From Nitrospira sp. (GTDB taxonomy: Bacteria > Nitrospirota > Nitrospiria > Nitrospirales > Nitrospiraceae): a DNA stretch of 64,000 nucleotides. The number at the start of each line of letters is the position of its first letter. Positions within the stretch are counted from its first letter, which is position 1. This document shows positions 1 to 64,000 of this stretch, one piece after another. A program made the position numbers and the translations under genes. The DNA lies in assembly GCA_009594995.1 (NCBI GenBank), contig VOPR01000033.1, forward strand, positions 1 to 64,000, written 5' to 3'. The notes beneath the pieces were generated by a model, which saw only the letters and a list, made by a program, of their open reading frames with translations, did no database searches and had not been told where the DNA came from.

Positions 1-2166
1 GATATCCAGGATGTGGATCAGGTGTTCCTTCTCCAGCGAGTGGAAGACCACGATCTCATCAATCCGGTTCAGGAACTCAGGACTGAAGGATCGGCGGAGT
101 TCGCCCATCACTTCATCCTTCTTGCGTAACGCCTGTCCGCTCTTTTCGTCGTTCTGGAATCCGAGCGACACGCCTTTTTGAATCAGCTTTGTGCCGATGT
201 TGGACGTCATGATGACGACCGTGTTCTTGAAATCTACCTTTCGACCCAGGCTGTCCGTGAGGACGCCGTCATCAAGCACCTGCAACAGAACGTTGAACAC
301 GTCTGGGTGTGCCTTTTCGATTTCATCGAACAGCACCACGGAATAGGGACGGCGGCGAACTTTTTCCGTCAGCTGTCCGCCCTCTTCGTAGCCCACGTAA
401 CCCGGAGGGGCTCCGAACAACCGCGAGCTGGTGAATTTCTCCTGGTACTCCGACATGTCGATGCGAATGAGCGCATCTTCGCTGTTGAAGAGGAACTCCG
501 CCAGGGTCCGTGCCAACTCGGTCTTTCCGACACCGGTCGGGCCGAGGAAAATGAAGGACCCGATGGGTTTCTTCGCTTCCTTGAGGCCGGCTCTGGATCG
601 ACGAATCGCGCGGGCGACCGCCGAAATGGCTTCGTTTTGTCCAATGACCCGCTTGTGGAGGAATTCCTCCATGCGGAGCAACTTGTTGGACTCTTCTTCT
701 TCCAGCTTGAAGAGCGGAATGCCGGTCATTTTCGACACGACATAGGCGACTTCTTCTTTGCCGATGGTCGGCTTGTGTTTTTCTTGGTTCTTCTTCCACT
801 CGCGCTTGGACTCGTCGAGCAGTTTTCGCAGACGCTCTTCTTCTTCCCGGTGACGAACGGCTTCCTCGAAATTTTGCATCGAAATGGCCAGTTCTTTTTC
901 ACGGGAGATCTTCTTGAGTTCCTGCTCCAACGCCTTGAGCTCAGAGGGAAGCGCATAGGTTTGCAACTTCGCGCGGGAACCGGTTTCGTCGATCAGATCG
1001 ATCGCCTTGTCCGGCAGGAACCGATCAGTGATGTACCGATCTGCCAATTTCACGGCTTCCACGATGGCGTCTTCCGTAATCTCGACGCCATGGTGTTCTT
1101 CGTACCGGTCGCGCAATCCCTGAATGATGCGGACGGTCTCGTCCGTGCTGGGCGGTTGCACATGAATTGGTTGGAAACGCCGCTTGAGCGCCCCGTCTTT
1201 CTCGATGTGCTTGCGGTATTCGTCCAGCGTCGTGGCGCCGATACATTGAATCTCACCGCGCGACAGGGCCGGCTTGAGCATATTGGAGGCATCGATCGAT
1301 CCTTCCGCAGCTCCGGCTCCCACCAATGTGTGCAATTCGTCGATGAAGATAATGATATTGCCCGCCTGCACGATCTCTTTCATCACGACCTTGAGGCGCT
1401 CCTCAAATTGTCCCCGGTATTTCGTACCGGCGACGAGGGAGCCGAGGTCAAGCGCGATGACGCGACGGGACAACAAGTTGTCCGGGACCTCAGAGGCAAT
1501 GATGCGCTGAGCGAGGCCTTCGACGATAGCGGTTTTCCCGACTCCGGATTCGCCGATGAGCACGGGATTGTTTTTCGAACGGCGGCTGAGAATCTGGAGC
1601 ACGCGCTCGATTTCGTCCGCGCGTCCGATGACAGGATCCAACTGCCCTTCCTGGGCCAATTGGGTCAGGTCGCGACCGAATTCATCGAGTGCTGGCGTGT
1701 TGCTCTTGCGGTCTCGCTCACGTGGCGCAGACTTTCGCAGGAAAGTCACGGTGAGTTGCCGGGCGGTCAGGAGGTTGGCGCCGAGACTCCGAAGAATCTT
1801 TCCGCCGATACCCTCTTCTTCCCGGAGGAGGCCCAGCAGCAGATGCTCGCTGCCGATGTGGTTGTGACCGAGCAACCGGGCTTCTTCCACCCCGTACTCG
1901 ATGACTTTCTTGACCCGAGGGCTGAATGGAATTTCCCCGAAGGTCATCGTCGTGCCCCCGCCCGGTAAGTTCCGCTCGATTTCGAGCCGAATCTGTTCGG
2001 TCGAGAGGCCCATTTTTTTGAGGATCATCAGCGCAATCCCATCCGTCTCGCGAAGGATGGCCAACACCAGGTGCTCGGTCCCCAGGTAATCGTTCTGATG
2101 GCGCTCGGCTTCTTCACGTGCCAGGATGATGATCTTGCGACCCTTGTCCGTGAACCGTTCGAACAT
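1..2166 (-). CDS. clpC: ATP-dependent Clp protease ATP-binding subunit ClpC (C-terminus cut by window start)
   Basis: Hexameric AAA+ unfoldase that feeds substrates to the ClpP peptidase in the cytoplasm. Translation of the minus strand starts [20 protein letters not shown] and runs open for 722 codons to base 1, so the C-terminal end lies outside the window. Two N-terminal Clp repeats fill roughly residues 1-145. The first Walker A (GESGVGKT) is at residues 205-212 and the second (GPTGVGKT) at 542-549. Between them lies a UVR-type middle segment ([14 protein letters not shown]), which marks ClpC rather than ClpA or ClpB. The ATG at 2166 follows a perfect AAGGAGG ribosome site, and a strong sigma-70-like promoter lies about 90 bp upstream. 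It is divergent from nadK. The family assignment is very safe. Confidence 0.96.
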
Positions 2167-2255
2167 CCCGCCTCCTTATGGTGATGGGGTCTGTAAGAGA
2201 AGCCTTAGCTGAGTGAATTGATGCAATTCAAAGGCTCGAAAATACTGATGATGTG

Positions 2256-2284
2256 ATTCTAACTACCACAATATGGGGTGTCAA
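2256..2284 (-). promoter_or_regulatory. Sigma-70-type promoter of clpC
   Basis: Read on the minus strand, TTGACA (2284-2279) is followed after 17 bp by TAGAAT (2261-2256). This is close to the vegetative consensus, about 90 bp upstream of the clpC start. Activity is inferred from the match only. Confidence 0.7.
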
Positions 2285-2373
2285 GGTATTGAGCAAATCG
2301 CGAACGACGCGCTGCGACTGGTGAATCGCATGTGTGTGCGACTGCGTTCTATCGTGTGCTGTGGCTCGCTTGT

Positions 2374-2403
2374 TTGACAGTAAAAGAATCATCCCGATAC
2401 AAT
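2374..2403 (+). promoter_or_regulatory. Sigma-70-type promoter of nadK
   Basis: TTGACA (2374-2379), an 18-bp spacer and TACAAT (2398-2403) lie 50 bp upstream of the nadK start. With the clpC promoter this explains the 286-bp divergent intergenic region. I see no other clear element in that gap. Confidence 0.65.
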
Positions 2404-2452
2404 CCCGCACCTTTCAACCGGCACCTCATCTCAGCGCATCGCGGTCCTACTT

Positions 2453-3313
2453 ATGAAAAGCAAAAGCATCGGGATTCTGACGAAACCAAAATTTCCGGAA
2501 GTGAAGGATACCGTGCAGGCCGTGGTGACCTGGCTGCGTTCGCGAAACATCGATGTGCTGCTGGATACGACCGCCACGAAATTGCTCGGTGAACAGGGCG
2601 GGTTTCAGAAACCTCAACTCGCCAGCAAAGCCGATGTGCTGCTGGTGTTGGGGGGCGACGGCACCATGCTGAACGCTGCCAGGCTGGCCGGCGAGCGAGG
2701 GATTCCCATTCTCGGGGTGAACATGGGCGGCCTCGGTTTTCTCACCGAAGTCGTACTGGAAAATTTGTATCCCTCCCTGGAGCGGGTGTTCGCAAACGAT
2801 TTTGTGCTCGACGAACGACTGATGCTTAAGACGCACGTGCATCGGCATGGCGAAACCGTGGCGCGCGGAGTGGTCCTTAATGACGTGGTCATCAGCAAAG
2901 GGACGCTTGCTCGAATGATCGAACTCCGGATCGCCATTCAAGGGCAATTCGTGACCAATTTGCGCGGCGACGGTCTGATCGTCAGCACGCCGACCGGATC
3001 GACGGCCTACTCTCTGTCTGCCGGCGGGCCCATCATCAATCCGGCGGTGCCGTCTTTGATCCTGACGCCGGTCTGTCCGCACACACTGACGCATCGCCCG
3101 TTGATCGTGCCGGCGAGCGCTGAAATCGAAGTGGTGTTGACCAGCAGAGATGATGGGGCGATGGCGACGCTGGACGGCCAGGTCGGCGTGGCCTTGACGC
3201 AGGGCGATACGGTTGAGATTCAGACCTCCGAGTACCAGACCAGGCTGATCCGATTCCCAGAGAGCAGTTATTACGAGGTATTGAGGGAAAAGCTGAAATG
3301 GGGCGACGGGTGA
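2453..3313 (+). CDS. nadK: NAD kinase
   Basis: Phosphorylates NAD to NADP in the cytoplasm, supplying NADP(H) for biosynthesis. The 286-residue length is typical. The diagnostic GGDGT motif is at residues 67-71, followed by the glycine-rich GVNMGGLGFLTE strand. The C-terminal half has the conserved NAD-binding block with GDGLIVSTPTGSTAYSLSAG. It is monocistronic, with its own promoter upstream, and converges on the FprA-like reductase downstream with only 16 bp between stops. That NADP-linked enzyme is a plausible functional neighbour, though the two genes are not co-transcribed. Confidence 0.96.
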   Translation: MKSKSIGILTKPKFPEVKDTVQAVVTWLRSRNIDVLLDTTATKLLGEQGGFQKPQLASKADVLLVLGGDGTMLNAARLAGERGIPILGVNMGGLGFLTEVVLENLYPSLERVFANDFVLDERLMLKTHVHRHGETVARGVVLNDVVISKGTLARMIELRIAIQGQFVTNLRGDGLIVSTPTGSTAYSLSAGGPIINPAVPSLILTPVCPHTLTHRPLIVPASAEIEVVLTSRDDGAMATLDGQVGVALTQGDTVEIQTSEYQTRLIRFPESSYYEVLREKLKWGDG

Positions 3314-3321
3314 GGTAAACC

Positions 3322-3342
3322 CGGGCGCGTTAAGCGCGCCCG
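3322..3342. terminator. Hairpin between convergent nadK and reductase genes
   Basis: CGGGCGCG (3322-3329) and CGCGCCCG (3335-3342) form a perfect 8-bp stem with a 5-base loop in the 16-bp gap and the end of the minus-strand gene. The TAA of the reductase lies in the loop. There is no clear T-tract, so it may act as a bidirectional stop or only protect 3' ends. Confidence 0.4.
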
Positions 3343-4700
3343 CGTTCGATGTGAGCCAGCATGTCCGCGTTCGACGCGAACTTGAATTCCCCAATGGCAT
3401 CGGGCGAGGCGGCATGCGCTTTCTCCGCCGCATCCAACACCTTCAAGCCGTCAAGATCCACCGGTTTACTCTTTCGATCCTTCAGAATGGTTTGCAACTT
3501 CCCGAGAACGTTGCCGACGGCGGTGCCGGATTGAGATGGCTTCGTCGTCAGGTACCGCGAGATGACTTCCGCACACCAATCCCCGTCCCGCTTGGCAATC
3601 CCCACCAGACCTTCGCTGGCCTTGCGCGCCCATCCGGCGAGAAACACGCCATCGACAATCTGCCCTGATTTTTCATCATAGGCCTGGAATAACGAATCAT
3701 CCGGATCGTTGCCGGTCTTGGTCGGATTGGTCACGTAGACACCGTTCTTGTACGGCAAGCCAACGCTGTCATCCACACGATCGCCTACGGCGAATACGAC
3801 GCTGTCCACGGGGAACTCATAGAGCTGCTTGAGTCCGACCGCCGCGGTGTCTTCGCCTTTTGGTTCCAGCTTATTCTCTTCCATCTCGAGGGCGCGCACG
3901 CGATTGTTGGCATCGACGAGCACCCGCTTCGGTGAGGCGAGAAACCGGAAGCCCATTTTTGAGGGGCTTGCCGTCGGTTCACACTTCGTGAATTCGGCGG
4001 TCATGCTCGCCAGGACTTCATCGGCATTCTGTCCGACCGCCGCCAGGCGGTCCTTGATGCGAGCGAACTCTTTGGCGATACCGTCATGGTCCATGTTCGA
4101 GCAGACGGCCCGAATCTCTTTCGGATTGTATTTGCGTTCGACCGGACCGCGGCGGGCAATAGCGGTCACCCGCTCCACCTTCTTGTAACGGATGAGCCAA
4201 TGGGCGATATCGACCATGACGTCGCCGACGCCGATGATGGCCACATGTTTCCCCATATCGAAGGGACGATCACCGAAACCAGGCAGACGATTGAAGTGGT
4301 ACACCACATCCTTGGCATGGAAGACACCCTTGGCGGAGTCGCCCTCGACGCCGATGGCCTTGGTGCCCTGAGCGCCGATGGAAAAGGCCACGGCGCTGGC
4401 ACCCAGTCCGCGCAACTCTTCCACCGTGAGGTCCTTCCCCTGCCCGACGGAGACATTGCCGAAATAATGCACGTTGGGCTGCTCCAGCATCTCCCAATAT
4501 TGCTTCTTCAAGCCGCCGCGCAATTTGAGCTTGCTGGGGAAAATCCCGTACTCGGCCAATCCGCCGAACTTGATGTCGCGATTGAGAATGATGACCTCAT
4601 GGCCCGCATCGGCCATCTTCTTGGCCAGGGCCATTCCGGCAGGGCCTGCGCCCACGACCACTACCACATGTCCGCTTGTCTCGGAACCGGTTGCACTCAT
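3330..4700 (-). CDS. FAD-dependent ferredoxin/NADP reductase (FprA/adrenodoxin-reductase-like)
   Basis: Flavoprotein of 456 residues predicted to move electrons between NADP(H) and ferredoxin in the cytoplasm. The N-terminus has a dinucleotide-binding GAGPAG motif near residue 18 followed by an acidic/asparagine strand end, typical of FAD binding in the adrenodoxin-reductase family. A second Rossmann motif (IIGVGDVMVDIA) is near residue 155. It is followed by ARRGPVERKYNPKEIRAV, which resembles the NADP-binding RRGP...KELRE block of FprA. GWARKASEGLVGIAKRDG near the C-terminus matches the family's final FAD-contact region. In an organism fixing carbon by a reverse TCA route such an enzyme would balance ferredoxin and NADPH; that role is inference. 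Related glutamate-synthase beta-like reductases are the main alternative. Confidence 0.85.
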   Translation of the reverse strand: MSATGSETSGHVVVVVGAGPAGMALAKKMADAGHEVIILNRDIKFGGLAEYGIFPSKLKLRGGLKKQYWEMLEQPNVHYFGNVSVGQGKDLTVEELRGLGASAVAFSIGAQGTKAIGVEGDSAKGVFHAKDVVYHFNRLPGFGDRPFDMGKHVAIIGVGDVMVDIAHWLIRYKKVERVTAIARRGPVERKYNPKEIRAVCSNMDHDGIAKEFARIKDRLAAVGQNADEVLASMTAEFTKCEPTASPSKMGFRFLASPKRVLVDANNRVRALEMEENKLEPKGEDTAAVGLKQLYEFPVDSVVFAVGDRVDDSVGLPYKNGVYVTNPTKTGNDPDDSLFQAYDEKSGQIVDGVFLAGWARKASEGLVGIAKRDGDWCAEVISRYLTTKPSQSGTAVGNVLGKLQTILKDRKSKPVDLDGLKVLDAAEKAHAASPDAIGEFKFASNADMLAHIERGRA

Positions 4701-4904
4701 TATCTACCCTTCAATGTATATCGAGAATGAAATGAATCGTAATTCCACTTCGACCGTCAAACGGCGTATACGCCTGAGATGATCAAAGTTTCCAAAATTT
4801 TGCGCACGTTAGCATAGGGCTGCTCGGGCTGTCAAAAGCGGCGACGGGCCAAACTGCCGGCCGGGCGACCGGTTTGAAAGCCCCACATGCCGCTGTTGCG
4901 ACCT

Positions 4905-6359
4905 CTACCCACCCGCGCTGCCGACCGGTCCACCGGCCTGGGTCATGCGCCAGGGATCGAGGAGCTGGCTGAGTCGCTTTTCCGGCAACACGTTTTGTTC
5001 ACGAGCTACCTCCCGGACGGTCTTGCCGGACTTGTAGGCGTCCTTGGCCAGTTTCGCCGCCGCTTCGTAGCCGATCACCGGTGCAAGGGCGGTGCACATC
5101 GCCAGGCTTTCCTCGATGAGGCTCTTGCAGCGTTCCTCGTTCGCCTTGATACCCGCGATGCACTTCACGGCAAAATTCGTCGAGGCGGTCGCGAGCAACT
5201 CGATGGACTGCAAGAGGTTGTAGGCCATCACCGGCAGCATGACGATCAATTCAAAATTAGCCGCCTGGCCCCCCACTGTAATGGTGACATCGTTGCCGAT
5301 GACCTGGGCGCAGACCATGGTGACCGATTCCGCAATCACCGGATTGACCTTGCCCGGCATAATCGAAGAGCCCGGTTGGGTTTCCGGCAGATTGATTTCG
5401 CCGAGTCCGCAACGCGGACCGGAGCCAAGCCAACGGATATCGTTGGCAATCTTCATCAAGCTGACGGCCAGGGTGCGCAGTTCCCCGCTGGCTTCAACCA
5501 GCGAATCTTGAGCCGACTGCCCTTCGAAGTGGTTAACCGCCTCCTTGAAGGTACATCCGGTTTCTTTCGAAATGATGGCCATCACCTTGCCCGCAAATTT
5601 GGGGTGACAGTTGAGTCCGGTGCCGACGGCAGTTCCTCCCAGCGCGACTTCGCTGAGCGCAGCCTGAGCTCGCTTCATCCGTGCGATGCCCAGTTCGATC
5701 TGTCTGGCATAGCCTCCGAATTCCTGTCCCAGCCGGACCGGGGTCGCATCCTGCAAGTGCGTGCGGCCGATCTTCACGATCTTGTCGAACTCGCGAGCCT
5801 TACCGTTCAGGGCCTTGTGGAGTTGGGTCAATGCGGGGATGAGTTGGCGCTGGATCGTTTCGGATGCCGCGATGTGAATGGCGGTTGGAACGACGTCGTT
5901 GCTGGATTGCCCCAGGTTCACATGGTCGTTCGGGTGCACCAGTTTGCTGCCTCTGGCGCCGCCGAGCAATTCCGTCGCCCGGTTCGAAATGACTTCGTTG
6001 GTGTTCATGTTCGTTGAGGTGCCCGAGCCGGTCTGGAAAATGTCCACCGGGAATTCGGCATCGAGGCGCCCGTCGACCACTTCGGTGGCAGCGCGAATGA
6101 TGGCGTCCGCCGGTTTTTTGTCGAGGAGCTTTAGCGAGTGGTTGACCGACGCGGCGGCGCGTTTGATGAGTCCCATCGCCCGGATCATGGCGCGGGGGAT
6201 ACGAAGCGAACTGATCGGGAAGTTTTCAATCGCACGGGCCGTCTGCACCCCGTAGTACGCGTTGGAAGGAACCGCCAGCTCTCCCATCGTGTCGCGCTCC
6301 ATGCGCGTGGCTGTCGTCAGTGGTGCGGTGCTGTTGGGCGTGCGCGAAGCTTTCTTCAT
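4905..6359 (-). CDS. fumC: Class II fumarate hydratase
   Basis: Interconverts fumarate and malate in the TCA cycle, oxidative or reductive. The protein is 484 residues when started at the ATG at 6359, which follows a GAGGAG site; an in-frame extension to 6407 lacks one. The superfamily signature GSSIMPGKVNP is present, together with TGSGTSTNMNTNEV, GRTHLQDATPV and the active-site stretch HPNDHVNLGQSSNDV. FumC and aspartate ammonia-lyase share all of these. The GQSSNDVVPTAIHIA version and overall length favour FumC, but aspartase cannot be fully excluded by eye. The 204-bp gap to the reductase start at 4700 shows no gene. It is transcribed alone or ahead of the reductase. Confidence 0.9.
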   Translation of the reverse strand: MKKASRTPNSTAPLTTATRMERDTMGELAVPSNAYYGVQTARAIENFPISSLRIPRAMIRAMGLIKRAAASVNHSLKLLDKKPADAIIRAATEVVDGRLDAEFPVDIFQTGSGTSTNMNTNEVISNRATELLGGARGSKLVHPNDHVNLGQSSNDVVPTAIHIAASETIQRQLIPALTQLHKALNGKAREFDKIVKIGRTHLQDATPVRLGQEFGGYARQIELGIARMKRAQAALSEVALGGTAVGTGLNCHPKFAGKVMAIISKETGCTFKEAVNHFEGQSAQDSLVEASGELRTLAVSLMKIANDIRWLGSGPRCGLGEINLPETQPGSSIMPGKVNPVIAESVTMVCAQVIGNDVTITVGGQAANFELIVMLPVMAYNLLQSIELLATASTNFAVKCIAGIKANEERCKSLIEESLAMCTALAPVIGYEAAAKLAKDAYKSGKTVREVAREQNVLPEKRLSQLLDPWRMTQAGGPVGSAGG

Positions 6360-6516
6360 CGTCAAATCTCCTCGAATGACTGCGGTTGACCTGCTGGAAT
6401 CGCGCATATTAAACGCTCCCCTTGCGGAAGCACAAGCGTGTCGTTGCGCGCAAAGACCTGAGATGGCGCCGGAACGGCACCGCAGGTGTCGGGTGGGTGA
6501 TCAGGAAGAGGGTGTG

Positions 6517-6550
6517 TCAAAAAGAAAAGGCCCGCCGGAGGGCGGGCCTT
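6517..6550 (-). terminator. Rho-independent terminator of the hsp20 gene
   Basis: AAGGCCCGCC (6527-6536) and GGCGGGCCTT (6541-6550) form a perfect 10-bp stem with a GGAG/CTCC tetraloop. On the minus strand the stem is followed by TTTTCTTTTT, a good U-tract, 25 bp beyond the hsp20 stop. Confidence 0.85.
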
Positions 6551-6574
6551 GCTTCGTGAAGCGCAGGAACGTGA

Positions 6575-7030
6575 TTAACCGATCTTGACGTCGATCTGCT
6601 TGGGTTTTGCCTTCTCTGATTTCGGCAGATGCAGATGCAACACGCCGTCGGCATATTCCGCCTTCACCTTACTCTCATCCACTGAATCGGGAAGTGTGAA
6701 GCTTCGAACAAATCGACCGTAGGACCGTTCGACCCGATGATACTTCTTCCCCTTCTCTTCTTTTTCCTGTTTTCGCTCGCCCTGAAGAGTCAGGACTCCG
6801 TCTTCGACCGTTACCTTCACGTCTTCCTTCTTGACCTCGGGAAGCTCAGCCTTGATGGCATACTCGGCCTCGGTCTCGCTGATGTCGACGGTTGGAGACC
6901 AATCGGCCACCGTCATCACTTCCTTGGCCTGTCCGGCTGACTGCGCGGATCCCGGCCGCGTAATCATGCGGTTCAAACGGTCGGACATCTCCTCCAATTC
7001 CCGAAACGGATCCCATCGTACGATCGCCAT
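6575..7030 (-). CDS. Small heat-shock protein, Hsp20/alpha-crystallin family
   Basis: ATP-independent holdase chaperone of 151 residues. The start at 7030 (MAIVRWDPFRELEEM) is preceded by AGAAGGAGG; the WDPFRELE opening is typical of bacterial Hsp20. The alpha-crystallin domain runs from about residue 45 to 140. It contains DISETEAEYAIKAELPEVK, VEDGVLTLQGERK and the strand block FVRSFTLPDSVD, then ADGVLHLHLPK. The C-terminal IDVKIG resembles the I-x-I/V tail that docks between dimers. It is monocistronic, with its own terminator. Confidence 0.95.
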   Translation of the reverse strand: MAIVRWDPFRELEEMSDRLNRMITRPGSAQSAGQAKEVMTVADWSPTVDISETEAEYAIKAELPEVKKEDVKVTVEDGVLTLQGERKQEKEEKGKKYHRVERSYGRFVRSFTLPDSVDESKVKAEYADGVLHLHLPKSEKAKPKQIDVKIG

Positions 7031-7102
7031 GGTGGAACCTCCTTCTGAGTGTGTATTGATGGTGTTCACTTGAGCCATCCTACTTACTACAGAGGAGGTA
7101 AT

Positions 7103-7118
7103 CTTCACGCCGGTGAAG
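7103..7118. promoter_or_regulatory. Perfect 6-bp inverted repeat upstream of hsp20
   Basis: CTTCAC-GCCG-GTGAAG sits 73-88 bp upstream of the hsp20 start and overlaps a minus-strand TTGACT. It could be a heat-shock operator or chance. It does not match the long CIRCE repeat. Confidence 0.25.
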
Positions 7119-7159
7119 TCAAGGGCGGAGGCCGAAGAGATATTGTCGATAACGGGGCC

Positions 7160-7187
7160 TTGACATTGGCCCCCCCGGCATTATTTA
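7160..7187 (+). promoter_or_regulatory. Promoter of the 29-residue membrane peptide gene
   Basis: TTGACA (7160-7165), a 16-bp spacer and TATTTA (7182-7187) lie about 30 bp upstream of the small ORF's start codon, so a short leader carrying its GAGGAGG site is predicted. Confidence 0.55.
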
Positions 7188-7217
7188 GTAGCCCCCTTCA
7201 CAGAGGAGGCGATCGCT

Positions 7218-7307
7218 ATGTTGGAATTCATTTCCTATGCATTGCTCGGCGGCATCATGATGGTCACGTCCGTAGTCTTGTGGTGGTTCATCGGGCGAAC
7301 CGAATAA
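7218..7307 (+). CDS. 29-residue single-pass membrane peptide, function unknown
   Basis: Short gene with ATG at 7218, stop TAA at 7305-7307. A GAGGAGG ribosome site (7203-7209) sits at ideal distance, and a TTGACA/TATTTA promoter lies just upstream. The peptide begins MLEFISYALLGGIMMV, continues with one hydrophobic helix containing two tryptophans and ends in the polar tail IGRTE. It therefore looks like a small inner-membrane protein. It sits between hsp20 and citrate synthase, divergent from the former and convergent with the latter (13-bp gap). Small subunits of oxidases or transporters have this look, but no family is recognised. Promoter, ribosome site and coding all agree, which makes it more than a chance ORF. 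Confidence 0.6.
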   Translation: MLEFISYALLGGIMMVTSVVLWWFIGRTE

Positions 7308-7320
7308 CCCGCCTCGAGGA

Positions 7321-8454
7321 TTATCGCCGGTCGATCGGCACATAGTGCCTGTCGTGTTCGCCGGAATAGATCTGGTCCGGCCGGTAAAGTTTGTTCTCCC
7401 GCAATTGCTCCAGCCAGTGCGCCAGCCATCCGCTCACCCGCGCCATGGCAAAGAGGGGCGTAAAGAGATCTACTTCGATGCCCATCTTGTCGTAGATGAT
7501 GCCCGAGTAAAAATCGACGTTCGGGTAAATCCCCTTCCCTTGTAATCGTTCACCTGCAAGTTGTTCCACGGCCACCGCCACTTCATAGAGCGGAGAGGTG
7601 CCGCAGACATTGAAGAGCCGCATGCAGAGCTCTTGCAGTACGGTCGCGCGCGGATCTTTCACCTTGTACACGCGGTGGCCGAATCCCATGAGTTTATTTT
7701 TGCCCTGAAGCCGCGCTTCGACCGCTGCCTGGGCTTGAGCCGGAGTGCCGATCTCCTTCAGCATCATCACGACTTCTTCGTTCGCGCCGCCGTGCAAGGG
7801 ACCTTTGAGTGCGCCGATCGAGGAAGCCACCACTGTGTAGGGATCGGCCAGCGTCGAGGCCGTTACCATGCCGGCGAAGGTAGAGGCGTTCATCGTATGC
7901 TCAGCGTGGAGGATAAGGCAGTCATCGAACACTTCGCTCCAGAGAGGATGAGGAACGGTTTCCGTGAGCATGTAGAGGAAGTTGTCGGAGAAGGGCAGAT
8001 CATCCCGCGGGGGAATGTATTCGTCTCCGCGCCGCAGTCGAGCCCATGCCGCCACGATGGTCGGGAGTTTGGCAATCAGGCGCACCGCCGACCAATAGTT
8101 GTTTTCCACATCCTTGACGTTGCGGCCAGGGTAAAACATGCCGAGTGCCGCCACGGCCGCTTGTAACGCATCCATCGGATGCCCATGTTCAGGCATCACC
8201 TTCAGCAGGTCCACGATGCGGAACTTGATCCGCCGATGGTGCGTGACATCATTCACCCACTGAGTGAGCTCAGTTGCGGTCGGCAGTCGTCCGAAGAGCA
8301 GCAGGTAGCTGGTTTCCAGGAATGATGAATGCTGACACAACTCCTCCACGCGAATGCCGCGATATTCGAGTACACCTTTTGTTCCGTCGACATCGCTGAT
8401 CGCTGATTTTGCGGCAGGAACACCGGCCAGGCCCGGCATGAAGTCGTGGGGCAT
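7321..8454 (-). CDS. gltA: Citrate synthase
   Basis: Condenses acetyl-CoA with oxaloacetate to citrate, or may work in reverse in a reductive cycle. The protein is 377 residues from the ATG at 8454 (MPHDFMPGLAGVPAAKSAIS), which follows a GAGGAGA site; an upstream in-frame extension lacks one. Catalytic residues of the family are visible: the first His in ILHAEHTMNAST, the second in GFGHRVYK, and the Asp in NVDFYSG. The length matches the short dimeric bacterial type (about 370-390) rather than the longer hexameric E. coli type. 2-Methylcitrate synthase is close in sequence and is the main alternative. Confidence 0.93.
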   Translation of the reverse strand: MPHDFMPGLAGVPAAKSAISDVDGTKGVLEYRGIRVEELCQHSSFLETSYLLLFGRLPTATELTQWVNDVTHHRRIKFRIVDLLKVMPEHGHPMDALQAAVAALGMFYPGRNVKDVENNYWSAVRLIAKLPTIVAAWARLRRGDEYIPPRDDLPFSDNFLYMLTETVPHPLWSEVFDDCLILHAEHTMNASTFAGMVTASTLADPYTVVASSIGALKGPLHGGANEEVVMMLKEIGTPAQAQAAVEARLQGKNKLMGFGHRVYKVKDPRATVLQELCMRLFNVCGTSPLYEVAVAVEQLAGERLQGKGIYPNVDFYSGIIYDKMGIEVDLFTPLFAMARVSGWLAHWLEQLRENKLYRPDQIYSGEHDRHYVPIDRR

Positions 8455-8669
8455 AGATTCTGTCTCCTCTCCTCTACAATAGGACTGACGCATCATCGAT
8501 GATGCGATAAGTTCAGGGAAGTGCCCTCCCCTGTCGGTTTATTCGATGGCAGCCGCGCGGTCTCAGCTTATCATGATCGACGGGATCGACTCAGCCTTCG
8601 CCTTGAATTGACGGGACTCGCTTGGCATACTACCTCAAACATTCGTGATGATCGACCGTGGGGCAGGAT

Positions 8670-8924
8670 GTGAGTCGCTTGACGCGAATTCTGGTGCTGC
8701 TTGGGTTGTTGGCGGCGGGCCTGGCCCTGTATATGCTTGGCCCTGGCGAACAGCCTGTTTCTCCAGAGTCCTCCCCTTCGTCGCCGGGGGCGCAACGGGC
8801 GGGACGGAGCACCCTGAATCATGGAGGGCCTGGTGCCGACTCTCGGTCCAGTAACGGCGAACGTCTTCCTGCGAGCGACCGCAACGAGTTTTCCAACCAG
8901 TCTCGATCCGCAACAACGAGGTGA
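8670..8924 (+). CDS. Small membrane-anchored or secreted protein, unknown
   Basis: Predicted 84-residue protein starting at GTG 8670 after a GGGGCAGG stretch; a GTG at 8658 is an alternative. It has one hydrophobic segment (ILVLLGLLAAGLALYM, about residues 6-21) followed by a low-complexity Ser/Pro/Gly/Arg-rich tail. No domain is recognised. It ends 3 bp before the next gene, so the two are probably co-transcribed. Confidence 0.5.
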   Translation: MSRLTRILVLLGLLAAGLALYMLGPGEQPVSPESSPSSPGAQRAGRSTLNHGGPGADSRSSNGERLPASDRNEFSNQSRSATTR

Positions 8925-8927
8925 AGC

Positions 8928-9311
8928 ATGAGCCGGTTTCGCTGGCTGGCGCTAGGAATGCTGATGGTATCCGGTCTGGTTGTCTCTGCATGGGGCGAGG
9001 ACGACCAGGTGTTTTTTGCCGTGGTTAGTGATGTGCCGAAAGACAAGGGGCGGATTTCAGCGAAAGTCCTCCAGGACGGATCCTCTTCTGATATGAAACT
9101 CATTCCGGGAGACCTCGTCGTCGGGAATCCGGTCTGGCGGACATTGGAAGTCTGTCATGCGCTCAAGATCGAGGGCGTAAAAATCGGCGACGGACTCAAG
9201 GTGATGTCAGCCCGGGTGTTGGATGCCAGTATGTTGCCGATGGCCCTGCAAGGGTTTGCGGGAGATTGTCTGATCAAGAAAGCGGTGGAGATCGCGCCCT
9301 TGGCGGAATGA
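8928..9311 (+). CDS. Periplasmic protein with signal peptide, function unknown
   Basis: A 127-residue protein with a clear signal peptide (MSRFRWLALGMLMVSGLVVS, likely cleaved after AWG). The mature domain of about 104 residues is mixed polar and has two cysteines (VCHALK and GDCLIKK) that could pair. The ATG follows GAGGTGAAGC. It lies directly after the small membrane protein gene and converges on a minus-strand gene 6 bp further on. I recognise no family. Confidence 0.7.
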   Translation: MSRFRWLALGMLMVSGLVVSAWGEDDQVFFAVVSDVPKDKGRISAKVLQDGSSSDMKLIPGDLVVGNPVWRTLEVCHALKIEGVKIGDGLKVMSARVLDASMLPMALQGFAGDCLIKKAVEIAPLAE

Positions 9312-9317
9312 CACGAG

Positions 9318-9695
9318 TTAAGACGCGCAGTCGGGGCAGACGGTTCGTTCTTCGTCTGCGTCACATTCGTCGGTGGTGAGGGGGAAGAACTGCTCACAGA
9401 GCCGGCAGGTGCGGATTTCGAAATAGGCCACCCCCTGCTCATCGATTTCGGTAGGGAGCAGCAATTCAAGCGGATCGTATCCCAGCCGGACGTCGTCATC
9501 GAACCGGATGATCGCGAGGCGGTCATTGAAGACTTCGAAGGTGGCTTCTTTCCCCTTCCGTTCCAGCCGATGTCCCACGACAAACACCGGTTGCCCCTTG
9601 CGTTTGGTACGCAGATCTTTCAAGGTGCGCTGCGTGGCCGTGGTGCAGGAAAATTTGCCGGTCTGATCGCTGGTATCGGTTCCAAAAATTGGCAT
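9318..9695 (-). CDS. Hypothetical protein with C-terminal zinc-ribbon-like motif
   Basis: Predicted 125-residue cytoplasmic protein. The C-terminus holds two CxxC knuckles (CRLCEQ and CPDCAS) 22 residues apart, suggesting a zinc ribbon. The middle part is a beta-rich domain (VFVVGHRLERKGKEATFEVF). The start at 9695 (MPIFGTD) is chosen because the longer GTG start at 9743 would fall inside the spacer of a good promoter (9735-9763). A GGGAG sits rather far (15 nt) from the chosen ATG. No named family is recognised. Confidence 0.65.
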   Translation of the reverse strand: MPIFGTDTSDQTGKFSCTTATQRTLKDLRTKRKGQPVFVVGHRLERKGKEATFEVFNDRLAIIRFDDDVRLGYDPLELLLPTEIDEQGVAYFEIRTCRLCEQFFPLTTDECDADEERTVCPDCAS

Positions 9696-9734
9696 CGGTG
9701 GTGGCGTTCGCTCCCAGGTGAATATCGAGTGTCC

Positions 9735-9763
9735 ATGTAACACAGGTGAAAAATTTGCGTCAA
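9735..9763 (-). promoter_or_regulatory. Promoter of the zinc-ribbon-like hypothetical gene
   Basis: On the minus strand TTGACG (9763-9758), a 17-bp spacer and TTACAT (9740-9735) lie about 40 bp upstream of the chosen start. Confidence 0.5.
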
Positions 9764-9796
9764 GGGAACCCTTTATGAAGGAGAAAGGCTAACGGC

Positions 9797-10147
9797 ATGG
9801 CGGAGATCACGATCTATCAGAAACCCACCTGTTCAACCTGTCGCGAGGCGGTGCGCCTGGTGCGTGAGAGCGGGCAACCGTTTACTGCAATCAACTATTA
9901 CGAACAACCATTCACCAAGAGCCAGCTGAAGAGCCTGTTGAAAAAAGCCGGCCTGTCGGCGCGCGATGTGTTGCGAACGAAGGAAGATCTCTATAAGTCG
10001 CTGAAGCTTGCCGACCAGACGCTGAGTGAAGACCACTTGCTCGACCAGATGATCGCGCATCCGGATCTCATTCAGCGGCCCATTGTGGCCAAGGGCGAGA
10101 AGGTCATGCTGGCGCGCCCGGCTGACACTGTCACCGAGCTGTTATAA
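9797..10147 (+). CDS. ArsC/Spx-family thioredoxin-fold protein (arsenate reductase-like)
   Basis: Cytoplasmic 116-residue protein of the glutaredoxin-coupled arsenate reductase family. The active-site cysteines are in KPTCSTCREA (Cys12 and Cys15). The three arginines that bind oxyanion in ArsC appear to be kept: VLRTKE, QRPIVAKG and LARPADT. Length matches ArsC/YffB/Spx proteins. No arsenic resistance genes (arsB, acr3, arsR) lie nearby, so a general thiol or stress role is equally possible. A GAAGGAGAAAGG stretch precedes the ATG. Confidence 0.85.
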   Translation: MAEITIYQKPTCSTCREAVRLVRESGQPFTAINYYEQPFTKSQLKSLLKKAGLSARDVLRTKEDLYKSLKLADQTLSEDHLLDQMIAHPDLIQRPIVAKGEKVMLARPADTVTELL

Positions 10148-10212
10148 CGGTACGCGGCTGAGATGACAGTGACGACTCAGCCAGGCCATAGCTGGGAATG
10201 AGGGGTGAATAG

Positions 10213-10455
10213 ATGTTTGCCTTCAGTTCGGTGGATCGCGTGTCGCTGCTTGGGCGGATCTTGCAGCGTCTCAATCTCCGGTTTCCATCCCTGTTTGTGC
10301 TATTCGCCGTCCTCACCCTGGTGGATCTCATCGTTCCGGATGTGATTCCCCTGGCCGATGAAATCGGCCTCGCGTTGTTGACGCTGTTGTTGGGGATGTG
10401 GAAAGACCGCCGGTTTCTTCGTCGTGACGGGGCTTCGCCGGGCACATTCTGGTGA
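10213..10455 (+). CDS. Small two-helix membrane protein (DUF6116-like)
   Basis: An 80-residue protein with two hydrophobic segments: LFVLFAVLTLVDLIVP (about residues 27-42) and IGLALLTLLLGMW (about 51-63). An Arg/Lys-rich cytoplasmic tail follows. The pattern LRFPSLFVLFAVLTLVDLIVPD with ADEIGLALLTLLL resembles the DUF6116 family as I remember it; I could not verify this. GAGGGG precedes the ATG. It is about 65 bp behind the ArsC-like gene. Confidence 0.6.
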   Translation: MFAFSSVDRVSLLGRILQRLNLRFPSLFVLFAVLTLVDLIVPDVIPLADEIGLALLTLLLGMWKDRRFLRRDGASPGTFW

Positions 10456-10514
10456 TGAGCCGGGGTGTGCGTGTAGGTGCGATCGCTCATTCCCGATGGT
10501 GTGAGGGAACCGCG

Positions 10515-11720
10515 TTACTGATGGTCCAAATGTCCGAAGCGGAGTTTGCCGATTTCCGGATCGATCCACACCTTGAGAGTTCCGGATAACACGCTGAGCA
10601 GTGTTTCTCCCACCAGTTGACGTCGCCATCCCCGCAGGACCGGAATATCGACTTCTTCCACGGGTGAGGTGCGTTCCACCAACGCCTGCAAATCGCCGGT
10701 CGTCGCGATCAGGGTCGGCGCGATGTTTTCCATCGCGGCGCGGGATTTCAGCACGGCCTGCAGCAGTTCCAGGACTCCCGTGGATTCAGGATCCGGTTTG
10801 CGGTCGCGAGGCACTTCCGGCCATTCGGATTCCGGCCGCGCCAGGGCCTGTTGCATGGTGGCAAGGAGGGCCTGTCCGTTGCGTTCGACTTCCGAGGAAT
10901 ACATGCCGCGCATGCCGCGAAGCTGGTCGAGCGTGCGCGGTGTTTGACGGGCCAGTTGAACCAGCACCTCATCGCGCATCACGCGCCCGCGGGGCACGTT
11001 GCGGCGCCGGGCTTCCCCCTCCCTCCAGGCGGCCAGGTCGCGCAGGACTCCGGCAGCACGTGGTTTGAGACTGTCCCACCCGCGAATGCGTTGGTACCGT
11101 TCCTGAGGATCACGGGCCTGGGCGCCGAGCGAGACTTCGAGGCGGGAGAACTCTTCATCCACCCACTCCAACCGGCCCATCACGGTGAGTTTCTGGCGCA
11201 AGTGGCGATGGACGGGCAGCAGAAACGTCACGTCATCAAGGGCGTAGACCAGTTGATCCTGGCTCAGCGGACGTTGGCTCCAGTTGGTAAAGGTGTGGGC
11301 TTTGTCGAGTTTTACGCCCTGCACGCGCTGCACCAGGTTGGCATAGGCGGTCTGCGCGCCATAGCCCACCATCGCGGCGGCAATCTGCGTGTCGAAAAAT
11401 GGCTTCGGCAATCGTCCGGCATGATGCGCGAACAGTTCGAGGTCCTGTCGTCCGGCATGGAGCACCTTCTCGATACGGGCATCACACACGATTTCCCAGA
11501 AGCGCGTCATCGGCGCGCTGTCCTGCACGGCAGGGAAGTCGATGACGGCCGCGATCCCTTCCGCCGCCACCTGAATCAACTCCAGGCGCGGGATGAAATG
11601 GTCTTCTCCCATGAACTCGGTGTCGATGGCGATCACCGTGCTGTCTGCCAGCTGGTCGCACAGCCGGTCGAGCATGTGGTCGGAAGTGATGAAGGTCTGA
11701 TCCGGGTCCAATGTGGCCAT
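10515..11720 (-). CDS. rnd: Ribonuclease D
   Basis: 3'-5' exoribonuclease of the DEDDy family that trims tRNA and other structured RNA 3' ends. The 401-residue length is normal. Exo I is AIDTEFMGE (about residues 35-43), exo II includes LHAGRQDLELF, and exo III is YALDDVTFLLPVH with the catalytic Tyr. An HRDC domain follows at about residues 215-290 (EVLVQLARQTPRTLDQLRGM). The gene lies 3 bp after the J-domain gene on the same strand, so the two form an operon. Confidence 0.93.
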   Translation of the reverse strand: MATLDPDQTFITSDHMLDRLCDQLADSTVIAIDTEFMGEDHFIPRLELIQVAAEGIAAVIDFPAVQDSAPMTRFWEIVCDARIEKVLHAGRQDLELFAHHAGRLPKPFFDTQIAAAMVGYGAQTAYANLVQRVQGVKLDKAHTFTNWSQRPLSQDQLVYALDDVTFLLPVHRHLRQKLTVMGRLEWVDEEFSRLEVSLGAQARDPQERYQRIRGWDSLKPRAAGVLRDLAAWREGEARRRNVPRGRVMRDEVLVQLARQTPRTLDQLRGMRGMYSSEVERNGQALLATMQQALARPESEWPEVPRDRKPDPESTGVLELLQAVLKSRAAMENIAPTLIATTGDLQALVERTSPVEEVDIPVLRGWRRQLVGETLLSVLSGTLKVWIDPEIGKLRFGHLDHQ

Positions 11721-11723
11721 AGT

Positions 11724-12353
11724 TTACTCGGTGGGACGATATTCCGCCCCGCGTGATATAGGCGGTTCGGTATTGCTGAGACTTAGGTACTCTTTGAGAA
11801 ATTGATAGGCTTCGAGAATTCGCCGGAGTTCCGGCTCGGAACTGCGGTCTCCGTTGCGGGCATCGGGGTGCAACTCTTTGGCGCGTTGGCGAAACGCCGT
11901 CGTCACATCCGCCAGCGGCGTGCCGAATTCCAGACCCAGCAGCTGATAGGCGTCGTATGCGTTGGTGACTTCATTGGAGGTGCCGGCAGGATTCCCCTCC
12001 CCTCCGGCCGCTTTGAGAAAGTCTGCGAGATTGATCTTGCGCCGCCGCCGCCGGGGCCGCTCACGTATTTCGCTGTCGAGTTCATCCCAGCGGTCTTCGA
12101 CGAACTCCAATCGGGACTCGAGCCGCACAGCTCCCGAGACATCCCGGACCAATTCCAACTCTTCTTCGATTTGTTGCAGCGACCGTTCGACTTCTTCGAG
12201 CCCCGGCTCGATCCGGAAGTAGCTGTCGACCCGCTCCTGCATCATGAAATCGACAGCAAATTCCATGCTGTCGACGTTCTTGGCGCGTAACATGCCGATT
12301 CGGCGCCGCATGCCCCGCTGATATTTGAATAGGCGATTGGTTGAAAAGGCCAC
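11724..12353 (-). CDS. J-domain protein
   Basis: A 209-residue protein with a C-terminal J domain (about residues 133-195). It begins DAYQLLGLEFGTPLADVTTA, carries the essential HPD tripeptide in LHPDARNG, and should stimulate a DnaK-type ATPase. The N-terminal 110 residues are a charged, coiled-coil-like region (GLEEVERSLQQIEEELELV) ending in a basic patch (RPRRRRRK). There is no Gly/Phe or zinc-finger region, so this is a class C-type J protein with unknown client. It is upstream of rnd in a two-gene unit. Confidence 0.85.
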   Translation of the reverse strand: MAFSTNRLFKYQRGMRRRIGMLRAKNVDSMEFAVDFMMQERVDSYFRIEPGLEEVERSLQQIEEELELVRDVSGAVRLESRLEFVEDRWDELDSEIRERPRRRRRKINLADFLKAAGGEGNPAGTSNEVTNAYDAYQLLGLEFGTPLADVTTAFRQRAKELHPDARNGDRSSEPELRRILEAYQFLKEYLSLSNTEPPISRGAEYRPTE

Positions 12354-12468
12354 GAGTCCTCGTTGGGCGCGACCTTCCCCCCTGACGGCAAGGTCGAACG
12401 CATCTTAGCACAACACTTTGTCCCACGATAAGAGTTGATCGGACGATCCCTGTGGTGCCGCAACCGGG

Positions 12469-13728
12469 TTACAGATACCAGAACAGCACGGCCGCAATCA
12501 GCGTGGGCGGCAGCGCGGCCAGGAAGAGACCGAGCGGGTTGACCGCTTCATCGTCGAAGTCGCTTCGAAGAATGGCCAGTCCGGCCGGGTTCGGCGCATT
12601 GGCGATGATGGTCAATCCGCCGCCGGTGACGGCGCCCGCAACCAGGGCATACTTGAATCCATCCGAGAGTCCGTCCACGAGCGACCCGAGGTACGTGAGG
12701 GCCGCGTTGTCGGTGAAGGCCGTCAGTAAGGTTGCGCCTAAGAAGACCGCATCGGAACCCATCCCGAGCAAAATCGGCTGCAACCACCATTGCTGTTGTC
12801 CGCCCAGAATCACCAGGCCTGCCAGGAAGCAGGCGACCAGCAGCCCTTCGCGGAGTATCAATCGATCCTGGTAGCGAGAATAGACTTGCGCGACACCGAG
12901 GAAGAACAGAAGGATTCCCAGAAATATCGCCGGATGGTGAGCGAACACCACCACCATTACGAGTAAAGCCAGGTGTGTGACGACCAGCGGCATGGGGATT
13001 GAGTCGCGCTCGCCGTGATCGATGGGGGGCGAGAGTCGGCAGAGCTCCTGACGGAAAATGATGGTGGCAGCCCACGAGTTGATGATGACAGCCAGCGCTG
13101 CTTTCCAGCCGAACGTGCTTAACATGAACCCGAGATCCCAGTTCCAGGCTCCGGCGACCATCAGCACTGGAGGTGCAGCGAATGGCGTGAGTGTTCCGCC
13201 GATGGACACATTCACGAAGAGCACGCCCAGGGTTGTATACTTCAATCGTGTGGAAAGGCCGTGACGAAAAAAAGAGTCGCGTAGGAGCAGGGCCGCCAAC
13301 GTCATAGCCGCCGGCTCGGTGATACACGACCCCAACAGTGGAACGATCGTCAGGACCGTGACGTAGACGCGCATACCCTGAGGTAGAGGGATGGCGCTAC
13401 TGAGGACTCGGACTCCGGTCGCGGCGCTGTTCAAGATGGGCCTGGTGCCGGCGATCACCATACTGGCGAAGACAAACATCGGTTCAGTAAAGCTGCGTGA
13501 GCTGAGGTACTGCGTGGCGGCGGCCGTTCCGTCAGTGACGAACATGGCGCCGATGAGGACGAGCGCCCAGAAACCAAAGGCCACCTCCACCTCACCCAAC
13601 AAATGCCACAGGCCCGCCTGTGTCGGCCTGGTCTGCGCGAGGTGTTCGAACAATGCGGTCGCAAAGCTGTGGAGAATTGCGACAGCGAAAAGAATGGTCC
13701 CGATCAACTGGATGGTCGTTGGCGTCAC
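12469..13728 (-). CDS. Putative Na+/H+ antiporter (PF07399-type)
   Basis: Inner-membrane protein of 419 residues with about 11 hydrophobic segments. Sequence such as EVEVAFGFWALVLIGAMF, GSCITEPAAMTLAALLL and VSIGGTLTPFAAPPVLMVAG matches the putative Na+/H+ antiporter family (PF07399) in the ion transporter superfamily. A central cytoplasmic loop (about residues 235-250) is hydrophilic. The start is GTG at 13728 behind a GGAAA stretch. It stands alone; the substrate is predicted from family only. Confidence 0.75.
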   Translation of the reverse strand: MTPTTIQLIGTILFAVAILHSFATALFEHLAQTRPTQAGLWHLLGEVEVAFGFWALVLIGAMFVTDGTAAATQYLSSRSFTEPMFVFASMVIAGTRPILNSAATGVRVLSSAIPLPQGMRVYVTVLTIVPLLGSCITEPAAMTLAALLLRDSFFRHGLSTRLKYTTLGVLFVNVSIGGTLTPFAAPPVLMVAGAWNWDLGFMLSTFGWKAALAVIINSWAATIIFRQELCRLSPPIDHGERDSIPMPLVVTHLALLVMVVVFAHHPAIFLGILLFFLGVAQVYSRYQDRLILREGLLVACFLAGLVILGGQQQWWLQPILLGMGSDAVFLGATLLTAFTDNAALTYLGSLVDGLSDGFKYALVAGAVTGGGLTIIANAPNPAGLAILRSDFDDEAVNPLGLFLAALPPTLIAAVLFWYL

Positions 13729-13869
13729 ACTGCGTTTCCGGTGATCATTACAGGGCGCACCCGATGCACGGCTGCGGTTGCAGGGAGATTGAGCCTTCGC
13801 CCTACTCTACAGAGATTATGCGTGTCGCGCCAATGGATGGAGAAGGTAAAAGAACGGGTGAGCGCAAAA

Positions 13870-15312
13870 CTAGCGGGGGTCGTCGTCGATTTTCGTGCGG
13901 CGTCGGGCGACACCGGTGGCGCGAGCGGCGGCGGCTACGGCCTTGGCCACGCGCGGGACGACGTCGCGGTCGAAGACGCTGGGGATAATATAGTCTTCCG
14001 ACAGCGCATCGCCCGGGACACATTCGGCAATCGCCTGAGCCGCGGCCAGTTTCATAGCCTCGTTGATTTCACTGGCCTGGACATCGAGCGCGCCGCGAAA
14101 AATTCCCGGAAACGAGAGGGCGTTGTTGATCTGATTCGGAAAGTCGGAGCGACCGGTGGCGAAAATCCGGGACACCTCATCGCCGATCTTCGGGTCGATC
14201 TCAGGATCGGGATTAGCCATGGCGAAGACAATGCGATCAGGATTCATCTGTTCCAGGTCCGCTTTCGTGAGCACGTTGCCGATGGACAGGCCGATGAACA
14301 CGTCGGCCCCCTTTAACGCATCCTGTAAGGTTCCGCGCGGCTGGTCACGATGGATGCAGGCCTGAAGATCGGTGCGACAGGCGCGGAGTTCCTCCGCTTC
14401 CCCCATCAAGACGATACCTTCCTTATCACATCCGACAAGGTGGCTGGCACCGGCCGCCAGCAGAATGCGGCAACAGGCGGTGCCTGCGGCACCGAGGCCG
14501 TTGACCACGATGCGCACCTCGTCCATCCGTTTCCCGACAACCTTGAGCGCATTGGTCAATGCCGCCAGCAACACGACAGCCGTGCCGTGTTGATCGTCGT
14601 GCATGACCGGAATGTCGAGCGAGGCCTTGAGCGCGCGTTCAATCTCAAAGCAGCGCGGCGCGCTGATGTCCTCCAGATTGATGCCGCCGAATCCCGGGGC
14701 AATGCCGCGCACAATGCGAACGATTTCCTCCGGGTCCTGGGTGCTGACACAAATCGGCCAAGCGTCGATGCCGGCCAACTCCCTAAAAAGCATCACTTTC
14801 CCTTCCATCACCGGCAGGGCCGCTGCGGGACCGAGGTTCCCAAGTCCCAGCACGGCGGAGCCATCCGTGACAACGGCGACACTGTTGCTCTTGCTCGTGA
14901 AGGCATAGGCTTTCGATGCATCCTTGGCGATCGCTTTGCAGACCCGGCCGACACCGGGTGTGTAGATCATGGACAACACGTTACGGGTGGTGACCGGGAC
15001 TTTGCTCTGAACCCGGATTTTCCCGCCAAGATGCAGGAGGAAAATGCGGTCCGAGGCTGACAGGACGTTGACTTCCGGTAGGGCTTCCAGACGTTCGAGG
15101 ACACGTTCTCCGTGCGTCTCATTCTGCACGTCGAAGGTAATGTCCCGGATCATGCGCTCCGCATTGGCCGACACGATGTCGACCGCTCCGAGGTTGGCGC
15201 CCTCCTCTGCCAACAGTGCAGCGACTTTGGCGAAGATGCCCGGTTTATTCAGGAGCGCGAGGCGGACGGTCAGGCGGTAGTTCGAGTAAGGGCCGATGTC
15301 ATCAGTGGTCAT
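13870..15312 (-). CDS. NAD(P)-dependent malic enzyme with N-terminal ACT domain
   Basis: Decarboxylates malate to pyruvate, linking the TCA cycle and gluconeogenesis. From ATG 15312 the protein is 480 residues. An ACT domain fills about residues 1-80 (LTVRLALLNKPGIFAKVAAL, NLGAVDIVSANAERMIRDI) and would bind an amino acid or other effector. The malic core follows: SMIYTPGVGRVCKAI, catalytic-region AYAFTSKSNSVAVVTDGSAV, metal-binding GGINLEDISAPRCFEIE and MHDDQHGTAVV. A NAD-binding VNGLGAAGTACCRIL is near residue 270. The upstream ribosome site is weak (GGGT), so the start is less certain than the family. Confidence 0.92.
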   Translation of the reverse strand: MTTDDIGPYSNYRLTVRLALLNKPGIFAKVAALLAEEGANLGAVDIVSANAERMIRDITFDVQNETHGERVLERLEALPEVNVLSASDRIFLLHLGGKIRVQSKVPVTTRNVLSMIYTPGVGRVCKAIAKDASKAYAFTSKSNSVAVVTDGSAVLGLGNLGPAAALPVMEGKVMLFRELAGIDAWPICVSTQDPEEIVRIVRGIAPGFGGINLEDISAPRCFEIERALKASLDIPVMHDDQHGTAVVLLAALTNALKVVGKRMDEVRIVVNGLGAAGTACCRILLAAGASHLVGCDKEGIVLMGEAEELRACRTDLQACIHRDQPRGTLQDALKGADVFIGLSIGNVLTKADLEQMNPDRIVFAMANPDPEIDPKIGDEVSRIFATGRSDFPNQINNALSFPGIFRGALDVQASEINEAMKLAAAQAIAECVPGDALSEDYIIPSVFDRDVVPRVAKAVAAAARATGVARRRTKIDDDPR

Positions 15313-15787
15313 AGTGGGTGACCCGAGGGAGTGAGCCGCTCTCGTGAAGAGTGTACCACAGCATCGGCGCAAGGGCCTGATGGGTATCACGAGGCGTACG
15401 TTTGATGAATATTCGAGGAGCCCCGTCAGGATCGATAGGCTCGATTCCCGAAGCATGGCAAACCGTTGCTGATTCTTCGACCGCCGTTATTGCGAATGAG
15501 CGGCACATCAGCCGGTCGGTCAGCCGTGCAGTGGCCGCGAAGGATAAATTGTAGAAATCACTAGATGAATGCCGCGCATGATATTGAAAAGTTAGGGTCT
15601 TGAGGAACGGCGGAGTCGACAGCGTGTGCCTCGGGCGAGCGGTGGATCCAAGTGGTTTGGCCCGGCATGTTTTGGGCCCCCGAAAAATACGCAAAGAGTT
15701 TCATTGACTTTTTTTTTCAGGTTGGCTACCTTCCAGGCGCCCTTGTGGTGGGCACTTATATTCTCAACCTTTCAAGGAGGGGTTTCC
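15313..15787. other. 475-bp intergenic region, no supported gene
   Basis: Divergent gap between malic enzyme and the Lys/Glu-rich protein gene. A TTGACT at about 15706-15711 inside a T-rich run could be the -35 of the plus-strand gene, with no good -10 at normal spacing. Open frames here lack ribosome sites and recognisable sequence. Confidence 0.4.
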
Positions 15788-16012
15788 ATGAAGCGTGCTC
15801 TATTCGCATTCGTAGCGGCAGCCATTCTCGTTGCGTTCACCGCTCCGTCATTCGCCGGAGATGACAAGAAGAAGGAAGAGAAGAAGGGCGGCCACTTCTC
15901 CCAGACCCTCTTCGGTGACGACAAGAAGAAGGAAGAGAAGAAGGGTGGACACCTGTCCCAGACCGTGTTCGGCGATGACAAGAAGAAGGAAGAGAAGAAG
16001 GGCGGCCACTAA
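15788..16012 (+). CDS. Secreted Lys/Glu-rich tandem-repeat protein, unknown function
   Basis: A 74-residue protein. A signal peptide (MKRALFAFVAAAILVAFTAP, cleavage likely after SFA at residue 23) is followed by three repeats of a 19-residue unit: GDDKKKEEKKGGHFSQTLF, the same with L and V changes, then a truncated third copy ending at GGH. The mature protein is almost wholly charged, with a His and a small hydrophobic cluster per unit, so it is probably disordered in the periplasm. The ATG follows AAGGAGG. It has its own strong terminator. No family recognised; metal or polyanion binding would be a guess. Confidence 0.8.
   Translation: MKRALFAFVAAAILVAFTAPSFAGDDKKKEEKKGGHFSQTLFGDDKKKEEKKGGHLSQTVFGDDKKKEEKKGGH
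15857..16009 (+). repeat. 57-bp coding tandem repeat, 2.7 copies
   Basis: Units start at 15857, 15914 and 15971; the last stops after 39 bp at the stop codon. Copies differ at only a few bases, mostly around the SQT(L/V)F linker. The array encodes the repeat of the Lys/Glu-rich secreted protein. Confidence 0.9.
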
Positions 16013-16041
16013 TCCCCGCTTCCGACTTTCTTTCGTAGTCT

Positions 16042-16088
16042 AAAATTGGCTCGCGACTCCGGATGCCGGCGCGGGCCAATTTTTTTTG
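16042..16088 (+). terminator. Rho-independent terminator
   Basis: ATTGGCTCGCG (16045-16055) pairs with CGCGGGCCAAT (16070-16080), an 11-bp stem with one G-T pair and a 14-base loop, followed by seven or more T. It lies 33 bp after the Lys/Glu-rich gene. Confidence 0.9.
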
Positions 16089-16162
16089 TGTGCCCGTCGT
16101 ACCTCCCTGCCCGCCTCCCCGTTTCGTTGACCCATTAAGTTAGCCCGTGTTACGGTTCGCGC

Positions 16163-19100
16163 ATGACCGACCAACACACGCCTCGCATAGCCAATCGCCT
16201 CGCTCACGAAACCAGTCCCTATCTGTTACAGCATGCCTACAATCCCGTGGATTGGTATCCCTGGGGACCGGAGGCGTTGGCGCAGGCCACGAAACTGAAG
16301 CGTCCGATTCTCCTCTCGATCGGCTATTCCTCCTGCCACTGGTGTCATGTTATGGAGCGGGAATCGTTCGAGAACGACACGATCGCGGCGCTGATGAATC
16401 AACATTTCGTCTGCATCAAGGTCGACCGGGAAGAGCGGCCGGATCTCGACGAAATCTACATGCAGGCGACCTTGGCATTGAACCGCAATCAAGGCGGCTG
16501 GCCGATGACCGTGTTTCTCACGCCGGACCAGAAGCCGTTTTTTGCCGGCACCTATTTCCCTCCCACGGATCGCTACGGCCGCCCGGGCTTCCCGACTCTC
16601 CTGAAGAAGATCGCTGAGTATTGGGAGAAGGATCATGACGGGGTTGTGGCGCAAGCGGCCAACCTCACCGCGCGCCTCCAGGACGGCAGTCACGCCCCGT
16701 CGCCGACCACGGTCGGCGAGGCTGAACTAGACATGGCCGTGACCCAATTCGCCGAAGATTTTGATGCCAAACAAGGCGGATTCGGCGGCGCACCGAAATT
16801 CCCGCCTGCGACGGGGTTGTCGTTGCTACTTCACTGTTATCAGCGTACGAAAGATCCTCATACACTGACGATGGTGCGCACCACGTTGGATGGCATGGCG
16901 GCCGGTGGCATCTACGATCACATCGGCGGCGGCTTCGCGCGCTATTCCACCGACGAACGCTGGCTGGTGCCGCATTTTGAGAAGATGCTCTACGATAACT
17001 CGCTGTTGGCGCGTGTCTACGTCGAGGCCTATCAGGTGACAGGTGACGACAACTATCGCCGCGTGGCCTGCGAAACGCTGGACTATATCCTCAAGGAAAT
17101 GACCTCACCCGAAGGCGGGTTCTATTCCGCCACGGACGCCGATTCCGAGGGGGTCGAAGGGAAGTTCTTCGTGTGGACGCCGGAGGAAGTGCGCGCGGCG
17201 GTCGAGAGCGACGAGGATGCCCGGCGGTTCTGCGCCTATTACGATGTGACCCCGGCCGGCAACTGGGAACACAAGAATGTGCTGCACACGCCTCAAAGCG
17301 TCGAGGTGGTTGCCAAAGCACTCGGGATTACCGCCGACGAATTGCGGCAGACCATTACCAGACTCAAGCCGAAGCTCTACGCGGTGCGCGCGAAACGAAT
17401 TCCGCCCGGACTCGACGACAAGGTCATTACGGCTTGGAACGGAATGATGATCAGCGCCATGGCGGAAGCGGGGCGCGTGTTCACCATCCCGCGCTATTGC
17501 GCGGCAGCCGAACGGGCCTGTGATTTTCTGCTGACTACCCTCTCCAAGCCAGATGGCCGGCTTCTGCGAACCTACCGCGAAGGCAAGGCACATCTCGATG
17601 CCTATCTTGAGGACTACGCGTATTTTGCCGAAGGATTGATCGATACCTATGAGGCAGGCGGCAAGGAAACTTACCTGCTGGCAGCGGTTCGCCTCGCCGA
17701 GCGGATGCTGGCGGATTTTGCCGACAGCGAGCATGGAGGATTCTTCACGACCGGCACGGGTCATGAGGCGTTGATCATGCGCAGTCGGGAAGGCCCTGAC
17801 GGGGCCACGCCGAGCGGCAATGCGGTGGCCGCTTCTGTGCTCGGGCGGCTTTCCTATCATTTCGGGCGGGAGGATTTCCGACAGGCTGCGGCCGCGGCTG
17901 TTCGAGCCTATGGCCGTCAGATCGCCCGCTACCCGCGGGCGTTTGCGAAGAGTCTCATCGTCGTCGATCTCCTCACGAATGGTCCTATAGAGATCGCCTT
18001 GGTGGGGCTGCCGGGTGATTCGGGGACTGAGGCGTTGCGGGCCGCTGTGAATCGCACCTATCTCCCCAATCGTGTGCTGGCCTATCGTGAGGCGCACCAA
18101 GCCGAGACCGATCATCCGTTGTTGCAGGGCAAGACCTTGCTCGACGGCAAGCCGGCGTTGTACGTATGCCGGAATTTTACCTGCGGTCGGCCGATCACTG
18201 ATCCGGCGGATCTTCCTGCCCTGCTTGATCCCACGCTGAAAGCCACGGTCGCTCACGCGCCGGAACAGAAGGTATTGAGCGGAACCCGCTCTCCCGGCCA
18301 CGCAACCGTCCAGGGCACGGCAGCCTATGCTGCACGCAAGATTCACGACGCCACCGGTACAGGCTCGCTCGCGAACGGGTTTGTGCCTTTCGGCTCGACC
18401 GGTCTGACTGTGAGCCGGCTGGGTTTCGGAACCTATCGGGTCGGCATGCGCGAGGCTGAACATCGCGAGGCCTTCATGAAGGCGCTTCGCCTGGGCTGCA
18501 ATCTGATCGATACCTCGACCAACTACATGGATGGTGAAAGTGAGCAATTGGTTGGTTCGGTCCTGCAGGGATTGATGCGCGGGGGCGAGGTGACCCGCGA
18601 GGAAATCGTCGTGGTCTCAAAGATCGGGTACGTGCAGGGACAGAATCTGACGCAGGCCCAGGCGCGCGAAAAATCCGGCAAGCCCTATCCGGAGATGGTG
18701 AAATATGGCGACGACATTTGGCATTGCATCCATCCGGAGTTTCTCGCGGACCAACTGACGCTGTCGTTGGATCGGCTGGGATTGGCCACGCTTGATGTGT
18801 GCCTGCTCCACAATCCGGAGTACTTTCTTTCTCACGCCTTCAGGCTCGGCGGGAACGAGCCACGCGATCTCGCTGCGGTGCGCAATGAGTTCTATGCGCG
18901 CCTCCAACGTGCCTTTGAATATTGCGAAACGCAGGTGCAGGCAGGTCGGCTGCGTGGTTATGGTGTCTCGTCGAATACAGCCACGTCGATGCCGGACGAT
19001 TCCGGCGCCACCTCCCTCTCCCGGATGATCGATGCGGCGAAGATGGCGGCGACAAAGGTCGGAGCGAGGTCGCATCACTTTCAGGTCTTGCAGTGTCCCA

Positions 19101-19858
19101 TGAATCTCTACGAGTCCGGCGCAGTTTTGGTCCGGAACACCGGGGTCGACAACGGCAGGACGCTGTCGGAGGAAGCGATGCGCGAAGGCATCGCCTTGTT
19201 GGTCAATCGGCCGTTGAACGCGATGCCCTCGCTGAGAGGCGGCGTCGTGCGCCTGGCCGACGTGGCGGTGCAACCGCCGGAGGCCGAGTTCCAGGCGCAG
19301 CAGCAGAAGGTTGCGGCGTTGGAAGAGGAATATCGAAACAGCCTTGCGCCGGCCGTGGCACATAGCGGTCAGGGCATGCTCCCCGCCGACTTTTTTCGAT
19401 GGGCCGACGAACTGAATCGGATCCGGACCCAAGTGCAGGGCTTGGAGCATTGGGAACAGATCGAACAACAGATGATCGCGCCGCACGTGAATCAAGTGCT
19501 GCGGGCGCTGGCCGAAGCCTTTACGGGAACGGTGGCGGAGCAGTGGGAAGCCTGGCGCGACCGGTATGTGCCCGAACTGCTGGCGCTTCTGAGAACGCTT
19601 CATCGGGAAGCGTCGGAGAAAAGTCGTCTGCGTGCCGAGGAGCTCCATCGAACCATCAACCCGCTGCTGCCGGACCAAAGGCGCAACGCGACGTTGTCGC
19701 AGAAGGCACTGTGGGTTCTCGCCAGTACGCCCGGTGTGACGTCGGTGCTGAACGGGATGCGCTCGCCTGCCTATGTGGAAGACGCGTTACAGATCCTGCG
19801 CTGGGAGCCGTTACGTGATCCGCGACGGATCTACGACGCCTGTGCCGGAAAGAAGTAA
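16163..19858 (+). CDS. DUF255/YyaL-type thioredoxin-fold protein fused to an aldo/keto reductase
   Basis: A single uninterrupted frame of 1231 residues. Residues 1 to about 690 are a complete DUF255 (YyaL/SPATA20) protein: a thioredoxin-fold start with [20 protein letters not shown] and the CHWC pair at Cys58/Cys61, then an alpha/alpha-barrel resembling sugar epimerases ([20 protein letters not shown]). After a short linker, residues about 740-1225 form an aldo/keto reductase with a plausible catalytic tetrad: Asp783, Tyr788, Lys820 and His883. A helical insertion (about 1050-1170) interrupts the barrel before the closing [14 protein letters not shown] strand. Both parts normally occur as separate proteins. 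No ribosome site precedes the ATG clearly. The substrate is unknown. Confidence 0.88.
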
Positions 19859-19932
19859 CTTGCCACGTTCGCACGTTTTGATTATTCTGTGCCTCATTCA
19901 ATCCACGAATTCACTTTCCGCCGGAGGTGTTC

Positions 19933-20508
19933 ATGATACGTTTGCGCCCGTTTGTCTTACTCGGACTGTTGGCCGTCGTCGCGCCCTTGTTTCTTGACGG
20001 CTGCGCGAGCAAGTCGGGAACCAGCGGAGGAGCGACCGTGACCCCTCCCAAGCCCCGTGTCGAAGAGAAAATTGCCGCGGCTCCGGTGCAGGAAATTCCG
20101 CCGCCGCCGGAAGCGGCACCGGTGCCTCTGCGTTCGGTGGAAATGGCTGCGCGCAATGCGACGGGAGAACAGAATATTCCCTTCCCGGACGTGTTGTTTG
20201 ACTTCGATCAATACGTCCTGCGTGATGACGCCCTCAACGCCGTCGAAGCCAATGCCAAACGTTTGAAGGACAATCGCGTCACCAAGGTGCTGCTGGAAGG
20301 CCGTTGCGATGAAATCGGCACCTCCGAGTACAATCTGGTGCTGGGTGAACGGCGCGCGCTTTCTGTGAAGCGTTACTTGGAGTCATTGGGTATGAGCCAA
20401 GTGCAGGTGGATGTGACGAGTTACGGGAAGGACCGTCCGCTCTGTTTGCAGCACAACCCGGTCTGTTGGCAAAAAAATCGCAGTGTGCACTTCGTCGTGA
20501 AAGAGTAA
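19933..20508 (+). CDS. pal: Peptidoglycan-associated lipoprotein (Pal), OmpA domain
   Basis: Outer-membrane lipoprotein that binds peptidoglycan and takes part in the Tol-Pal envelope system. The protein is 191 residues. A lipoprotein signal ends in the lipobox LDGC (about residue 24), then a Pro-rich linker, then the OmpA-like domain (about residues 80-190). That domain contains VLFDFDQYVLRDDALNAVE, LEGRCDEIGTSEYNLVLGE and RRALSVKRYLESLG, the peptidoglycan-contact motifs. The last part has two cysteines (PLCLQHNPVCWQ), an unusual detail that could form a disulfide. GGAGG lies 5 bp before the ATG. No tolA/tolB is adjacent. Confidence 0.9.
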   Translation: MIRLRPFVLLGLLAVVAPLFLDGCASKSGTSGGATVTPPKPRVEEKIAAAPVQEIPPPPEAAPVPLRSVEMAARNATGEQNIPFPDVLFDFDQYVLRDDALNAVEANAKRLKDNRVTKVLLEGRCDEIGTSEYNLVLGERRALSVKRYLESLGMSQVQVDVTSYGKDRPLCLQHNPVCWQKNRSVHFVVKE

Positions 20509-20534
20509 TTTCTTCCCATCGTGTTTCGTCGACA

Positions 20535-20563
20535 GCGGCATGGGCGGTTCTCGTCCATGCCGC
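20535..20563 (+). terminator. Hairpin downstream of pal
   Basis: GCGGCATGG (20535-20543) and CCATGCCGC (20555-20563) form a perfect 9-bp stem, followed by GTGGTTTCTTC, a weak U-tract. Likely the pal terminator. Confidence 0.6.
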
Positions 20564-20600
20564 GTGGTTTCTTCATCCCCCTCAGATCCGACCGCTTACG

Positions 20601-20626
20601 TAACACACAATTTACGTCCACCTAAC
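20601..20626 (+). promoter_or_regulatory. Pho-box-like triple direct repeat upstream of the CBS gene
   Basis: TAAC (20601), TTAC (20612) and TAAC (20623) recur at exactly 11 bp, the helical spacing of PhoB/PhoP half-sites. Same pattern as at five other promoters in this island. It lies 96 bp upstream of the start codon. Confidence 0.55.
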
Positions 20627-20651
20627 CTTCCTGGAATCTATCCGGGCTATG

Positions 20652-20713
20652 CTCCCTGTTAGAGCATCGGCATGGTGAGTGCCACCAACCGGTGAAACAC
20701 ATTCAACAGGGAG
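20652..20713 (+). promoter_or_regulatory. 5'UTR hairpin that could mask the ribosome site of the CBS gene
   Basis: CTCCCTGTT (20652-20660) is a perfect reverse complement of AACAGGGAG (20705-20713). The right arm includes most of the GGGAGG ribosome site of the following gene. A nested GGTG/CACC stem lies between the arms. Translational control is inferred. Confidence 0.45.
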
Positions 20714-20721
20714 GATATCCT

Positions 20722-21105
20722 ATGGTGACAGTGAGTGAGCTCATGACGAAGAAGCTGGTGACGGTTCCGGCTGGCACGTCTGCGGCGGACGCCGCCAGAG
20801 TCATGAACGAGCGCCATGTCGGCAGCGTGTTTATCGAGCAGAACGACCGGGTGGTCGGCATCGTGACCGAGTCCGATATCGTGCGAAAGGTCGTGGGCGA
20901 AAACAAGCCGGTGCATTTCGTTCCGGTCGAATCCATCATGAGCAGCCCCGTCATCAGCCTGGACGAGCGCCGTTCGATCACAGAAGCGGCCGACCTCATG
21001 CAACATCACCATACGCGCCATCTTGGTGTCCTGAAGAGCGGCGCGATCGTCGGGGTGCTGTCGGTGCGAGACCTGTTGCAGCCCGTCTCGGTGGATGAGT
21101 TCTAG
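20722..21105 (+). CDS. CBS-pair domain protein
   Basis: A 127-residue cytoplasmic protein made only of two CBS motifs: VSELMTKKLVTVPAGTSAAD with HVGSVFIEQNDRVVGIVTES, and VESIMSSPVISLDERRSITE with HTRHLGVLKSGAIVGVLSVR. Such stand-alone pairs bind adenine nucleotides and act as energy or ligand sensors. The start at 20722 follows GGGAGG. It precedes the solitary pstS on the same strand but has its own Pho-box-like promoter region, so it is probably part of the phosphate response. Target unknown. Confidence 0.88.
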   Translation: MVTVSELMTKKLVTVPAGTSAADAARVMNERHVGSVFIEQNDRVVGIVTESDIVRKVVGENKPVHFVPVESIMSSPVISLDERRSITEAADLMQHHHTRHLGVLKSGAIVGVLSVRDLLQPVSVDEF

Positions 21106-21169
21106 TCAGGAGGTGGCAGGTGTTTGTGCGGCGTTCACACCTCCATTCCGTGGGGACGATGGCAGTATT

Positions 21170-21184
21170 TAACACACCCGTAAC
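21170..21184 (+). promoter_or_regulatory. Pho-box-like direct repeat upstream of the solitary pstS
   Basis: TAAC at 21170 and 21181, 11 bp apart, within TTTAACACACCCGTAACATA. The two 11-mers match at 8 of 11 positions. It lies about 85 bp upstream of the pstS start. Confidence 0.6.
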
Positions 21185-21268
21185 ATACCAGTGATGCACC
21201 AGCAATCATCGGTCCGTAGGATGGGCTGAGTAAGCAACGAGACCACTACTCTACCGGAGGAAATGAGC

Positions 21269-22387
21269 ATGTTGAGTCAGGGACAGAGGCAAGGATGGAG
21301 ACGGCGGACAGTCGTTGTGGGCCTGGCGGGGATGATAGCTTCCACCGGTTCCTTGGCCATGCTGCCGATGCAGATCGCGCAGGCCGAGAATGCAGGGCCG
21401 ACGGCGAGCCTGGCCATTGAGGAAGGGTTGGTACAATACAACCCGCAGGCTCAAGTGGCAGGGAGTCTCCGCGTTCAAGGTTCCGATACCATGTCTCTTC
21501 TCTTGAGTCGGCTTGCCGGAGAGTTTCAGCGGCGTCAGCCGAACGTGTCGATCAATGTGAGCGGCGGAGGATCGACAAAGGCGGTAAATGAGTTCATTCA
21601 ACCAGCCGCCAAATTGAGCGGGAAAATTACCCTCAAAGAAGAACGGCCGACCTATGTATCTCTGGTGGCCTCCTCACGTGAATTGCTTGATACGGAAGTC
21701 AAACAATTTGTCGCACAGCATGGATATGAACCGACCGCCATTCCCGTGGCGATCGATGCCGTGGCGCTCTACGTCCATCGTGATAACCCCATCCAGGGCC
21801 TGACGCTCGACCAAGTAGACGCCATGTTTTCAACCACCCACAACCGCGGATTGAAAATGAACCTGTCGCAGTGGGGTGCGCTGGGTCTTCAAGAAGGTTG
21901 GGAAAAAGCTCCTGTCAGACTGTATGGCCGCGATCGACGATCCGGAACGCGGGCGTTTTTCCAGGAACATTGTTTGGCCGGCGGTGAGTTCGCGCCGACG
22001 CTTCGCGAGGAGCCGGGCGCCGCTTCGGTGATCCTCGACCTGACGCGTGATCAATTGGGTATCGGGTACAGTGGACTCGGTCTGGAGACTTCGAATGTGC
22101 GCATCGTTCCGCTCGCTGAGAATCAGGGCATGCCGTTTGTCGCACCCACGGCGGCAACTGTCGCGGATCAAACCTACCCCCTTCGCCGGATGCTCTATCT
22201 CTACGTCGACAAGTCTCCGAATAGTCCCCTTGCACCCGCCGCACAAGAATTCCTGACGTTCGTGACGAGTCGTGAAGGGCAGGAAGCCGTGATGAAGGCT
22301 GGGTTTTTCCCTCTCCCAATGAACCAGGTGAAGAAAAACTTTCTGGCACTCGGCCTCACCGGTCAAAATGCTTCGCTCACAAACTGA
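21269..22387 (+). CDS. pstS: Phosphate-binding periplasmic protein PstS, solitary paralogue
   Basis: Periplasmic phosphate receptor for the Pst ABC importer. About 372 residues from ATG 21269, which has the right 8-bp spacing from GGAGG; the ATG at 21263 is only 2 bp away from it. There is a signal peptide with a leading twin-arginine-like RRR stretch (WRRRTVVVGLAGM), a possible Tat feature. The binding fold shows LRVQGSDTMSLLLSRLAGEF, SGGGSTKAV, VAIDAVALYVHRDNP and YGRDRRSGTRAFFQEHCL. It has no permease genes beside it, unlike the second pstS at 29460, so it may serve the same PstCAB or give a different affinity. Confidence 0.9.
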   Translation: MLSQGQRQGWRRRTVVVGLAGMIASTGSLAMLPMQIAQAENAGPTASLAIEEGLVQYNPQAQVAGSLRVQGSDTMSLLLSRLAGEFQRRQPNVSINVSGGGSTKAVNEFIQPAAKLSGKITLKEERPTYVSLVASSRELLDTEVKQFVAQHGYEPTAIPVAIDAVALYVHRDNPIQGLTLDQVDAMFSTTHNRGLKMNLSQWGALGLQEGWEKAPVRLYGRDRRSGTRAFFQEHCLAGGEFAPTLREEPGAASVILDLTRDQLGIGYSGLGLETSNVRIVPLAENQGMPFVAPTAATVADQTYPLRRMLYLYVDKSPNSPLAPAAQEFLTFVTSREGQEAVMKAGFFPLPMNQVKKNFLALGLTGQNASLTN

Positions 22388-22408
22388 GCTGCATTCTTAA
22401 AGTCTTTG

Positions 22409-22452
22409 CTGCCGCAGGTCATCGAGGTGACTCAGCCTGATGCCTGCGGCAG
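22409..22452 (+). terminator. Hairpin downstream of the solitary pstS
   Basis: CTGCCGCAGG (22409-22418) and CCTGCGGCAG (22443-22452) form a perfect 10-bp stem 21 bp after the stop codon. Only a short T-rich tail (TTCTGTTG) follows. Confidence 0.55.
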
Positions 22453-23006
22453 TTCTGTTGCATCCCTTCGAATTTTGACGAACCACCTCCGCCGGTGTAG
22501 CCATCCCAAGTATTCCTGATCTTCCTTGAGCCTGCGACCGTATAACATGTCGCCCGTTCGTGAGCGGCTCCGGTTTCGTGCTGATTACGACAGCTCTCAA
22601 TCCGTCTGACGGATAAGCTGGAGAAGCATCGCCGCCTCACCTTTTTGTCTGAAGCGAGCGTCCATGCCTCTCTCCTCGATGTTTACGAAGCTGGACGCTT
22701 GCCAGGAAACGGTCGCAATACAGGCCGAAAAAGGGGAAATCACAGCAGCGCGAGCAGATGCTGCTGACGGTGCGCAGTATAATTTCCGCGCCGAGTAAAA
22801 TTGGATGGGTTCTGAGAGCGACTGCCTTCGGGCAGGCACGACATGGAGTTTGGGACGGGGCTCTCTGATAGATCAGGCGGGAGAACTCACGCCTTAGACG
22901 GCCTTTCTCCTCACCGCGATCGCTAGAACGCTCAGGTGTTACGTCTAAGCACTAGACGCGTATTAGCGAACGCTGCGCCGGGACTTCACAGTCCTCGTGA
23001 GGCCGG
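22453..23006. other. About 550 bp without a protein gene; several small hairpins
   Basis: No convincing coding frame. A 22-codon minus-strand frame (22597-22665) has a GAGGAG site but nothing else. Hairpins include CTGCC-TTCG-GGCAG (22822-22835), CGTCTA/TAGACG near 22943-22959 and GGACT/AGTCC near 22980-22993. The cluster of stems in the last 180 bp could be a structured RNA or the joint 3' ends of the converging genes. Confidence 0.35.
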
Positions 23007-23975
23007 CTATTGTGCGGGAGAGCGGCGGGGAGTTTTGTTTTTTGACCGTGTTGAGTCGAGATCCTGCTGGAGTTTCAACAATTGATCCTGTAACGCCTGC
23101 ATCTGCTTATGTTGATCATTCAGGCGATCCCGAAGCTCCAGATTTGAGCTGGTGAGCTCCCGGACCTGAAGGCGGAGCTCATCGGCCTGATTCGGTGAAT
23201 GGTCTACTGCCCCCTCACTCTTCATCCCGGCTGCCGCCGAAGTTGTCGCGGGAGGCGGTGTTGATGATACTGCTCCCGGCGGCGTAGCGGGCCGATTTCG
23301 CAGGGCGATGACCTCCTTCGCGTTGAGCGAGAGGTGTACTTTTTCAAAATGGGCCCAGCGTGGTTCTTCCGCGTCAGGCACCGTGGCCGCTGTCGCCGGC
23401 GCCGCGACCCACAATTTCATTCCTTTCGTGTCCCGTAAATCCTTGAGATCTCCACCGGCCGTATCAGTTCCGGTGAAGGCCGAGTGATCCGTGAGCACCA
23501 CATGAAGGTATCGGCCACGCAGAAACAGTGCGCCGGTCGTGCGCTCCTCGCTGTAAGTCGAGTGCGATTTGGGCAAGGAGAAGAATACGCGCTGGGTGGG
23601 GCCTGCTTGTTGAAAGGCCTGTGCAATCGGTGCTGCGATACGGTGTAGCTCGGTGTCGGTGAAGACAGGAACCGGTCGGGGCTGTTCCAGGATGCCGACG
23701 AGGGTTCCGCTCCAGCCGCTGACCATCAACGAGCCGAGGAGTACCCGAACGTCCTCCGTCGTCAGCTGCGCCGGATGATTATTGTCTACCGGAGCAGGGC
23801 CTCGATGGACGGTAGGATCCGACTGGATTCCAATCTGGCTGTCCTGTTGGTCATACAGCACTTTTCCGCTCGATACGAGGGAGCAGGCGGAGGTCAGGCA
23901 CATGATTGCGAGAAGGCACAGGGTGCGGCGCAATCCCGTCCGAGGGGATGATGTGTCGCTGGAAATTAATTGCAT
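23007..23975 (-). CDS. Lipoprotein with C-terminal coiled coil, unknown (last gene of porin operon)
   Basis: A 322-residue predicted lipoprotein. The signal sequence ends in the lipobox TSAC (Cys about residue 31). The middle domain (about 70-230) is globular, with the strand-rich stretch ALFLRGRYLHVVLTDHSAF. A Pro/Ala/Thr-rich linker follows, then a coiled coil (about 270-315: LRLQVRELTSSNLELRDRLN). The tail is basic. The ATG at 23975 overlaps the end of the preceding lipoprotein gene by 10 bp and follows GGGGGA, so the two are translationally coupled. No family is recognised; an envelope scaffold role beside the porin is inference. Confidence 0.75.
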   Translation of the reverse strand: MQLISSDTSSPRTGLRRTLCLLAIMCLTSACSLVSSGKVLYDQQDSQIGIQSDPTVHRGPAPVDNNHPAQLTTEDVRVLLGSLMVSGWSGTLVGILEQPRPVPVFTDTELHRIAAPIAQAFQQAGPTQRVFFSLPKSHSTYSEERTTGALFLRGRYLHVVLTDHSAFTGTDTAGGDLKDLRDTKGMKLWVAAPATAATVPDAEEPRWAHFEKVHLSLNAKEVIALRNRPATPPGAVSSTPPPATTSAAAGMKSEGAVDHSPNQADELRLQVRELTSSNLELRDRLNDQHKQMQALQDQLLKLQQDLDSTRSKNKTPRRSPAQ

Positions 23976-24328
23976 GTGAACTGAATCCCCCACAGTCTGT
24001 TGCCTCCCATTTGCCCACGCCAGGCTCGATCTGCGGCGGGGCTCACCTTCGGTATTTCGCCTTCTTTCTGAACGTGTGATCCAGTGGGGCATTTACGGTT
24101 GATCAGATCCATGGCGTCGCGCCGCTGGTCTGATGTGAGGATATCGACTTCATTTTGAAACGGATACGTGACGAGTCCCCCCGTCGGGGTCTCGCGAACC
24201 AGCGTCACATCTCCTCCGCACGCGGTGCAGATCGACATCAGCAAGAGGGCGGCGGCGGCGTGAAACAGGCCGCTCCGCCCTCTTGCTGGCCAGGTCGCTG
24301 TAAAGGTTGTCAGCGGGATTCGGCGCAA
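23966..24328 (-). CDS. Small lipoprotein, unknown
   Basis: About 120 residues starting at TTG 24328, behind a strong GGAGGAG site inside the end of the slp-like gene. The frame overlaps that gene by 19 bp and the next by 10 bp. The signal contains LLLMSICTAC, a lipobox with Cys near residue 37. The mature part has two further cysteines (RKCPTG and QFTCN) that may pair. The TTG start with a perfect ribosome site is unusual but well supported; a later start is not. No family recognised. Confidence 0.7.
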   Translation of the reverse strand: MRRIPLTTFTATWPARGRSGLFHAAAALLLMSICTACGGDVTLVRETPTGGLVTYPFQNEVDILTSDQRRDAMDLINRKCPTGSHVQKEGEIPKVSPAADRAWRGQMGGNRLWGIQFTCN

Positions 24329-24849
24329 TAGGTCTCCTCCTCGAGTGGCTGATATCCTGCCCCAAAGTTCGGGAAATCAGCAATCTCTTTTCCCCCGGTA
24401 TTCCAAATGTGAAGACACTGGGCCGTGAGTGCCGGGAGACTCCGTTGACTGTCTTCGATGGCGACGACCGCGGAATTTTGCGTGGTGCCGATGGCGATGA
24501 CTCGATTTCCGGGCTGCAAATGGTTCGTGGGGACTTTGCCGTTGAAATAGACCAGGAATTCTCCCCTTCCCCGTTCCTTGTCGGTCGGACCATAAGCCGG
24601 GTGCTCAACGATCGGCAACTGCGTCAGGACCATGCTGACCAAGCCGTCCTTTTGTGGCGCCTGAAGGATACGGCCACCAAGCTGCACCTTCTTCCCCGCT
24701 TTGGCATTGGGGACCATGCGCCAGGCCGTAAAATCGAAATTCTGATCCACCCCGTCCAGTACTTGGGGTGAGAAGATTCGTTGTGGTCCGCATCCACTGA
24801 GCATGATGCTGATCAGTACGCCCGCGATCGCTCCTCTGTATCTCTTCAT
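24310..24849 (-). CDS. Slp-family outer-membrane lipoprotein
   Basis: A 179-residue lipoprotein. The signal MKRYRGAIAGVLISIMLSGC has a clear lipobox. The mature domain resembles the starvation-inducible Slp family: VQLGGRILQAPQKDGLVSMV, then RGRGEFLVYFNGKV and HLQPGNRVIAIGTT, an OB-like beta barrel. In E. coli Slp is induced by starvation and acid; here the gene follows a porin with a Pho-like promoter, which suggests phosphate starvation control. It starts 66 bp after the porin stop, on the same strand. Confidence 0.8.
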   Translation of the reverse strand: MKRYRGAIAGVLISIMLSGCGPQRIFSPQVLDGVDQNFDFTAWRMVPNAKAGKKVQLGGRILQAPQKDGLVSMVLTQLPIVEHPAYGPTDKERGRGEFLVYFNGKVPTNHLQPGNRVIAIGTTQNSAVVAIEDSQRSLPALTAQCLHIWNTGGKEIADFPNFGAGYQPLEEETYCAESR

Positions 24850-24915
24850 GGGATGCCTTTCTCTTCTCTCTAGCCCGGTTTGCTTAGACATTCATTGGCA
24901 CGCGCGTTCGCATCG

Positions 24916-26463
24916 CTACATGAATCGTATTTGCCACTGTACCAAGAAGGCATTCTGGGCGAAAGGGTCACCGACGCCGCGCGTCGGATCGACGACGTTG
25001 TTGGCCCCATTGCCGGAATGGTGGCGGAATTCATAGTTGACCTGCAGCTTCGATTGGACCTTCGGCGGAAAGTTTTCGAAGTAGTAACTCAGGCCGACGA
25101 TGGTTCTGGTGTAAAGGTCATTGCCGATTCTGGTGTTCGGGTCGAATTGTTCGTACATGACGACCGGCTCAAAGTTTTCGAGCGGGCCGTCGGTAATCAG
25201 GTACTTGGCCAGCACGTACCAGGTACGTCGTTGCACGCCCGGGGCGCCTGAGCCACCGCAGATAGCCTGCACATCACAGGCACCGTTGGCCGGCCGTCCA
25301 ACCGTGGTTTGGTTTGCGCCATCATGCCCCTGCCAGATTTCTCCCTGCACCATGAAGCCGGGCAGAATCTTCGACGTGTAGCGAAAGTCCAACCCGTAGC
25401 GATCGAAGGCGCCTTTGCCACGGCCATTGATATTGGTATTGGCGTTGTTCGACTCGCCTTGAATCGTGGTGAAACTGATAAATGACACGTCGCTCCCGAA
25501 GAGACGCACCCGTGAGTAGAAGCTCTTGGGCGCGTTCGATCCGGTCGCGTTCGCATGGTAATTGTTGTTGTTCATAATACCGGCCACGTACTCCAGCCGG
25601 TTGAACAGTTTGCCACGCATATCGAGGAAATAATCACGTTCTTGGAGAAACTCGACTGTACCGGCGGAACCGGTACGATTGCCCACTCCGGAGCCGACGG
25701 AGGTGAGGTACGGAGAACTGATGACATCGCGTAACCCACCGGACGTTTCCGTGAAGATACCGAACGGCATTCGAAAGATACCCATGCGGAAATAATTCAC
25801 GTTGGGCGCCCATGATTGCACCGGCCGCACGTCCAGGTAGGCTTCCCGAAAGAACGTCGAGGAGGTTGGTACTCCGCCTGTGGCCGCACTGCCGCCGGTC
25901 GGTGTGTTATTCAACAGATTGATGCTTTGAAACTCCATCAACGTGTGCCATCGCGGGAGTGTATCGCTAATGCGGCCCCAGAAGAGGATTTCCGACCGCC
26001 GGATGGACAGGTTGTCCTGGCTTCGTCCTTCCGCCACATGCGCATCCTGGTGGGTGTACAACCATTGCAGCGCATTCAGTCCGAAATTCACCTTGTCCCT
26101 GAGGATCGGCAGCAACTCAGCTTTTGACTTCCATTCGTCCAGGGTGTCGACTCGCTTGTCTCGCTCCCCGCCTTTGTATTCCTGCTCGGCACGAATCTGA
26201 ATCCACTCCTCTTTGGTAATCGTCCCCTTCTGCATTAAGAGGTCTTCGATCGACGTGCCGCCTAGAGGAACGTCCGGAGCTGCAGACGAAGGGCCGGCGC
26301 CGCTCGGAGCCGGGCCCATAGCCTGGGCGACGACGGTATGGGACGGCGGGGCCATCGGGCCTTGCCGCGATGAGTCATCGGCCCAGGACGCAGTCACGCA
26401 GAGACTGAGCACTGCGGTGCAGAACAGGCCGCTGATGGGTGCAACCAACGGGCGTCTTTTCAT
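24916..26463 (-). CDS. Porin, OprO/OprP-like (phosphate-selective type)
   Basis: Outer-membrane beta-barrel of 515 residues from ATG 26463, which follows AAGGAGG. A signal peptide (to about residue 29) is followed by an N-terminal helix region with the LLMQKGTITKEEWIQIRAE block seen in Porin_O_P proteins. The rest alternates aromatic-rich strands (FREAYLDVRP, NYFRMGIFRMPFGIF, RYTSKILPGFMVQGEIW). The chain ends in VQWQIRFM. Phosphate preference is inferred from family and from the Pho-like box 84-98 bp upstream. It leads an operon with three lipoproteins. Confidence 0.85.
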   Translation of the reverse strand: MKRRPLVAPISGLFCTAVLSLCVTASWADDSSRQGPMAPPSHTVVAQAMGPAPSGAGPSSAAPDVPLGGTSIEDLLMQKGTITKEEWIQIRAEQEYKGGERDKRVDTLDEWKSKAELLPILRDKVNFGLNALQWLYTHQDAHVAEGRSQDNLSIRRSEILFWGRISDTLPRWHTLMEFQSINLLNNTPTGGSAATGGVPTSSTFFREAYLDVRPVQSWAPNVNYFRMGIFRMPFGIFTETSGGLRDVISSPYLTSVGSGVGNRTGSAGTVEFLQERDYFLDMRGKLFNRLEYVAGIMNNNNYHANATGSNAPKSFYSRVRLFGSDVSFISFTTIQGESNNANTNINGRGKGAFDRYGLDFRYTSKILPGFMVQGEIWQGHDGANQTTVGRPANGACDVQAICGGSGAPGVQRRTWYVLAKYLITDGPLENFEPVVMYEQFDPNTRIGNDLYTRTIVGLSYYFENFPPKVQSKLQVNYEFRHHSGNGANNVVDPTRGVGDPFAQNAFLVQWQIRFM

Positions 26464-26546
26464 TACGAACTTCCTCCTTGTGTCTGTTGATCTCGTGAAC
26501 GCGGGCGGATCGTAGTCGAGATGCATCACACCGACGTTCGAACTCT

Positions 26547-26561
26547 GTTACCGATGTGTAA
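26547..26561 (-). promoter_or_regulatory. Pho-box-like direct repeat upstream of the porin operon
   Basis: On the minus strand TTAC (26561-26558) and TAAC (26550-26547) are 11 bp apart in TTTTACACATCGGTAACAGA, with a weaker GAAC in phase a further 11 bp on. Confidence 0.55.
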
Positions 26562-26639
26562 AACCCTGTCGTTGCTTTCGTGACATCGCCGATGTGTGTC
26601 TGATGTGTGTCTCTGGAATCAGGTCCATCATGCGGCCGC

Positions 26640-27350
26640 TCAGGTGGCGGACAATTTGTATCCGACGCCTCTGATCGTGAGAATCCATTGCGGGGCCGAC
26701 GGTTTGTATTCCAGTTTCTGACGGAGCGCATGGATATGGACATCCAGCGCATGTTCTTCGAGGGCGTAGTCTTCTCCCCATACAAGATTGAGCAGTTCCT
26801 GGCGCGTCAGCACGCGCCCGGGGTTTTGCAGGAGGACCCGAAGAATCTGGAATTCCTTCGGGGTCAGCTGGATCGGCTTTTCCTCGACTCTCACCTCGTG
26901 GCGATCGAGATTCATGGAGAGTGCGTTCACTCGAAATTCCCTGGCTGGCGCGGCTTGAAACTCTTGTCTCCGAAGCAGCGCCTTGATGATGGCCAGCCAT
27001 TCTCGGTGACGGTACGAATCGATCACCATATCAAATCCAGCCGCAAGATCCTCCAACGTGTCCTCTTCGGTGCAAGGTTCTCCCTGTGGATGAAGCGCGA
27101 TCATGGGAATGTGCCGTAGTGCCTGGTCGTGCCGCAGAACAGCAATGACCTTGTGTCGCCGGTCGATCAGCGCCAATTTAAACGCAGCTCGAGGAGCAAG
27201 AAACAAGGCGGCCTCGGCCGTCGGTGCGAGTGAGACGTGATAGCCGTTCGGCCGCAACAGATGTTGAACGACCTCGGCAAATGCTTCGTCCTTGGTGAGA
27301 AGAAGCACCGCGATTCCCTGATGACGAGCCGGTTCCATCGCCTGCTGCAT
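26640..27350 (-). CDS. PhoB/OmpR-type response regulator with degenerate receiver
   Basis: About 236 residues. The C-terminal winged helix (about 140-232) is intact: LTPKEFQILRVLLQNPGRVL, then VDVH-type recognition helix HALDVHIHALRQKLEYKP and ILTIRGVGYKL. The receiver half is abnormal. Asp63 sits at the phosphorylation position, but the usual Thr/Ser is replaced (MIALH) and the conserved Lys is Asp111 (VIDSYRHREW). It may therefore work without phosphorylation or bind another signal. It is divergent from psiE, with a Pho-like box in each direction. The start is uncertain: ATG 27350 chosen over a TTG at 27371; neither has a clear ribosome site. Confidence 0.82.
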   Translation of the reverse strand: MQQAMEPARHQGIAVLLLTKDEAFAEVVQHLLRPNGYHVSLAPTAEAALFLAPRAAFKLALIDRRHKVIAVLRHDQALRHIPMIALHPQGEPCTEEDTLEDLAAGFDMVIDSYRHREWLAIIKALLRRQEFQAAPAREFRVNALSMNLDRHEVRVEEKPIQLTPKEFQILRVLLQNPGRVLTRQELLNLVWGEDYALEEHALDVHIHALRQKLEYKPSAPQWILTIRGVGYKLSAT

Positions 27351-27394
27351 GGTCTGATGGTACCGGTGCAAGATTGCACGCCTGTATCCCGATT

Positions 27395-27409
27395 GTTACG
27401 GCTGTGTAA
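27395..27409 (-). promoter_or_regulatory. Pho-box-like direct repeat upstream of the degenerate regulator
   Basis: On the minus strand TTAC (27409-27406) and TAAC (27398-27395) are 11 bp apart in TTTACACAGCCGTAACAATC, 45-60 bp upstream of the start codon. Confidence 0.55.
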
Positions 27410-27465
27410 ATACCACAGGTGCATGCCAATAAGCCGTCGAACCCGTCGATCAACCCGGCAAAACG

Positions 27466-27491
27466 TAACCTGTTCGTAATGTCGCTGTGAA
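27466..27491 (+). promoter_or_regulatory. Pho-box-like repeat upstream of psiE
   Basis: TAAC (27466), TAAT (27477) and TGAA (27488) recur at 11 bp. They lie about 125 bp upstream of psiE and point towards it. Confidence 0.5.
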
Positions 27492-27613
27492 CAGCATGGA
27501 ACAATGGCTGGGTAGACTCACGATGAAGGTTGTGGTTCATGGGCTTCGGGAAGAAGCCTCAGGGCAAGGTGCTCAGCCATAACCCATCTTGTGACAAGGA
27601 GGAGTTCACACGT

Positions 27614-28123
27614 ATGACGTTCACACACATTCAATCCCGGGTGCCGCGCGTTGCAGGGTTGGCAGGTCGCGTGATCGAAACGGATCTCACCGATCTGTGG
27701 ATGAAAGGTATCAAAGGGGTGCTGAGTCTCCTGATATTGACGATTCTCATTGCGCTCACGGGAGGCGTCATTAAGACGTTTTTGGATATCAGGCTCCTAC
27801 TTGATGCGGCGGTTGAGGTCGGACTTCGTCAGATCATTGTTGATACGCTGATCCTCCTCGCCGTCGTCGAAGTCTTCAAGACGACACTGACATATTTTTC
27901 CGAAGGCCGCGTCAAGGTGACCTTTATCGTGGATACGATTCTGGTCGTCATGCTGACGGAAATCATTTCCCTCTGGTTCAAGGAGGCTGATCAGGCCAAG
28001 TTACTCTCATTGGGAGCAATTCTTCTGGCATTGGGAGCCGTGCGAGTCGTCGCCGTGCGCTGTTCGCCCGCGCAGGGAGAAGGCAGTGGGAAATGCATGG
28101 TCTCTTGTCGCGAGGGAATCTAG
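27614..28123 (+). CDS. psiE: Phosphate-starvation-inducible PsiE-family membrane protein
   Basis: Inner-membrane protein of 169 residues with four hydrophobic segments: GVLSLLILTILIALTGGV, QIIVDTLILLAVVEVF, VTFIVDTILVVMLTEIISLW and SLGAILLALGAVRVVAVR. The VDTLILLAVVEVFKTTLTYF and RVKVTFIVDTILVVMLTEI blocks match the PsiE family. PsiE is phosphate-starvation induced in E. coli, function unresolved. An AGGAGG lies about 12 bp before the ATG at 27614. The Pho-like repeats upstream and the island context agree with the name. Confidence 0.85.
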   Translation: MTFTHIQSRVPRVAGLAGRVIETDLTDLWMKGIKGVLSLLILTILIALTGGVIKTFLDIRLLLDAAVEVGLRQIIVDTLILLAVVEVFKTTLTYFSEGRVKVTFIVDTILVVMLTEIISLWFKEADQAKLLSLGAILLALGAVRVVAVRCSPAQGEGSGKCMVSCREGI

Positions 28124-28283
28124 TCCCTCGCGGCCGGGTGCCGGATTAACTCAGTCTTGATGAATGACTGATGTCGGAGACATACGAATGCCGCAGAGTG
28201 AGAATCATATCGTGCAGCCGCCATCCGGCTCAGGAGCACAGCGCTCCTGGAGCATGGGGACATTCCAACCAGGAGGATCCGCC

Positions 28284-28523
28284 ATGGTTCACCAATCTGC
28301 CTTGCTGAGCAGTGAATGTAGAATTCTGGAGTTATTGCGTGCGAGACAATCCCTGACGTTGGAACAGGCGGTGACGTTGCTTCCAGAATTGAGTTGGAAT
28401 CAGGTCTTCAAGACGGTGGATGAGTTGAGCCGTGGCGGAAAGATCATTCTGCTGAGAAGAGGGTTTGACTATGAAATCGAACGGGTTTCCGTCCGGCAGG
28501 CTGCATTGGCCTGCGTAGGATAA
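28284..28523 (+). CDS. Small winged-helix-like protein, unknown
   Basis: Predicted 79-residue soluble protein. ATG 28284 follows AGGAGG at ideal spacing; the in-frame ATG at 28188 lacks one. The sequence SECRILELLRARQSLTLEQA, then WNQVFKTVDELSRGGKIILL and RRGFDYEIERV, looks like helix-turn-helix plus wing, as in small DNA-binding regulators. It lies 160 bp after psiE and faces a response regulator gene across 32 bp. It may be a transcription factor of the phosphate island; this is inference from fold-like pattern only. Confidence 0.65.
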   Translation: MVHQSALLSSECRILELLRARQSLTLEQAVTLLPELSWNQVFKTVDELSRGGKIILLRRGFDYEIERVSVRQAALACVG

Positions 28524-28555
28524 CTCGCGTCGTCTCTTTCCGTTCCGTACCGCTC

Positions 28556-29248
28556 TCAACGGCGTGAGCGCAGTCGATACCGGTATCCCGGTAACACGTC
28601 GATGGACCCCGCACCACTGTTCTCAATCTTTCGATGAAGCCTGCGAACGTCGCGATCCAACTCTTGGAGCGTCTCGCCAGGTCTCTCCCCTGCTTGAAGG
28701 TCTGTCAATTCTTCCGCACCCAGCAAGGCGTTTTCGTGGCGGAGCAGAACGCTGAGCAGCGTCAGTTCCCTTCGTGACAGGGAGAGTTCTCCTTTCCCAA
28801 GCGAGACGGCGAAGTAGGGCCCCTGCACTCTGACGGCGGCATTCGAGTCCGGACGTAACTCCGGCACGGACTCTCTGATTCGTCGAAGGACCGCCCGTAC
28901 CCGCAACACCACCTCCCGCGGACTAAACGGTTTCACCACGTAGTCGTCTGCACCCATCTCCAGGCCGGCGATCCGCTCGGCTTCGCCGCCGATCGCCGTG
29001 AGCATGATGATCGGGATGTGCTGGGTTGACGTGGTCTGTCGCACCATCCGGCAGATGTCCTGTCCGCTGAGTCCGGGCAGCATCAGGTCGAGCAGGATCA
29101 GTGACGGCGGACGGCGTTGAATCTCCTGCCATCCGGCCTGGCCGTCGGTGGCCACCGACGTGTCAAAGTGTGCGAGACGCAAAGCTCGATCGACGAGTGA
29201 GGCGTGAAGCGGTTCGTCTTCGATGATCTGCACGGTCGGGTTGTTCAT
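28556..29248 (-). CDS. OmpR/PhoB-type response regulator
   Basis: A 230-residue regulator with a canonical receiver: acidic pocket at Glu10/Asp11/Glu12, phospho-acceptor Asp54 (LLDLMLPGLSG), Thr84 (IMLTA) and Lys106 (VVKPF). The C-terminal domain (about 135-228) starts as a normal winged helix (GKGELSLSRRELTLLSVLLR) but the recognition helix region is divergent (LQELDRDVRRLHRKIENSGA) and ends DVLPGYRYRL. No kinase gene is adjacent. It is divergent from the pst operon, across a 211-bp region with a Pho-like box, which makes it the best candidate in the window for the PhoB role. Confidence 0.88.
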   Translation of the reverse strand: MNNPTVQIIEDEPLHASLVDRALRLAHFDTSVATDGQAGWQEIQRRPPSLILLDLMLPGLSGQDICRMVRQTTSTQHIPIIMLTAIGGEAERIAGLEMGADDYVVKPFSPREVVLRVRAVLRRIRESVPELRPDSNAAVRVQGPYFAVSLGKGELSLSRRELTLLSVLLRHENALLGAEELTDLQAGERPGETLQELDRDVRRLHRKIENSGAGSIDVLPGYRYRLRSRR

Positions 29249-29360
29249 GGCATTCCAGGATACGAGGCGGCGGTTTCAGGTCCCTCAATGCTCCTTCTTG
29301 GTTGTGTTAACTCCATCCTGAGCTGATGAAACCGCCGGAGATGGGGCGGCAACGGAAAGT

Positions 29361-29375
29361 TAACATGGTGTTTAC
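29361..29375 (+). promoter_or_regulatory. Pho-box-like direct repeat upstream of the pst operon
   Basis: TAAC (29361) and TTAC (29372) are 11 bp apart in GTTAACATGGTGTTTACACT, flanked by weaker in-phase CAAC and TGAA. About 85 bp upstream of the pstS start. Confidence 0.6.
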
Positions 29376-29459
29376 ACTGGGCTGAAGGCCGTGAAATGCC
29401 ACCCCCCTATGCTCAGCGTTGTCATATTCACCGCCCGTCTAACCGGAGGAATCTTTTCT

Positions 29460-30470
29460 ATGATCGTTTCACGCCAGATGTGCCTGGGGCTCACGCTGAC
29501 CGCGCTTGGTCCATTTCTGATGACGTGCCTCGTGAGTGCCGGGGCCGTCGATGCGCCTCCCGTCGAAACGATCGTTATCGATGCGGAGATTAAACCGTAC
29601 GCGAAGGTCAGTGGCGTCTCCGGCACGATCAATAGCATCGGTTCTGACACGCTTAATAATCTGATTACGCTCTGGGCAGAAGGTTTTCGCAAACAATATC
29701 CGAATGTGAAAATTCAAGTAGAGGGCAAAGGTTCGAGCACGGCGCCGCCCGCGTTGATCGAAAATACGGCTCAGCTGGGCCCCATGTCGCGAACGATGAA
29801 GTCGAGCGAGATCGACGCGTTCGAAGCCAAATTCGGCTATCCGCCCACCGCCTATCCGGTGGCCGTCGATGCGCTGGCCCTGTTCGTCAATAAAGATAAT
29901 CCGATCAAAGGGCTCACCGTTGCAGAAGTGGATGCGCTCTTCTCGAAGTCCCGCCGGCAGGGCTACACGACCGACCTCACCCGGTGGGGACAGATCGGTC
30001 ACACCGGAGATTGGGGCTCTGCGCCAATCAGTCTATATGGTCGAAACTCTGCGTCCGGAACCTACGGCTTTTTCAAAGAGCACGCGTTGAAAAATGGTGA
30101 CTTCAAAGATCAGGTGAAGGAACAGCCCGGTTCCGCTTCCGTCGTGCAAGGGATTAGCGAGGACCGGTACGGCATCGGGTATAGCGGCATCGGGTACAGC
30201 ACATCCGGCGTCAGGATGGTGCCGCTCGCGGCGAAAGCTGGTCAACCGTTCATCGAACCGACTCACGCGAATACGAAAAACGGCTCGTATCCGCTCTGGC
30301 GCTATCTCTACATTTACGTGAATCAAGCTCCGGGAAAACCCCTCTCCCCCATCGTCAAAGAGTTTCTTGCGTATGTGTACAGCCGAGAGGGGCAGTCCGA
30401 CGTGCTCAGAGATGGGTACTTCCCTGTCGAGGGAGCGCTGGCTGAGAAACAACTCGCCAAGATCCGCTAA
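29460..30470 (+). CDS. pstS: Phosphate-binding periplasmic protein PstS, operon copy
   Basis: A 336-residue phosphate receptor. Signal peptide MIVSRQMCLGLTLTALGPFL, then the PstS fold: INSIGSDTLNNLITLWAEGF, VEGKGSSTAPPALIENTAQL, VAVDALALFVNKDNPIKGLT and LYGRNSASGTYGFFKEHALK, which supply the usual phosphate-binding Ser/Thr/Asp/Arg residues. GGAGG is about 11 bp before the ATG. The stop overlaps pstC by one base (TAATG), so the two are coupled. It is clearly related to the solitary pstS at 21269, but the two differ strongly at the N-terminus. Confidence 0.95.
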   Translation: MIVSRQMCLGLTLTALGPFLMTCLVSAGAVDAPPVETIVIDAEIKPYAKVSGVSGTINSIGSDTLNNLITLWAEGFRKQYPNVKIQVEGKGSSTAPPALIENTAQLGPMSRTMKSSEIDAFEAKFGYPPTAYPVAVDALALFVNKDNPIKGLTVAEVDALFSKSRRQGYTTDLTRWGQIGHTGDWGSAPISLYGRNSASGTYGFFKEHALKNGDFKDQVKEQPGSASVVQGISEDRYGIGYSGIGYSTSGVRMVPLAAKAGQPFIEPTHANTKNGSYPLWRYLYIYVNQAPGKPLSPIVKEFLAYVYSREGQSDVLRDGYFPVEGALAEKQLAKIR

Positions 30471-32698
30471 TGATCAACGATCGGTTCCGATTCATCTTGA
30501 AGCCACTGCATCGACGATCGTTGATCGACCGATTCGCGGGTGCCGTGATTATGGTGGGGGGCCTGGCGACCATTGTCAGCATTCTCGGGATTTTCTTTTT
30601 TCTCTTTCGGGAGGTGACTCCCCTGTTCACGGCGCCGAGTGTCAAGCTCACGCAACGCTTGAGCGTGCCCGCATCCCTGACGGACGACGGTCCGGCCCAG
30701 GTTGCAGTGGATGAACATCGTGAGATCGCGCAGGTGTTCTCCTCCGGTGCGGTCCAGTTCTTTGACCTGGCATCAGGCCGGCTGATTCCCGTCGAGACGC
30801 CGCCACAACTGAATGGACACCTGATCACAGCGATGGCCTCGGGTGGCGGGAACGTGCCGCGCTTCGCGGTGGGCACAGCTGACGGGGAAGTCCTGCTCGT
30901 GAAGGTCGGCACCACGACTGAATTTTCCGAACAGGGTGAACGTATCAAACGACCCCATATCAAGGCCGGCCAACCCATTCCGCTGACGAAAAGTCCTATT
31001 GTCCGTCTGGCCTATCGTTCGAGTGATCACGGCAGCCTGCTGGCTCTCGTTTCCAAGGGAGGCCGATTACTTGTGGCGCGGCTTGCTACGGATGACCCTA
31101 CAGGAAACAGCCCGACGATTGTGGATTTGCCTCAACCGGCCGGCGTCGTGACGGCGCTGGCGCTGGATGCGGGGCTTGAAAACCTGTATGTGGGGACCTC
31201 GGACGGACAGGTCGTGCATATCGGCCTCTCTGACACGGCATCGCCTGAGGTGAGGGCGACCTATGTGGTGGCCGCACCTTCGGTGGCGGTGGCTTCGTTG
31301 GGGTTTCTGAGTGGTGATCGCAGCCTTGTCATTATGGCGGCGGATGGCGCGGTTTCGACTTGGGGGCTCGTACGACGCGCCGATGCGCCCTCCGGCTGGA
31401 AGCTCACTCAGATGCACACTCTCCGCTCTCACACTGCGTCGGTTACCGCGTTTGCTCCGTCTCAGCGGGTGAAGAGTTTCGTGACCGGCGATGCGAAAGG
31501 AAACCTGTTCCTTCACCATGCGACGTCATCCCAAACGTTCCTGCGTGTAAGCAACGGCGAGTTTCCGATTCGTGCCGTCGCGTTTGCGCCTAAAGGAGAC
31601 GGGTTGATCGCATTGGATAGCGCGGGGCAATTGTTTCTCTACCAGGTGCAGAATCCTTATCCTGAAGTCACATTTGACACGCTGTTCGGCAAAGTCTGGT
31701 ACGAAGGGTATGACCAGCCGGCGTATGTGTGGCAATCCTCCTCCGGATCGGATGACGTGGAGCCGAAACTCGGTTTGCTTCCGCTTGCATTCGGAACCCT
31801 CAAGGGAACCATGTACGCTCTGTTCCTGGCTGTGCCGATCGCGATCCTGGCCGCGATGTGCACCTCGCAGTTCATGCATCAGGATCTGCGCGCTAAAATT
31901 AAACCGATTATTGAAGTCATGGCGGCGCTGCCGACCGTGGTGCTCGGCTTTCTGGCCGGCCTCTGGCTGGCTCCCCTCCTCGAGCGCATGCTCCCGGCCA
32001 TTGCCGGCATGGCATTGGTGCTGCCGCTGCTCGTCGTGATCGCGTCGCTCGGCTGGTATCTCTGCCCGTTGGCCTTCAAGCGACACGTCGCGCATGGGAA
32101 TGAAGCACTGATGTTAATGCCAATCCTGGCCATTGGAATCGGCGGCTGCCTGTGGGCCAACTCCTCCCTGGAACAGTGGTGGTTCGACGGCAACGTCAAG
32201 GCCTGGCTCTCAAGCCACCTGGGAATCCAATACGATCAGCGCAATGCTCTGGTGGTCGGCATCGTGATGGGGTTTGCCATTGTGCCGGTGATTTACAGTA
32301 TTGCCGAAGAAGCGCTCTCCAACGTGCCGAAGACGCAGATCGCCGGATCTCTCGCATTAGGCGCCACACGATGGCAAACGGTGTGGCATCTGGTGCTGCT
32401 GTCCGCTAGTCCCGGGATCTTTTCCGCCGTCATGATCGGGTTCGGGCGGGCGATCGGCGAAACTATGATAGTGCTGATGGCGACCGGGAATACGCCCATT
32501 CTGGATTGGAATTGGGCGAACGGTTTCCGGACCCTGTCGGCCAATATTGCGGTGGAGATTCCTGAAGCCCCGCACGGCGGAAGCCTGTATCGCGTGTTAT
32601 TCCTGGCGGCGTTACTCCTGTTCATTGTCACGTTCGTCATTAACTCGTTGGCCGAGTTGGTTCGCCAACGCCTCCGGGATAAATACAGCCATGGATAA
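30470..32698 (+). CDS. pstC: Phosphate ABC permease PstC with large beta-propeller-like periplasmic insert
   Basis: Inner-membrane permease of 742 residues; classical PstC has about 320. One membrane segment (about 25-48) is followed by a periplasmic region of nearly 400 residues (about 55-435). This contains repeated short beta motifs such as ALALDAGLENLYVGTSDGQV, SVTAFAPSQRVKSFVTGDAK and IRAVAFAPKGDGLIALDSAG, which look like WD40/propeller blades. The permease core follows (about 440-735). It has the cytoplasmic coupling loop EEALSNVPKTQIAGSLALGA and the block GFGRAIGETMIVLMATGN. Long PstC proteins are known from pseudomonads, so this is a variant rather than a new protein. It overlaps pstA by 8 bp. 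Confidence 0.93.
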   Translation: MINDRFRFILKPLHRRSLIDRFAGAVIMVGGLATIVSILGIFFFLFREVTPLFTAPSVKLTQRLSVPASLTDDGPAQVAVDEHREIAQVFSSGAVQFFDLASGRLIPVETPPQLNGHLITAMASGGGNVPRFAVGTADGEVLLVKVGTTTEFSEQGERIKRPHIKAGQPIPLTKSPIVRLAYRSSDHGSLLALVSKGGRLLVARLATDDPTGNSPTIVDLPQPAGVVTALALDAGLENLYVGTSDGQVVHIGLSDTASPEVRATYVVAAPSVAVASLGFLSGDRSLVIMAADGAVSTWGLVRRADAPSGWKLTQMHTLRSHTASVTAFAPSQRVKSFVTGDAKGNLFLHHATSSQTFLRVSNGEFPIRAVAFAPKGDGLIALDSAGQLFLYQVQNPYPEVTFDTLFGKVWYEGYDQPAYVWQSSSGSDDVEPKLGLLPLAFGTLKGTMYALFLAVPIAILAAMCTSQFMHQDLRAKIKPIIEVMAALPTVVLGFLAGLWLAPLLERMLPAIAGMALVLPLLVVIASLGWYLCPLAFKRHVAHGNEALMLMPILAIGIGGCLWANSSLEQWWFDGNVKAWLSSHLGIQYDQRNALVVGIVMGFAIVPVIYSIAEEALSNVPKTQIAGSLALGATRWQTVWHLVLLSASPGIFSAVMIGFGRAIGETMIVLMATGNTPILDWNWANGFRTLSANIAVEIPEAPHGGSLYRVLFLAALLLFIVTFVINSLAELVRQRLRDKYSHG

Positions 32699-34334
32699 GC
32701 AGTCGAAGGTCATGAAGGATTTCTGGCGGGGCGGAGAACTCTTCGTCTGGATGACGGCATCCGGTGTGGCGATCAGTTTGCTGATGGTGGCCGGGATGTT
32801 GATCCTGATCATGGCCAACGGACTGGGGCAGTTCTGGCCCGGCCCCCTCCACCAGGTGCTCCTGAAAACGCAGGAGACCGTGATTGGCCAGAAAGTGGGC
32901 GAAGAGGAAATCCCCCATTCTGTGAGTCCCGAGACGCAGTCCGGACTTCGCCGTTTTCGCTACCGGGTCGGCAATCGGGATGTGTTCGGCTCCGAGTATC
33001 GTTGGATCAATGAGGCCGACATTCTCTCGGTCACGCGCCCCGAAAGCCTAGCGTCCGTGGAGCGGCGCGAATGGGGACCGGCCTATGGTCGCATCAGCAT
33101 TGAGGGTGGCACGACAGATATCAGTCCTGAACATTCTTGGGCGACGGTCGTGACATTGGTGGATCGAGCGAATCAGTTGCGGCGGCGGATCGAACATGTG
33201 GAACGTGAAGAGATCGGAGCCATCAACTATCAGATCGAAAAAGTCAGGCTTGCGCGTCAGGCCTTGACGTTGAAAAGTGCGAAGGGCTCCGGCGAAGCGG
33301 AGGAAGATCAGCGCCTCCTCACTCAGATTGCAGGGCTTGAACGTGACTATGTGGCCAAGACCGACATACTCGAACAGTTGCACAAAGAAGCCGGGCAGGA
33401 AGTGTTGTTTCTCACGCTTTCCACCGGGCGAAAGGTACGATTGTCTTTCGATCAGGTGATGGCAGTGAGCCGGCCGAACGCGATGACCTGGTTCGAAAAG
33501 TCCCTGGCCTACGTGCATAATCTCTGGCTATTCGTTTCCGGCGAGCCCCGCGAAGCCAATACCGAGGGCGGCATTTTTCCGGCGATCTTCGGCACCGTGC
33601 TGATGGTCTTTTTGATGACCTTGGCGGTGATGCCCTTCGGGGTGATGGCGGCCGTGTACTTACGGGAGTACGCCAAGCAAGGCCTGCTGGTCCGAATGGT
33701 TCGGATTGCGGTGAACAACCTGGCGGGGGTGCCGTCCATCGTGTTCGGCGTGTTCGGATTGGCGTTTTTTGTCTATACCCTGGGCGGTACGATTGATCAG
33801 ATCCTGTTTCCTGAAGCACTGCCGAATCCGACCTTCGGCACAGGCGGCATTTTGTGGGCCTCGCTGACCCTGGCGCTGCTCACGGTTCCAGTCGTCATCG
33901 TCGCCACCGAGGAAGGTTTGTCTGCGGTGCCGCGTGATTTCAGGGAAGGGTCCGTCGGCCTGGGGGCCACCAAGTTTGAAACGATTCGGCATGTGATTCT
34001 GCCCTGCGCGTTGCCGGGAATATTGACGGGATTGATTCTCGCCATGGCTCGGGCTGCCGGAGAAGTGGCTCCCTTGATGCTCACGGGGGTCGTAAAGTTG
34101 GCCCCGGCTCTTCCGCTGGACGAATACCTCCCCTTCCTGCATCTCGATCGAAAGTTCATGCATTTAGGATTTCACATTTATGACGTCGGGTTTCAGTCGC
34201 CGAATGTCGAAGCAGCAAAACCCATGGTGTACATGACCACCTTGATTCTGATCCTTGTGGTGGTCCTGTTGAATCTCGCGGCGGTGATGTTGCGCAATCG
34301 TCTACGGAAACGGTTTGCGACGTCGGCGGTGTGA
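32691..34334 (+). CDS. pstA: Phosphate ABC permease PstA with extended periplasmic coiled-coil region
   Basis: Inner-membrane permease of 547 residues, about twice the classical length. After the first membrane segment (about 18-45) comes a periplasmic region of about 240 residues. It includes a coiled coil (ANQLRRRIEHVEREEIGAIN and LLTQIAGLERDYVAKTDILE) and recalls the DUF3333-type N-terminal extension of pseudomonad PstA. The permease core (about 285-540) has the coupling loop EEGLSAVPRDFREGSVGLGA and ILAMARAAGEVAPLMLTG. It starts inside the end of pstC. The enlarged PstC and PstA probably form a joint periplasmic structure around PstS. Confidence 0.93.
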   Translation: MDKQSKVMKDFWRGGELFVWMTASGVAISLLMVAGMLILIMANGLGQFWPGPLHQVLLKTQETVIGQKVGEEEIPHSVSPETQSGLRRFRYRVGNRDVFGSEYRWINEADILSVTRPESLASVERREWGPAYGRISIEGGTTDISPEHSWATVVTLVDRANQLRRRIEHVEREEIGAINYQIEKVRLARQALTLKSAKGSGEAEEDQRLLTQIAGLERDYVAKTDILEQLHKEAGQEVLFLTLSTGRKVRLSFDQVMAVSRPNAMTWFEKSLAYVHNLWLFVSGEPREANTEGGIFPAIFGTVLMVFLMTLAVMPFGVMAAVYLREYAKQGLLVRMVRIAVNNLAGVPSIVFGVFGLAFFVYTLGGTIDQILFPEALPNPTFGTGGILWASLTLALLTVPVVIVATEEGLSAVPRDFREGSVGLGATKFETIRHVILPCALPGILTGLILAMARAAGEVAPLMLTGVVKLAPALPLDEYLPFLHLDRKFMHLGFHIYDVGFQSPNVEAAKPMVYMTTLILILVVVLLNLAAVMLRNRLRKRFATSAV

Positions 34335-34352
34335 TCATAGAGAGGAGCTCTC

Positions 34353-35216
34353 ATGGAAGTTCAATCCGGCAGGATCGCAGCAACGACACCGATCGTCACG
34401 GTTCGTCCGACCGTCCAGCCGTCCCGCCTCGCTCGTACTCAATCAGCGTTGGCGTCTTCGGTGAATGCCAAAATATCGGTTCGTGATCTCGACTTTTACT
34501 ACGGACATCGGCAGGCCCTGTTTCATGTGGGCCTGACGATTCGCACCAATTCAGTCACTTCCTTCATTGGTCCGTCCGGGTGCGGCAAATCCACGTTACT
34601 CCGCTGCCTGAATCGCATGAACGATCTGGTGGAAGGCGCTCGCGCCGTGGGACGGGTTGAGTTGGACGGTGTCGATGTCTATGACGTGGCCATCGATGTG
34701 ACCGATCTCCGCAAACGCGTGGGGATGGTGTTTCAGAAGTCGAATCCATTTCCTAAGTCGATTTACGACAATGTGGCCTATGGACCACGCTTGCATGGCA
34801 CCAAAGACAAACATTCGTTGGACGAACTTGTTCAACACAGCTTGCAGGGCGCAGGGCTCTGGGATGAGGTGAAAGACCGGCTCACACAGAGCGCGTTGGG
34901 ACTGTCCGGCGGCCAGCAGCAGCGGCTGTGCATCGCGCGCGCATTGGCGGTGCAGCCGGACGTTATCCTAATGGACGAGCCCTGCTCCGCGCTGGACCCC
35001 ATTGCAACCGGGAAGATCGAAGAGCTGATCTATACCTTGAAGGATACGTATACGGTGGTCATTGTGACGCACAATATGCAGCAGGCCGCGCGCGTGTCTG
35101 AGCAATGCGGATTTTTCCTGATGGGCGAGTTGGTCGAATTCGGCGATACGAAAACCATTTTTACAACACCTCGAGACAAGCGCACGGAAGATTACATCAC
35201 CGGGCGATTTGGATAA
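34353..35216 (+). CDS. pstB: Phosphate ABC transporter ATPase PstB
   Basis: Cytoplasmic ATPase of the Pst importer, 287 residues including a 35-residue extension before the usual start of homology. Walker A is GPSGCGKST (about 73-81), followed by [17 protein letters not shown]. The Q-loop is [20 protein letters not shown], the signature LSGGQQQR, Walker [14 protein letters not shown], and the switch His [18 protein letters not shown]. All match PstB closely. GAGGAG precedes the ATG. Gaps are 18 bp from pstA and 22 bp to phoU. Confidence 0.97.
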
Positions 35217-35238
35217 ACCGCGGGAGGAAACGGACATC

Positions 35239-35907
35239 ATGCAACGTCACTTTGATCAAGATCTCGCGCATCTGAAACAGCAGCTGCTTCGCATGGGCGG
35301 CCTGGTCGAGTCGCAAATTCAGCAGGCTCTGCAGGCCCTCGTCGATCGGGACTCCGACGTGGCCGTGGACGTCATCAAGCAAGATCACGACGTCAATGCA
35401 TTGGATGTCGAGATTGACGAACTCTGCGTTCAACTATTGGCGTTACAACAGCCGACCGCCCGCGACCTGCGATTCGTGACGACGGCAATGAAGATTTCCT
35501 CCGAACTCGAACGCATGGGTGATCTGGCCGACAACATCGCTCAACGAGCGTTGGAGTTGAACGGCGAGCCCCAACTGAAACCGTACATCGACATTCCGCG
35601 TATGGCTAATTGGACCATGCGGATGGTGAAGGAATGCCTGGATGCCTTCGTGAATTCTGATCCGGGGCTGGCGAGGAAGGTCTGCGCGGACGACGATTTC
35701 GTGGATGAGGTGAACGAACAGTTGTTTCGGGAACTCCTCTCCTTTATGCTGGAGGACACCCGCACCATCACTCGCGCGATTCGCCTCACGTTTGTGGCAA
35801 AGTCGCTCGAACGAATCGCCGATCACGCGACCAATATCGCCGAACTGGTGGTCTATATGGTCGAAGGTAAAAACATCCGGCACGTTGCTCCGTCCGCGAG
35901 TTACTAG
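35239..35907 (+). CDS. phoU: Phosphate signalling and transport regulator PhoU
   Basis: Cytoplasmic all-helical regulator of 222 residues that couples the state of the Pst transporter to PhoR/PhoB signalling and restrains uptake. Two three-helix PhoU repeats are visible, with metal-binding type motifs ELERMGDLADNIAQRALEL (first) and SLERIADHATNIAELVVYM (second). The ATG at 35239 follows GGAGG. The stop is directly followed by the ppx start with no gap. No PhoR-type kinase is encoded nearby. Confidence 0.96.
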   Translation: MQRHFDQDLAHLKQQLLRMGGLVESQIQQALQALVDRDSDVAVDVIKQDHDVNALDVEIDELCVQLLALQQPTARDLRFVTTAMKISSELERMGDLADNIAQRALELNGEPQLKPYIDIPRMANWTMRMVKECLDAFVNSDPGLARKVCADDDFVDEVNEQLFRELLSFMLEDTRTITRAIRLTFVAKSLERIADHATNIAELVVYMVEGKNIRHVAPSASY

Positions 35908-37461
35908 ATGCCCAAGCTGGCCGTCCTCGATATCGGCACCAATTCCATCCATATGGTCTTAGCGGAGGTCCAGCCGGACTACTCCTATAAGATTCTCGAT
36001 CGCTTCAAAGATATGACCCGGTTGGGTGACGGCGTGTTTACCTCGCGGCGTCTTTCCGACCAGGCGATGATGCGCGGGTTGGAAGTGATCCGCACGCTTG
36101 TCACCCTGGCCAGAAATAAGGGCTATGAGCGGATCGAAGGAGTGGCCACCAGCGCGGTGCGGGAGGCCCGAAACGGCGGCGAGTTTCTGGACCATGTCGC
36201 GCAGCAAACAGGGTTGACCGTCCGCGTAATTACCGGCGCAGAAGAAGCGCGCCTGATCTTTCTGGGCGTGCAGAACAGTGTGGCCTTGCCCGAGCCGCCG
36301 ACCCTCGTGATCGATATCGGCGGCGGTTCCGTGGAGGTCATCGTCGGCAATCGGGAGACCATTTTTCAAGCTCGCAGTCTCAAGCTGGGCGCCATCCGGC
36401 TCAAGGATCTCTATCTGACGAAAACGCCTCCGTCCAAGGCGATGCTCCGTGAATTGGAAGATGCCGTCACCGTTCAACTAAAGAGTGCACTGGGCCCCTA
36501 CAAAACCAAACGAGTGGAACAGATTATCGCCACCTCCGGCATGGCGGGCAATCTCGCCGAGGTGATTCATCTGGGACGAGCCGGACGTCCACTTCCGCAA
36601 CTCAATCTGGCGAAGGTGTCCGCGAAAGAGATTGCCGCGGTTGAAAAGCGTTTAGCCGACGCGTCCCTGAAAACACGTCTCGCCATACCGGGACTCGACC
36701 CCAAACGGGTGGACACGCTGCTCCCCGCCACGATGGTCTTCAGGATTCTGCTCGAGCTGTTGAACAAGACCGAGTTGACGATTTGCGACAAAGCGATTCG
36801 GGAAGGAATCATTTACGACTTTATCCAGCGCCACCACGAACGCATTCAAGCGGAGCGGGACATTCCCGATGTGCGCAAGCGGAACATTATGGCCCTGGCG
36901 CACCGGTGTCATGTCTCCGAGACACATGCGCTTCATGTGGCAGGCCTGGCCTTGCGTCTGTTCGATCAGACGAAGCCCTTGCATGGGTTCGGACAGCGGG
37001 AACGGGAATGGCTGGAGTACTCCGCGATTCTGCATGATATCGGTTACTTGATCAATTCTCGGCAGCACCACAAACATGCCTACTATTTGATCAAGAACAG
37101 TGATCTCTCGGGGTTCACGGCTGAAGAGATCGACGTCGTCGCGAATATCGCCCGGTACCACCGTCGATCGGTCCCGAGCCGGAAGCATGGCGAATTTACC
37201 GCGCTGCCGGATGGCACTCAGCGCATCATCAATGTGTTGTCGGCTCTCCTGCGCATCGCCGATGGACTGGATCGTAGCCAGTTTTCAGTGGTGCAGAATA
37301 TCGAGGTCAAGCTCGGCAAGACCGTGGTGATAACCGCCCAGGTGTCGGGTGATGCGGAGCTGGAGATCTGGGCCGCGCGCGGCCGCAGTGACCTGTTTGA
37401 AAAGGTGTTCAAGCGGCCGGTTCAGTTCGTCACGAGCACCCAAGACGACGCCACAAGCTGA
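35908..37461 (+). CDS. ppx: Ppx/GppA exopolyphosphatase with C-terminal HD domain
   Basis: Hydrolyses terminal phosphates of polyphosphate, or pppGpp. The protein is 517 residues. The actin-like phosphatase half (1 to about 310) has phosphate-binding loops LDIGTNSIHMVLAEV and VIDIGGGSVEVIVGNRE with EGVATSAVREARN between. The C-terminal half (about 320-510) is an HD-type domain with ILHDIGYLINSRQHHKHAYY and RYHRRSVP. The start codon touches the phoU stop, so it is the last gene of the pst operon, joining uptake with polyphosphate turnover. Ppx and GppA cannot be told apart by eye; context favours Ppx. Confidence 0.92.
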   Translation: MPKLAVLDIGTNSIHMVLAEVQPDYSYKILDRFKDMTRLGDGVFTSRRLSDQAMMRGLEVIRTLVTLARNKGYERIEGVATSAVREARNGGEFLDHVAQQTGLTVRVITGAEEARLIFLGVQNSVALPEPPTLVIDIGGGSVEVIVGNRETIFQARSLKLGAIRLKDLYLTKTPPSKAMLRELEDAVTVQLKSALGPYKTKRVEQIIATSGMAGNLAEVIHLGRAGRPLPQLNLAKVSAKEIAAVEKRLADASLKTRLAIPGLDPKRVDTLLPATMVFRILLELLNKTELTICDKAIREGIIYDFIQRHHERIQAERDIPDVRKRNIMALAHRCHVSETHALHVAGLALRLFDQTKPLHGFGQREREWLEYSAILHDIGYLINSRQHHKHAYYLIKNSDLSGFTAEEIDVVANIARYHRRSVPSRKHGEFTALPDGTQRIINVLSALLRIADGLDRSQFSVVQNIEVKLGKTVVITAQVSGDAELEIWAARGRSDLFEKVFKRPVQFVTSTQDDATS

Positions 37462-37553
37462 ACCGGCACTCCTCCGCTGCGCTACTCTCGCTGTTATCTA
37501 GAGACGGATGGTCTCTGCTTCATGGGAGCGTCTGAGCATTGTGGTGGTTCCGC

Positions 37554-38051
37554 TCATGCGAGGGCTCGTAATTGAGCAGCGGTGAGCCACCACTCGAGCC
37601 GGCCCGTTGTCGGGCGGACGGCATCCCCGAGATGAATCAGGCAAGCGCCTGCTTTTTTCAGGCCGAGGCCGGCGCAAGATTTCCCCGCGAGCAGAATGCC
37701 GGCTGTAGTGCTCAAATGAGGTTCATGCCCGATGCACCATACGACGGCATCAGAGGGCAAGGTGTCGAGCAACGACAACAGTAACCTCGGAGCCATTTCG
37801 GGAGTGAGCTCATTGCGGATCTGAATCTTGGGTTTCGACGGGAGCAGCGATTGCAGAATTTCCGCGGTTTCTCGTGCCCGCCGTAGAGGACTGGAGAGGA
37901 TATGTGTGGGTGCTACCTGCAGGGTCAGCAGACCCCTGCCGGACTGCCTGGTGCGGGTGACCCCCTTATCGGTGAGAGGACGATCCTCATCCTCCCCTTT
38001 CCAGTCCTGACGGTCGCGCGCGATGCCGTGTCGGAACAAGAGACAATCCAT
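37554..38051 (-). CDS. sixA: Phosphohistidine phosphatase SixA-like
   Basis: A 165-residue histidine phosphatase superfamily protein. The catalytic RHG is at residues 7-9 (LLFRHGIARD), the second active-site region is SSPLRRARETAEIL, and the second His is in CIGHEPHLSTTAG. The length fits SixA, which removes phosphate from phosphohistidine in phosphorelay proteins. It converges on ppx with a 92-bp gap and is divergent from the CHAD gene. CHAD and SixA genes are often neighbours in bacteria. Confidence 0.88.
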   Translation of the reverse strand: MDCLLFRHGIARDRQDWKGEDEDRPLTDKGVTRTRQSGRGLLTLQVAPTHILSSPLRRARETAEILQSLLPSKPKIQIRNELTPEMAPRLLLSLLDTLPSDAVVWCIGHEPHLSTTAGILLAGKSCAGLGLKKAGACLIHLGDAVRPTTGRLEWWLTAAQLRALA

Positions 38052-38103
38052 TGAAGATCCTCTAGGCGCTTGACTGGAGATCGAACCGCGCCAACAAACT
38101 ATT

Positions 38104-38118
38104 TAACCGATACTTGAA
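38104..38118 (+). promoter_or_regulatory. Weak Pho-box-like repeat upstream of the CHAD gene
   Basis: TAAC (38104) and TGAA (38115) at 11-bp spacing, 32-46 bp upstream of the start codon. Only one half-site matches well; could be chance. Confidence 0.25.
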
Positions 38119-38149
38119 GTAGGATGGACTATCCAGCACTGGGTGACGT

Positions 38150-38989
38150 ATGAGCAACATGAAACGGTCACGCCGCCCTATTCATACCGTACCCGTCTCT
38201 CCTTCTCAAGATCTTGCGCGGACGGCAGCTGCCTATCAGTCCACAGTCTTGGGTTTGGTACGTCAATTGGCGGCCGGAGACCGGCACGCGGACACGGTCC
38301 ACGCCGTTCGGACGCATTGTCGTAAACTTCAAGCGTTGCTGGAGCTCTCAGACGACGCACGTCGCGCCTCTGCTATGGCGCGGGCTGTTCGTCGGCTGAG
38401 CAAGCTGCGCGCGCTGCAGGTTTTCCGGCAGTATTTGCTGAAGATCGACGCCCCTGAGTCTGACGTTGCCACAGTAGAAGCCCGTATCGTGAAGCAGGCT
38501 CAAAAGCTGAACCGGACGCAGGCTTATGACAAGATCGAGCAGGTCGTCTGGAAGCAGGCGCTTCCGGCGATCCCCTCTCTGGGCCATTCCCTGACGGGTC
38601 GGCTCGACATCCTGCGACATGAGCATGAACGTCGACTGAATCGTCTTATCAATGCCGCATCCAAAGATCCTCGTCGCAAACGCATCCACGCGTTACGGCT
38701 CGCGTTGAAAACCATCCGGTATCAGATCGAATGGCTGCCGGGGCTGGCAGGCCCAAAGCAGATGCTCCTTAAAAAGATCAAACGCGTTCAGGCTCTGCTG
38801 GGACGATATGAGGAACTGGCGGATTTTAAGTGCTGGGGGGAGAGGCTGAATCCCACGGTGCAAGCCCATATCAGGAAGGATTGGAAGCGGGCTCGCAAAC
38901 GGGCCAGGGTGGTACCGTGCAAACTGTCGTGGCTGGTGGATGCAATGGCATCCGGGCATCTGTGGGTTGGAGTGACACAGCCTGGTTGA
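38150..38989 (+). CDS. CHAD-domain protein (polyphosphate binding)
   Basis: A 279-residue basic, all-helical protein. Both halves of the CHAD fold show the diagnostic pattern: VHAVRTHCRKLQALLEL (about residues 50-66) and IHALRLALKTIRYQIEWL (about 182-199), each with His plus regularly spaced Arg/Lys that line a polyphosphate-binding cavity. The extreme N-terminus is also basic. No CYTH domain is attached. It lies next to ppx and sixA and within the Pho island, which supports a polyphosphate role. Its stop codon abuts the stop of the convergent response regulator with no bases between. Confidence 0.88.
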   Translation: MSNMKRSRRPIHTVPVSPSQDLARTAAAYQSTVLGLVRQLAAGDRHADTVHAVRTHCRKLQALLELSDDARRASAMARAVRRLSKLRALQVFRQYLLKIDAPESDVATVEARIVKQAQKLNRTQAYDKIEQVVWKQALPAIPSLGHSLTGRLDILRHEHERRLNRLINAASKDPRRKRIHALRLALKTIRYQIEWLPGLAGPKQMLLKKIKRVQALLGRYEELADFKCWGERLNPTVQAHIRKDWKRARKRARVVPCKLSWLVDAMASGHLWVGVTQPG

Positions 38990-39712
38990 TTACTGGCCCG
39001 CGAGGCTGTTCGCACTATCTGATGGAGGTGTTGTCAGACGGAAACCACCGGGAACCGTTTTTATCTGTCCGACAGCCGGGATTTCTCCCTCCAGCTTCTG
39101 ATTCAGCTGTTCCATGCACCGATCAAGTTCTCCGTCGTGCATGAGTGTGTCGTCTCCCCAGAGCAGTGCCTTGAACTCCTCGCGTGGGACGACACTTCCG
39201 ACCGTCGAGGCCAATCGACGCAACGCCTTCCATTCGTGTGCGGAGAGCGTCATTTTCCGTCCACAGTAGACTGCTACATACAGGTTTTCCGTCAACGTGA
39301 GGTCCTCACCGAGTTCTTCATCCTGTACTTGGCTTTGCCGACTGCGTCGCAGCAACGCCCGCACCCGAGCGACTAGCTCCATGCCTGAGTAGGGTTTGAC
39401 GATAAAGTCATCCGCGCCGCCGTCGAGCGCCTCCGCGCGCCGCTCTTCGGACGAAAACCCCGACAAGACAATGATAGGGATATGTTTGGTGGAGGGGTCC
39501 TGACGTAAGCGTTTACACATTTCGCGTCCCGAGAGGCCCGGTAGGTTGTCATCCGCCATGATCAGGGATGGTTTGATGCGCCAGACATCTTGCATGCCGG
39601 ATGGACCGTCGAACGCCACGTTGGTGCGAAATGACGCCTGCCTAAGGATCTGATCCAGCATTTTTGCCTGGCTCTGATCGTCTTCGACAATTTCAATGAT
39701 TTCTAAGGCCAT
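38990..39712 (-). CDS. OmpR-type response regulator at the end of the EPS locus
   Basis: A 240-residue regulator. The receiver is canonical: Glu10/Asp11/Asp12, Asp54 (MADDNLPGLSG), Ser84 (IVLSG) and Lys106 (IVKPY). The C-terminal winged-helix region (about 140-228: GRKMTLSAHEWKALRRLAST, ending KTVPGGFRLT) is divergent in the recognition helix. It resembles the regulator at 28556-29248 in its receiver, suggesting a shared origin. No kinase is adjacent. It lies 86 bp after the ExeA-like ATPase on the same strand, so it may be co-transcribed with the exopolysaccharide genes. Confidence 0.88.
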   Translation of the reverse strand: MALEIIEIVEDDQSQAKMLDQILRQASFRTNVAFDGPSGMQDVWRIKPSLIMADDNLPGLSGREMCKRLRQDPSTKHIPIIVLSGFSSEERRAEALDGGADDFIVKPYSGMELVARVRALLRRSRQSQVQDEELGEDLTLTENLYVAVYCGRKMTLSAHEWKALRRLASTVGSVVPREEFKALLWGDDTLMHDGELDRCMEQLNQKLEGEIPAVGQIKTVPGGFRLTTPPSDSANSLAGQ

Positions 39713-39798
39713 GAAGGCACTCCTCTTCCCTCCTGATCGGTTGGAATAGGGCGAAACTTGAGCGCGAGGTGATGTGGAGGATGAGGAGCGTCGGCGGC

Positions 39799-41217
39799 TT
39801 ACTTGGAGGCGCCGAGAATACGTTGCAGTTGCGTGACCCAGGAGGATCCATCCCCGCTTGATGCCTCGCGCGTCGATGGGGAGCGTCGGCCGCTCATCCG
39901 GTCGATCCGTTCCGCCACGTCCTTGAAGTTCGGATCCTCACGCCTGATCCAGCGATATTGTTCGAGCGTGTCTTCGGTACGACCCAAGGATTCAAGGGTG
40001 CGCGCAAGCAGGTATCGCACCTGGATCGTGTCGGCCGATGATGCGCGTTTTGCCTGCAACGCTTTTCGAAACGCCGTGACGGCCTCTTCCGGTTGAGCAA
40101 GAGATTTCAGGCATATTCCCACTTGGGCCATCGCTCTGAATGTGAGCGACGCATCCTGGGCCGCGAGGGAAAACTGTTGTAAGGCTTCCTTGTGCGCTCC
40201 GGATTTCTTGAGCGCGAGACCACGCTCGTAATAGTCATTGGTATCCTGTCGCGCCGGAGTAGCCGCTGAAGGAGATGCGGACGAGGCATTCTGACGGCCG
40301 GCATCGTTGGAGGGAACCGGTCGAGCTGCAAATGCAGCTAGTTGACTCTGCTCGGCTGCCTCCTGCTCCTTGGTCATCGCCGTTAGGGCATCGGTGTCGA
40401 CAAGCGGGAGAATTCCGCCTTTGCTCCGATCTTTTGCCGCCTGGACGACGATCTTGGTTGAGAGAAATCGGGCCTCTTCCGCGAAACCGTACGTCAGGGC
40501 GGTATCGCAGAGTTGATTGATGAGGCGCGGGATGCCGCCCGTCAACCGGTGGATCATCCTGGTCGCGTGGGAGGTAAAGATCGGTTCCTCGCGACCGGCT
40601 ACCCGTAGACGATGGGCGATGTAGCCGATGGTGTCTTCTTCTTTGAAAGGTTCGAGGCTGTAATCCACCATGACACGCTGCGCGAATTGGGTCAGATCTT
40701 TCCGTTGCAGGAGCTGCCGAAGGTCCGGCTGTCCGGAAAGAATGATCTGAAGAATGGGCGCTTTATCCTTGTTGAGATTGGAAAGGAGACGCAACTCTTC
40801 CAGGAGATTCGCCCCAAGGTTCTGCGCTTCATCGATGATCAGCAATACCCGCCGTTTCGCGGCGGCTTCCTTGTCGAGAAACTGCTGGAACGCGTGAAAC
40901 CCTTCCAGCTTGTCCAGGTTCTTGTCGTTCTGCCCGAAGGCGAGCAAAATCCAAGGCAACAGGGTTTCCATTCCCTCGTGAGTATTCGTAATCAGCCCGG
41001 TGGTGAAATGATTTCGATGCTCGGCCAGGATCTGTTGGATGAGGGTGGTCTTCCCCATCCCCGGTTCTCCGGTGAGCACGACGAACCCCGCTTGATTGAG
41101 AATGCCGTATTCGAGGGTCGTCAGCGCAAGACGGTGGGTCTCGCCCCGATACAGAAAGTCTGGATTCGGGACCAGCGTAAACGGCTTGAGCGTCAGATTG
41201 TAGAAACGTTCGTACAT
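39799..41217 (-). CDS. ExeA-like AAA ATPase with C-terminal TPRs (exosortase-locus type)
   Basis: A 472-residue protein. The N-terminus (MYERFYNLTLKPFTLVPNPD) and Walker A (GEPGMGKTT, about 50-58) are those of the ExeA/GspA ATPase family; Walker B is VLLIIDEAQNLG. The AAA core ends near residue 270. After a Ser/Ala-rich linker, two or three TPRs follow (about 325-430: YYERGLALKKSGAHKEALQQ). ATPases of this kind are standard in EpsH/XrtA exosortase loci, next to the tyrosine autokinase. The start follows an AGAAGA stretch. It is the 3'-most assembly gene of the locus. Confidence 0.88.
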   Translation of the reverse strand: MYERFYNLTLKPFTLVPNPDFLYRGETHRLALTTLEYGILNQAGFVVLTGEPGMGKTTLIQQILAEHRNHFTTGLITNTHEGMETLLPWILLAFGQNDKNLDKLEGFHAFQQFLDKEAAAKRRVLLIIDEAQNLGANLLEELRLLSNLNKDKAPILQIILSGQPDLRQLLQRKDLTQFAQRVMVDYSLEPFKEEDTIGYIAHRLRVAGREEPIFTSHATRMIHRLTGGIPRLINQLCDTALTYGFAEEARFLSTKIVVQAAKDRSKGGILPLVDTDALTAMTKEQEAAEQSQLAAFAARPVPSNDAGRQNASSASPSAATPARQDTNDYYERGLALKKSGAHKEALQQFSLAAQDASLTFRAMAQVGICLKSLAQPEEAVTAFRKALQAKRASSADTIQVRYLLARTLESLGRTEDTLEQYRWIRREDPNFKDVAERIDRMSGRRSPSTREASSGDGSSWVTQLQRILGASK

Positions 41218-41243
41218 AGATCTTCTTTACGAGACAATGGGTG

Positions 41244-42080
41244 TTAGGTCAATAACATTCGTTTCATAGTAGCGGGGGTCATCTGGCCTTTGCCCGCTTT
41301 GTTCAGGACGGTTCCCAAGACCGGTGTGCTGCCCTTGACCAACTGAAGCGCGCGCTCGATCTCTTCACGCGTGGTCTTTCCGTCTTCAACGACGAGGAGA
41401 AGCGCGTCGGTGTAGGGCGAGAAGGCCAGCACATCCGCTGTCTGCAGCAGCGGAGGCAAATCAAATAGCACGATACGGGATGGATACCGATGCTTGAATT
41501 CCTCCACCAGGGAGGCCATCTTGGGAGACGTCAACGCTTCGGCTGAATTTGTAATGGGCCGCCCAGCCGGCATGAGCACAAACCGACCAATACCCGGGTG
41601 GATCAGCAAATGCTCGACGGGAATGCCATCCAGTAAATAGTCGACGAGACCTCCGCATTCTTCGATGCCAAACGCCAGATGAGCGCTGGGATTAGTCAGG
41701 TCAGCATCCACGAGAAGGACGGTTTGTGTGGTGTCCATGGCCAAACTGATGGCCAGGTTAACGGCGGTTAAGGTCTTGCCTTCCTGTTTGCTTGGGCTGG
41801 TGATGCCAAGCACGTTCCAGCCGTTTTCGCGCAGCCGGTGCATAACCTGGGTGCGAAGAATTTTGTAGGCGTCGAGAAATGCGCCGCGCTCAAACCCAGC
41901 CAGGACTCGCCGTTCCCGCAGGACCTCATCGGCAATGTCGACCGTTCGAGTCTGCGTGTAGACAATGTCCTGCACTGCGTCTTTTCCGGCGCGCGGCGGA
42001 GTCGCTCGGAGCATGACGGGCGCCGGCCGTCTTTGCTCTTCCTGCTTGAAGCGTTCCATTGCACTATGCAGCCGTTCCAT
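41244..42080 (-). CDS. Exopolysaccharide tyrosine autokinase (CpsD/BY-kinase)
   Basis: Cytoplasmic bacterial tyrosine kinase of 278 residues that works with the Wzz/GumC-type protein encoded upstream. The core (about 80-275) has the BY-kinase Walker A ITSPSKQEGKTLTAVN, A' motif LLVDADLTNPSAHLAFG, and Walker B VLFDLPPLLQTAD. The usual C-terminal Tyr cluster is absent: the tail ends MKRMLLT, so autophosphorylation may be at other sites or missing. The ATG follows GAGGAGGAG. The gap from the upstream gene is 18 bp. Confidence 0.88.
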   Translation of the reverse strand: MERLHSAMERFKQEEQRRPAPVMLRATPPRAGKDAVQDIVYTQTRTVDIADEVLRERRVLAGFERGAFLDAYKILRTQVMHRLRENGWNVLGITSPSKQEGKTLTAVNLAISLAMDTTQTVLLVDADLTNPSAHLAFGIEECGGLVDYLLDGIPVEHLLIHPGIGRFVLMPAGRPITNSAEALTSPKMASLVEEFKHRYPSRIVLFDLPPLLQTADVLAFSPYTDALLLVVEDGKTTREEIERALQLVKGSTPVLGTVLNKAGKGQMTPATMKRMLLT

Positions 42081-42098
42081 CGTGAGTCTCCTCCTCGT

Positions 42099-43844
42099 TT
42101 AGTCGAGGCCGAATTTGCGGAGTGCGGCAAACCACACGACATCGAGTGGTAGCCAGAAAAAGTGCGCCAACAGGATGCACGCTGCGGCGATGCCGAATCC
42201 TGCAAGCCGGATAGTCCGTCGTCTTGCTATGAGTTGGCGAAGGTCCGCGTTGTTGGGAATGTAAGGAATGACCGCGAGCGGGAATGCCTGGGTGATATGC
42301 GCCAGTGATTCCGGTCCGCGAATTGATCGATCGATGTTTTCTAGAAACGCGCCCGTGCCGGCTCCTCCGGCCATGGCCAGGACCAAGCTCAGCAGAAGGA
42401 TGAGCGGTCGATTGGGTTTTTCAGGCTTTTCGGGAAGATCCGGCGGATCGATCAGCGAAAACCGCTCGCCCTTGCGTTGGGTTTCGAGGCCTTCTGAAAC
42501 CTGGGCCTCCAGCAGTTTGGATCGCAATTCCTCATATTTACGAGCTGAGTTGTCACGTTCCCGAGCGAGGTCAAGATATTCGGGTTCGAAGTGGTGCGTT
42601 TTTTCAAGGCGACGGGCGTAGTCCTCAGCTCGTTTTCGCAACTTGGCGCGCTGGGCTTTCAGTGCATCCAACATGGATGTGGCTGAAGCCAATTGCGTCT
42701 GCGTGTTGATATACGCGGGGTTCTCCGCCTTGATGGCAGGAACCTTGGTCGGCGTCTTTTCGTATTCCTGAAGATCCCTCTCCAGGGATGAAATTGTCCG
42801 GCGGGACCTGGCGACATCGGGATGATCATCCCCGTACTTGTCGAGGAGCGTGGCGAGAGTGGCGCGTTCTCCGGTGAGTCGCTTGACGACATCATCGATG
42901 GGCGCAGCCCCACCCGTTTCTCGTTCCAATGCCCGAATTTCCTGCTGCATTTTCCAGATATCCGGATGCTCAGGCGAGAGGTATCCCGCCTTGTCGGCAT
43001 ATTCGGCTCGCAAACCCTTTAGGCGTTCACCGGAGTCTAGAATGCGTTCGCCCGTGGACGACATAATCGGCGTGTTTGGCTTGATGGTGGCCAATTCGCC
43101 TTCAAGGTAGGTTTTTCGCTCTTCCAAACTCCGAATGTCACGATCCGTATCGGTCAATTCTCTCTCGGCGCCGTTCAGGAGCTGCATATTTAGTTGTGTC
43201 AGCTCTGGCAGTGCGCCGTCCGCGCGCTGTTTGACACTGGAGAGTTTCTTCTCAATCTCTTCGATGTGACGGGATAGGCCGTCCGCCTCCTGCTTGAGAA
43301 AGGCGGTGGTTTCTTGTGCGTGCCGTTCACGTGTTTTCAGGTTCTCCGCCAGAAACAAACTGGTGAGTTCGTTAGCCACTTTCTGCGCCGACTCCGGGCT
43401 CTCTCCATCGTACGAGAGGGTGAAGGCAATGGTGGCCTGGGTCGGGTTCTGCGTGCGTTTATCGACCACTTTCGCATTGATGACGTCGATGTTGGTGTCT
43501 TTCGTGAACCGGTGCAGCACCTCTTCGGTCGGGCTTTGTTTGCGCATATGTTTATACAAGTCGTATTGCTCGACGATTTTCCATAATGTGGCGCGGCTCA
43601 TGACTTGCTGCTTGATCGTTTCAATCCGCTGATCGGCATAGGTGGTAATGGCCGAACGAACAAGGTCCGACGGAATTTCCTGCTCTTCGATCAAAATGGT
43701 CGCCGTCGAGCGATAGACGGCTGGAATGGTAAAAGCGAGCGTTGCGCCCAGGACGATGATGCCGAGCGTGCTCAGGATCATGGGCACCTTGCGGCGCTTG
43801 GTCATGGTGAGAATATCCTGGATGCCGAGCGTTGGCTTGTTCAT
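42099..43844 (-). CDS. Wzz/GumC-type polysaccharide copolymerase
   Basis: Inner-membrane chain-length determinant of 581 residues from ATG 43844. One membrane helix lies near the N-terminus (ILSTLGIIVLGATLAFTIPA), and two more at the C-terminus (LILLLSLVLAMAGGAGTGAF, then AGFGIAAACILLAHFFWLPL). Between them is a long periplasmic domain with coiled-coil helices (ETTAFLKQEADGLSRHIEEI and LARERDNSARKYEELRSKLL). A Pro-rich motif DLPEKPEKPNRP precedes the C-terminal membrane segments, as in Wzz proteins. No kinase domain is fused; the separate kinase follows at once. Confidence 0.9.
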   Translation of the reverse strand: MNKPTLGIQDILTMTKRRKVPMILSTLGIIVLGATLAFTIPAVYRSTATILIEEQEIPSDLVRSAITTYADQRIETIKQQVMSRATLWKIVEQYDLYKHMRKQSPTEEVLHRFTKDTNIDVINAKVVDKRTQNPTQATIAFTLSYDGESPESAQKVANELTSLFLAENLKTRERHAQETTAFLKQEADGLSRHIEEIEKKLSSVKQRADGALPELTQLNMQLLNGAERELTDTDRDIRSLEERKTYLEGELATIKPNTPIMSSTGERILDSGERLKGLRAEYADKAGYLSPEHPDIWKMQQEIRALERETGGAAPIDDVVKRLTGERATLATLLDKYGDDHPDVARSRRTISSLERDLQEYEKTPTKVPAIKAENPAYINTQTQLASATSMLDALKAQRAKLRKRAEDYARRLEKTHHFEPEYLDLARERDNSARKYEELRSKLLEAQVSEGLETQRKGERFSLIDPPDLPEKPEKPNRPLILLLSLVLAMAGGAGTGAFLENIDRSIRGPESLAHITQAFPLAVIPYIPNNADLRQLIARRRTIRLAGFGIAAACILLAHFFWLPLDVVWFAALRKFGLD

Positions 43845-43877
43845 GGTCCCTGCTGCTTTCCGATCCACTGGATCAGG

Positions 43878-45083
43878 CTACCGTCCTACCGTAAGCCTCG
43901 GAGGGTAATACGTAAACATGATAGTTGCAGAATTACCTAGTGCGGTCAATGATTGACTGGGAACATCCCGAAGGGCATATGAATAGGTCATGTCCGCGGT
44001 CCACCACTCGGACAGTCGCCAACTGATTTTCGGTGTCACGTACACTAGGCGATTTTCAGGGAAGACCGTGGAGACGGCCTTGGTTTTTACGCCATCCGCG
44101 ATGAGAAACAATCCGGTGACCGAGGCTGTCAGACGCTCTGTGATCTGGTGCGATACATCCAGGCTCAATTTATCCGTACGGAGCAACAAACCGAATCCGC
44201 TCGGATTGATTTCCCGTCCGACCTCCCCCTTTATTCTCCAATCGTCCCATCGCTTCTCTAAATTGCCTGAAAAGGTCCATACCCAGACACCATCGGACAG
44301 TGAACCAACCGGCGTATCAATGGTGGACGACACGTGCCTCGGCCCGCCTGAAACGGAGCCTGATAGTGTTTCCGAAAACATGTGGGCGTAGGTGATTTGT
44401 GGCCCCACAATCGTCGAGCTCAGACGTAGGTCGGAGGCTGCGAACCTCACGGCGACCGCATTCACCTGGACTTGATCGCGCTCGCTGAGCTGGTACGACA
44501 GTCCGGTCGATCCGACATGCATCGTATAGTCCGCAAGACCCAGGCGTAATCCATTTTCATACCGGGTGTCGTAAAACGTATAGGTTCCCATCGCCGACAG
44601 CTTCTCAGTAATGTTGTGTGTCCAGGATGGGCTTAGCGTCCACTGATTTCGCTGGGTAAAACGGAGGACCACGCCGGTCTGGCGTAATTCTCCCATGAGC
44701 GTATTGTCCCGGATGAATCCACCGTCGAACCCAAAGATGTCCTTCTCCGTTTTGTACTTCGTAGAAACCGGAAAATAGAGATTGGTAATGCTCGTATTTT
44801 GTCCCCCATAGTAACGGACAAAATCGGCTGCTAGCCTACCGCTCACCTCCAGAGCTTCAGTTGAGCCACCGAATTTGGCTCCTGGAGATACCCAGTGACC
44901 ATAAGTGGGATCGTGCTCCAACGTCGTGAGAGCCAGATTGCTGTTGACCTCTCCCCTTACCGTGAGGGAAGGCTCCACATACCATTCCGCCGACCTGGCC
45001 TCCTGCTCGATGACGATGCCAAGTAGGGTGCCCATGAGCAGCAGGCAGCGGAGCCATGCTATTGAAATATGGCGAACCTTCAC
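43878..45083 (-). CDS. Outer-membrane beta-barrel protein of the EPS/exosortase locus
   Basis: A 401-residue protein with a signal peptide (cleavage about residue 31, ARSA-EW) and regularly alternating strands to the end (ADFVRYYGGQN, LSPSWTHNITEKLSAMGTYT, FDTRYENG-like turns). This is typical of the outer-membrane barrel proteins of exosortase clusters. The start is GTG 45083. It sits between Wza and Wzz genes and may help pass the polymer through the outer membrane. It has no recognisable enzymatic motif; the assignment is from pattern and position. Confidence 0.78.
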   Translation of the reverse strand: MKVRHISIAWLRCLLLMGTLLGIVIEQEARSAEWYVEPSLTVRGEVNSNLALTTLEHDPTYGHWVSPGAKFGGSTEALEVSGRLAADFVRYYGGQNTSITNLYFPVSTKYKTEKDIFGFDGGFIRDNTLMGELRQTGVVLRFTQRNQWTLSPSWTHNITEKLSAMGTYTFYDTRYENGLRLGLADYTMHVGSTGLSYQLSERDQVQVNAVAVRFAASDLRLSSTIVGPQITYAHMFSETLSGSVSGGPRHVSSTIDTPVGSLSDGVWVWTFSGNLEKRWDDWRIKGEVGREINPSGFGLLLRTDKLSLDVSHQITERLTASVTGLFLIADGVKTKAVSTVFPENRLVYVTPKISWRLSEWWTADMTYSYALRDVPSQSLTALGNSATIMFTYYPPRLTVGR

Positions 45084-45123
45084 CGCGACACGTTCGCGGT
45101 GCAGACCGAGTTCTGATGGCGCA

Positions 45124-45744
45124 TCATGGCACCATCACCACATCCCCGCGCTCAAGGAGGATGTTCTGCTTAAGGTCCCGGCCCTTCTGGACGTCGCCAT
45201 AGCGAAACATAAATACGCGTTGGTCGCCGTTCTCCCGCCGGATGATTTTGATGTCGTTTTCTGATGCAAATGGGGTTAACCCGCCGGCGAGACTCAGCGC
45301 TTGCAGAACATCCGTATAGTGTCCCACCAGATATTCCCCCGGCTTCGTGACTCGCCCCATGACATAGACTTTGTAGCTTTGCAGTTTGGTGATTGCCACG
45401 GAAACATGCGGGTTGGGAATAAAACGCGCCAGCCGTTTGGCAATGTCCTGGCGGACTTCCTCCACGGTATGTCCCATGGCGGGCACATCGCCGATGAGCG
45501 GGAACGACACCATGCCATCAGGCCGTACAATAGCTTCCCGCGTGAGATTCTCATCCTTCCACACGGAGATCATGACGACATCCTCAGGCCCAAGATGATA
45601 GCCGGGATCGGCTAGGTTTGATTGCGCAGCGATGGGTTCTGGACTGACGCACCCCGTCATCAATATGATGGCATAGGCGGCAAGTACGAACTGATACCAT
45701 GCCTGAAATGATCTCTCGGAACGGAATACACCGACGATTTTCAC
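45124..45744 (-). CDS. Wza-type polysaccharide export lipoprotein
   Basis: A 206-residue outer-membrane lipoprotein with lipobox MTGC (about residue 32). The Poly_export domain starts DPGYHLGPEDVVMISVWKDE (about 46-65), followed by a SLBB-like region KVYVMGRVTKPGEYLVG and LSLAGGLTPFASENDIKIIR. It is shorter than E. coli Wza (about 380), as usual in exosortase loci. The GTG start at 45744 follows GGAGGAGAGAGG. It should form the outer-membrane channel, together with the Wzz-type protein. Confidence 0.9.
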   Translation of the reverse strand: MKIVGVFRSERSFQAWYQFVLAAYAIILMTGCVSPEPIAAQSNLADPGYHLGPEDVVMISVWKDENLTREAIVRPDGMVSFPLIGDVPAMGHTVEEVRQDIAKRLARFIPNPHVSVAITKLQSYKVYVMGRVTKPGEYLVGHYTDVLQALSLAGGLTPFASENDIKIIRRENGDQRVFMFRYGDVQKGRDLKQNILLERGDVVMVP

Positions 45745-45755
45745 CCTCTCTCCTC

Positions 45756-48161
45756 CTATCCTGTGACTTCCGCAAGAACCGATTTGGCTTCATCCATACC
45801 GGGGAACGGTTGTTTTGCATTTAATGCTTTTCTGAGATGTACCTGGGCTTCCAGTCGATGGCCGGCTTTGAAGTGAGCCATGCCCAAATGGTAGTTGAGG
45901 ATGGGATGCTGCGGCGCCTCGGAAACCGCGCGTTGGATGACTCGGAGTGCATCATCCTGATGTCCCATTTTTAGGTGGACCCACCCCAATGTGTCGAGGA
46001 AAAATGGATTTGGCGCACGCTGTTCGAAGTCTCGACTCAGCGCCAGTGCCCGATCAAGACTCTTTGCATCGCCCTTCTGATCAGCGAGGATTGACGCAAG
46101 ATTATTCGCTGCCATGAGTTGTCGCGGGTTTTGCTTGAGAATCGTTTCGTACTCAACAATCGCTTGATCGAATTGGCCGCGATCTCCGAGATGCGAAGCA
46201 TATAGGAGTCGCAATTCTTCGTTTTGGGGACTGACCTGCAATCCTCGCTGAAGAATGTTGCCGGCTTCCTCGTACTTCTTCTGGGACAGTTTGAGCGTGA
46301 CCCAGTTCACCCAAGGCGTACTCCAGTCTGGTTTTAAATCGGTGGCCAGACGGAATTCTTCTTCTGCTCGCAGAGGATCGCCTTTCAGAATCAGAATTTC
46401 TCCGAGCAGTCCATGCGCAAATGGATGGCGTGCATTTTTTGCGATCAGACTGGTCAGGCGATTCTGGGCTTGGGCCAGCTTTCCCTGGCGGGCGTCGATC
46501 CGGACCAACGCAAAGGTTGGTTCCGGCGCGTCAGGGTTGAGGGCAGCAGCCCGCTCGAATGCGGCCACGGCCTTATCCCACTGCAAGCGAGCTTGATACA
46601 GGTTACCCTCGGCCAGATCGGCCACAAATCGGTTGGCCCCCGCTTCACGAATCCGTGAGAGCGTCTGATTAGAGCCATCCCAGTCGCGATCCGCAGCCTG
46701 AAGATTCAGGAGCATCCCCAAGGTTCCAAGGTTGGTTGGCGCCTGCTTGAGAATCTCTTCCAGTCGCATGCGCGCGTCTCTTGTCCGGCCGGATGAAGCG
46801 TCCAGAATTGCCAGTGCGAGGTGAGCCTGGTAGAGGTTTGGACTCAGTGCCACCGCCTTTTCGAGATTCTCCCGAGCCAAGTTCGTCTCTTCCAACATCA
46901 GATGAGCCTGCCCCAGGAGGGCGTAGGCTTCGGACTGCTCAGGCTGATCCTTGAGCAATGTTCGAAACGCTTGCACTGCCTCTCGTCCAGCTCCATGCTG
47001 AAGTGCAATCCGTCCTTCCAGCATGAGGGCGTCGGAAGCGCGGGGGTTGTCACGCAGGACCTCATGGAGTTGTTGGGTCGCGGCGTCCTGCTTCCCTGCG
47101 GCCCAATCAAGGGCGGCTAGTTTTATCGTGGCATTTCCTCCGGCCGGTTTGGACCGGTTGTGATCCCGAATATCTTCATAGGTGGCTCGGGCTTTCTCTG
47201 GTTGTTGATGCAGTTCGTAGAGGCGTCCCAAGGCGAATTGAATATTGACCGCATGTGGAAGAGCGTGGTGCGCCTCATTGAGCGCGGTTTCAGCCATGGC
47301 CATATCTTTTCGACCGGCTAGGTAATCGGCCAGGGCGAGGTGCCTCTGCTCGCTGTCACGATCCAGGCGAAGCGCCTCCCTCAGGGTGGCTTCCGCCTTA
47401 TCGTATTGCCGTTGTTGGTCGAAAAATAGCGCCAGCTTGAGATGGTGATCGAACACATTTGGCTCAATGGCCAATATATTCCGGAACACCGACTCCGCTT
47501 TCGCCTGATTGCCCATCCGCATGTACGCCATGGCGAGCGAATTGAGCAGGTCAAGGTCGTGCGGATGCGCGTCCACGGCTTTACGAAGGACCGTTTCAAC
47601 CCGCTGGGGCGAGTTCTGAAGTGAATACAGGGTGCTCAAGAGAATCGCGGCATCCGGTTCAGTTGGGAATTGCTTTACTAATGCCTCACCGGAGGAGATT
47701 GCATCGGTCAGCTTGCCGTCGGCGGCAAGGAGCGCTGCCTTGATCGCTCGAGCCGAGACGTGTCCGGGATACAAACGAAGCAATTGGTCGGCGGTTTCAT
47801 GCGCTTTCTCATCCAGCCGGCCTTGCAGATAAAATTTGCCCAATTTGACCAGGGCTCGCTCATGATCTGGCTGAAGTTCGACGACCCGCTGGTAATGAGC
47901 GAATGCGTTCCGCCAGTTCTTCTCTTTTTCTTCTACCTGGGCATAAAGAAAATAGGCTTCGGAATCTTTCGGATCGATCTTCAGAACGTTCCGAAGTGCA
48001 ACCCGGGCTTTCGGGAAGTTCCCTGCCTGCATGTATTCCTGGGCCTTCATCCGATACTTCGCTTTGCGTTCCTCCGGGCCGCCGCATCCGACGGCAAGAA
48101 TGAGCACCGCGGTCAGGGCACATGTCCCAATGCTGGAAGAGCGATACCATGTCGCGGCCAT
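45756..48161 (-). CDS. prsT: PrsT-type TPR lipoprotein
   Basis: An 801-residue TPR protein. The signal ends in lipobox AVGC (Cys about residue 26), and TPRs then run almost to the C-terminus (first: KAQEYMQAGNFPKARVALRN; last: HLGMAHFKAGHRLEAQVHLR). Length and position match the PEP-CTERM/XrtA system TPR lipoprotein PrsT. The likely role is as a periplasmic scaffold for polymer synthesis and export. ATG 48161 is chosen because earlier in-frame codons lie in the end of the WecA-like gene. It is 11 bp upstream of the Wza gene. Confidence 0.87.
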   Translation of the reverse strand: MAATWYRSSSIGTCALTAVLILAVGCGGPEERKAKYRMKAQEYMQAGNFPKARVALRNVLKIDPKDSEAYFLYAQVEEKEKNWRNAFAHYQRVVELQPDHERALVKLGKFYLQGRLDEKAHETADQLLRLYPGHVSARAIKAALLAADGKLTDAISSGEALVKQFPTEPDAAILLSTLYSLQNSPQRVETVLRKAVDAHPHDLDLLNSLAMAYMRMGNQAKAESVFRNILAIEPNVFDHHLKLALFFDQQRQYDKAEATLREALRLDRDSEQRHLALADYLAGRKDMAMAETALNEAHHALPHAVNIQFALGRLYELHQQPEKARATYEDIRDHNRSKPAGGNATIKLAALDWAAGKQDAATQQLHEVLRDNPRASDALMLEGRIALQHGAGREAVQAFRTLLKDQPEQSEAYALLGQAHLMLEETNLARENLEKAVALSPNLYQAHLALAILDASSGRTRDARMRLEEILKQAPTNLGTLGMLLNLQAADRDWDGSNQTLSRIREAGANRFVADLAEGNLYQARLQWDKAVAAFERAAALNPDAPEPTFALVRIDARQGKLAQAQNRLTSLIAKNARHPFAHGLLGEILILKGDPLRAEEEFRLATDLKPDWSTPWVNWVTLKLSQKKYEEAGNILQRGLQVSPQNEELRLLYASHLGDRGQFDQAIVEYETILKQNPRQLMAANNLASILADQKGDAKSLDRALALSRDFEQRAPNPFFLDTLGWVHLKMGHQDDALRVIQRAVSEAPQHPILNYHLGMAHFKAGHRLEAQVHLRKALNAKQPFPGMDEAKSVLAEVTG

Positions 48162-48178
48162 AGGTTCCTTTTTCTGTG

Positions 48179-49810
48179 TTACAGCCAGGCTCGAATTGCA
48201 ATGCCGCATAACAGCCAGAGGGCAACCAACCCGAGTTGAGTCAACCGTTGAGCAAACACGTGGAGAAGGAGTTCGAACGAAAAGAACAGTACGATCAATT
48301 TTGCCGTCAGGAAGCTGAGGTGAATGTCGCCGATTTGCATTTCCGGCAAGGCCGGCACCATGACGGCTAGAAAGACCATCAAATAGTCCAAGGGGGTCGT
48401 TTGAAACCGGTGTTCAGAATTGAAGCGGATGGTGAGGGCCACTAAAAAAGCGAGTCCCACAAAAAAGACATGAATCGGGCTGAAAATGTCTGTTGAGGCG
48501 GCTGGCTGCTCGCTGAGGTACATCACGAAGGTGCTGCCGACATAGAGCCCACCCCGCACTACCAGGGACGAGATCCTGGGAGGAGAAAGCCACAGGCCGA
48601 TGAGCATGACGGTAAACAGGAGGGCCGCGACATAGCTCATGTCTTCCGGTACTCTCCTTGGCAGAAACACACTGATGATTAGAAACGCAGGGACAGCAAT
48701 TCCCAAAATCCGGATCGGTTCAGTCGTCAACCAGGGCGAAGACGTAATCGTGCTGGCCCGAGTGAGCAGTCGGTCGGCTTTCTTCAAGAAGCGGTTGGAT
48801 TGAATTCTCCAGACACGTGAACGGAGAAATGGAAACAGAATCACGCCTGCCACGAGGCCGTAGACCCCGAGGATCGTCCCCTCCGTCTGCCAGCGCAAGA
48901 CATAGGCCAGGGTGACCAATGTCGCCTGCAGGAGATAAATCACGAGGACTGCTTCATAGTGAGAGAGCCCCATGGCAAGCAATTTGTGATGCAGGTGGTT
49001 TTTGTCTGCGACAAACGGGGAGCGTCCCTCCTTCAGCCGCTGCAGCATCACTCCGACGGTATCGAGGAGCGGGAGGCCGAGCAGGAAAAGCCCCAGGGCC
49101 GGCGTATAAGGACCGCGCTGGGGATCGGTCAGCACAATGGCCGACACGGCCATGAAAAATCCCAAGAACTGGCTTCCGGCATCGCCCATAAAAATGCGCG
49201 CTGGGTAGGTGTTGAATCGCAAAAATCCCAGTAGCCCGCCGAGCACCGGCACCATGAGCAGCGTGACGGTCTGGTCACCTCCCAAATACGCCAGACAGGC
49301 CATGCCGGCAAAGCTCAAGAGAGACAAGCCTCCCGCCAGTCCGTCGAGCCCGTCGGCGAGGTTCACGGCGTTGGTCACCGCGACAATAATCACAATCGTC
49401 AGCGGATACGCAATCCAGAGGGGAAGTTCCGCCTCAATAAACGGCAACGTATTCAGATGAATATTGCCCTGCCACATGACGACGAGGGCGCCGAGCGTCT
49501 GGCCGAAAAATTTAACGGTATAGGGCAGACTCACCCGATCATCCCACATGCCAAAGAGGAGAATCGTGACCCCGCCGAGCAGGCCGGCCACCACGATGTC
49601 ATCTTTTGGTGCCCAGATCAGCATGGCGGAGAATGTACCAATGCCGAAGGCAATCCCTCCTACTTTGGCGACGGGGTTGGAATGAACCCGACGCTGGTCT
49701 TTGGGAATGTCCAGGAATTGGAGACGGCTGGCTGTCGCCATCAGTGGCGGGATCAGCGCCATGCAGATGATCAGCGAACCGACGAAACTGAAGAATAAAG
49801 TCGAAATCAT
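48179..49810 (-). CDS. WecA/MraY-like initiating glycosyltransferase with extra membrane domain
   Basis: Inner-membrane enzyme of 543 residues predicted to transfer a sugar-phosphate to undecaprenyl phosphate, starting the repeat unit. WecA-type motifs are present: LFGMWDDRVSLP, NAVNLADGLDGLAGG, RIFMGDAGSQFLGFF and the His cluster ADKNHLHHKLLAMG. The family core ends near residue 330. A further 200 residues with about six hydrophobic segments (from TEPIRILGIAVPAFLIISVF) have no known motif. Long versions of this enzyme occur in exosortase loci; the extra domain's job is unknown. Confidence 0.9.
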   Translation of the reverse strand: MISTLFFSFVGSLIICMALIPPLMATASRLQFLDIPKDQRRVHSNPVAKVGGIAFGIGTFSAMLIWAPKDDIVVAGLLGGVTILLFGMWDDRVSLPYTVKFFGQTLGALVVMWQGNIHLNTLPFIEAELPLWIAYPLTIVIIVAVTNAVNLADGLDGLAGGLSLLSFAGMACLAYLGGDQTVTLLMVPVLGGLLGFLRFNTYPARIFMGDAGSQFLGFFMAVSAIVLTDPQRGPYTPALGLFLLGLPLLDTVGVMLQRLKEGRSPFVADKNHLHHKLLAMGLSHYEAVLVIYLLQATLVTLAYVLRWQTEGTILGVYGLVAGVILFPFLRSRVWRIQSNRFLKKADRLLTRASTITSSPWLTTEPIRILGIAVPAFLIISVFLPRRVPEDMSYVAALLFTVMLIGLWLSPPRISSLVVRGGLYVGSTFVMYLSEQPAASTDIFSPIHVFFVGLAFLVALTIRFNSEHRFQTTPLDYLMVFLAVMVPALPEMQIGDIHLSFLTAKLIVLFFSFELLLHVFAQRLTQLGLVALWLLCGIAIRAWL

Positions 49811-49830
49811 CGTTGATTGTCCGTTCGGCG

Positions 49831-51444
49831 CTAGTCCGGAACGTAGCGAGTCAAAACCGGGTCCATATCCTGAGCAAATTGAATCAGCCGCTGTTCAGCC
49901 GCCTTGTCTGTTTCGTTCTGCTGGATGGGCGTGGTCAAACGTATCAATGCGCCATCGGTCCGTTGCCGCGTCATGGCATCCCACAACACATACAGCTTCA
50001 CGAGATATTCGTTCGCTACGACGCGATCGCGTTGCTTGAACCAATAGAGGACCAGTTGGCGTTGATCGCCCTTTTGAATCAGTGCACGGTTGGCGGGAGC
50101 CTGGTCTCCGGATGTTTTGAGTTGTACGGTATCGATGGTACCGATTTCCCATCCGCCGCCGGGGATACAGCTTTGCGGTGAATGTGCGGACTGCCCTTTT
50201 CGCTGCGAACGATAGTAGGCGATATAGAGATTGACGGGCGGCGACTGCGGTTGTTTATAGTCCGCCAGTACGTAGTCGTCGAACTTCAGCGCTTCAACGT
50301 AGCGTGTTTCCAGGGGAAATGAGGTGCCGGACCACCTCTGGAGTTGCATCGGAAAATCAAGGAAGGGTTGGCGCACGGGCGGGACTTCTCCCCGCTCAGT
50401 CACCTGAGTGGCGGCAAAAGGCAGCAGGCACAAAAGGCCCACGCTATAGAGATAACTGGGACGTAGCAGGATTGTTTCATACGATGGCGAGACAGTGCCC
50501 TGTCGTTGAGGCGCGCGGTTTTCATTCCGTGGCTCGAGGGAGGGGCCGATTTTTCGCAAAATGACCATTTCAGCCACCAGCAGCCCAAGGCTCGCCATGA
50601 ATAATACCCAGCCTTCGAACATGTGATAGAAGCCCTCCGCGGCACCTTGCCCGAAATGTTCGACCAACACACCGATCATGCCGATGCGGAATCCATTCAG
50701 AAGAATGGAAATCGGAATGCTGGACACGAACAGCACGATGCGTTTCCAGAGTCGCTCGCGGAAGAGATAACTACACAGCAATGCCAAAGTCGCGAGTGGA
50801 AAGAGATACCGCAGACCGCTGCAGGCATCGACCACTTGCAACTGAATGGGGCCAAGGTCGATGACGTTGCCATCACGAAACGCGGTGATACCGATGATTT
50901 GCAGGCACCCTACTCCCAATGCGGACGAAATAAGCTGCAGTTTTCCTGACAGGCCCTGATAGAGGAACTGCGGGAGTGGCACCACCGTCAACAGAAATGC
51001 CAACGGAAACGCCATCGCGGACACCGACCGGAAACCGAGGGCCGATACCAGTAACCCGACAAGGAGGCACCATAATGAGACGTGCAGAAACTGGTACACC
51101 GTGGCAAGTTCGCCGATGATATAAAACGCGGTTCCCGCAAGAATCCAGATCAGTCCCCACCAGGATCCGGAAGTACTGAGTTCCATCACCTGCTGTCGCT
51201 GTTGCCAGATCAGATACAGGCTGATCCATGGCACCAACATTCCGTGCCCATAGTTTTCGTCGGTGAGCCACAAGTCAGCCATATAGGCGACGCTGTCGTA
51301 AAAGACGACGCTCAGAATACCGACCGGCAGGAGCAGTGCAATCCACAGTACTGAAGTGCGCGACGGTCTAGTTGCCGACAGCGACTGAACTGGTTCCGCA
51401 AGCAAGCGGGCCGGTTTCGTAACAAGCTCCGGAGTTGATCTCAT
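49831..51444 (-). CDS. Exosortase fused to EpsI domain (VPLPA-CTERM/XrtD-like)
   Basis: Inner-membrane transpeptidase that cleaves C-terminal sorting signals. The protein is 537 residues from ATG 51444, whose ATGA overlaps the stop of the glycosyltransferase gene. About eight membrane segments span residues 30-300. Catalytic residues are clear: Cys208 (VVDACSGLRYLFPL), Arg253 (NGFRIGMIG) and His274 (FYHMFEGW). From about residue 335 the sequence is an EpsI domain (LLPFAATQVTERGEVPPVR, then SCIPGGGWEI), normally a separate gene. The matching sorting signal in this locus is VPLPA-type (gene at 56545), which suggests the XrtD subclass. Confidence 0.9.
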   Translation of the reverse strand: MRSTPELVTKPARLLAEPVQSLSATRPSRTSVLWIALLLPVGILSVVFYDSVAYMADLWLTDENYGHGMLVPWISLYLIWQQRQQVMELSTSGSWWGLIWILAGTAFYIIGELATVYQFLHVSLWCLLVGLLVSALGFRSVSAMAFPLAFLLTVVPLPQFLYQGLSGKLQLISSALGVGCLQIIGITAFRDGNVIDLGPIQLQVVDACSGLRYLFPLATLALLCSYLFRERLWKRIVLFVSSIPISILLNGFRIGMIGVLVEHFGQGAAEGFYHMFEGWVLFMASLGLLVAEMVILRKIGPSLEPRNENRAPQRQGTVSPSYETILLRPSYLYSVGLLCLLPFAATQVTERGEVPPVRQPFLDFPMQLQRWSGTSFPLETRYVEALKFDDYVLADYKQPQSPPVNLYIAYYRSQRKGQSAHSPQSCIPGGGWEIGTIDTVQLKTSGDQAPANRALIQKGDQRQLVLYWFKQRDRVVANEYLVKLYVLWDAMTRQRTDGALIRLTTPIQQNETDKAAEQRLIQFAQDMDPVLTRYVPD

Positions 51445-52175
51445 CCCAGGACTCGTTTTCTCAGGATGTGGAATGCGAAGAGAGGCAACGCAGTTTGGCG
51501 CAAGAGGCGACTGGGCTGCGCAAGTAATCGATAGAACCATTCGAGATGAATGCACCGAAAGATCCAGGGGGCGCGTTTGACACGTCCGGCGAGGACGTCG
51601 AAGGTTCCCCCGACGCCTTGGCAGACTTTAACGCGCAAGTGTGGCAGGTAGGTCGACATCCAGAGTTCCTGTTTGGGACTGCCGAGCGCAATGAAGAGGA
51701 AGTCCGGTGCGGCCGCGTTGATGCGGTCGATGACCGCAGGCATCTCGGCGGCGTTCACATATCCGTGCTGGGTTCCTGCAATAGTCAGAGTGGGAAAATC
51801 TTTTCGAAGCCTGTCCGCAGCTCTTTCGTTCACTTCCGGACTCCCGCCGAACAGGAAAATGCTATACCCTTTTGCCGCGGCCAGGGCGCACAGGCGTGGC
51901 ATCAATTCAGCACCGGGCACTCGTTCGGCGTAACCCAGCCGTAGCAATCTAGTTGCCATCACCACCCCTATGCCATCGGGAATCAGCAGGCCGGCAGAAC
52001 GCAAGAACTGCCGGAGGATGGGGTCGTTCTGGGCTTTCATAATCTTTTCAGGATTGACCGCAATCACTGTCTTCGGCTCCGAAAGCGTCATGCGCGAGTC
52101 GGCCCATGCGACGGCCTGATCCATCGTCACGCAGTCGACGGGAATGTTCAGGATGTCAACGCGCGTTGGAACCAT
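51441..52175 (-). CDS. WecG/TagA/CpsF-family glycosyltransferase
   Basis: A 244-residue cytoplasmic GT26 enzyme that adds the second sugar (ManNAcA-, ManNAc- or glucose-type donor) to the lipid-linked starter. Family motifs: NPEKIMKAQNDPILRQFL, LIPDGIGVVMATRLL, LFGGSPEVNERAADRL, and FIALGSPKQELWM with GVGGTFDVLAGRVKRAP. ATG 52175 lies 20 bp inside the end of the heparinase-like gene. The overlap with the exosortase gene is 4 bp. It acts with the WecA-like enzyme two genes down. Confidence 0.93.
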   Translation of the reverse strand: MVPTRVDILNIPVDCVTMDQAVAWADSRMTLSEPKTVIAVNPEKIMKAQNDPILRQFLRSAGLLIPDGIGVVMATRLLRLGYAERVPGAELMPRLCALAAAKGYSIFLFGGSPEVNERAADRLRKDFPTLTIAGTQHGYVNAAEMPAVIDRINAAAPDFLFIALGSPKQELWMSTYLPHLRVKVCQGVGGTFDVLAGRVKRAPWIFRCIHLEWFYRLLAQPSRLLRQTALPLFAFHILRKRVLG

Positions 52176-54108
52176 GATAATTCCTGGACAAGGAAAAGGT
52201 TTGCAGGTGCGCGGGAGGGGGGCCTTCTCCACACCAGATTCTCGTGAGGAATTCGTGCGGAAGCGTGCCACGGTGTTCCACGCGCAGTGTAGTCAGCGGT
52301 TCTTTTGATCCGTAGGTCGAGGAACGCCATCCCGAGGGAGGGTCGGTTTCCCCTCGATGCAGTGACGCCTGTCCTCCTTCGACAGAAAGTTGGACCGGCT
52401 GTCCCTCGCATGCGAGGACATAAGATGTGGGACTCTGAACCGGAGACAACCCAAGGTTCCAGTTCAATTCCAGATGGTGCGTGCCGGTGCCCGTCAGCCA
52501 GTCCCATACGAGCCATGAGCCCGGTGGTTGATAGACCACTCCCCGCCAATGCGTCACCCCGCATTGCTGGACATAGGCATAATGGCGAGCCAGGACGGTG
52601 ATTTTCCCCTCAGGTGTTTCGTCACGATAGATCAAATGCGTTTCGAAGGGCTGGGACCAAAGAAACGATGTCTCCTGCACCGCTTGATCACGTCCATCGA
52701 CGGTCACCGTGTTGTGCGCGCGGGTGCTTCGGAAGTATTGCCTCCAATCGGGATGCCCGGTGTAGCTGAAAGTCCCTGGGTCAATCAGGATTTCCTGGCG
52801 TCCGATCTCCAATTGAACCGATAAGGCGTCGGCATGCCCGTGCGCATAACAGGGCGCCATGCCCAATTCTCCATGATCAAAGAGCAATCGTTCCTGGTTC
52901 CGGCCCCGTAAAATTGAAAAGCCTGACAAATGGAATGAAGTCAGTCCGGGAACGGACTCAACAGGGATCGGTACAAAGCGAAGAAAGGGTGACAACGCGT
53001 AGCCGCTGTCGCCGTCGCCGACGTATGGCAAGGCGCCATCACCCGGCCGCATCATCGCGTGAAGAAACGTATGGCTCCGTTCCGAAGCTTGCACCAATTT
53101 CTGAGGAATGAGCTGTTGATGATGGCGCAGCAGCTCGATAACCAGCCCATATAAGTCGGAGATAAATCGCAGATACCAAATGGCTTCTTCGCGCCCGCCG
53201 CCATCCTGCCGTATCTGGTGAGGAGCTTCCTGTTCCAGGAGATACAGTCCGTAGGCCAACCAGCGTTCGGCCAGCTCCATTTTAGGAAATAGTAAGCCTG
53301 CGTAGATGAGGCCTGCGGCTTCCGCAATCGTGTGATTGCCGGAAGAAGAATGTCCAGAGACCCGTCTACGAATGAGCTCTGCATGGCTTGCGACAAGGTT
53401 GAGTAGGCCTGCCCAGATCTTCTCCGGCTGCGTCAGCCATGGCCTGACGAGGTCCAGCGTATGGCAGACCGCCAAGAGGCGCAGCGCGCATTCCATGACG
53501 GAGACATAGTGGATGCCCGTCAACGGCGGGTTGGCGGTCACCCATGAGAGGAGCTGCGTTTCAATCAATTCTACGGCCTGGCGGCGGCCGTCCGGCGGCG
53601 CCTGTTGAGCATACAAAGCCAGGGTGACAAGATGCTGAAGGCGAGACGGTTCCCAGGCAATGCGGATATCGCCATACGGATTGCCTTCGCGATAGGGAAT
53701 ACGATGAAAGAAGATCTGCGGCCAGGCTTGTTTCGTGTCCGGCGCCTCGTGCCAAACGGCCGCATCGGGCCGCCACGTCCACTCATGGCTCAACGCCGAT
53801 ATTGTTCCGCGTAAGAGGCGCGCAATTTCTTTTTGGTCAATGTCGAATTGCCACGGTAGCTTCGGGAGCTGTTGCTCGAATCCGCCACAAAACTGATGTC
53901 GGGGAATATCCTGCGGGCCATAGTGCTGGGCGGTCGCGCTCTTGGAGAGCCGGTACTGCAGCTGCAGCGACTGCATCGCAATGCCTTCTCGCACGCGATG
54001 CATAATTTCTCCCGGTCCCATGACGCTGAGGCGTTTGGCGTACCAGGCCAGGCCTTTCGGGAGAACATTGGTATTGACGGAAAAGTCTATACTAAACATG
54101 TTAGACAT
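52156..54108 (-). CDS. Heparinase II/III-family polysaccharide lyase-like protein
   Basis: A 650-residue protein. The N-terminal half is a helical alginate-lyase-like domain (GNHTIAEAAGLIYAGLLFPK, about 270-290). The C-terminal heparinase II/III domain has GHADALSVQLEIGRQEILID and DPGTFSYTGHPDWRQYFRST with AHNTVTVDGRDQ, the standard catalytic surroundings. No signal peptide is seen. Such proteins are common in exosortase EPS loci, where they may trim or modify the uronic-acid polymer. The start overlaps the upstream oxidoreductase gene by 8 bp; MFSIDF at 54099 is an alternative. Confidence 0.9.
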   Translation of the reverse strand: MSNMFSIDFSVNTNVLPKGLAWYAKRLSVMGPGEIMHRVREGIAMQSLQLQYRLSKSATAQHYGPQDIPRHQFCGGFEQQLPKLPWQFDIDQKEIARLLRGTISALSHEWTWRPDAAVWHEAPDTKQAWPQIFFHRIPYREGNPYGDIRIAWEPSRLQHLVTLALYAQQAPPDGRRQAVELIETQLLSWVTANPPLTGIHYVSVMECALRLLAVCHTLDLVRPWLTQPEKIWAGLLNLVASHAELIRRRVSGHSSSGNHTIAEAAGLIYAGLLFPKMELAERWLAYGLYLLEQEAPHQIRQDGGGREEAIWYLRFISDLYGLVIELLRHHQQLIPQKLVQASERSHTFLHAMMRPGDGALPYVGDGDSGYALSPFLRFVPIPVESVPGLTSFHLSGFSILRGRNQERLLFDHGELGMAPCYAHGHADALSVQLEIGRQEILIDPGTFSYTGHPDWRQYFRSTRAHNTVTVDGRDQAVQETSFLWSQPFETHLIYRDETPEGKITVLARHYAYVQQCGVTHWRGVVYQPPGSWLVWDWLTGTGTHHLELNWNLGLSPVQSPTSYVLACEGQPVQLSVEGGQASLHRGETDPPSGWRSSTYGSKEPLTTLRVEHRGTLPHEFLTRIWCGEGPPPAHLQTFSLSRNYHGSNAR

Positions 54109-56251
54109 CGTGTGCGGAGCCGGACTGCAGACTCCTGACGGCCAGAAGGCAGGCTCGAGTTACGGCGACCATGTCATCAAAAGACATGACGGACGGACTC
54201 CCCTGCTCTACGACCTGAACAAAGTGGGCGATCTCTGCTTTGAAGCCCTTATCGCGCTTCGGTGTTTTGAAGACCTCGCGTTGTGAACCTGTGTAGAGGT
54301 GCGTTTCCTCGAAATCATCCATGGTCAGTGATTTGCCATCGGCGTGCGCTTCGAAACGTTCCTTCGCCAGGCCGGAATTTCCTCCGGCGGTGTAGATCAC
54401 AGATCCGATGGAACCATCTGCGAAGGTGAGCGTGATGACACATTGGTCATCGGTCATTCCCGAAGTCTGCCGGCCGATGCGTCGCGCAAAGACGGATGTC
54501 GGGCGAGCGCCGCATATCGATTGCATATAGTCGACGAAATGGCAGGCCTCGCCGATGAGACGCCCTCCTCCCACGGCCGCATCTTGAATCCAGTGCTCGG
54601 CCGGAATTTTTCCGGCATTGATGCGATACAGCATGACCAGAGGGTTTTCACGCCGGCTGAAAAACTCACGGGCCTTTTCTGCGTGGGGTGAAAATCGGCG
54701 GTTGAAACCCACGACTAACCGGAGTCCTTTGGCTGCCTTATCACGGTAAACGGCACTGACGGCGTCGAGTTCCTCCTCAGTCAGGCACAAAGGCTTTTCT
54801 ACAAAGACGTGTTTGTCGGCTTCGAGTGCCTTCACAACCAACAGCCCATGGGTGTCGTGCCTGGTTCCGATCAAGACCGTATTGACGGCCGGATCACGAA
54901 GAATGTCGTGATAGTCGGTGGTGCAATACCCCGCGTGTACCTTCTCCGCAAGGGCTTTTGCATTGATGCCCGAAGCGGTGCACACGGCTCGAATGGAGAC
55001 GTTCGATAGGCCCTGCAGTTGAGGTAGCAACATATCTTTGACGTGATTTCCAGCTCCGATCAAGGCGAGCGTGAGCGGGCCGGATGGCTTGTTGCCGACA
55101 ACTTCAATGGAGTGGCGCAGCGCCTGTTGTTGATCAAGCGGATAGGTAATCAGCATGCCCATGTATGGCGTGCCGCCTTCGGTCATCATGCGGTACGCGG
55201 CATCGGCCTGGCCGATTTCAAACCGATGCGTGATGAGCGGTTTCAGCTGGACCTTCCCCTCGCCGACTAAGTCGAGAAATGCCGCCATGTTTCTATTTTC
55301 GGTCCACCGGACATAGCTGTACGGGTAATCCTGCCCTTTCTCTTCGTAGGTGCTGTCATAGCGGCCGGGCCCATAGGACATGGACAGTTTGAAGTCGAGT
55401 TCCTTCTTGTAATACGGCTCGCGAGGGAGATTCATACCGACCGCCCCGACCACCACCACCGTTCCTTTTTTTCGAGCGATGGCTCCAGCAATTTCCACCG
55501 GACTATTGTCCTTGGTGCTGGCCGTAATAATGACCGCATCGACACCATGGCCTTCCGAGAATCCGGTGGCCGCATCGATCAATCCGGCGGGACTTGCCGT
55601 TGCGTCCGCACCGAGCTGTCGCGCCAGATCCAATTTGGCCCCATCCAAATCTGAGCCTAAGACCCGACATCCTGCCGCTTTCAGCATCTGAACCGTCAGT
55701 TGGCCGAGGAGGCCGAGGCCGATGACCGCGATACGGTCTCCTAAGCGGGGTTCTGCTTGCCTGACGCCTTGCATCGCGATGGCACCCAGCGTGACGCAGG
55801 CGGCATCGTCGAAATCGACGGTCGAGGGCAATTTCACACAGAGATGTTTCGGGACGTACACCACCTCGGCATGCGAGGCGTAATTCTGTCCGGCACAGGC
55901 CACGCGATCACCCACCGAAAACTGGGACGCATCGGCACCGACAGCCGCGACCGTTCCCGCGCAGCTATACCCGAGCGCAGCGGGAGTGTCGAGGCGGTCG
56001 AAGACGCGCTTTAACGTGTCCTTCAACCCGTCCTTTTGGATGGCCGTAAGCACCTTCCGCACCATCTCCGGACGCTCCATGGCTTTGCCGAGGAGACTTT
56101 TCTGCGCCACTTGAACGGTAGACTTTTCTGTGCCCGGGCTGATCAGTGAGACGTGATTCATGACCAACAAGCCGCCCTCGCGAAGAACTGGCGGGGGCAC
56201 ATCATCAACCTTGAGCACTCCGGAGCGGAAGTTTTGGATGACCTGTTTCAT
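54101..56251 (-). CDS. Bi-domain oxidoreductase: zinc-type alcohol dehydrogenase plus Gfo/Idh/MocA
   Basis: A 716-residue fusion. Residues 1 to about 375 are a medium-chain dehydrogenase: ISPGTEKSTVQVAQKSLLGK, GYSCAGTVAAVGADASQFSV and NAD-binding VIGLGLLGQLTVQML. Residues about 390-710 are a Gfo/Idh/MocA dehydrogenase: LALIGAGNHVKDMLLPQLQG, VFVEKPLCLTEEELDAV and GEACHFVDYMQSICG. This fusion is known in sugar biosynthesis loci, probably oxidising or isomerising a nucleotide sugar for the EPS. The ATG at 56251 begins MKQVIQNFRSGVLKVDDVPP. The exact substrate is unknown. Confidence 0.92.
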   Translation of the reverse strand: MKQVIQNFRSGVLKVDDVPPPVLREGGLLVMNHVSLISPGTEKSTVQVAQKSLLGKAMERPEMVRKVLTAIQKDGLKDTLKRVFDRLDTPAALGYSCAGTVAAVGADASQFSVGDRVACAGQNYASHAEVVYVPKHLCVKLPSTVDFDDAACVTLGAIAMQGVRQAEPRLGDRIAVIGLGLLGQLTVQMLKAAGCRVLGSDLDGAKLDLARQLGADATASPAGLIDAATGFSEGHGVDAVIITASTKDNSPVEIAGAIARKKGTVVVVGAVGMNLPREPYYKKELDFKLSMSYGPGRYDSTYEEKGQDYPYSYVRWTENRNMAAFLDLVGEGKVQLKPLITHRFEIGQADAAYRMMTEGGTPYMGMLITYPLDQQQALRHSIEVVGNKPSGPLTLALIGAGNHVKDMLLPQLQGLSNVSIRAVCTASGINAKALAEKVHAGYCTTDYHDILRDPAVNTVLIGTRHDTHGLLVVKALEADKHVFVEKPLCLTEEELDAVSAVYRDKAAKGLRLVVGFNRRFSPHAEKAREFFSRRENPLVMLYRINAGKIPAEHWIQDAAVGGGRLIGEACHFVDYMQSICGARPTSVFARRIGRQTSGMTDDQCVITLTFADGSIGSVIYTAGGNSGLAKERFEAHADGKSLTMDDFEETHLYTGSQREVFKTPKRDKGFKAEIAHFVQVVEQGSPSVMSFDDMVAVTRACLLAVRSLQSGSAHDV

Positions 56252-56544
56252 ATTGCTACGATACTCGATCTCTAAAGGTTGTGTGTTAATACGGAGTTAA
56301 TAAAAGACGACAGGCAGGACGAGCAGCCAATTCGGAGACTACCTTCGTTCCGTAAGAAGGTCAATGCTTGAACAGAATTTTTGCAGGATTCGCGCTGCGA
56401 ACAGCGCATTTGTAGAGCAAAGTGCTACAGGAACCTTGTGAGAAAAGTCGGGCGGCAGAGTTTCCTGCGCGCCCCACTTTTCTCACAACCGATCTCCTCG
56501 CAGAGATGGCTCGAGCGATTCCGAAGATGCGTATCGATGAGAAG
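56252..56544. other. Intergenic region with a long inverted repeat and smaller hairpins
   Basis: TTGTGAGAAAAGT (56436-56448) is an exact reverse complement of ACTTTTCTCACAA (56476-56488). After one mismatch the stem continues for five G-C pairs. A second hairpin GCGCTG-CGAA-CAGCGC is at 56392-56407. No T-tract follows on the minus strand. It lies between the sorted-protein gene and the oxidoreductase, so it could be a terminator or attenuator splitting the locus. No gene is supported here. Confidence 0.6.
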
Positions 56545-57234
56545 TTATCCGCGCACGGAGGAATGGTTGAATCGACCGCGTGCACCGAGCCCGACCAGGC
56601 CGATGAGTCCGGCGCCAAACAGCAGCACGGTGGCAGGAAGCGGAACCGCCTTCAAGGTATCCAGCGAACCGACCAGTGTTTTGCCATTGCTGAAGGCCAG
56701 CGTCCACCGATTGACGTTGAAGGAGTTGAGGTTCGGCGCTTGGTTGCCCGGCAAGGCCACGCTGCTGAAGGCCGTTCCGGTTTCATCTGCCAGATTGATG
56801 GAGAACAAAGACGGCGCCAACCCCTTCACCAGATTGCCGGCTGTGCCAAGGTTGACCGAATACAGCGCAGGATTGCCGCTGCTCACCGTCGTGAGATTCG
56901 TGCCGCCGCCCTGAAGAACCGCCGAGTAGTTTCCGATAGAAAGGTTCAGAGTTGAAACCGAGTTGTTATACATCTGAACAGGCAGGCCCGAAGGCAACAG
57001 TCCGGTCGTGGCGTTATCAAACGTATAGGTGCCGGACAACTTGAGCCCTGAATTAAATCCGTTCGCCCCAAGTCCCCCGGGGGTGAACAGGGCGCCGGGG
57101 ACTTCGCTGATGTTTCCGCTGAACTGGTATGTCACGAGTGCAGCCTCAGCCCGGGTTCCTTCCAAGACCGGCAACACCGATCCGACGGCAAGAACCACGA
57201 GGCTCAGCGAGAGGTTAAGAACACGTTTCATCAT
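56545..57234 (-). CDS. VPLPA-CTERM sorted surface protein
   Basis: A 229-residue exported protein, the likely exosortase substrate. Signal peptide at residues 1 to about 32 (ending AEAA); a Ser/Thr/Asn/Gly-rich, beta-type body with motifs YQFSGNISEVPGALF and LSGTYTFDNATTGLL; then the C-terminal sorting tail. The tail has VPLPAT (about 197-202), a hydrophobic helix VLLFGAGLIGLVGL and a basic end ARGRFNHSSVRG. The start codons 57234/57231 (MM) follow AAGGAG. It is probably transcribed separately: 287 bp separate it from asnB, and an inverted repeat follows. Confidence 0.93.
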   Translation of the reverse strand: MMKRVLNLSLSLVVLAVGSVLPVLEGTRAEAALVTYQFSGNISEVPGALFTPGGLGANGFNSGLKLSGTYTFDNATTGLLPSGLPVQMYNNSVSTLNLSIGNYSAVLQGGGTNLTTVSSGNPALYSVNLGTAGNLVKGLAPSLFSINLADETGTAFSSVALPGNQAPNLNSFNVNRWTLAFSNGKTLVGSLDTLKAVPLPATVLLFGAGLIGLVGLGARGRFNHSSVRG

Positions 57235-57521
57235 TGGTGACTCCTTCGGTTGAATGACTGCTTCAGGATCGTACGCTAGTGCCGTTCCCGGTTGGCTAGG
57301 GGGATTGAGCAAGTCCTGGGCCATCTCACACATTTCTAAGTCGTTGAAATGTTGACCTGCTGAATAACGGTCCCTCGGCTTGGTGAATGGAATCGTGCAC
57401 TCGCGTTCAATTTTGCGCGTGTGGACATTGAGAGAGGCAGCAGGAGAAAGGCGCCAGTCTATTGGTGATCAGGAGTGAAGGTCGAAGTTGGGAAATGGAG
57501 GAACGGTCGAGGAGGCAGCAT

Positions 57522-59432
57522 TCAACGATGAGTCGATGTGGCGGTAAACCAACGTTCGTGCCACAGAACGAGGTTAAGCAGATTCCAAACTTTGAAACTG
57601 TTAAATCGTTTCTGTTCCCGGAGCGAAACGAAGATCGCTTCGATGGCGTCGCGATTGAAGCGCTCGGCAATCAACGGGCTATCGAGAATGCGGGTGCGGG
57701 CATAATCGGCGAGGCGGCTCGACAGCATATTCGTGGCCGAACCACAGAAGCCCCATTTTTTTCGATCGATGATGCTATCGGGAATAATGCCTCGGGCGGC
57801 CTGCCGGAGAATGTATTTGGGTTGTCCCAGTTTGAATTTGAGGGCGGACGGAATGGTAAGAGCAAAAGACACGACATCCTCATCCAGGAAAGGGACTCTG
57901 GTTTCAATTGAGTTGGCCATGCTCATTTTGTCGACACGCATCAATAGTAATTCAGGGAGCCGGTTTTTGAGCTCGATGTGAATGATCTGAAGTAACGGAT
58001 CCTTGATGCCCAATGATTTGCCCAGGCCATGGATGTATTCGCTGGAGGTGGTCGGAGGAAGGAAGGCTTGTTTGAGCAAGCCGGATTTCTCATTGTCCCA
58101 GAACGCGATTGCATTCCCGAGGAAGAGCGGCTCACCCAGCGCCGCACGGCGCAAGGCATCCTGCTTTTCCGCGGAGAGGAGATGTTTTCCTATGCCATGG
58201 AGCGAACGCCGAAAGAAGTTCGGGGTCTGGACATAGGGTTCGTAATACCGGCGATTCCAGCCATCAAAGAGATGATAGGTTTGATAACCGGCAAAAATTT
58301 CGTCGCTGCCTTCCCCCACCTGAATCACCGGCGTCCCCGACTCACGCGCCAGTTTTGAAATGTAGTAGATCGGCACGCAGACAGGATCCGCAACTGGTTC
58401 ATCCTGCAGATAGGCCATCTCGGGGAGAAAGCTGATGAAGTCCTCGTCGGAAATGACCGCCTCGTGGTGATTGGTATGGAAATGCTCCGCCACCTGCCGT
58501 GCATAGACGAACTCGTTCGATGGATCGTCTTTGATACCGATGGAAAAGGTTTCAACGGGCCGGTCGAGCAGTTCCGCCATCAAGGCGACATTCAACGAGG
58601 AATCCACACCTCCGCTCAGGAACACTCCGAAGGGCACATCCGAGACCATACGCCTGCGCACCGACTGCCGGAGCAGCCGCCGTAACTCATCGATGTAGTC
58701 CTGTTCAGATGTCATGGAAGATCTGGGCTGGAACGAAGCAGGATTCCAATACCGTTGTTGTTGCATCCGCCCCTGCCCGTCACAGGTCAAGTACGTGCCG
58801 GCTTCCAGTTTTGAGACGCCTTCGAAAAACGTGTCCGGCGCGGGAGCGTTAGCAAAGGTCAGATAGTGATAGAGCGACTGATTGTTAATCGCCGGTTTGA
58901 ATCCGGGCATTGCCGTGAGTGCTTTGATCTCCGAGGCAAACGTCAGGCACCTCCGGTGGTGAGTGTAATAGAGCGGTTTCACTCCCAATGGGTCGCGAAC
59001 CAACGTCAGCGTGCCAACCCCTGTGTCGTAGAGCGCAAAGGCATACATGCCGCGCAGGCGTCGCAGGCAACCCTCAAGGCCCCATTCACGAATTCCATAG
59101 AGGATGACTTCCGTGTCCGTTTGCGATCGAAATTGCGCTTGCACAGAACCTGGCAACTCTGCTCGCAACTCGCGGTAGTTGAAGATCTCCCCGTTGAAGA
59201 CGATCCAGAGTGACCCATCGGCGGTGCTCATGGGTTGATGACCGAGCGGAGAGAGATCAATGATGGACAGCCGTCGATGCCCGAGCCCGATGGTGGACGC
59301 ACCGTTCCGGTGTACGTACAGTCCGCCATCGTCCGGCCCCCGATGGACCATCTGATCGCGCATGATGGTGAGGGTACGCTCGGTCAGGGCCGAATCGGCG
59401 TCCTGTGCCATGAATCCGACGATGCCACACAT
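57522..59432 (-). CDS. asnB: Asparagine synthase (glutamine-hydrolysing), AsnB-like
   Basis: A 636-residue two-domain enzyme. The class II glutaminase begins with the catalytic Cys2 (MCGIVGFMAQ) and contains RGPDDGGLY, GHRRLSIIDLSPLG and FNGEIFNYRELR. The synthetase domain has the ATP loop SGGVDSS at residues 273-279, GEGSDEIFAGYQTYHLFDG and DKMSMANSIETRVPFLDEDV. GAGGAG precedes the ATG. In EPS/exosortase loci such enzymes may amidate an uronic acid or other precursor rather than make free asparagine. That reading is inference from context. Confidence 0.93.
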   Translation of the reverse strand: MCGIVGFMAQDADSALTERTLTIMRDQMVHRGPDDGGLYVHRNGASTIGLGHRRLSIIDLSPLGHQPMSTADGSLWIVFNGEIFNYRELRAELPGSVQAQFRSQTDTEVILYGIREWGLEGCLRRLRGMYAFALYDTGVGTLTLVRDPLGVKPLYYTHHRRCLTFASEIKALTAMPGFKPAINNQSLYHYLTFANAPAPDTFFEGVSKLEAGTYLTCDGQGRMQQQRYWNPASFQPRSSMTSEQDYIDELRRLLRQSVRRRMVSDVPFGVFLSGGVDSSLNVALMAELLDRPVETFSIGIKDDPSNEFVYARQVAEHFHTNHHEAVISDEDFISFLPEMAYLQDEPVADPVCVPIYYISKLARESGTPVIQVGEGSDEIFAGYQTYHLFDGWNRRYYEPYVQTPNFFRRSLHGIGKHLLSAEKQDALRRAALGEPLFLGNAIAFWDNEKSGLLKQAFLPPTTSSEYIHGLGKSLGIKDPLLQIIHIELKNRLPELLLMRVDKMSMANSIETRVPFLDEDVVSFALTIPSALKFKLGQPKYILRQAARGIIPDSIIDRKKWGFCGSATNMLSSRLADYARTRILDSPLIAERFNRDAIEAIFVSLREQKRFNSFKVWNLLNLVLWHERWFTATSTHR

Positions 59433-59967
59433 GTCGTGAAATGCTCCTCAGCAGAGAGAACAGCAGCTATGTTAAGTAGCCCACAGCTGCCACCCGAATT
59501 TTGAAGCCAGAAATGAACAGGCGGATTGCGGCAACAGTGTTACGATCAGCAAATGTCGTTCATCGTGAAAGTGCACATCGCTCTCCACGATTCCGAATTT
59601 AGCGAAGTCGGTGACGATCGTACACTTAATAAAGGATTCCATGTCCAATCGTATTCTTCATCACAAGCTAGGAAATACGAATTTAGCTTCGCTCTGTTGC
59701 TATAGTTTTCGACGCCAGAATCGATACCCCAACCCTGCGTAAATCTGTGATGGGCAATTATCACCGTGTGCGCTAATGACGGGAAGCTATCAATTTGGGA
59801 TTTTCATGCTGGTCCAGTCGGCTGCCCCGTGCACGTGGACCCACCATTCCCGCAGTAAAGATGTCCTCTACAGATTGAGCATTCGCTCCAGGCAGTTGGG
59901 GGAGAATTACGCAATCTGACTCGGTTCGACGATACAAGGACTCAGACCGCTATCCCTATCACGAGTG
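59433..59967. other. 535-bp intergenic region, no supported gene
   Basis: More AT-rich than its neighbours by eye. A 72-codon minus-strand frame (59546-59764) lacks a ribosome site and any recognisable sequence. It probably holds the promoter of asnB and may retain worn-out coding sequence, but I cannot identify any. Confidence 0.35.
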
Positions 59968-61215
59968 TCAAGCACGGCCATTGAGTTCGGGTGACTGTCC
60001 TCGCTCAAGCGTATTCAATAGCGCTTCTTCGATCCGATCGGCAAATGCCCGGGAAGTATAATGCTGTTCGTATCGGGCCCGGGCCGCCTTGCCCATCGAT
60101 TGGCGCAACGTCGGATCGCGAAGTAATTGCAGGACTCGGTCACACACAGCCTCCGGATTATTCTGCGGCACAATAAATCCGGTGATGCCGTCATCGATGG
60201 TCTCTGAAAGACTTCCGATATCCGATGCGATAACGGGCAAGCCCGCGCACATCGCCTCCAGTATCACTAACGGTTGTCCTTCCAGACGGTACATGCTGGG
60301 AAAAACAAATAAGTCCCCGGTACGAAGAAATGCGGCCTTCTTATCACCGGTTACGGAACCGACAAATGAGACCGTTTCAGCGAGATCGAGTTTGGCCACC
60401 ATCTCTTCTGCCTCGATCTGTGTGGTTGCTCGCCACCACGGTCCTGCGATTGCACATTCAACGTCAGGAAATTGGTGAACGATTAGGCGCATTGCCTCCA
60501 AAAGAATAAAAAGCCCTTTTCCCTGGCTCAGTGTCGATAAATATACAATTCGGAATTGCTTACGTTTGTGGGGTGCTATCGAGCTTGATTCAGCTGTTGG
60601 AACGGGCAGTTCTTCAATTCCGTTCGGAACAACTGAAATGCTGTGAGGCGAGACCCAACGAGCGAAGATCGGCCGATGGACTTCTCCCAATACCAGAAAT
60701 CGAGCTACCCTTCTGAGTATGACCGTCATGACTCGGCGCCAGAGGGCGCCTCCCTGCTCAAACAGTTCGGCAAAGGCCATTCCGCCGTGGAGGTGGACAA
60801 CGACACGACTTCCAACCAGAAAAGCTGGAATCATAAACAATGTATCGCGCAAAAAACCCAGGCGCGTCTGACAAATCGGGAGATAAAATAGTGCCGGTTT
60901 ATATCGAGCTAGCAAATAGACATTTTTGAAAAACTGCCGAACGAACAACACGACATCTTGCCAGTCGGGATTCTCAACATGAGTAATGTCCCGCCTGTCA
61001 GCCGTGTCAAGAGTAACTACTCTAAAGCGAACGGATATGTGCGACTGAAGAAGCGTTCGCATGGCGATGCTTACCCCGTGAAAGGGGGGCGGTGTGGGAC
61101 CTAGAATAAGTATGATCGGGCGCTCAACTGAAACATTGCCAGGATCTGGCCTGTTTTCAGGAGGAGGCTGCGGGATCTGCCCTATGGTGGTAAGTTTAGG
61201 CAATGGTAGCGTCAT
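59968..61215 (-). CDS. Glycosyltransferase family 4
   Basis: A 415-residue GT-B enzyme of the EPS locus. ATG 61215 follows GGGAGG; an upstream in-frame extension to 61356 has no such site. The N-terminal domain has LILGPTPPPFHGVSIAMRTL and VVVHLHGGMAFAELFEQGG. The C-terminal donor domain has IVYLSTLSQGKGLFILLEAM, VSFVGSVTGDKKAAFLRTGD and the E-x7-E region FPSMYRLEGQPLVILEAMCA then GLPVIASDIGSLSETI. The sugar and linkage are unknown. It is separated from the next glycosyltransferase by 163 bp. Confidence 0.92.
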   Translation of the reverse strand: MTLPLPKLTTIGQIPQPPPENRPDPGNVSVERPIILILGPTPPPFHGVSIAMRTLLQSHISVRFRVVTLDTADRRDITHVENPDWQDVVLFVRQFFKNVYLLARYKPALFYLPICQTRLGFLRDTLFMIPAFLVGSRVVVHLHGGMAFAELFEQGGALWRRVMTVILRRVARFLVLGEVHRPIFARWVSPHSISVVPNGIEELPVPTAESSSIAPHKRKQFRIVYLSTLSQGKGLFILLEAMRLIVHQFPDVECAIAGPWWRATTQIEAEEMVAKLDLAETVSFVGSVTGDKKAAFLRTGDLFVFPSMYRLEGQPLVILEAMCAGLPVIASDIGSLSETIDDGITGFIVPQNNPEAVCDRVLQLLRDPTLRQSMGKAARARYEQHYTSRAFADRIEEALLNTLERGQSPELNGRA

Positions 61216-61378
61216 AACTGTGCCTCCCAAACTTCGTAGGGCTGGGAAGGGCAGGTTTTGAATGTCACGTGGTGTATCACGCAGGACTTTCGACTGCACC
61301 CGCTGTGTAGAAACACCTGAAGCTCGTGTCAATACCTTTGTTTGCTGTCTCGTCAAAAGCAGCTATAGGTGTAGCACC

Positions 61379-62557
61379 TTACGTCACTCCGGCATGTCTT
61401 CCAGGGTGTTCGTCACGCTGGGGCTGAGAGCCATCTGAGGCGGCTCGAAGAAACTCAACCATAGTTTTCGCACTGCTTTTGAAGTCGCATGGCAACACGC
61501 GTTCATAGGCGGCTCGCACGAGTCGTGCGCGCTCGGACAGGGACATATTCAATAGTTGCCGTATCGTGTCTGTTGAAGCTGCCGGGTTTTCTGGATCGAT
61601 GCGAAATCCCGTGACGCCTTCTTCGACGAGTTCGAGGGTCGCAACAGCATGGATAGAAGAGACGACGGGAATCCCAGCGGCCATAGCTTCGCTGAGCACG
61701 AGGCCAAATTGATCATAGAGCGTAAAAAAGACAAAGGCGTCACTGAGGGCAAAATATGTGGCCAGCTCTTCCGGTTGCACAAAACCGACGAAATAAATGT
61801 TACTCCAACCTCGCTGGTTGGCCAGGTCTTCGAAATACTTTCGGTCGGGACCATCACCCACAATGACCAGTGATGTCGTCGGATGTGTTGTAAGAAGTTG
61901 ATCGTACGTATCAAAAAGTTCTTGATACCCCTTAAGTTTGGTGACCCGGCCGACCGACAGCAATACGGGCCTCGAAAGACTCGTCTGCTTCTCGTGAAAA
62001 CTCGGCGTTTTTCGGATCTCCTCCACACGCTTACGAAGTTGGATGACGTCGAGCGGTAGAGTCGCGGTCAACACCCGCTCGGGAACGGCTCCGTAGTGAA
62101 GGAATGTTTCACGTGCGGCGCAGGACGATGCGATAGATCCATTGGATAAGCTGATGAGCAGCCGTCTGATGATTCTTCTCACGAATGAAGCGTTCGAAGG
62201 CTCTTGAAGGGTTAACTCACCCCAACCGATAAACGCTTTATGAAACATCTTGCAGTACAAAAAAGCGGAAATATTGGCCGGGGCGAAGCCGCCGCTCAGT
62301 ACAACGTCCGGTTGTAGCCTTCGCAAAGTACGAATGACTGTGTAATTCCAGTGGCGGGATATCTCGGAGCCTTTAGGTCTGATTTGGACGGCGGGGAGAA
62401 CCTGGACTTTGAAAGGAGGCGGCCGCAGTTCCCACTGGCGGTTCTCCTCACGTTCCGCCATTAGAAGAACCGTGAAGTCGTCGACCTGCTCAGCCATCGC
62501 CTGAAATAGTGGTATTCGGTACGGTGTGAGAATGTTTGTGAGGACTGTCAGTTTCAT
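61379..62557 (-). CDS. Glycosyltransferase family 4
   Basis: A 392-residue GT4 enzyme starting MKLTVLTNILTPYRIPLFQA at ATG 62557. Donor-side motifs are LLSVGRVTKLKGYQELFDTY, LVIVGDGPDRKYFEDLA and VFFTLYDQFGLVLSEAMAAG with IPVVSSIHAVATLELV. The acceptor domain has GFAPANISAFLYCKMFHKAF. It starts 22 bp after the flippase gene, so the two are co-transcribed. Specificity cannot be read from sequence. Confidence 0.92.
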   Translation of the reverse strand: MKLTVLTNILTPYRIPLFQAMAEQVDDFTVLLMAEREENRQWELRPPPFKVQVLPAVQIRPKGSEISRHWNYTVIRTLRRLQPDVVLSGGFAPANISAFLYCKMFHKAFIGWGELTLQEPSNASFVRRIIRRLLISLSNGSIASSCAARETFLHYGAVPERVLTATLPLDVIQLRKRVEEIRKTPSFHEKQTSLSRPVLLSVGRVTKLKGYQELFDTYDQLLTTHPTTSLVIVGDGPDRKYFEDLANQRGWSNIYFVGFVQPEELATYFALSDAFVFFTLYDQFGLVLSEAMAAGIPVVSSIHAVATLELVEEGVTGFRIDPENPAASTDTIRQLLNMSLSERARLVRAAYERVLPCDFKSSAKTMVEFLRAASDGSQPQRDEHPGRHAGVT

Positions 62558-62579
62558 AAATGTGTCTTTTGTATCAGCA

Positions 62580-64000
62580 TTAGCCACGTGTCGCAACATG
62601 CAGCTTTGCTTTTTGTACTATCGCCTCCAACGCCTGACGATCCTGAGCATCGATTTTTAACATGATCAGCAGAACAACGTAGAGCAGCCCCATCCCGCAC
62701 CCAAGGGCAGGCAACAGAAGGGGCGGAACAATTGGCTTCACCGAGAATGCGAACAGCGCGGTGACCACTCCGGCAACAAGTGGTTTTGACAGTTTCTGCG
62801 TAAACGGTTGTATGCGATGTATCCGCCAGACCTGCAGAATGCGAATACCGACACCGAGTACCTGAGTGGTGGCGGCTCCGATCGCAGCACCTAGGACACC
62901 CCAGTGCGGAATCATCACTGCGAACACACCTAAGGAAACGATACCGACTCCGATCGTATTCCACATCACGAGTCGAGAGTGTCCTCCCATGAGCAAGAGA
63001 TTGTTCGGTGATCCGCCGGCACTGCTCAGAAGCTGTCCGGCGGCTAAGATCGTCAACAGCGCTCCCCCTACCCTAAACTCCTGCCCGAACAGGGATAACG
63101 CTTCCTCGTTGAATACCGCCAGAAACACGAAAAGCGGCACGGTGAACATGAAGACCAGTTTTGAGGCTGTTTGATACATATGTTCCAACCCGCTTTTGTC
63201 GTGGGCTGCATGCAACTGACCAAAAAACGGCGTCAGTGAGGTTTCCAGCGCACCTAAAATTAAGGTCAAGGCTGCGGCCGTTTGGAATGCAGCTTGATAA
63301 ATGCCGATCTCATGCATGCTGGCCCAGGATCCCAGAATAAACATATCGGCCCGTGGAGTAATTACTCCGACAAGCGTTGCTGTGCCCAGCGGGAGGCAGT
63401 AGGACAGCAGCTTTCGAACATCAGTTTCCCGCCAGAGATCCACATCCTGTGCTCCTGTCGAGGGGAGAGCGCTTACTAACCGTATCGTTACGACAAGACT
63501 AGTGAGGAGTGTGATGAGTATCCCCCAAAGCACACCGGTCAGTCCCCATCCCGCCCATATGGCCAGACCGGCGAATGCAAATTTTGACACGGGTTCCCAC
63601 AGATATCGCACTATGATAAGCGGGCGAACGGTCTGGTGAGCTTGGAGGCAAGATAGAAATATGCCAGTAACGGCATACAGTGGAATCCCCGCCGCGAAAT
63701 AAATAAGAAGGGTTGTCAGTTCAGGTTTTCGATAGAGCGACTCGCTGATTGTCGCGGCAAATCCAACGAGACAGAGTGCACTCAATAGGCTGGTCAGAAG
63801 GGTGATTCCGCTAGCGTATGCAATCGTTCGGAAAATGGCAGGCTGGTCTTGTCGGACTCGATACTCTGAAATAAACTTGATTGCTCCCGCATCCAGCCCC
63901 AATGGAACGATCAATGTCAAAGTGCTGAAAAAGGTAAGGCCCAAGGCATACAGCCCAAATTGCATAGCACCGAGCGATCGCGCCATAAAAACGCCGAGTA
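62580..64000 (-). CDS. Wzx-type polysaccharide flippase (N-terminus cut by window end)
   Basis: Inner-membrane MATE/polysaccharide-flippase protein that moves lipid-linked repeat units to the periplasm. At least 473 residues with about 12-14 hydrophobic segments. An internal ATG at 63986 gives MARSLGAMQFGLYALGLTFF. In this family (R)xLGxxxFGxY is preceded by a first helix, and the frame stays open to base 64000 (reading LGVF before that Met), so the true start is outside. Further family signs: GLDAGAIKFISEYR and AAGIPLYAVTGIFLSCLQA. Confidence 0.88.
   Translation of the reverse strand, partial: LGVFMARSLGAMQFGLYALGLTFFSTLTLIVPLGLDAGAIKFISEYRVRQDQPAIFRTIAYASGITLLTSLLSALCLVGFAATISESLYRKPELTTLLIYFAAGIPLYAVTGIFLSCLQAHQTVRPLIIVRYLWEPVSKFAFAGLAIWAGWGLTGVLWGILITLLTSLVVTIRLVSALPSTGAQDVDLWRETDVRKLLSYCLPLGTATLVGVITPRADMFILGSWASMHEIGIYQAAFQTAAALTLILGALETSLTPFFGQLHAAHDKSGLEHMYQTASKLVFMFTVPLFVFLAVFNEEALSLFGQEFRVGGALLTILAAGQLLSSAGGSPNNLLLMGGHSRLVMWNTIGVGIVSLGVFAVMIPHWGVLGAAIGAATTQVLGVGIRILQVWRIHRIQPFTQKLSKPLVAGVVTALFAFSVKPIVPPLLLPALGCGMGLLYVVLLIMLKIDAQDRQALEAIVQKAKLHVATRG

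Follow-up and report, generated by a model that had tools for sequence, protein, structure and literature searches.

Substrate-specific uptake of small anions across the outer membrane is known for a few porins (OprP and OprO). The OprP-type phosphate porin is a trimer whose phosphate-selective pore carries an arginine ladder. To our knowledge, anion uptake of the OprP/OprO type is usually taken to be passive, with no need for a partner protein, and we know of no case in which OprP is produced together with three lipoproteins. In a 64-kb stretch of Nitrospira DNA (hereafter the window), a porin and three lipoproteins are encoded next to phosphate uptake genes. This raises the question of whether the porin and the lipoproteins form one phosphate-controlled uptake unit and, if so, what the lipoproteins contribute. 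A search of the open-access literature retrieved no paper on this cluster, judging by titles and the first lines of abstracts.

Architecture of the porin module

The four genes of the module lie on the minus strand of the window in the order porin, Slp, LpC, LpD. The porin (24916..26463, minus strand; 515 aa) is followed after a gap of 66 bp by an Slp-family outer-membrane lipoprotein of 179 aa (24310..24849, minus strand). Next come the small lipoprotein LpC (23966..24328, minus strand; TTG start, 120 aa, of which 84 aa are mature) and the lipoprotein LpD (23007..23975, minus strand). Read from an internal ATG, LpD has 322 aa (292 aa mature); its longest frame extends to 24092 and comprises 361 aa. 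A pattern search detected a lipobox in all three small proteins. An earlier note on this DNA had described a porin, an Slp-type lipoprotein, and two unrecognised lipoproteins, with overlaps of 19 bp (Slp/LpC) and 10 bp (LpC/LpD), behind a single Pho-like repeat. The coordinates match this description exactly, and the repeat is present 82 bp ahead of the porin ATG.

The same note had called the porin one of phosphate-selective type. This label derives from one weak, local Pfam match to PF07396 (Porin_O_P; E 3.2e-6), which at 27.1 bits exceeds the curated cut-off of 20.9 but covers residues 126-251 only. Homology to OprP-type porins is weak. Porin_O_P was matched by only 4 of 18 aligned porins, and the identity of the porin to its orthologues is 58-96% (15 compared). 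Neither phmmer nor a profile search of the PDB retrieved a porin at E 1, and the same held for a control porin with a PF07396 match. The module porin resembles OprP and OprO of Pseudomonas in this weak match and in adjoining, and apparently being co-regulated with, phosphate uptake genes, but differs in that the match is local and no PDB relative is found by sequence.

The Slp protein scores 47.1 bits against PF03843 (E 2e-12; cut-off 22.5) and 27.8 bits against the NCBIfam model TIGR00752 (slp), below its cut-off of 88.45, and is thus a distant member of the Slp/YeaY lipoproteins. E. coli Slp is a starvation lipoprotein. The module Slp differs from the known members in being tied to a porin cluster behind a Pho-type box.

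A Pho-type box shared with the pst genes

The box ahead of the porin, TTTACACATCGGTAACA (26546..26562, minus strand), is a form of TTAACA-N5-TTAACA with an 11-bp period and shows conservation across the six closest relatives. A scan for this pattern with at most two mismatches returned seven sites at five places in the 64 kb, compared with 1.08 expected, and none of 100 shuffles reached seven. Four of the five places precede the porin, its neighbouring regulator gene (27394..27410, minus strand), PstS1 (TTAACACACCCGTAACA; 21169..21185, plus strand), and the divergent pair of a PhoB-like gene and PstS2, between which the box occupies 29358..29376 on both strands. Two other candidates were discarded. 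An E. coli-type Pho box (CTGTCAT repeats) reached at best 12 of 18 upstream of the porin, a score that the window attains 46 times. The other, GACACACATCA at about 26590-26613, is a perfect 11-bp repeat but lacks conservation in relatives, and the TTAACA-type box was preferred to it.

PstS1 (21263..22387, plus strand; PF12849, E 6.9e-31) is an extra PstS-family binding protein located tail to tail with LpD. It matches TIGR02136 with an E value of 9e-51 and yet stays under the curated cut-off, whereas PstS2 lies above it. Directly upstream of the porin, an OmpR/PhoB-type DNA-binding regulator is encoded (26640..27371, minus strand; PF00486, E 9e-30); Pfam gave no Response_reg match for this protein, and a receiver domain is not recognisable. 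A PhoB-like response regulator with both receiver and DNA-binding domains is also encoded (28556..29248, minus strand; PF00072, E 1e-24; PF00486, E 8e-7). The stretch 29391..35907 on the plus strand encodes PstS2 and the Pst transporter, up to and including PhoU (PF12849, TIGR02136, BPD_transp_1 twice, ABC_tran, PhoU). Genes for Ppx/GppA and for a protein with CHAD, a domain tied to polyphosphate, are also found near the module.

The Bacillus PhoP box is of the TTAACA type as well. For PhoP of Mycobacterium tuberculosis, 7-bp repeats with a 4-bp spacer are described (PMC4832192). The putative Nitrospira box shares with such Pho regulons the 11-bp period of the direct repeats, a similar half-site, and the position ahead of pst genes; the E. 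coli CTGTCAT form is absent.

Conservation of the module in relatives

Among 28 relatives with an LpD orthologue, 21 show the order porin-Slp-LpC-LpD. In the other seven, the set is truncated by a contig end (two) or is split or duplicated (five). The full order spans eight genera (ten when split sets are counted) and persists between genera with LpD identities of 43-54%; 19 of the 21 full clusters have a PstS-type gene in tail-to-tail arrangement with LpD. Both the cluster and an LpD orthologue are present on the chromosome of Candidatus Nitrospira defluvii. In the five split genomes, Slp accompanies one porin copy and LpC-LpD another, and those copies mostly lack the box. The proposal of a fixed four-gene assembly thus holds as a recurring order, but not as a strictly fixed one. 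Lipoproteins standing mostly away from the porin, which would have spoken against the module, were not encountered among the orthologues, since in all 28 genomes the LpD orthologue either accompanies a porin or is located at the end of a contig. Every examined relative carrying the cluster is a member of the same family, and the clusters are therefore not independent.

Of 32 porin copies, 22 are preceded by a box scoring at least 10 of 12; for the scored full clusters, the window included, the figure is 20 of 21. By comparison, one of 1500 random 260-bp windows taken from non-pst loci reached that score. Because the gene order is kept, a PstS gene is the regular neighbour, and the box is common to module and PstS genes, we conclude that the sequence data lend good support to a Pho-controlled outer-membrane module.

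The LpC and LpD lipoproteins

Judged by profile searches, LpC is an undescribed family: no Pfam or NCBIfam match was obtained. The Cys pair that had looked conserved in the small lipoprotein proved to be so, as Cys44 and Cys83 are invariant, besides the lipid Cys1, in 35 of 35 members (alignment A2, comprising 35 of 36 LpC sequences; L137 was left out because the wrong Cys had been chosen). The structure model has a pLDDT of 78.5. Searches of solved structures by sequence found no LpC relative, and Foldseek gave no match for the model at E <=0.001. The best VIA-align match was PDB 7bgl chain 1 (rmsd 3.1 over 69 residues) with a Z of 6.1, which is below the level that shows kinship; VIA-align matches of LpC and LpD were treated as leads at most, not as proof of new folds. 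This chain is YecR, a small lipoprotein found in the LP ring of the flagellum. No sequence relation accompanies this lead: hhalign assigned a probability of 0.1 to E. coli YecR, and the YecR family was not among the Pfam matches of the 35 LpC members.

LpD, for which no Pfam or NCBIfam family exceeded its curated cut-off, is by the same measure an undescribed family. In its model (pLDDT 77.7), a domain of about 195 residues is followed by a linker, a helix of 52 residues, and a basic tail. The family is marked by the lipid Cys1, an HP motif (H37 P38), and G118. C1, P38, and G118 are invariant in all 39 sequences of alignment A1 and H37 is kept in at least 90%; A1 leaves out L146, which has a broken frame, and L127, L128, L140, and L143, which the lipobox pattern did not find. 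Phosphate-cluster LpDs alone share a segment in which charged residues (D133, H134, D141, D149, R151, K154) are invariant. Among solved structures, sequence searches matched LpD to coiled coils only and to no relative; Foldseek gave no match for the model at E <=0.001, and VIA-align of the domain yielded nothing above Z 3.1.

The coiled coil of LpD had been suggested to span the periplasm. A coiled coil is indeed predicted for the 52-residue helix, but with a length of about 78 angstroms it is too short for such a rod, which we therefore rejected. TolA_bind_tri, a trimerising coiled coil, was matched by 4 of the 39 LpD members (best E 1.4e-6). The coiled coil is missing in 12 of 15 non-phosphate LpD relatives sampled in A1, including most of those near other porins or ModA.

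Paralogues at other porin and oxyanion loci

On the tree, LpD subfamilies group by locus type. Co-location was counted in 16 genomes selected for few contigs, leaving out the last ten rows, which held the weakest SBP matches. An LpD gene lies within 3 kb of 42 of the 52 porin genes, whereas random placement (300 runs) gave a mean of 0.77 and a maximum of 4 such porins. For 37 of the 43 porin-linked LpD genes, a PstS- or ModA-type protein is encoded within 3 kb. Conversely, no porin was recognised within 3 kb of 74 of the 117 LpD-family genes; this LpD-to-porin share is somewhat biased, because of the choice of genomes and because some LpDs in A1 were first picked for a nearby porin or LpC, and the porin-to-LpD share is less so. 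Among 39 LpC genes, 10 stand beside a porin of the window type, 14 have a ModA-type gene at a distance of 1 kb or less, and 15 are near neither a porin nor ModA. Because 74 of 117 LpD and 15 of 39 LpC genes stand apart, part of both families either has another role or accompanies porins missed by the profiles. The neighbours of the paralogues that profiles could name are ModA, ModB, Sbp, CysT, arsenite oxidase, and Porin_O_P. In the window genome, one LpD paralogue sits directly behind genes that, read by eye, are ATP synthase genes.

What is new is that two families, undescribed as far as profiles can tell, have paralogues that adjoin other porins and ModA-type binding proteins. We propose for LpD and LpC a general role as companions of oxyanion porins, the set in the window being the phosphate edition.

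Discussion

Our main reading, to which we assign a probability of about 0.6, is that the module is a phosphate-starvation-induced outer-membrane uptake unit of Nitrospirales. At low phosphate, a PhoB-like regulator would switch the unit on, and phosphate would cross the outer membrane through the porin, which, as related porins do, probably forms a trimer. LpD, LpC, and Slp may sit around the porin mouth at the periplasmic face of the outer membrane, with LpD as the core companion, which may form trimers through its coiled coil and so match the porin. There, the lipoproteins could assist in retaining or guiding the anion before PstS1 or PstS2 carries it to the Pst permease. A precedent for an outer-membrane lipoprotein acting at the periplasmic side of a porin is MlaA, which is bound to the OmpC/OmpF trimer; that system, however, serves lipid transport and consists of unrelated families, whereas the module has three lipoproteins and an anion-binding protein.

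The LpD helix and its basic tail also suit a different division of labour in phosphate shortage, in which the porin transports while the co-induced lipoproteins give the outer membrane stability or an anchor, with peptidoglycan as one conceivable attachment point for coiled coil and tail, and leave the anion untouched. The TolA_bind_tri matches, the LpD paralogues away from any porin, one of them behind the putative ATP synthase genes, and the role of E. coli Slp as a starvation lipoprotein point in the same direction. Against this stands the loss of the coiled coil in most sampled non-phosphate LpDs, so that it is the globular domain that accompanies porins; moreover, general envelope proteins are not expected at porin and oxyanion-binding loci of differing substrates. 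We regard envelope maintenance as rather unlikely.

It is more doubtful still that the porin admits another phosphorus compound, such as an organophosphate, polyphosphate, phosphonate, or phosphite, with PstS1 as its binding protein and LpD or LpC processing or binding it. The position of PstS1 below the TIGR02136 cut-off that PstS2 exceeds, the charged stretch specific to phosphate-cluster LpDs, and the nearby Ppx/GppA and CHAD genes are consistent with such a substrate; the module itself, however, contains no recognised phosphatase, phosphonate, or polyphosphate enzyme. The shared family of all examined relatives with the cluster would fit an operon of coincidence, its lipoproteins carried by vertical descent and close linkage within one clade without any joint function. 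In view of the co-location test we consider this very improbable, and both the persistence of the order across genera at the given LpD identities and the recombination of LpD and LpC families with other porins at other loci argue against it.

As part of the reading as a phosphate uptake unit, LpD and LpC families would take on the same role at loci for molybdate, and perhaps for sulfate and arsenic, each equipped with a porin and a binding protein of its own. This can be extended, tentatively and with odds that we put clearly below even. Nitrospirales might possess one interchangeable outer-membrane device for scarce oxyanions, made up of a porin specific for the substrate, LpD as an adaptor at its periplasmic face (in many cases together with LpC), and a matching periplasmic binding protein docking there. 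Phosphate, molybdate, and perhaps sulfate and arsenic oxyanions would then be passed on from the pore to the binding protein instead of being left to free diffusion.

Nitrite oxidoreductase of Nitrospira needs molybdenum. A porin inherited together with three lipoproteins and a binding protein, two of the lipoprotein families being reused at loci of other oxyanions, would, if the reading is true, be a first sign of a dedicated relay of anions from pore to binding protein, and it would bear on the acquisition of both phosphorus and molybdenum by nitrite-oxidising and comammox Nitrospira.

Gene layout and conservation of the cluster

The window belongs to contig C7 of a 3.78 Mb genome. All four genes of the cluster lie on the minus strand and encode a porin (24916–26463), an Slp-family lipoprotein (24310–24849), the 120-residue lipoprotein LpC (23966–24328), and the coiled-coil lipoprotein LpD (23007–23975, counted from the likely ATG). 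These coordinates agree with the 19- and 10-bp gene overlaps described in an earlier note on this DNA. A lipobox was found in all three lipoproteins and in those orthologues that could be scored by the pattern used. The surrounding genes encode the extra phosphate-binding-type protein PstS1 (21263–22387, plus strand), whose gene meets that of LpD tail to tail, a receiver-less OmpR-type regulator, PsiE, a PhoB-like regulator, PstS2 (29391 onward, plus strand), two permeases, an ABC ATPase, PhoU, and Ppx/GppA. One permease, a 742-residue PstC-like protein (30470–32698, plus strand), has weak β-propeller (WD40-type) matches in its N-terminal part, an unusual extra domain for a phosphate permease. 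Near the cluster, in the window as in several relatives, is a gene for a 1231-residue fusion of a Thioredox_DsbH/YyaL-type part with an aldo-keto reductase (16163–19858, plus strand).

The earlier note had proposed a fixed four-gene assembly, to be checked by searching for its order in related genomes. An LpD orthologue (E below 1e-65) was present in 28 of 100 such genomes, the window's own not counted. The order porin–Slp–LpC–LpD was complete on a single strand in 21 of these 28 and interrupted by contig ends in two (G028, G057). Lipoprotein genes lying mostly apart from the porin, the case that would have spoken against the proposal, were thus not encountered for the orthologues. The assembly is, however, not strictly fixed, as it is split or duplicated in the remaining five genomes (G001, G007, G010, G042, G056), with LpC–LpD behind one porin copy and Slp mostly behind another. 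At the split loci L133, L134, L127, L145, and L152, Slp and PstS1 accompany one porin and LpC–LpD another; the L145 and L152 porins lack the N-terminal helical segment. PstS1 adjoins LpD tail to tail in 19 of the 21 complete clusters; in G033 it precedes the porin and is read in the same direction, and for G046 no PstS1 was found adjoining LpD.

Neither the LpD orthologue nor the window-type porin is present in 12 of the 28 genomes of the window's genus. Inspection of one of these, G022, showed instead a different porin of the Porin_O_P family alongside an LpD relative, two PstS-type genes, and a gene that looks PsiE-like by eye. Across the phylum, LpD-family matches came from 25 of 118 sampled genomes, every one of them a member of the window's order; among the 93 non-matching genomes, the 20 listed all came from other families.

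A Pho-type box precedes the cluster

The direct repeat TTAACA-N5-TTAACA (11-bp period, at most two mismatches) occurs at five places in the 64-kb window: before PstS1 (21169–21185), before the porin (26546–26562), before the receiver-less regulator (27394–27410), between the PhoB-like gene and PstS2 (29358–29376), and at 56284–56302. The expected number of matches was 1.08; seven were observed, a count not attained in any of 100 shuffles. The half-site resembles the Bacillus PhoP box. The fifth place precedes a zinc-dehydrogenase and Gfo/Idh/MocA fusion gene (54101–56251) with no evident tie to phosphate.

A score of at least 10 of 12 was reached ahead of 22 of 32 porin copies and in 20 of the 21 complete clusters scored (window included), counts that are not independent given that the copies are related by descent. 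The sole exception was G033, where the leading PstS1 has its own box. Porin copies of split clusters mostly lack the box, molybdate-locus porins scored 7 to 9, and only one of 1500 random 260-bp windows from loci without pst genes reached 10.

The regulator encoded at 26640–27371 (minus strand) has an OmpR/PhoB-type DNA-binding part but gave no Response_reg match in the Pfam profile search, and inspection by eye revealed a receiver part in which the acidic pair, Thr, and Lys typical of such domains are missing. The regulator gene has a box of its own, and its product may control the porin cluster independently of phosphorylation.

Features of the porin, LpC, and LpD

The window porin has only a local Pfam match. 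Four of 18 aligned porins match the Porin_O_P family, the 18 including two of another, strongly matching type. The window porin found no relative in a sequence search of the PDB, but neither did a control porin matching the family, which makes this a weak test. Homology of the window porin to OprP is weak by sequence.

Neither LpD nor LpC matched a Pfam or NCBIfam family above cut-off, save for coiled-coil or scattered weak matches, and structure comparison of the two models yielded no convincing PDB relative. The Cys pair of LpC, which had been noticed in the single sequence, proved general: Cys44 and Cys83 are kept in 35 of 35 members, besides the lipidated Cys1, which suggests that they form a disulfide. 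A relationship of LpC to YecR was not supported by sequence, and the fold comparison is a lead only.

LpD is predicted to consist of a well-predicted α/β domain (approximately residues 8–196, with a poor loop at 138–146), a loose linker, and a 52-residue helix. At about 78 Å, the coiled coil is too short to cross the periplasm in the way that the earlier note had envisaged. Cys1, Pro38, and Gly118 are invariant in 39 of 39 aligned LpD rows. D133, H134, D141, D149, R151, and K154 are invariant in the 24 rows from phosphate clusters and mostly missing from the other 15; likewise, the helix is present in 23 of 24 phosphate rows as aligned, one ending early, and missing from 12 of 15 others. A match to the trimerising part of the TolA-binding protein was seen in four of 39 members; at a guess, LpD might form trimers through its coiled coil, in keeping with a trimeric porin.

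LpD and LpC relatives at other oxyanion loci

LpD relatives, found with the window protein alone, often lie near other porins. We quantified this co-location in 16 genomes with few contigs, using 117 LpD genes (fragments joined), 52 porin genes (Porin_O_P matches plus window-type porins), and PstS- and ModA-type binding proteins. An LpD gene lay within 3 kb of 42 of the 52 porin genes (32 of 39 for Pfam-matched porins alone), compared to a mean of 0.77 and a maximum of 4 in 300 runs of random placement. Among the 43 porin-linked LpD genes, 37 had a binding protein within 3 kb. Since 74 of the 117 LpD genes had no recognised porin within 3 kb, the family either does more or also meets porins missed by the profiles. 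Two porin-like proteins of the latter kind, recognised by eye only, occur at molybdate loci L164, there close to an LpD gene, and L169. Of 39 LpC genes in 15 genomes, 10 adjoin a window-type porin, 14 have a ModA-type gene at a distance of at most 1 kb, and 15 are near neither.

In the LpD-domain tree, which has an uncertain root and several uncertain long branches, the phosphate-cluster rows form one group (support 82/82) and the molybdate rows another (support 96/84). The molybdate locus L164 encodes two ModA, ModB, Sbp, and CysT, all above NCBIfam cut-offs, plus a Porin_O_P porin. ModA-type proteins, porins, and relatives of both LpD and LpC occur together at the molybdate/sulfate loci L164, L165, L169, L170, and L172. 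Such loci could possibly give molybdate a dedicated route through the outer membrane. The gene directly after arsenite oxidase (TIGR02693, E 3e-303) in G009 encodes an LpD relative (L166:6231–7271, plus strand); another barrel-like protein comes before it and arsenic-type resistance genes come after it.

Proposed function

At the level of sequence, the comparisons show the cluster as one unit that has its Pho-type box in common with the PstS genes and encodes proteins with lipoprotein signals, from families whose members are often found beside porins and oxyanion-binding proteins. Low phosphate would induce it via a PhoB-like regulator, and the porin would pass phosphate. LpD, LpC, and Slp would sit at the porin on the periplasmic side of the outer membrane, and phosphate would be handed over to PstS1 or PstS2. 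Moving from gene neighbourhood to physical contact is the least secure part of this scheme.

The Pho-controlled porin, the Pst genes, and Slp are parts of known kinds. A search of open-access literature by title and abstract beginning gave no match for the four-gene unit or for its two lipoprotein families, themselves undescribed, which recur at loci of other oxyanions.
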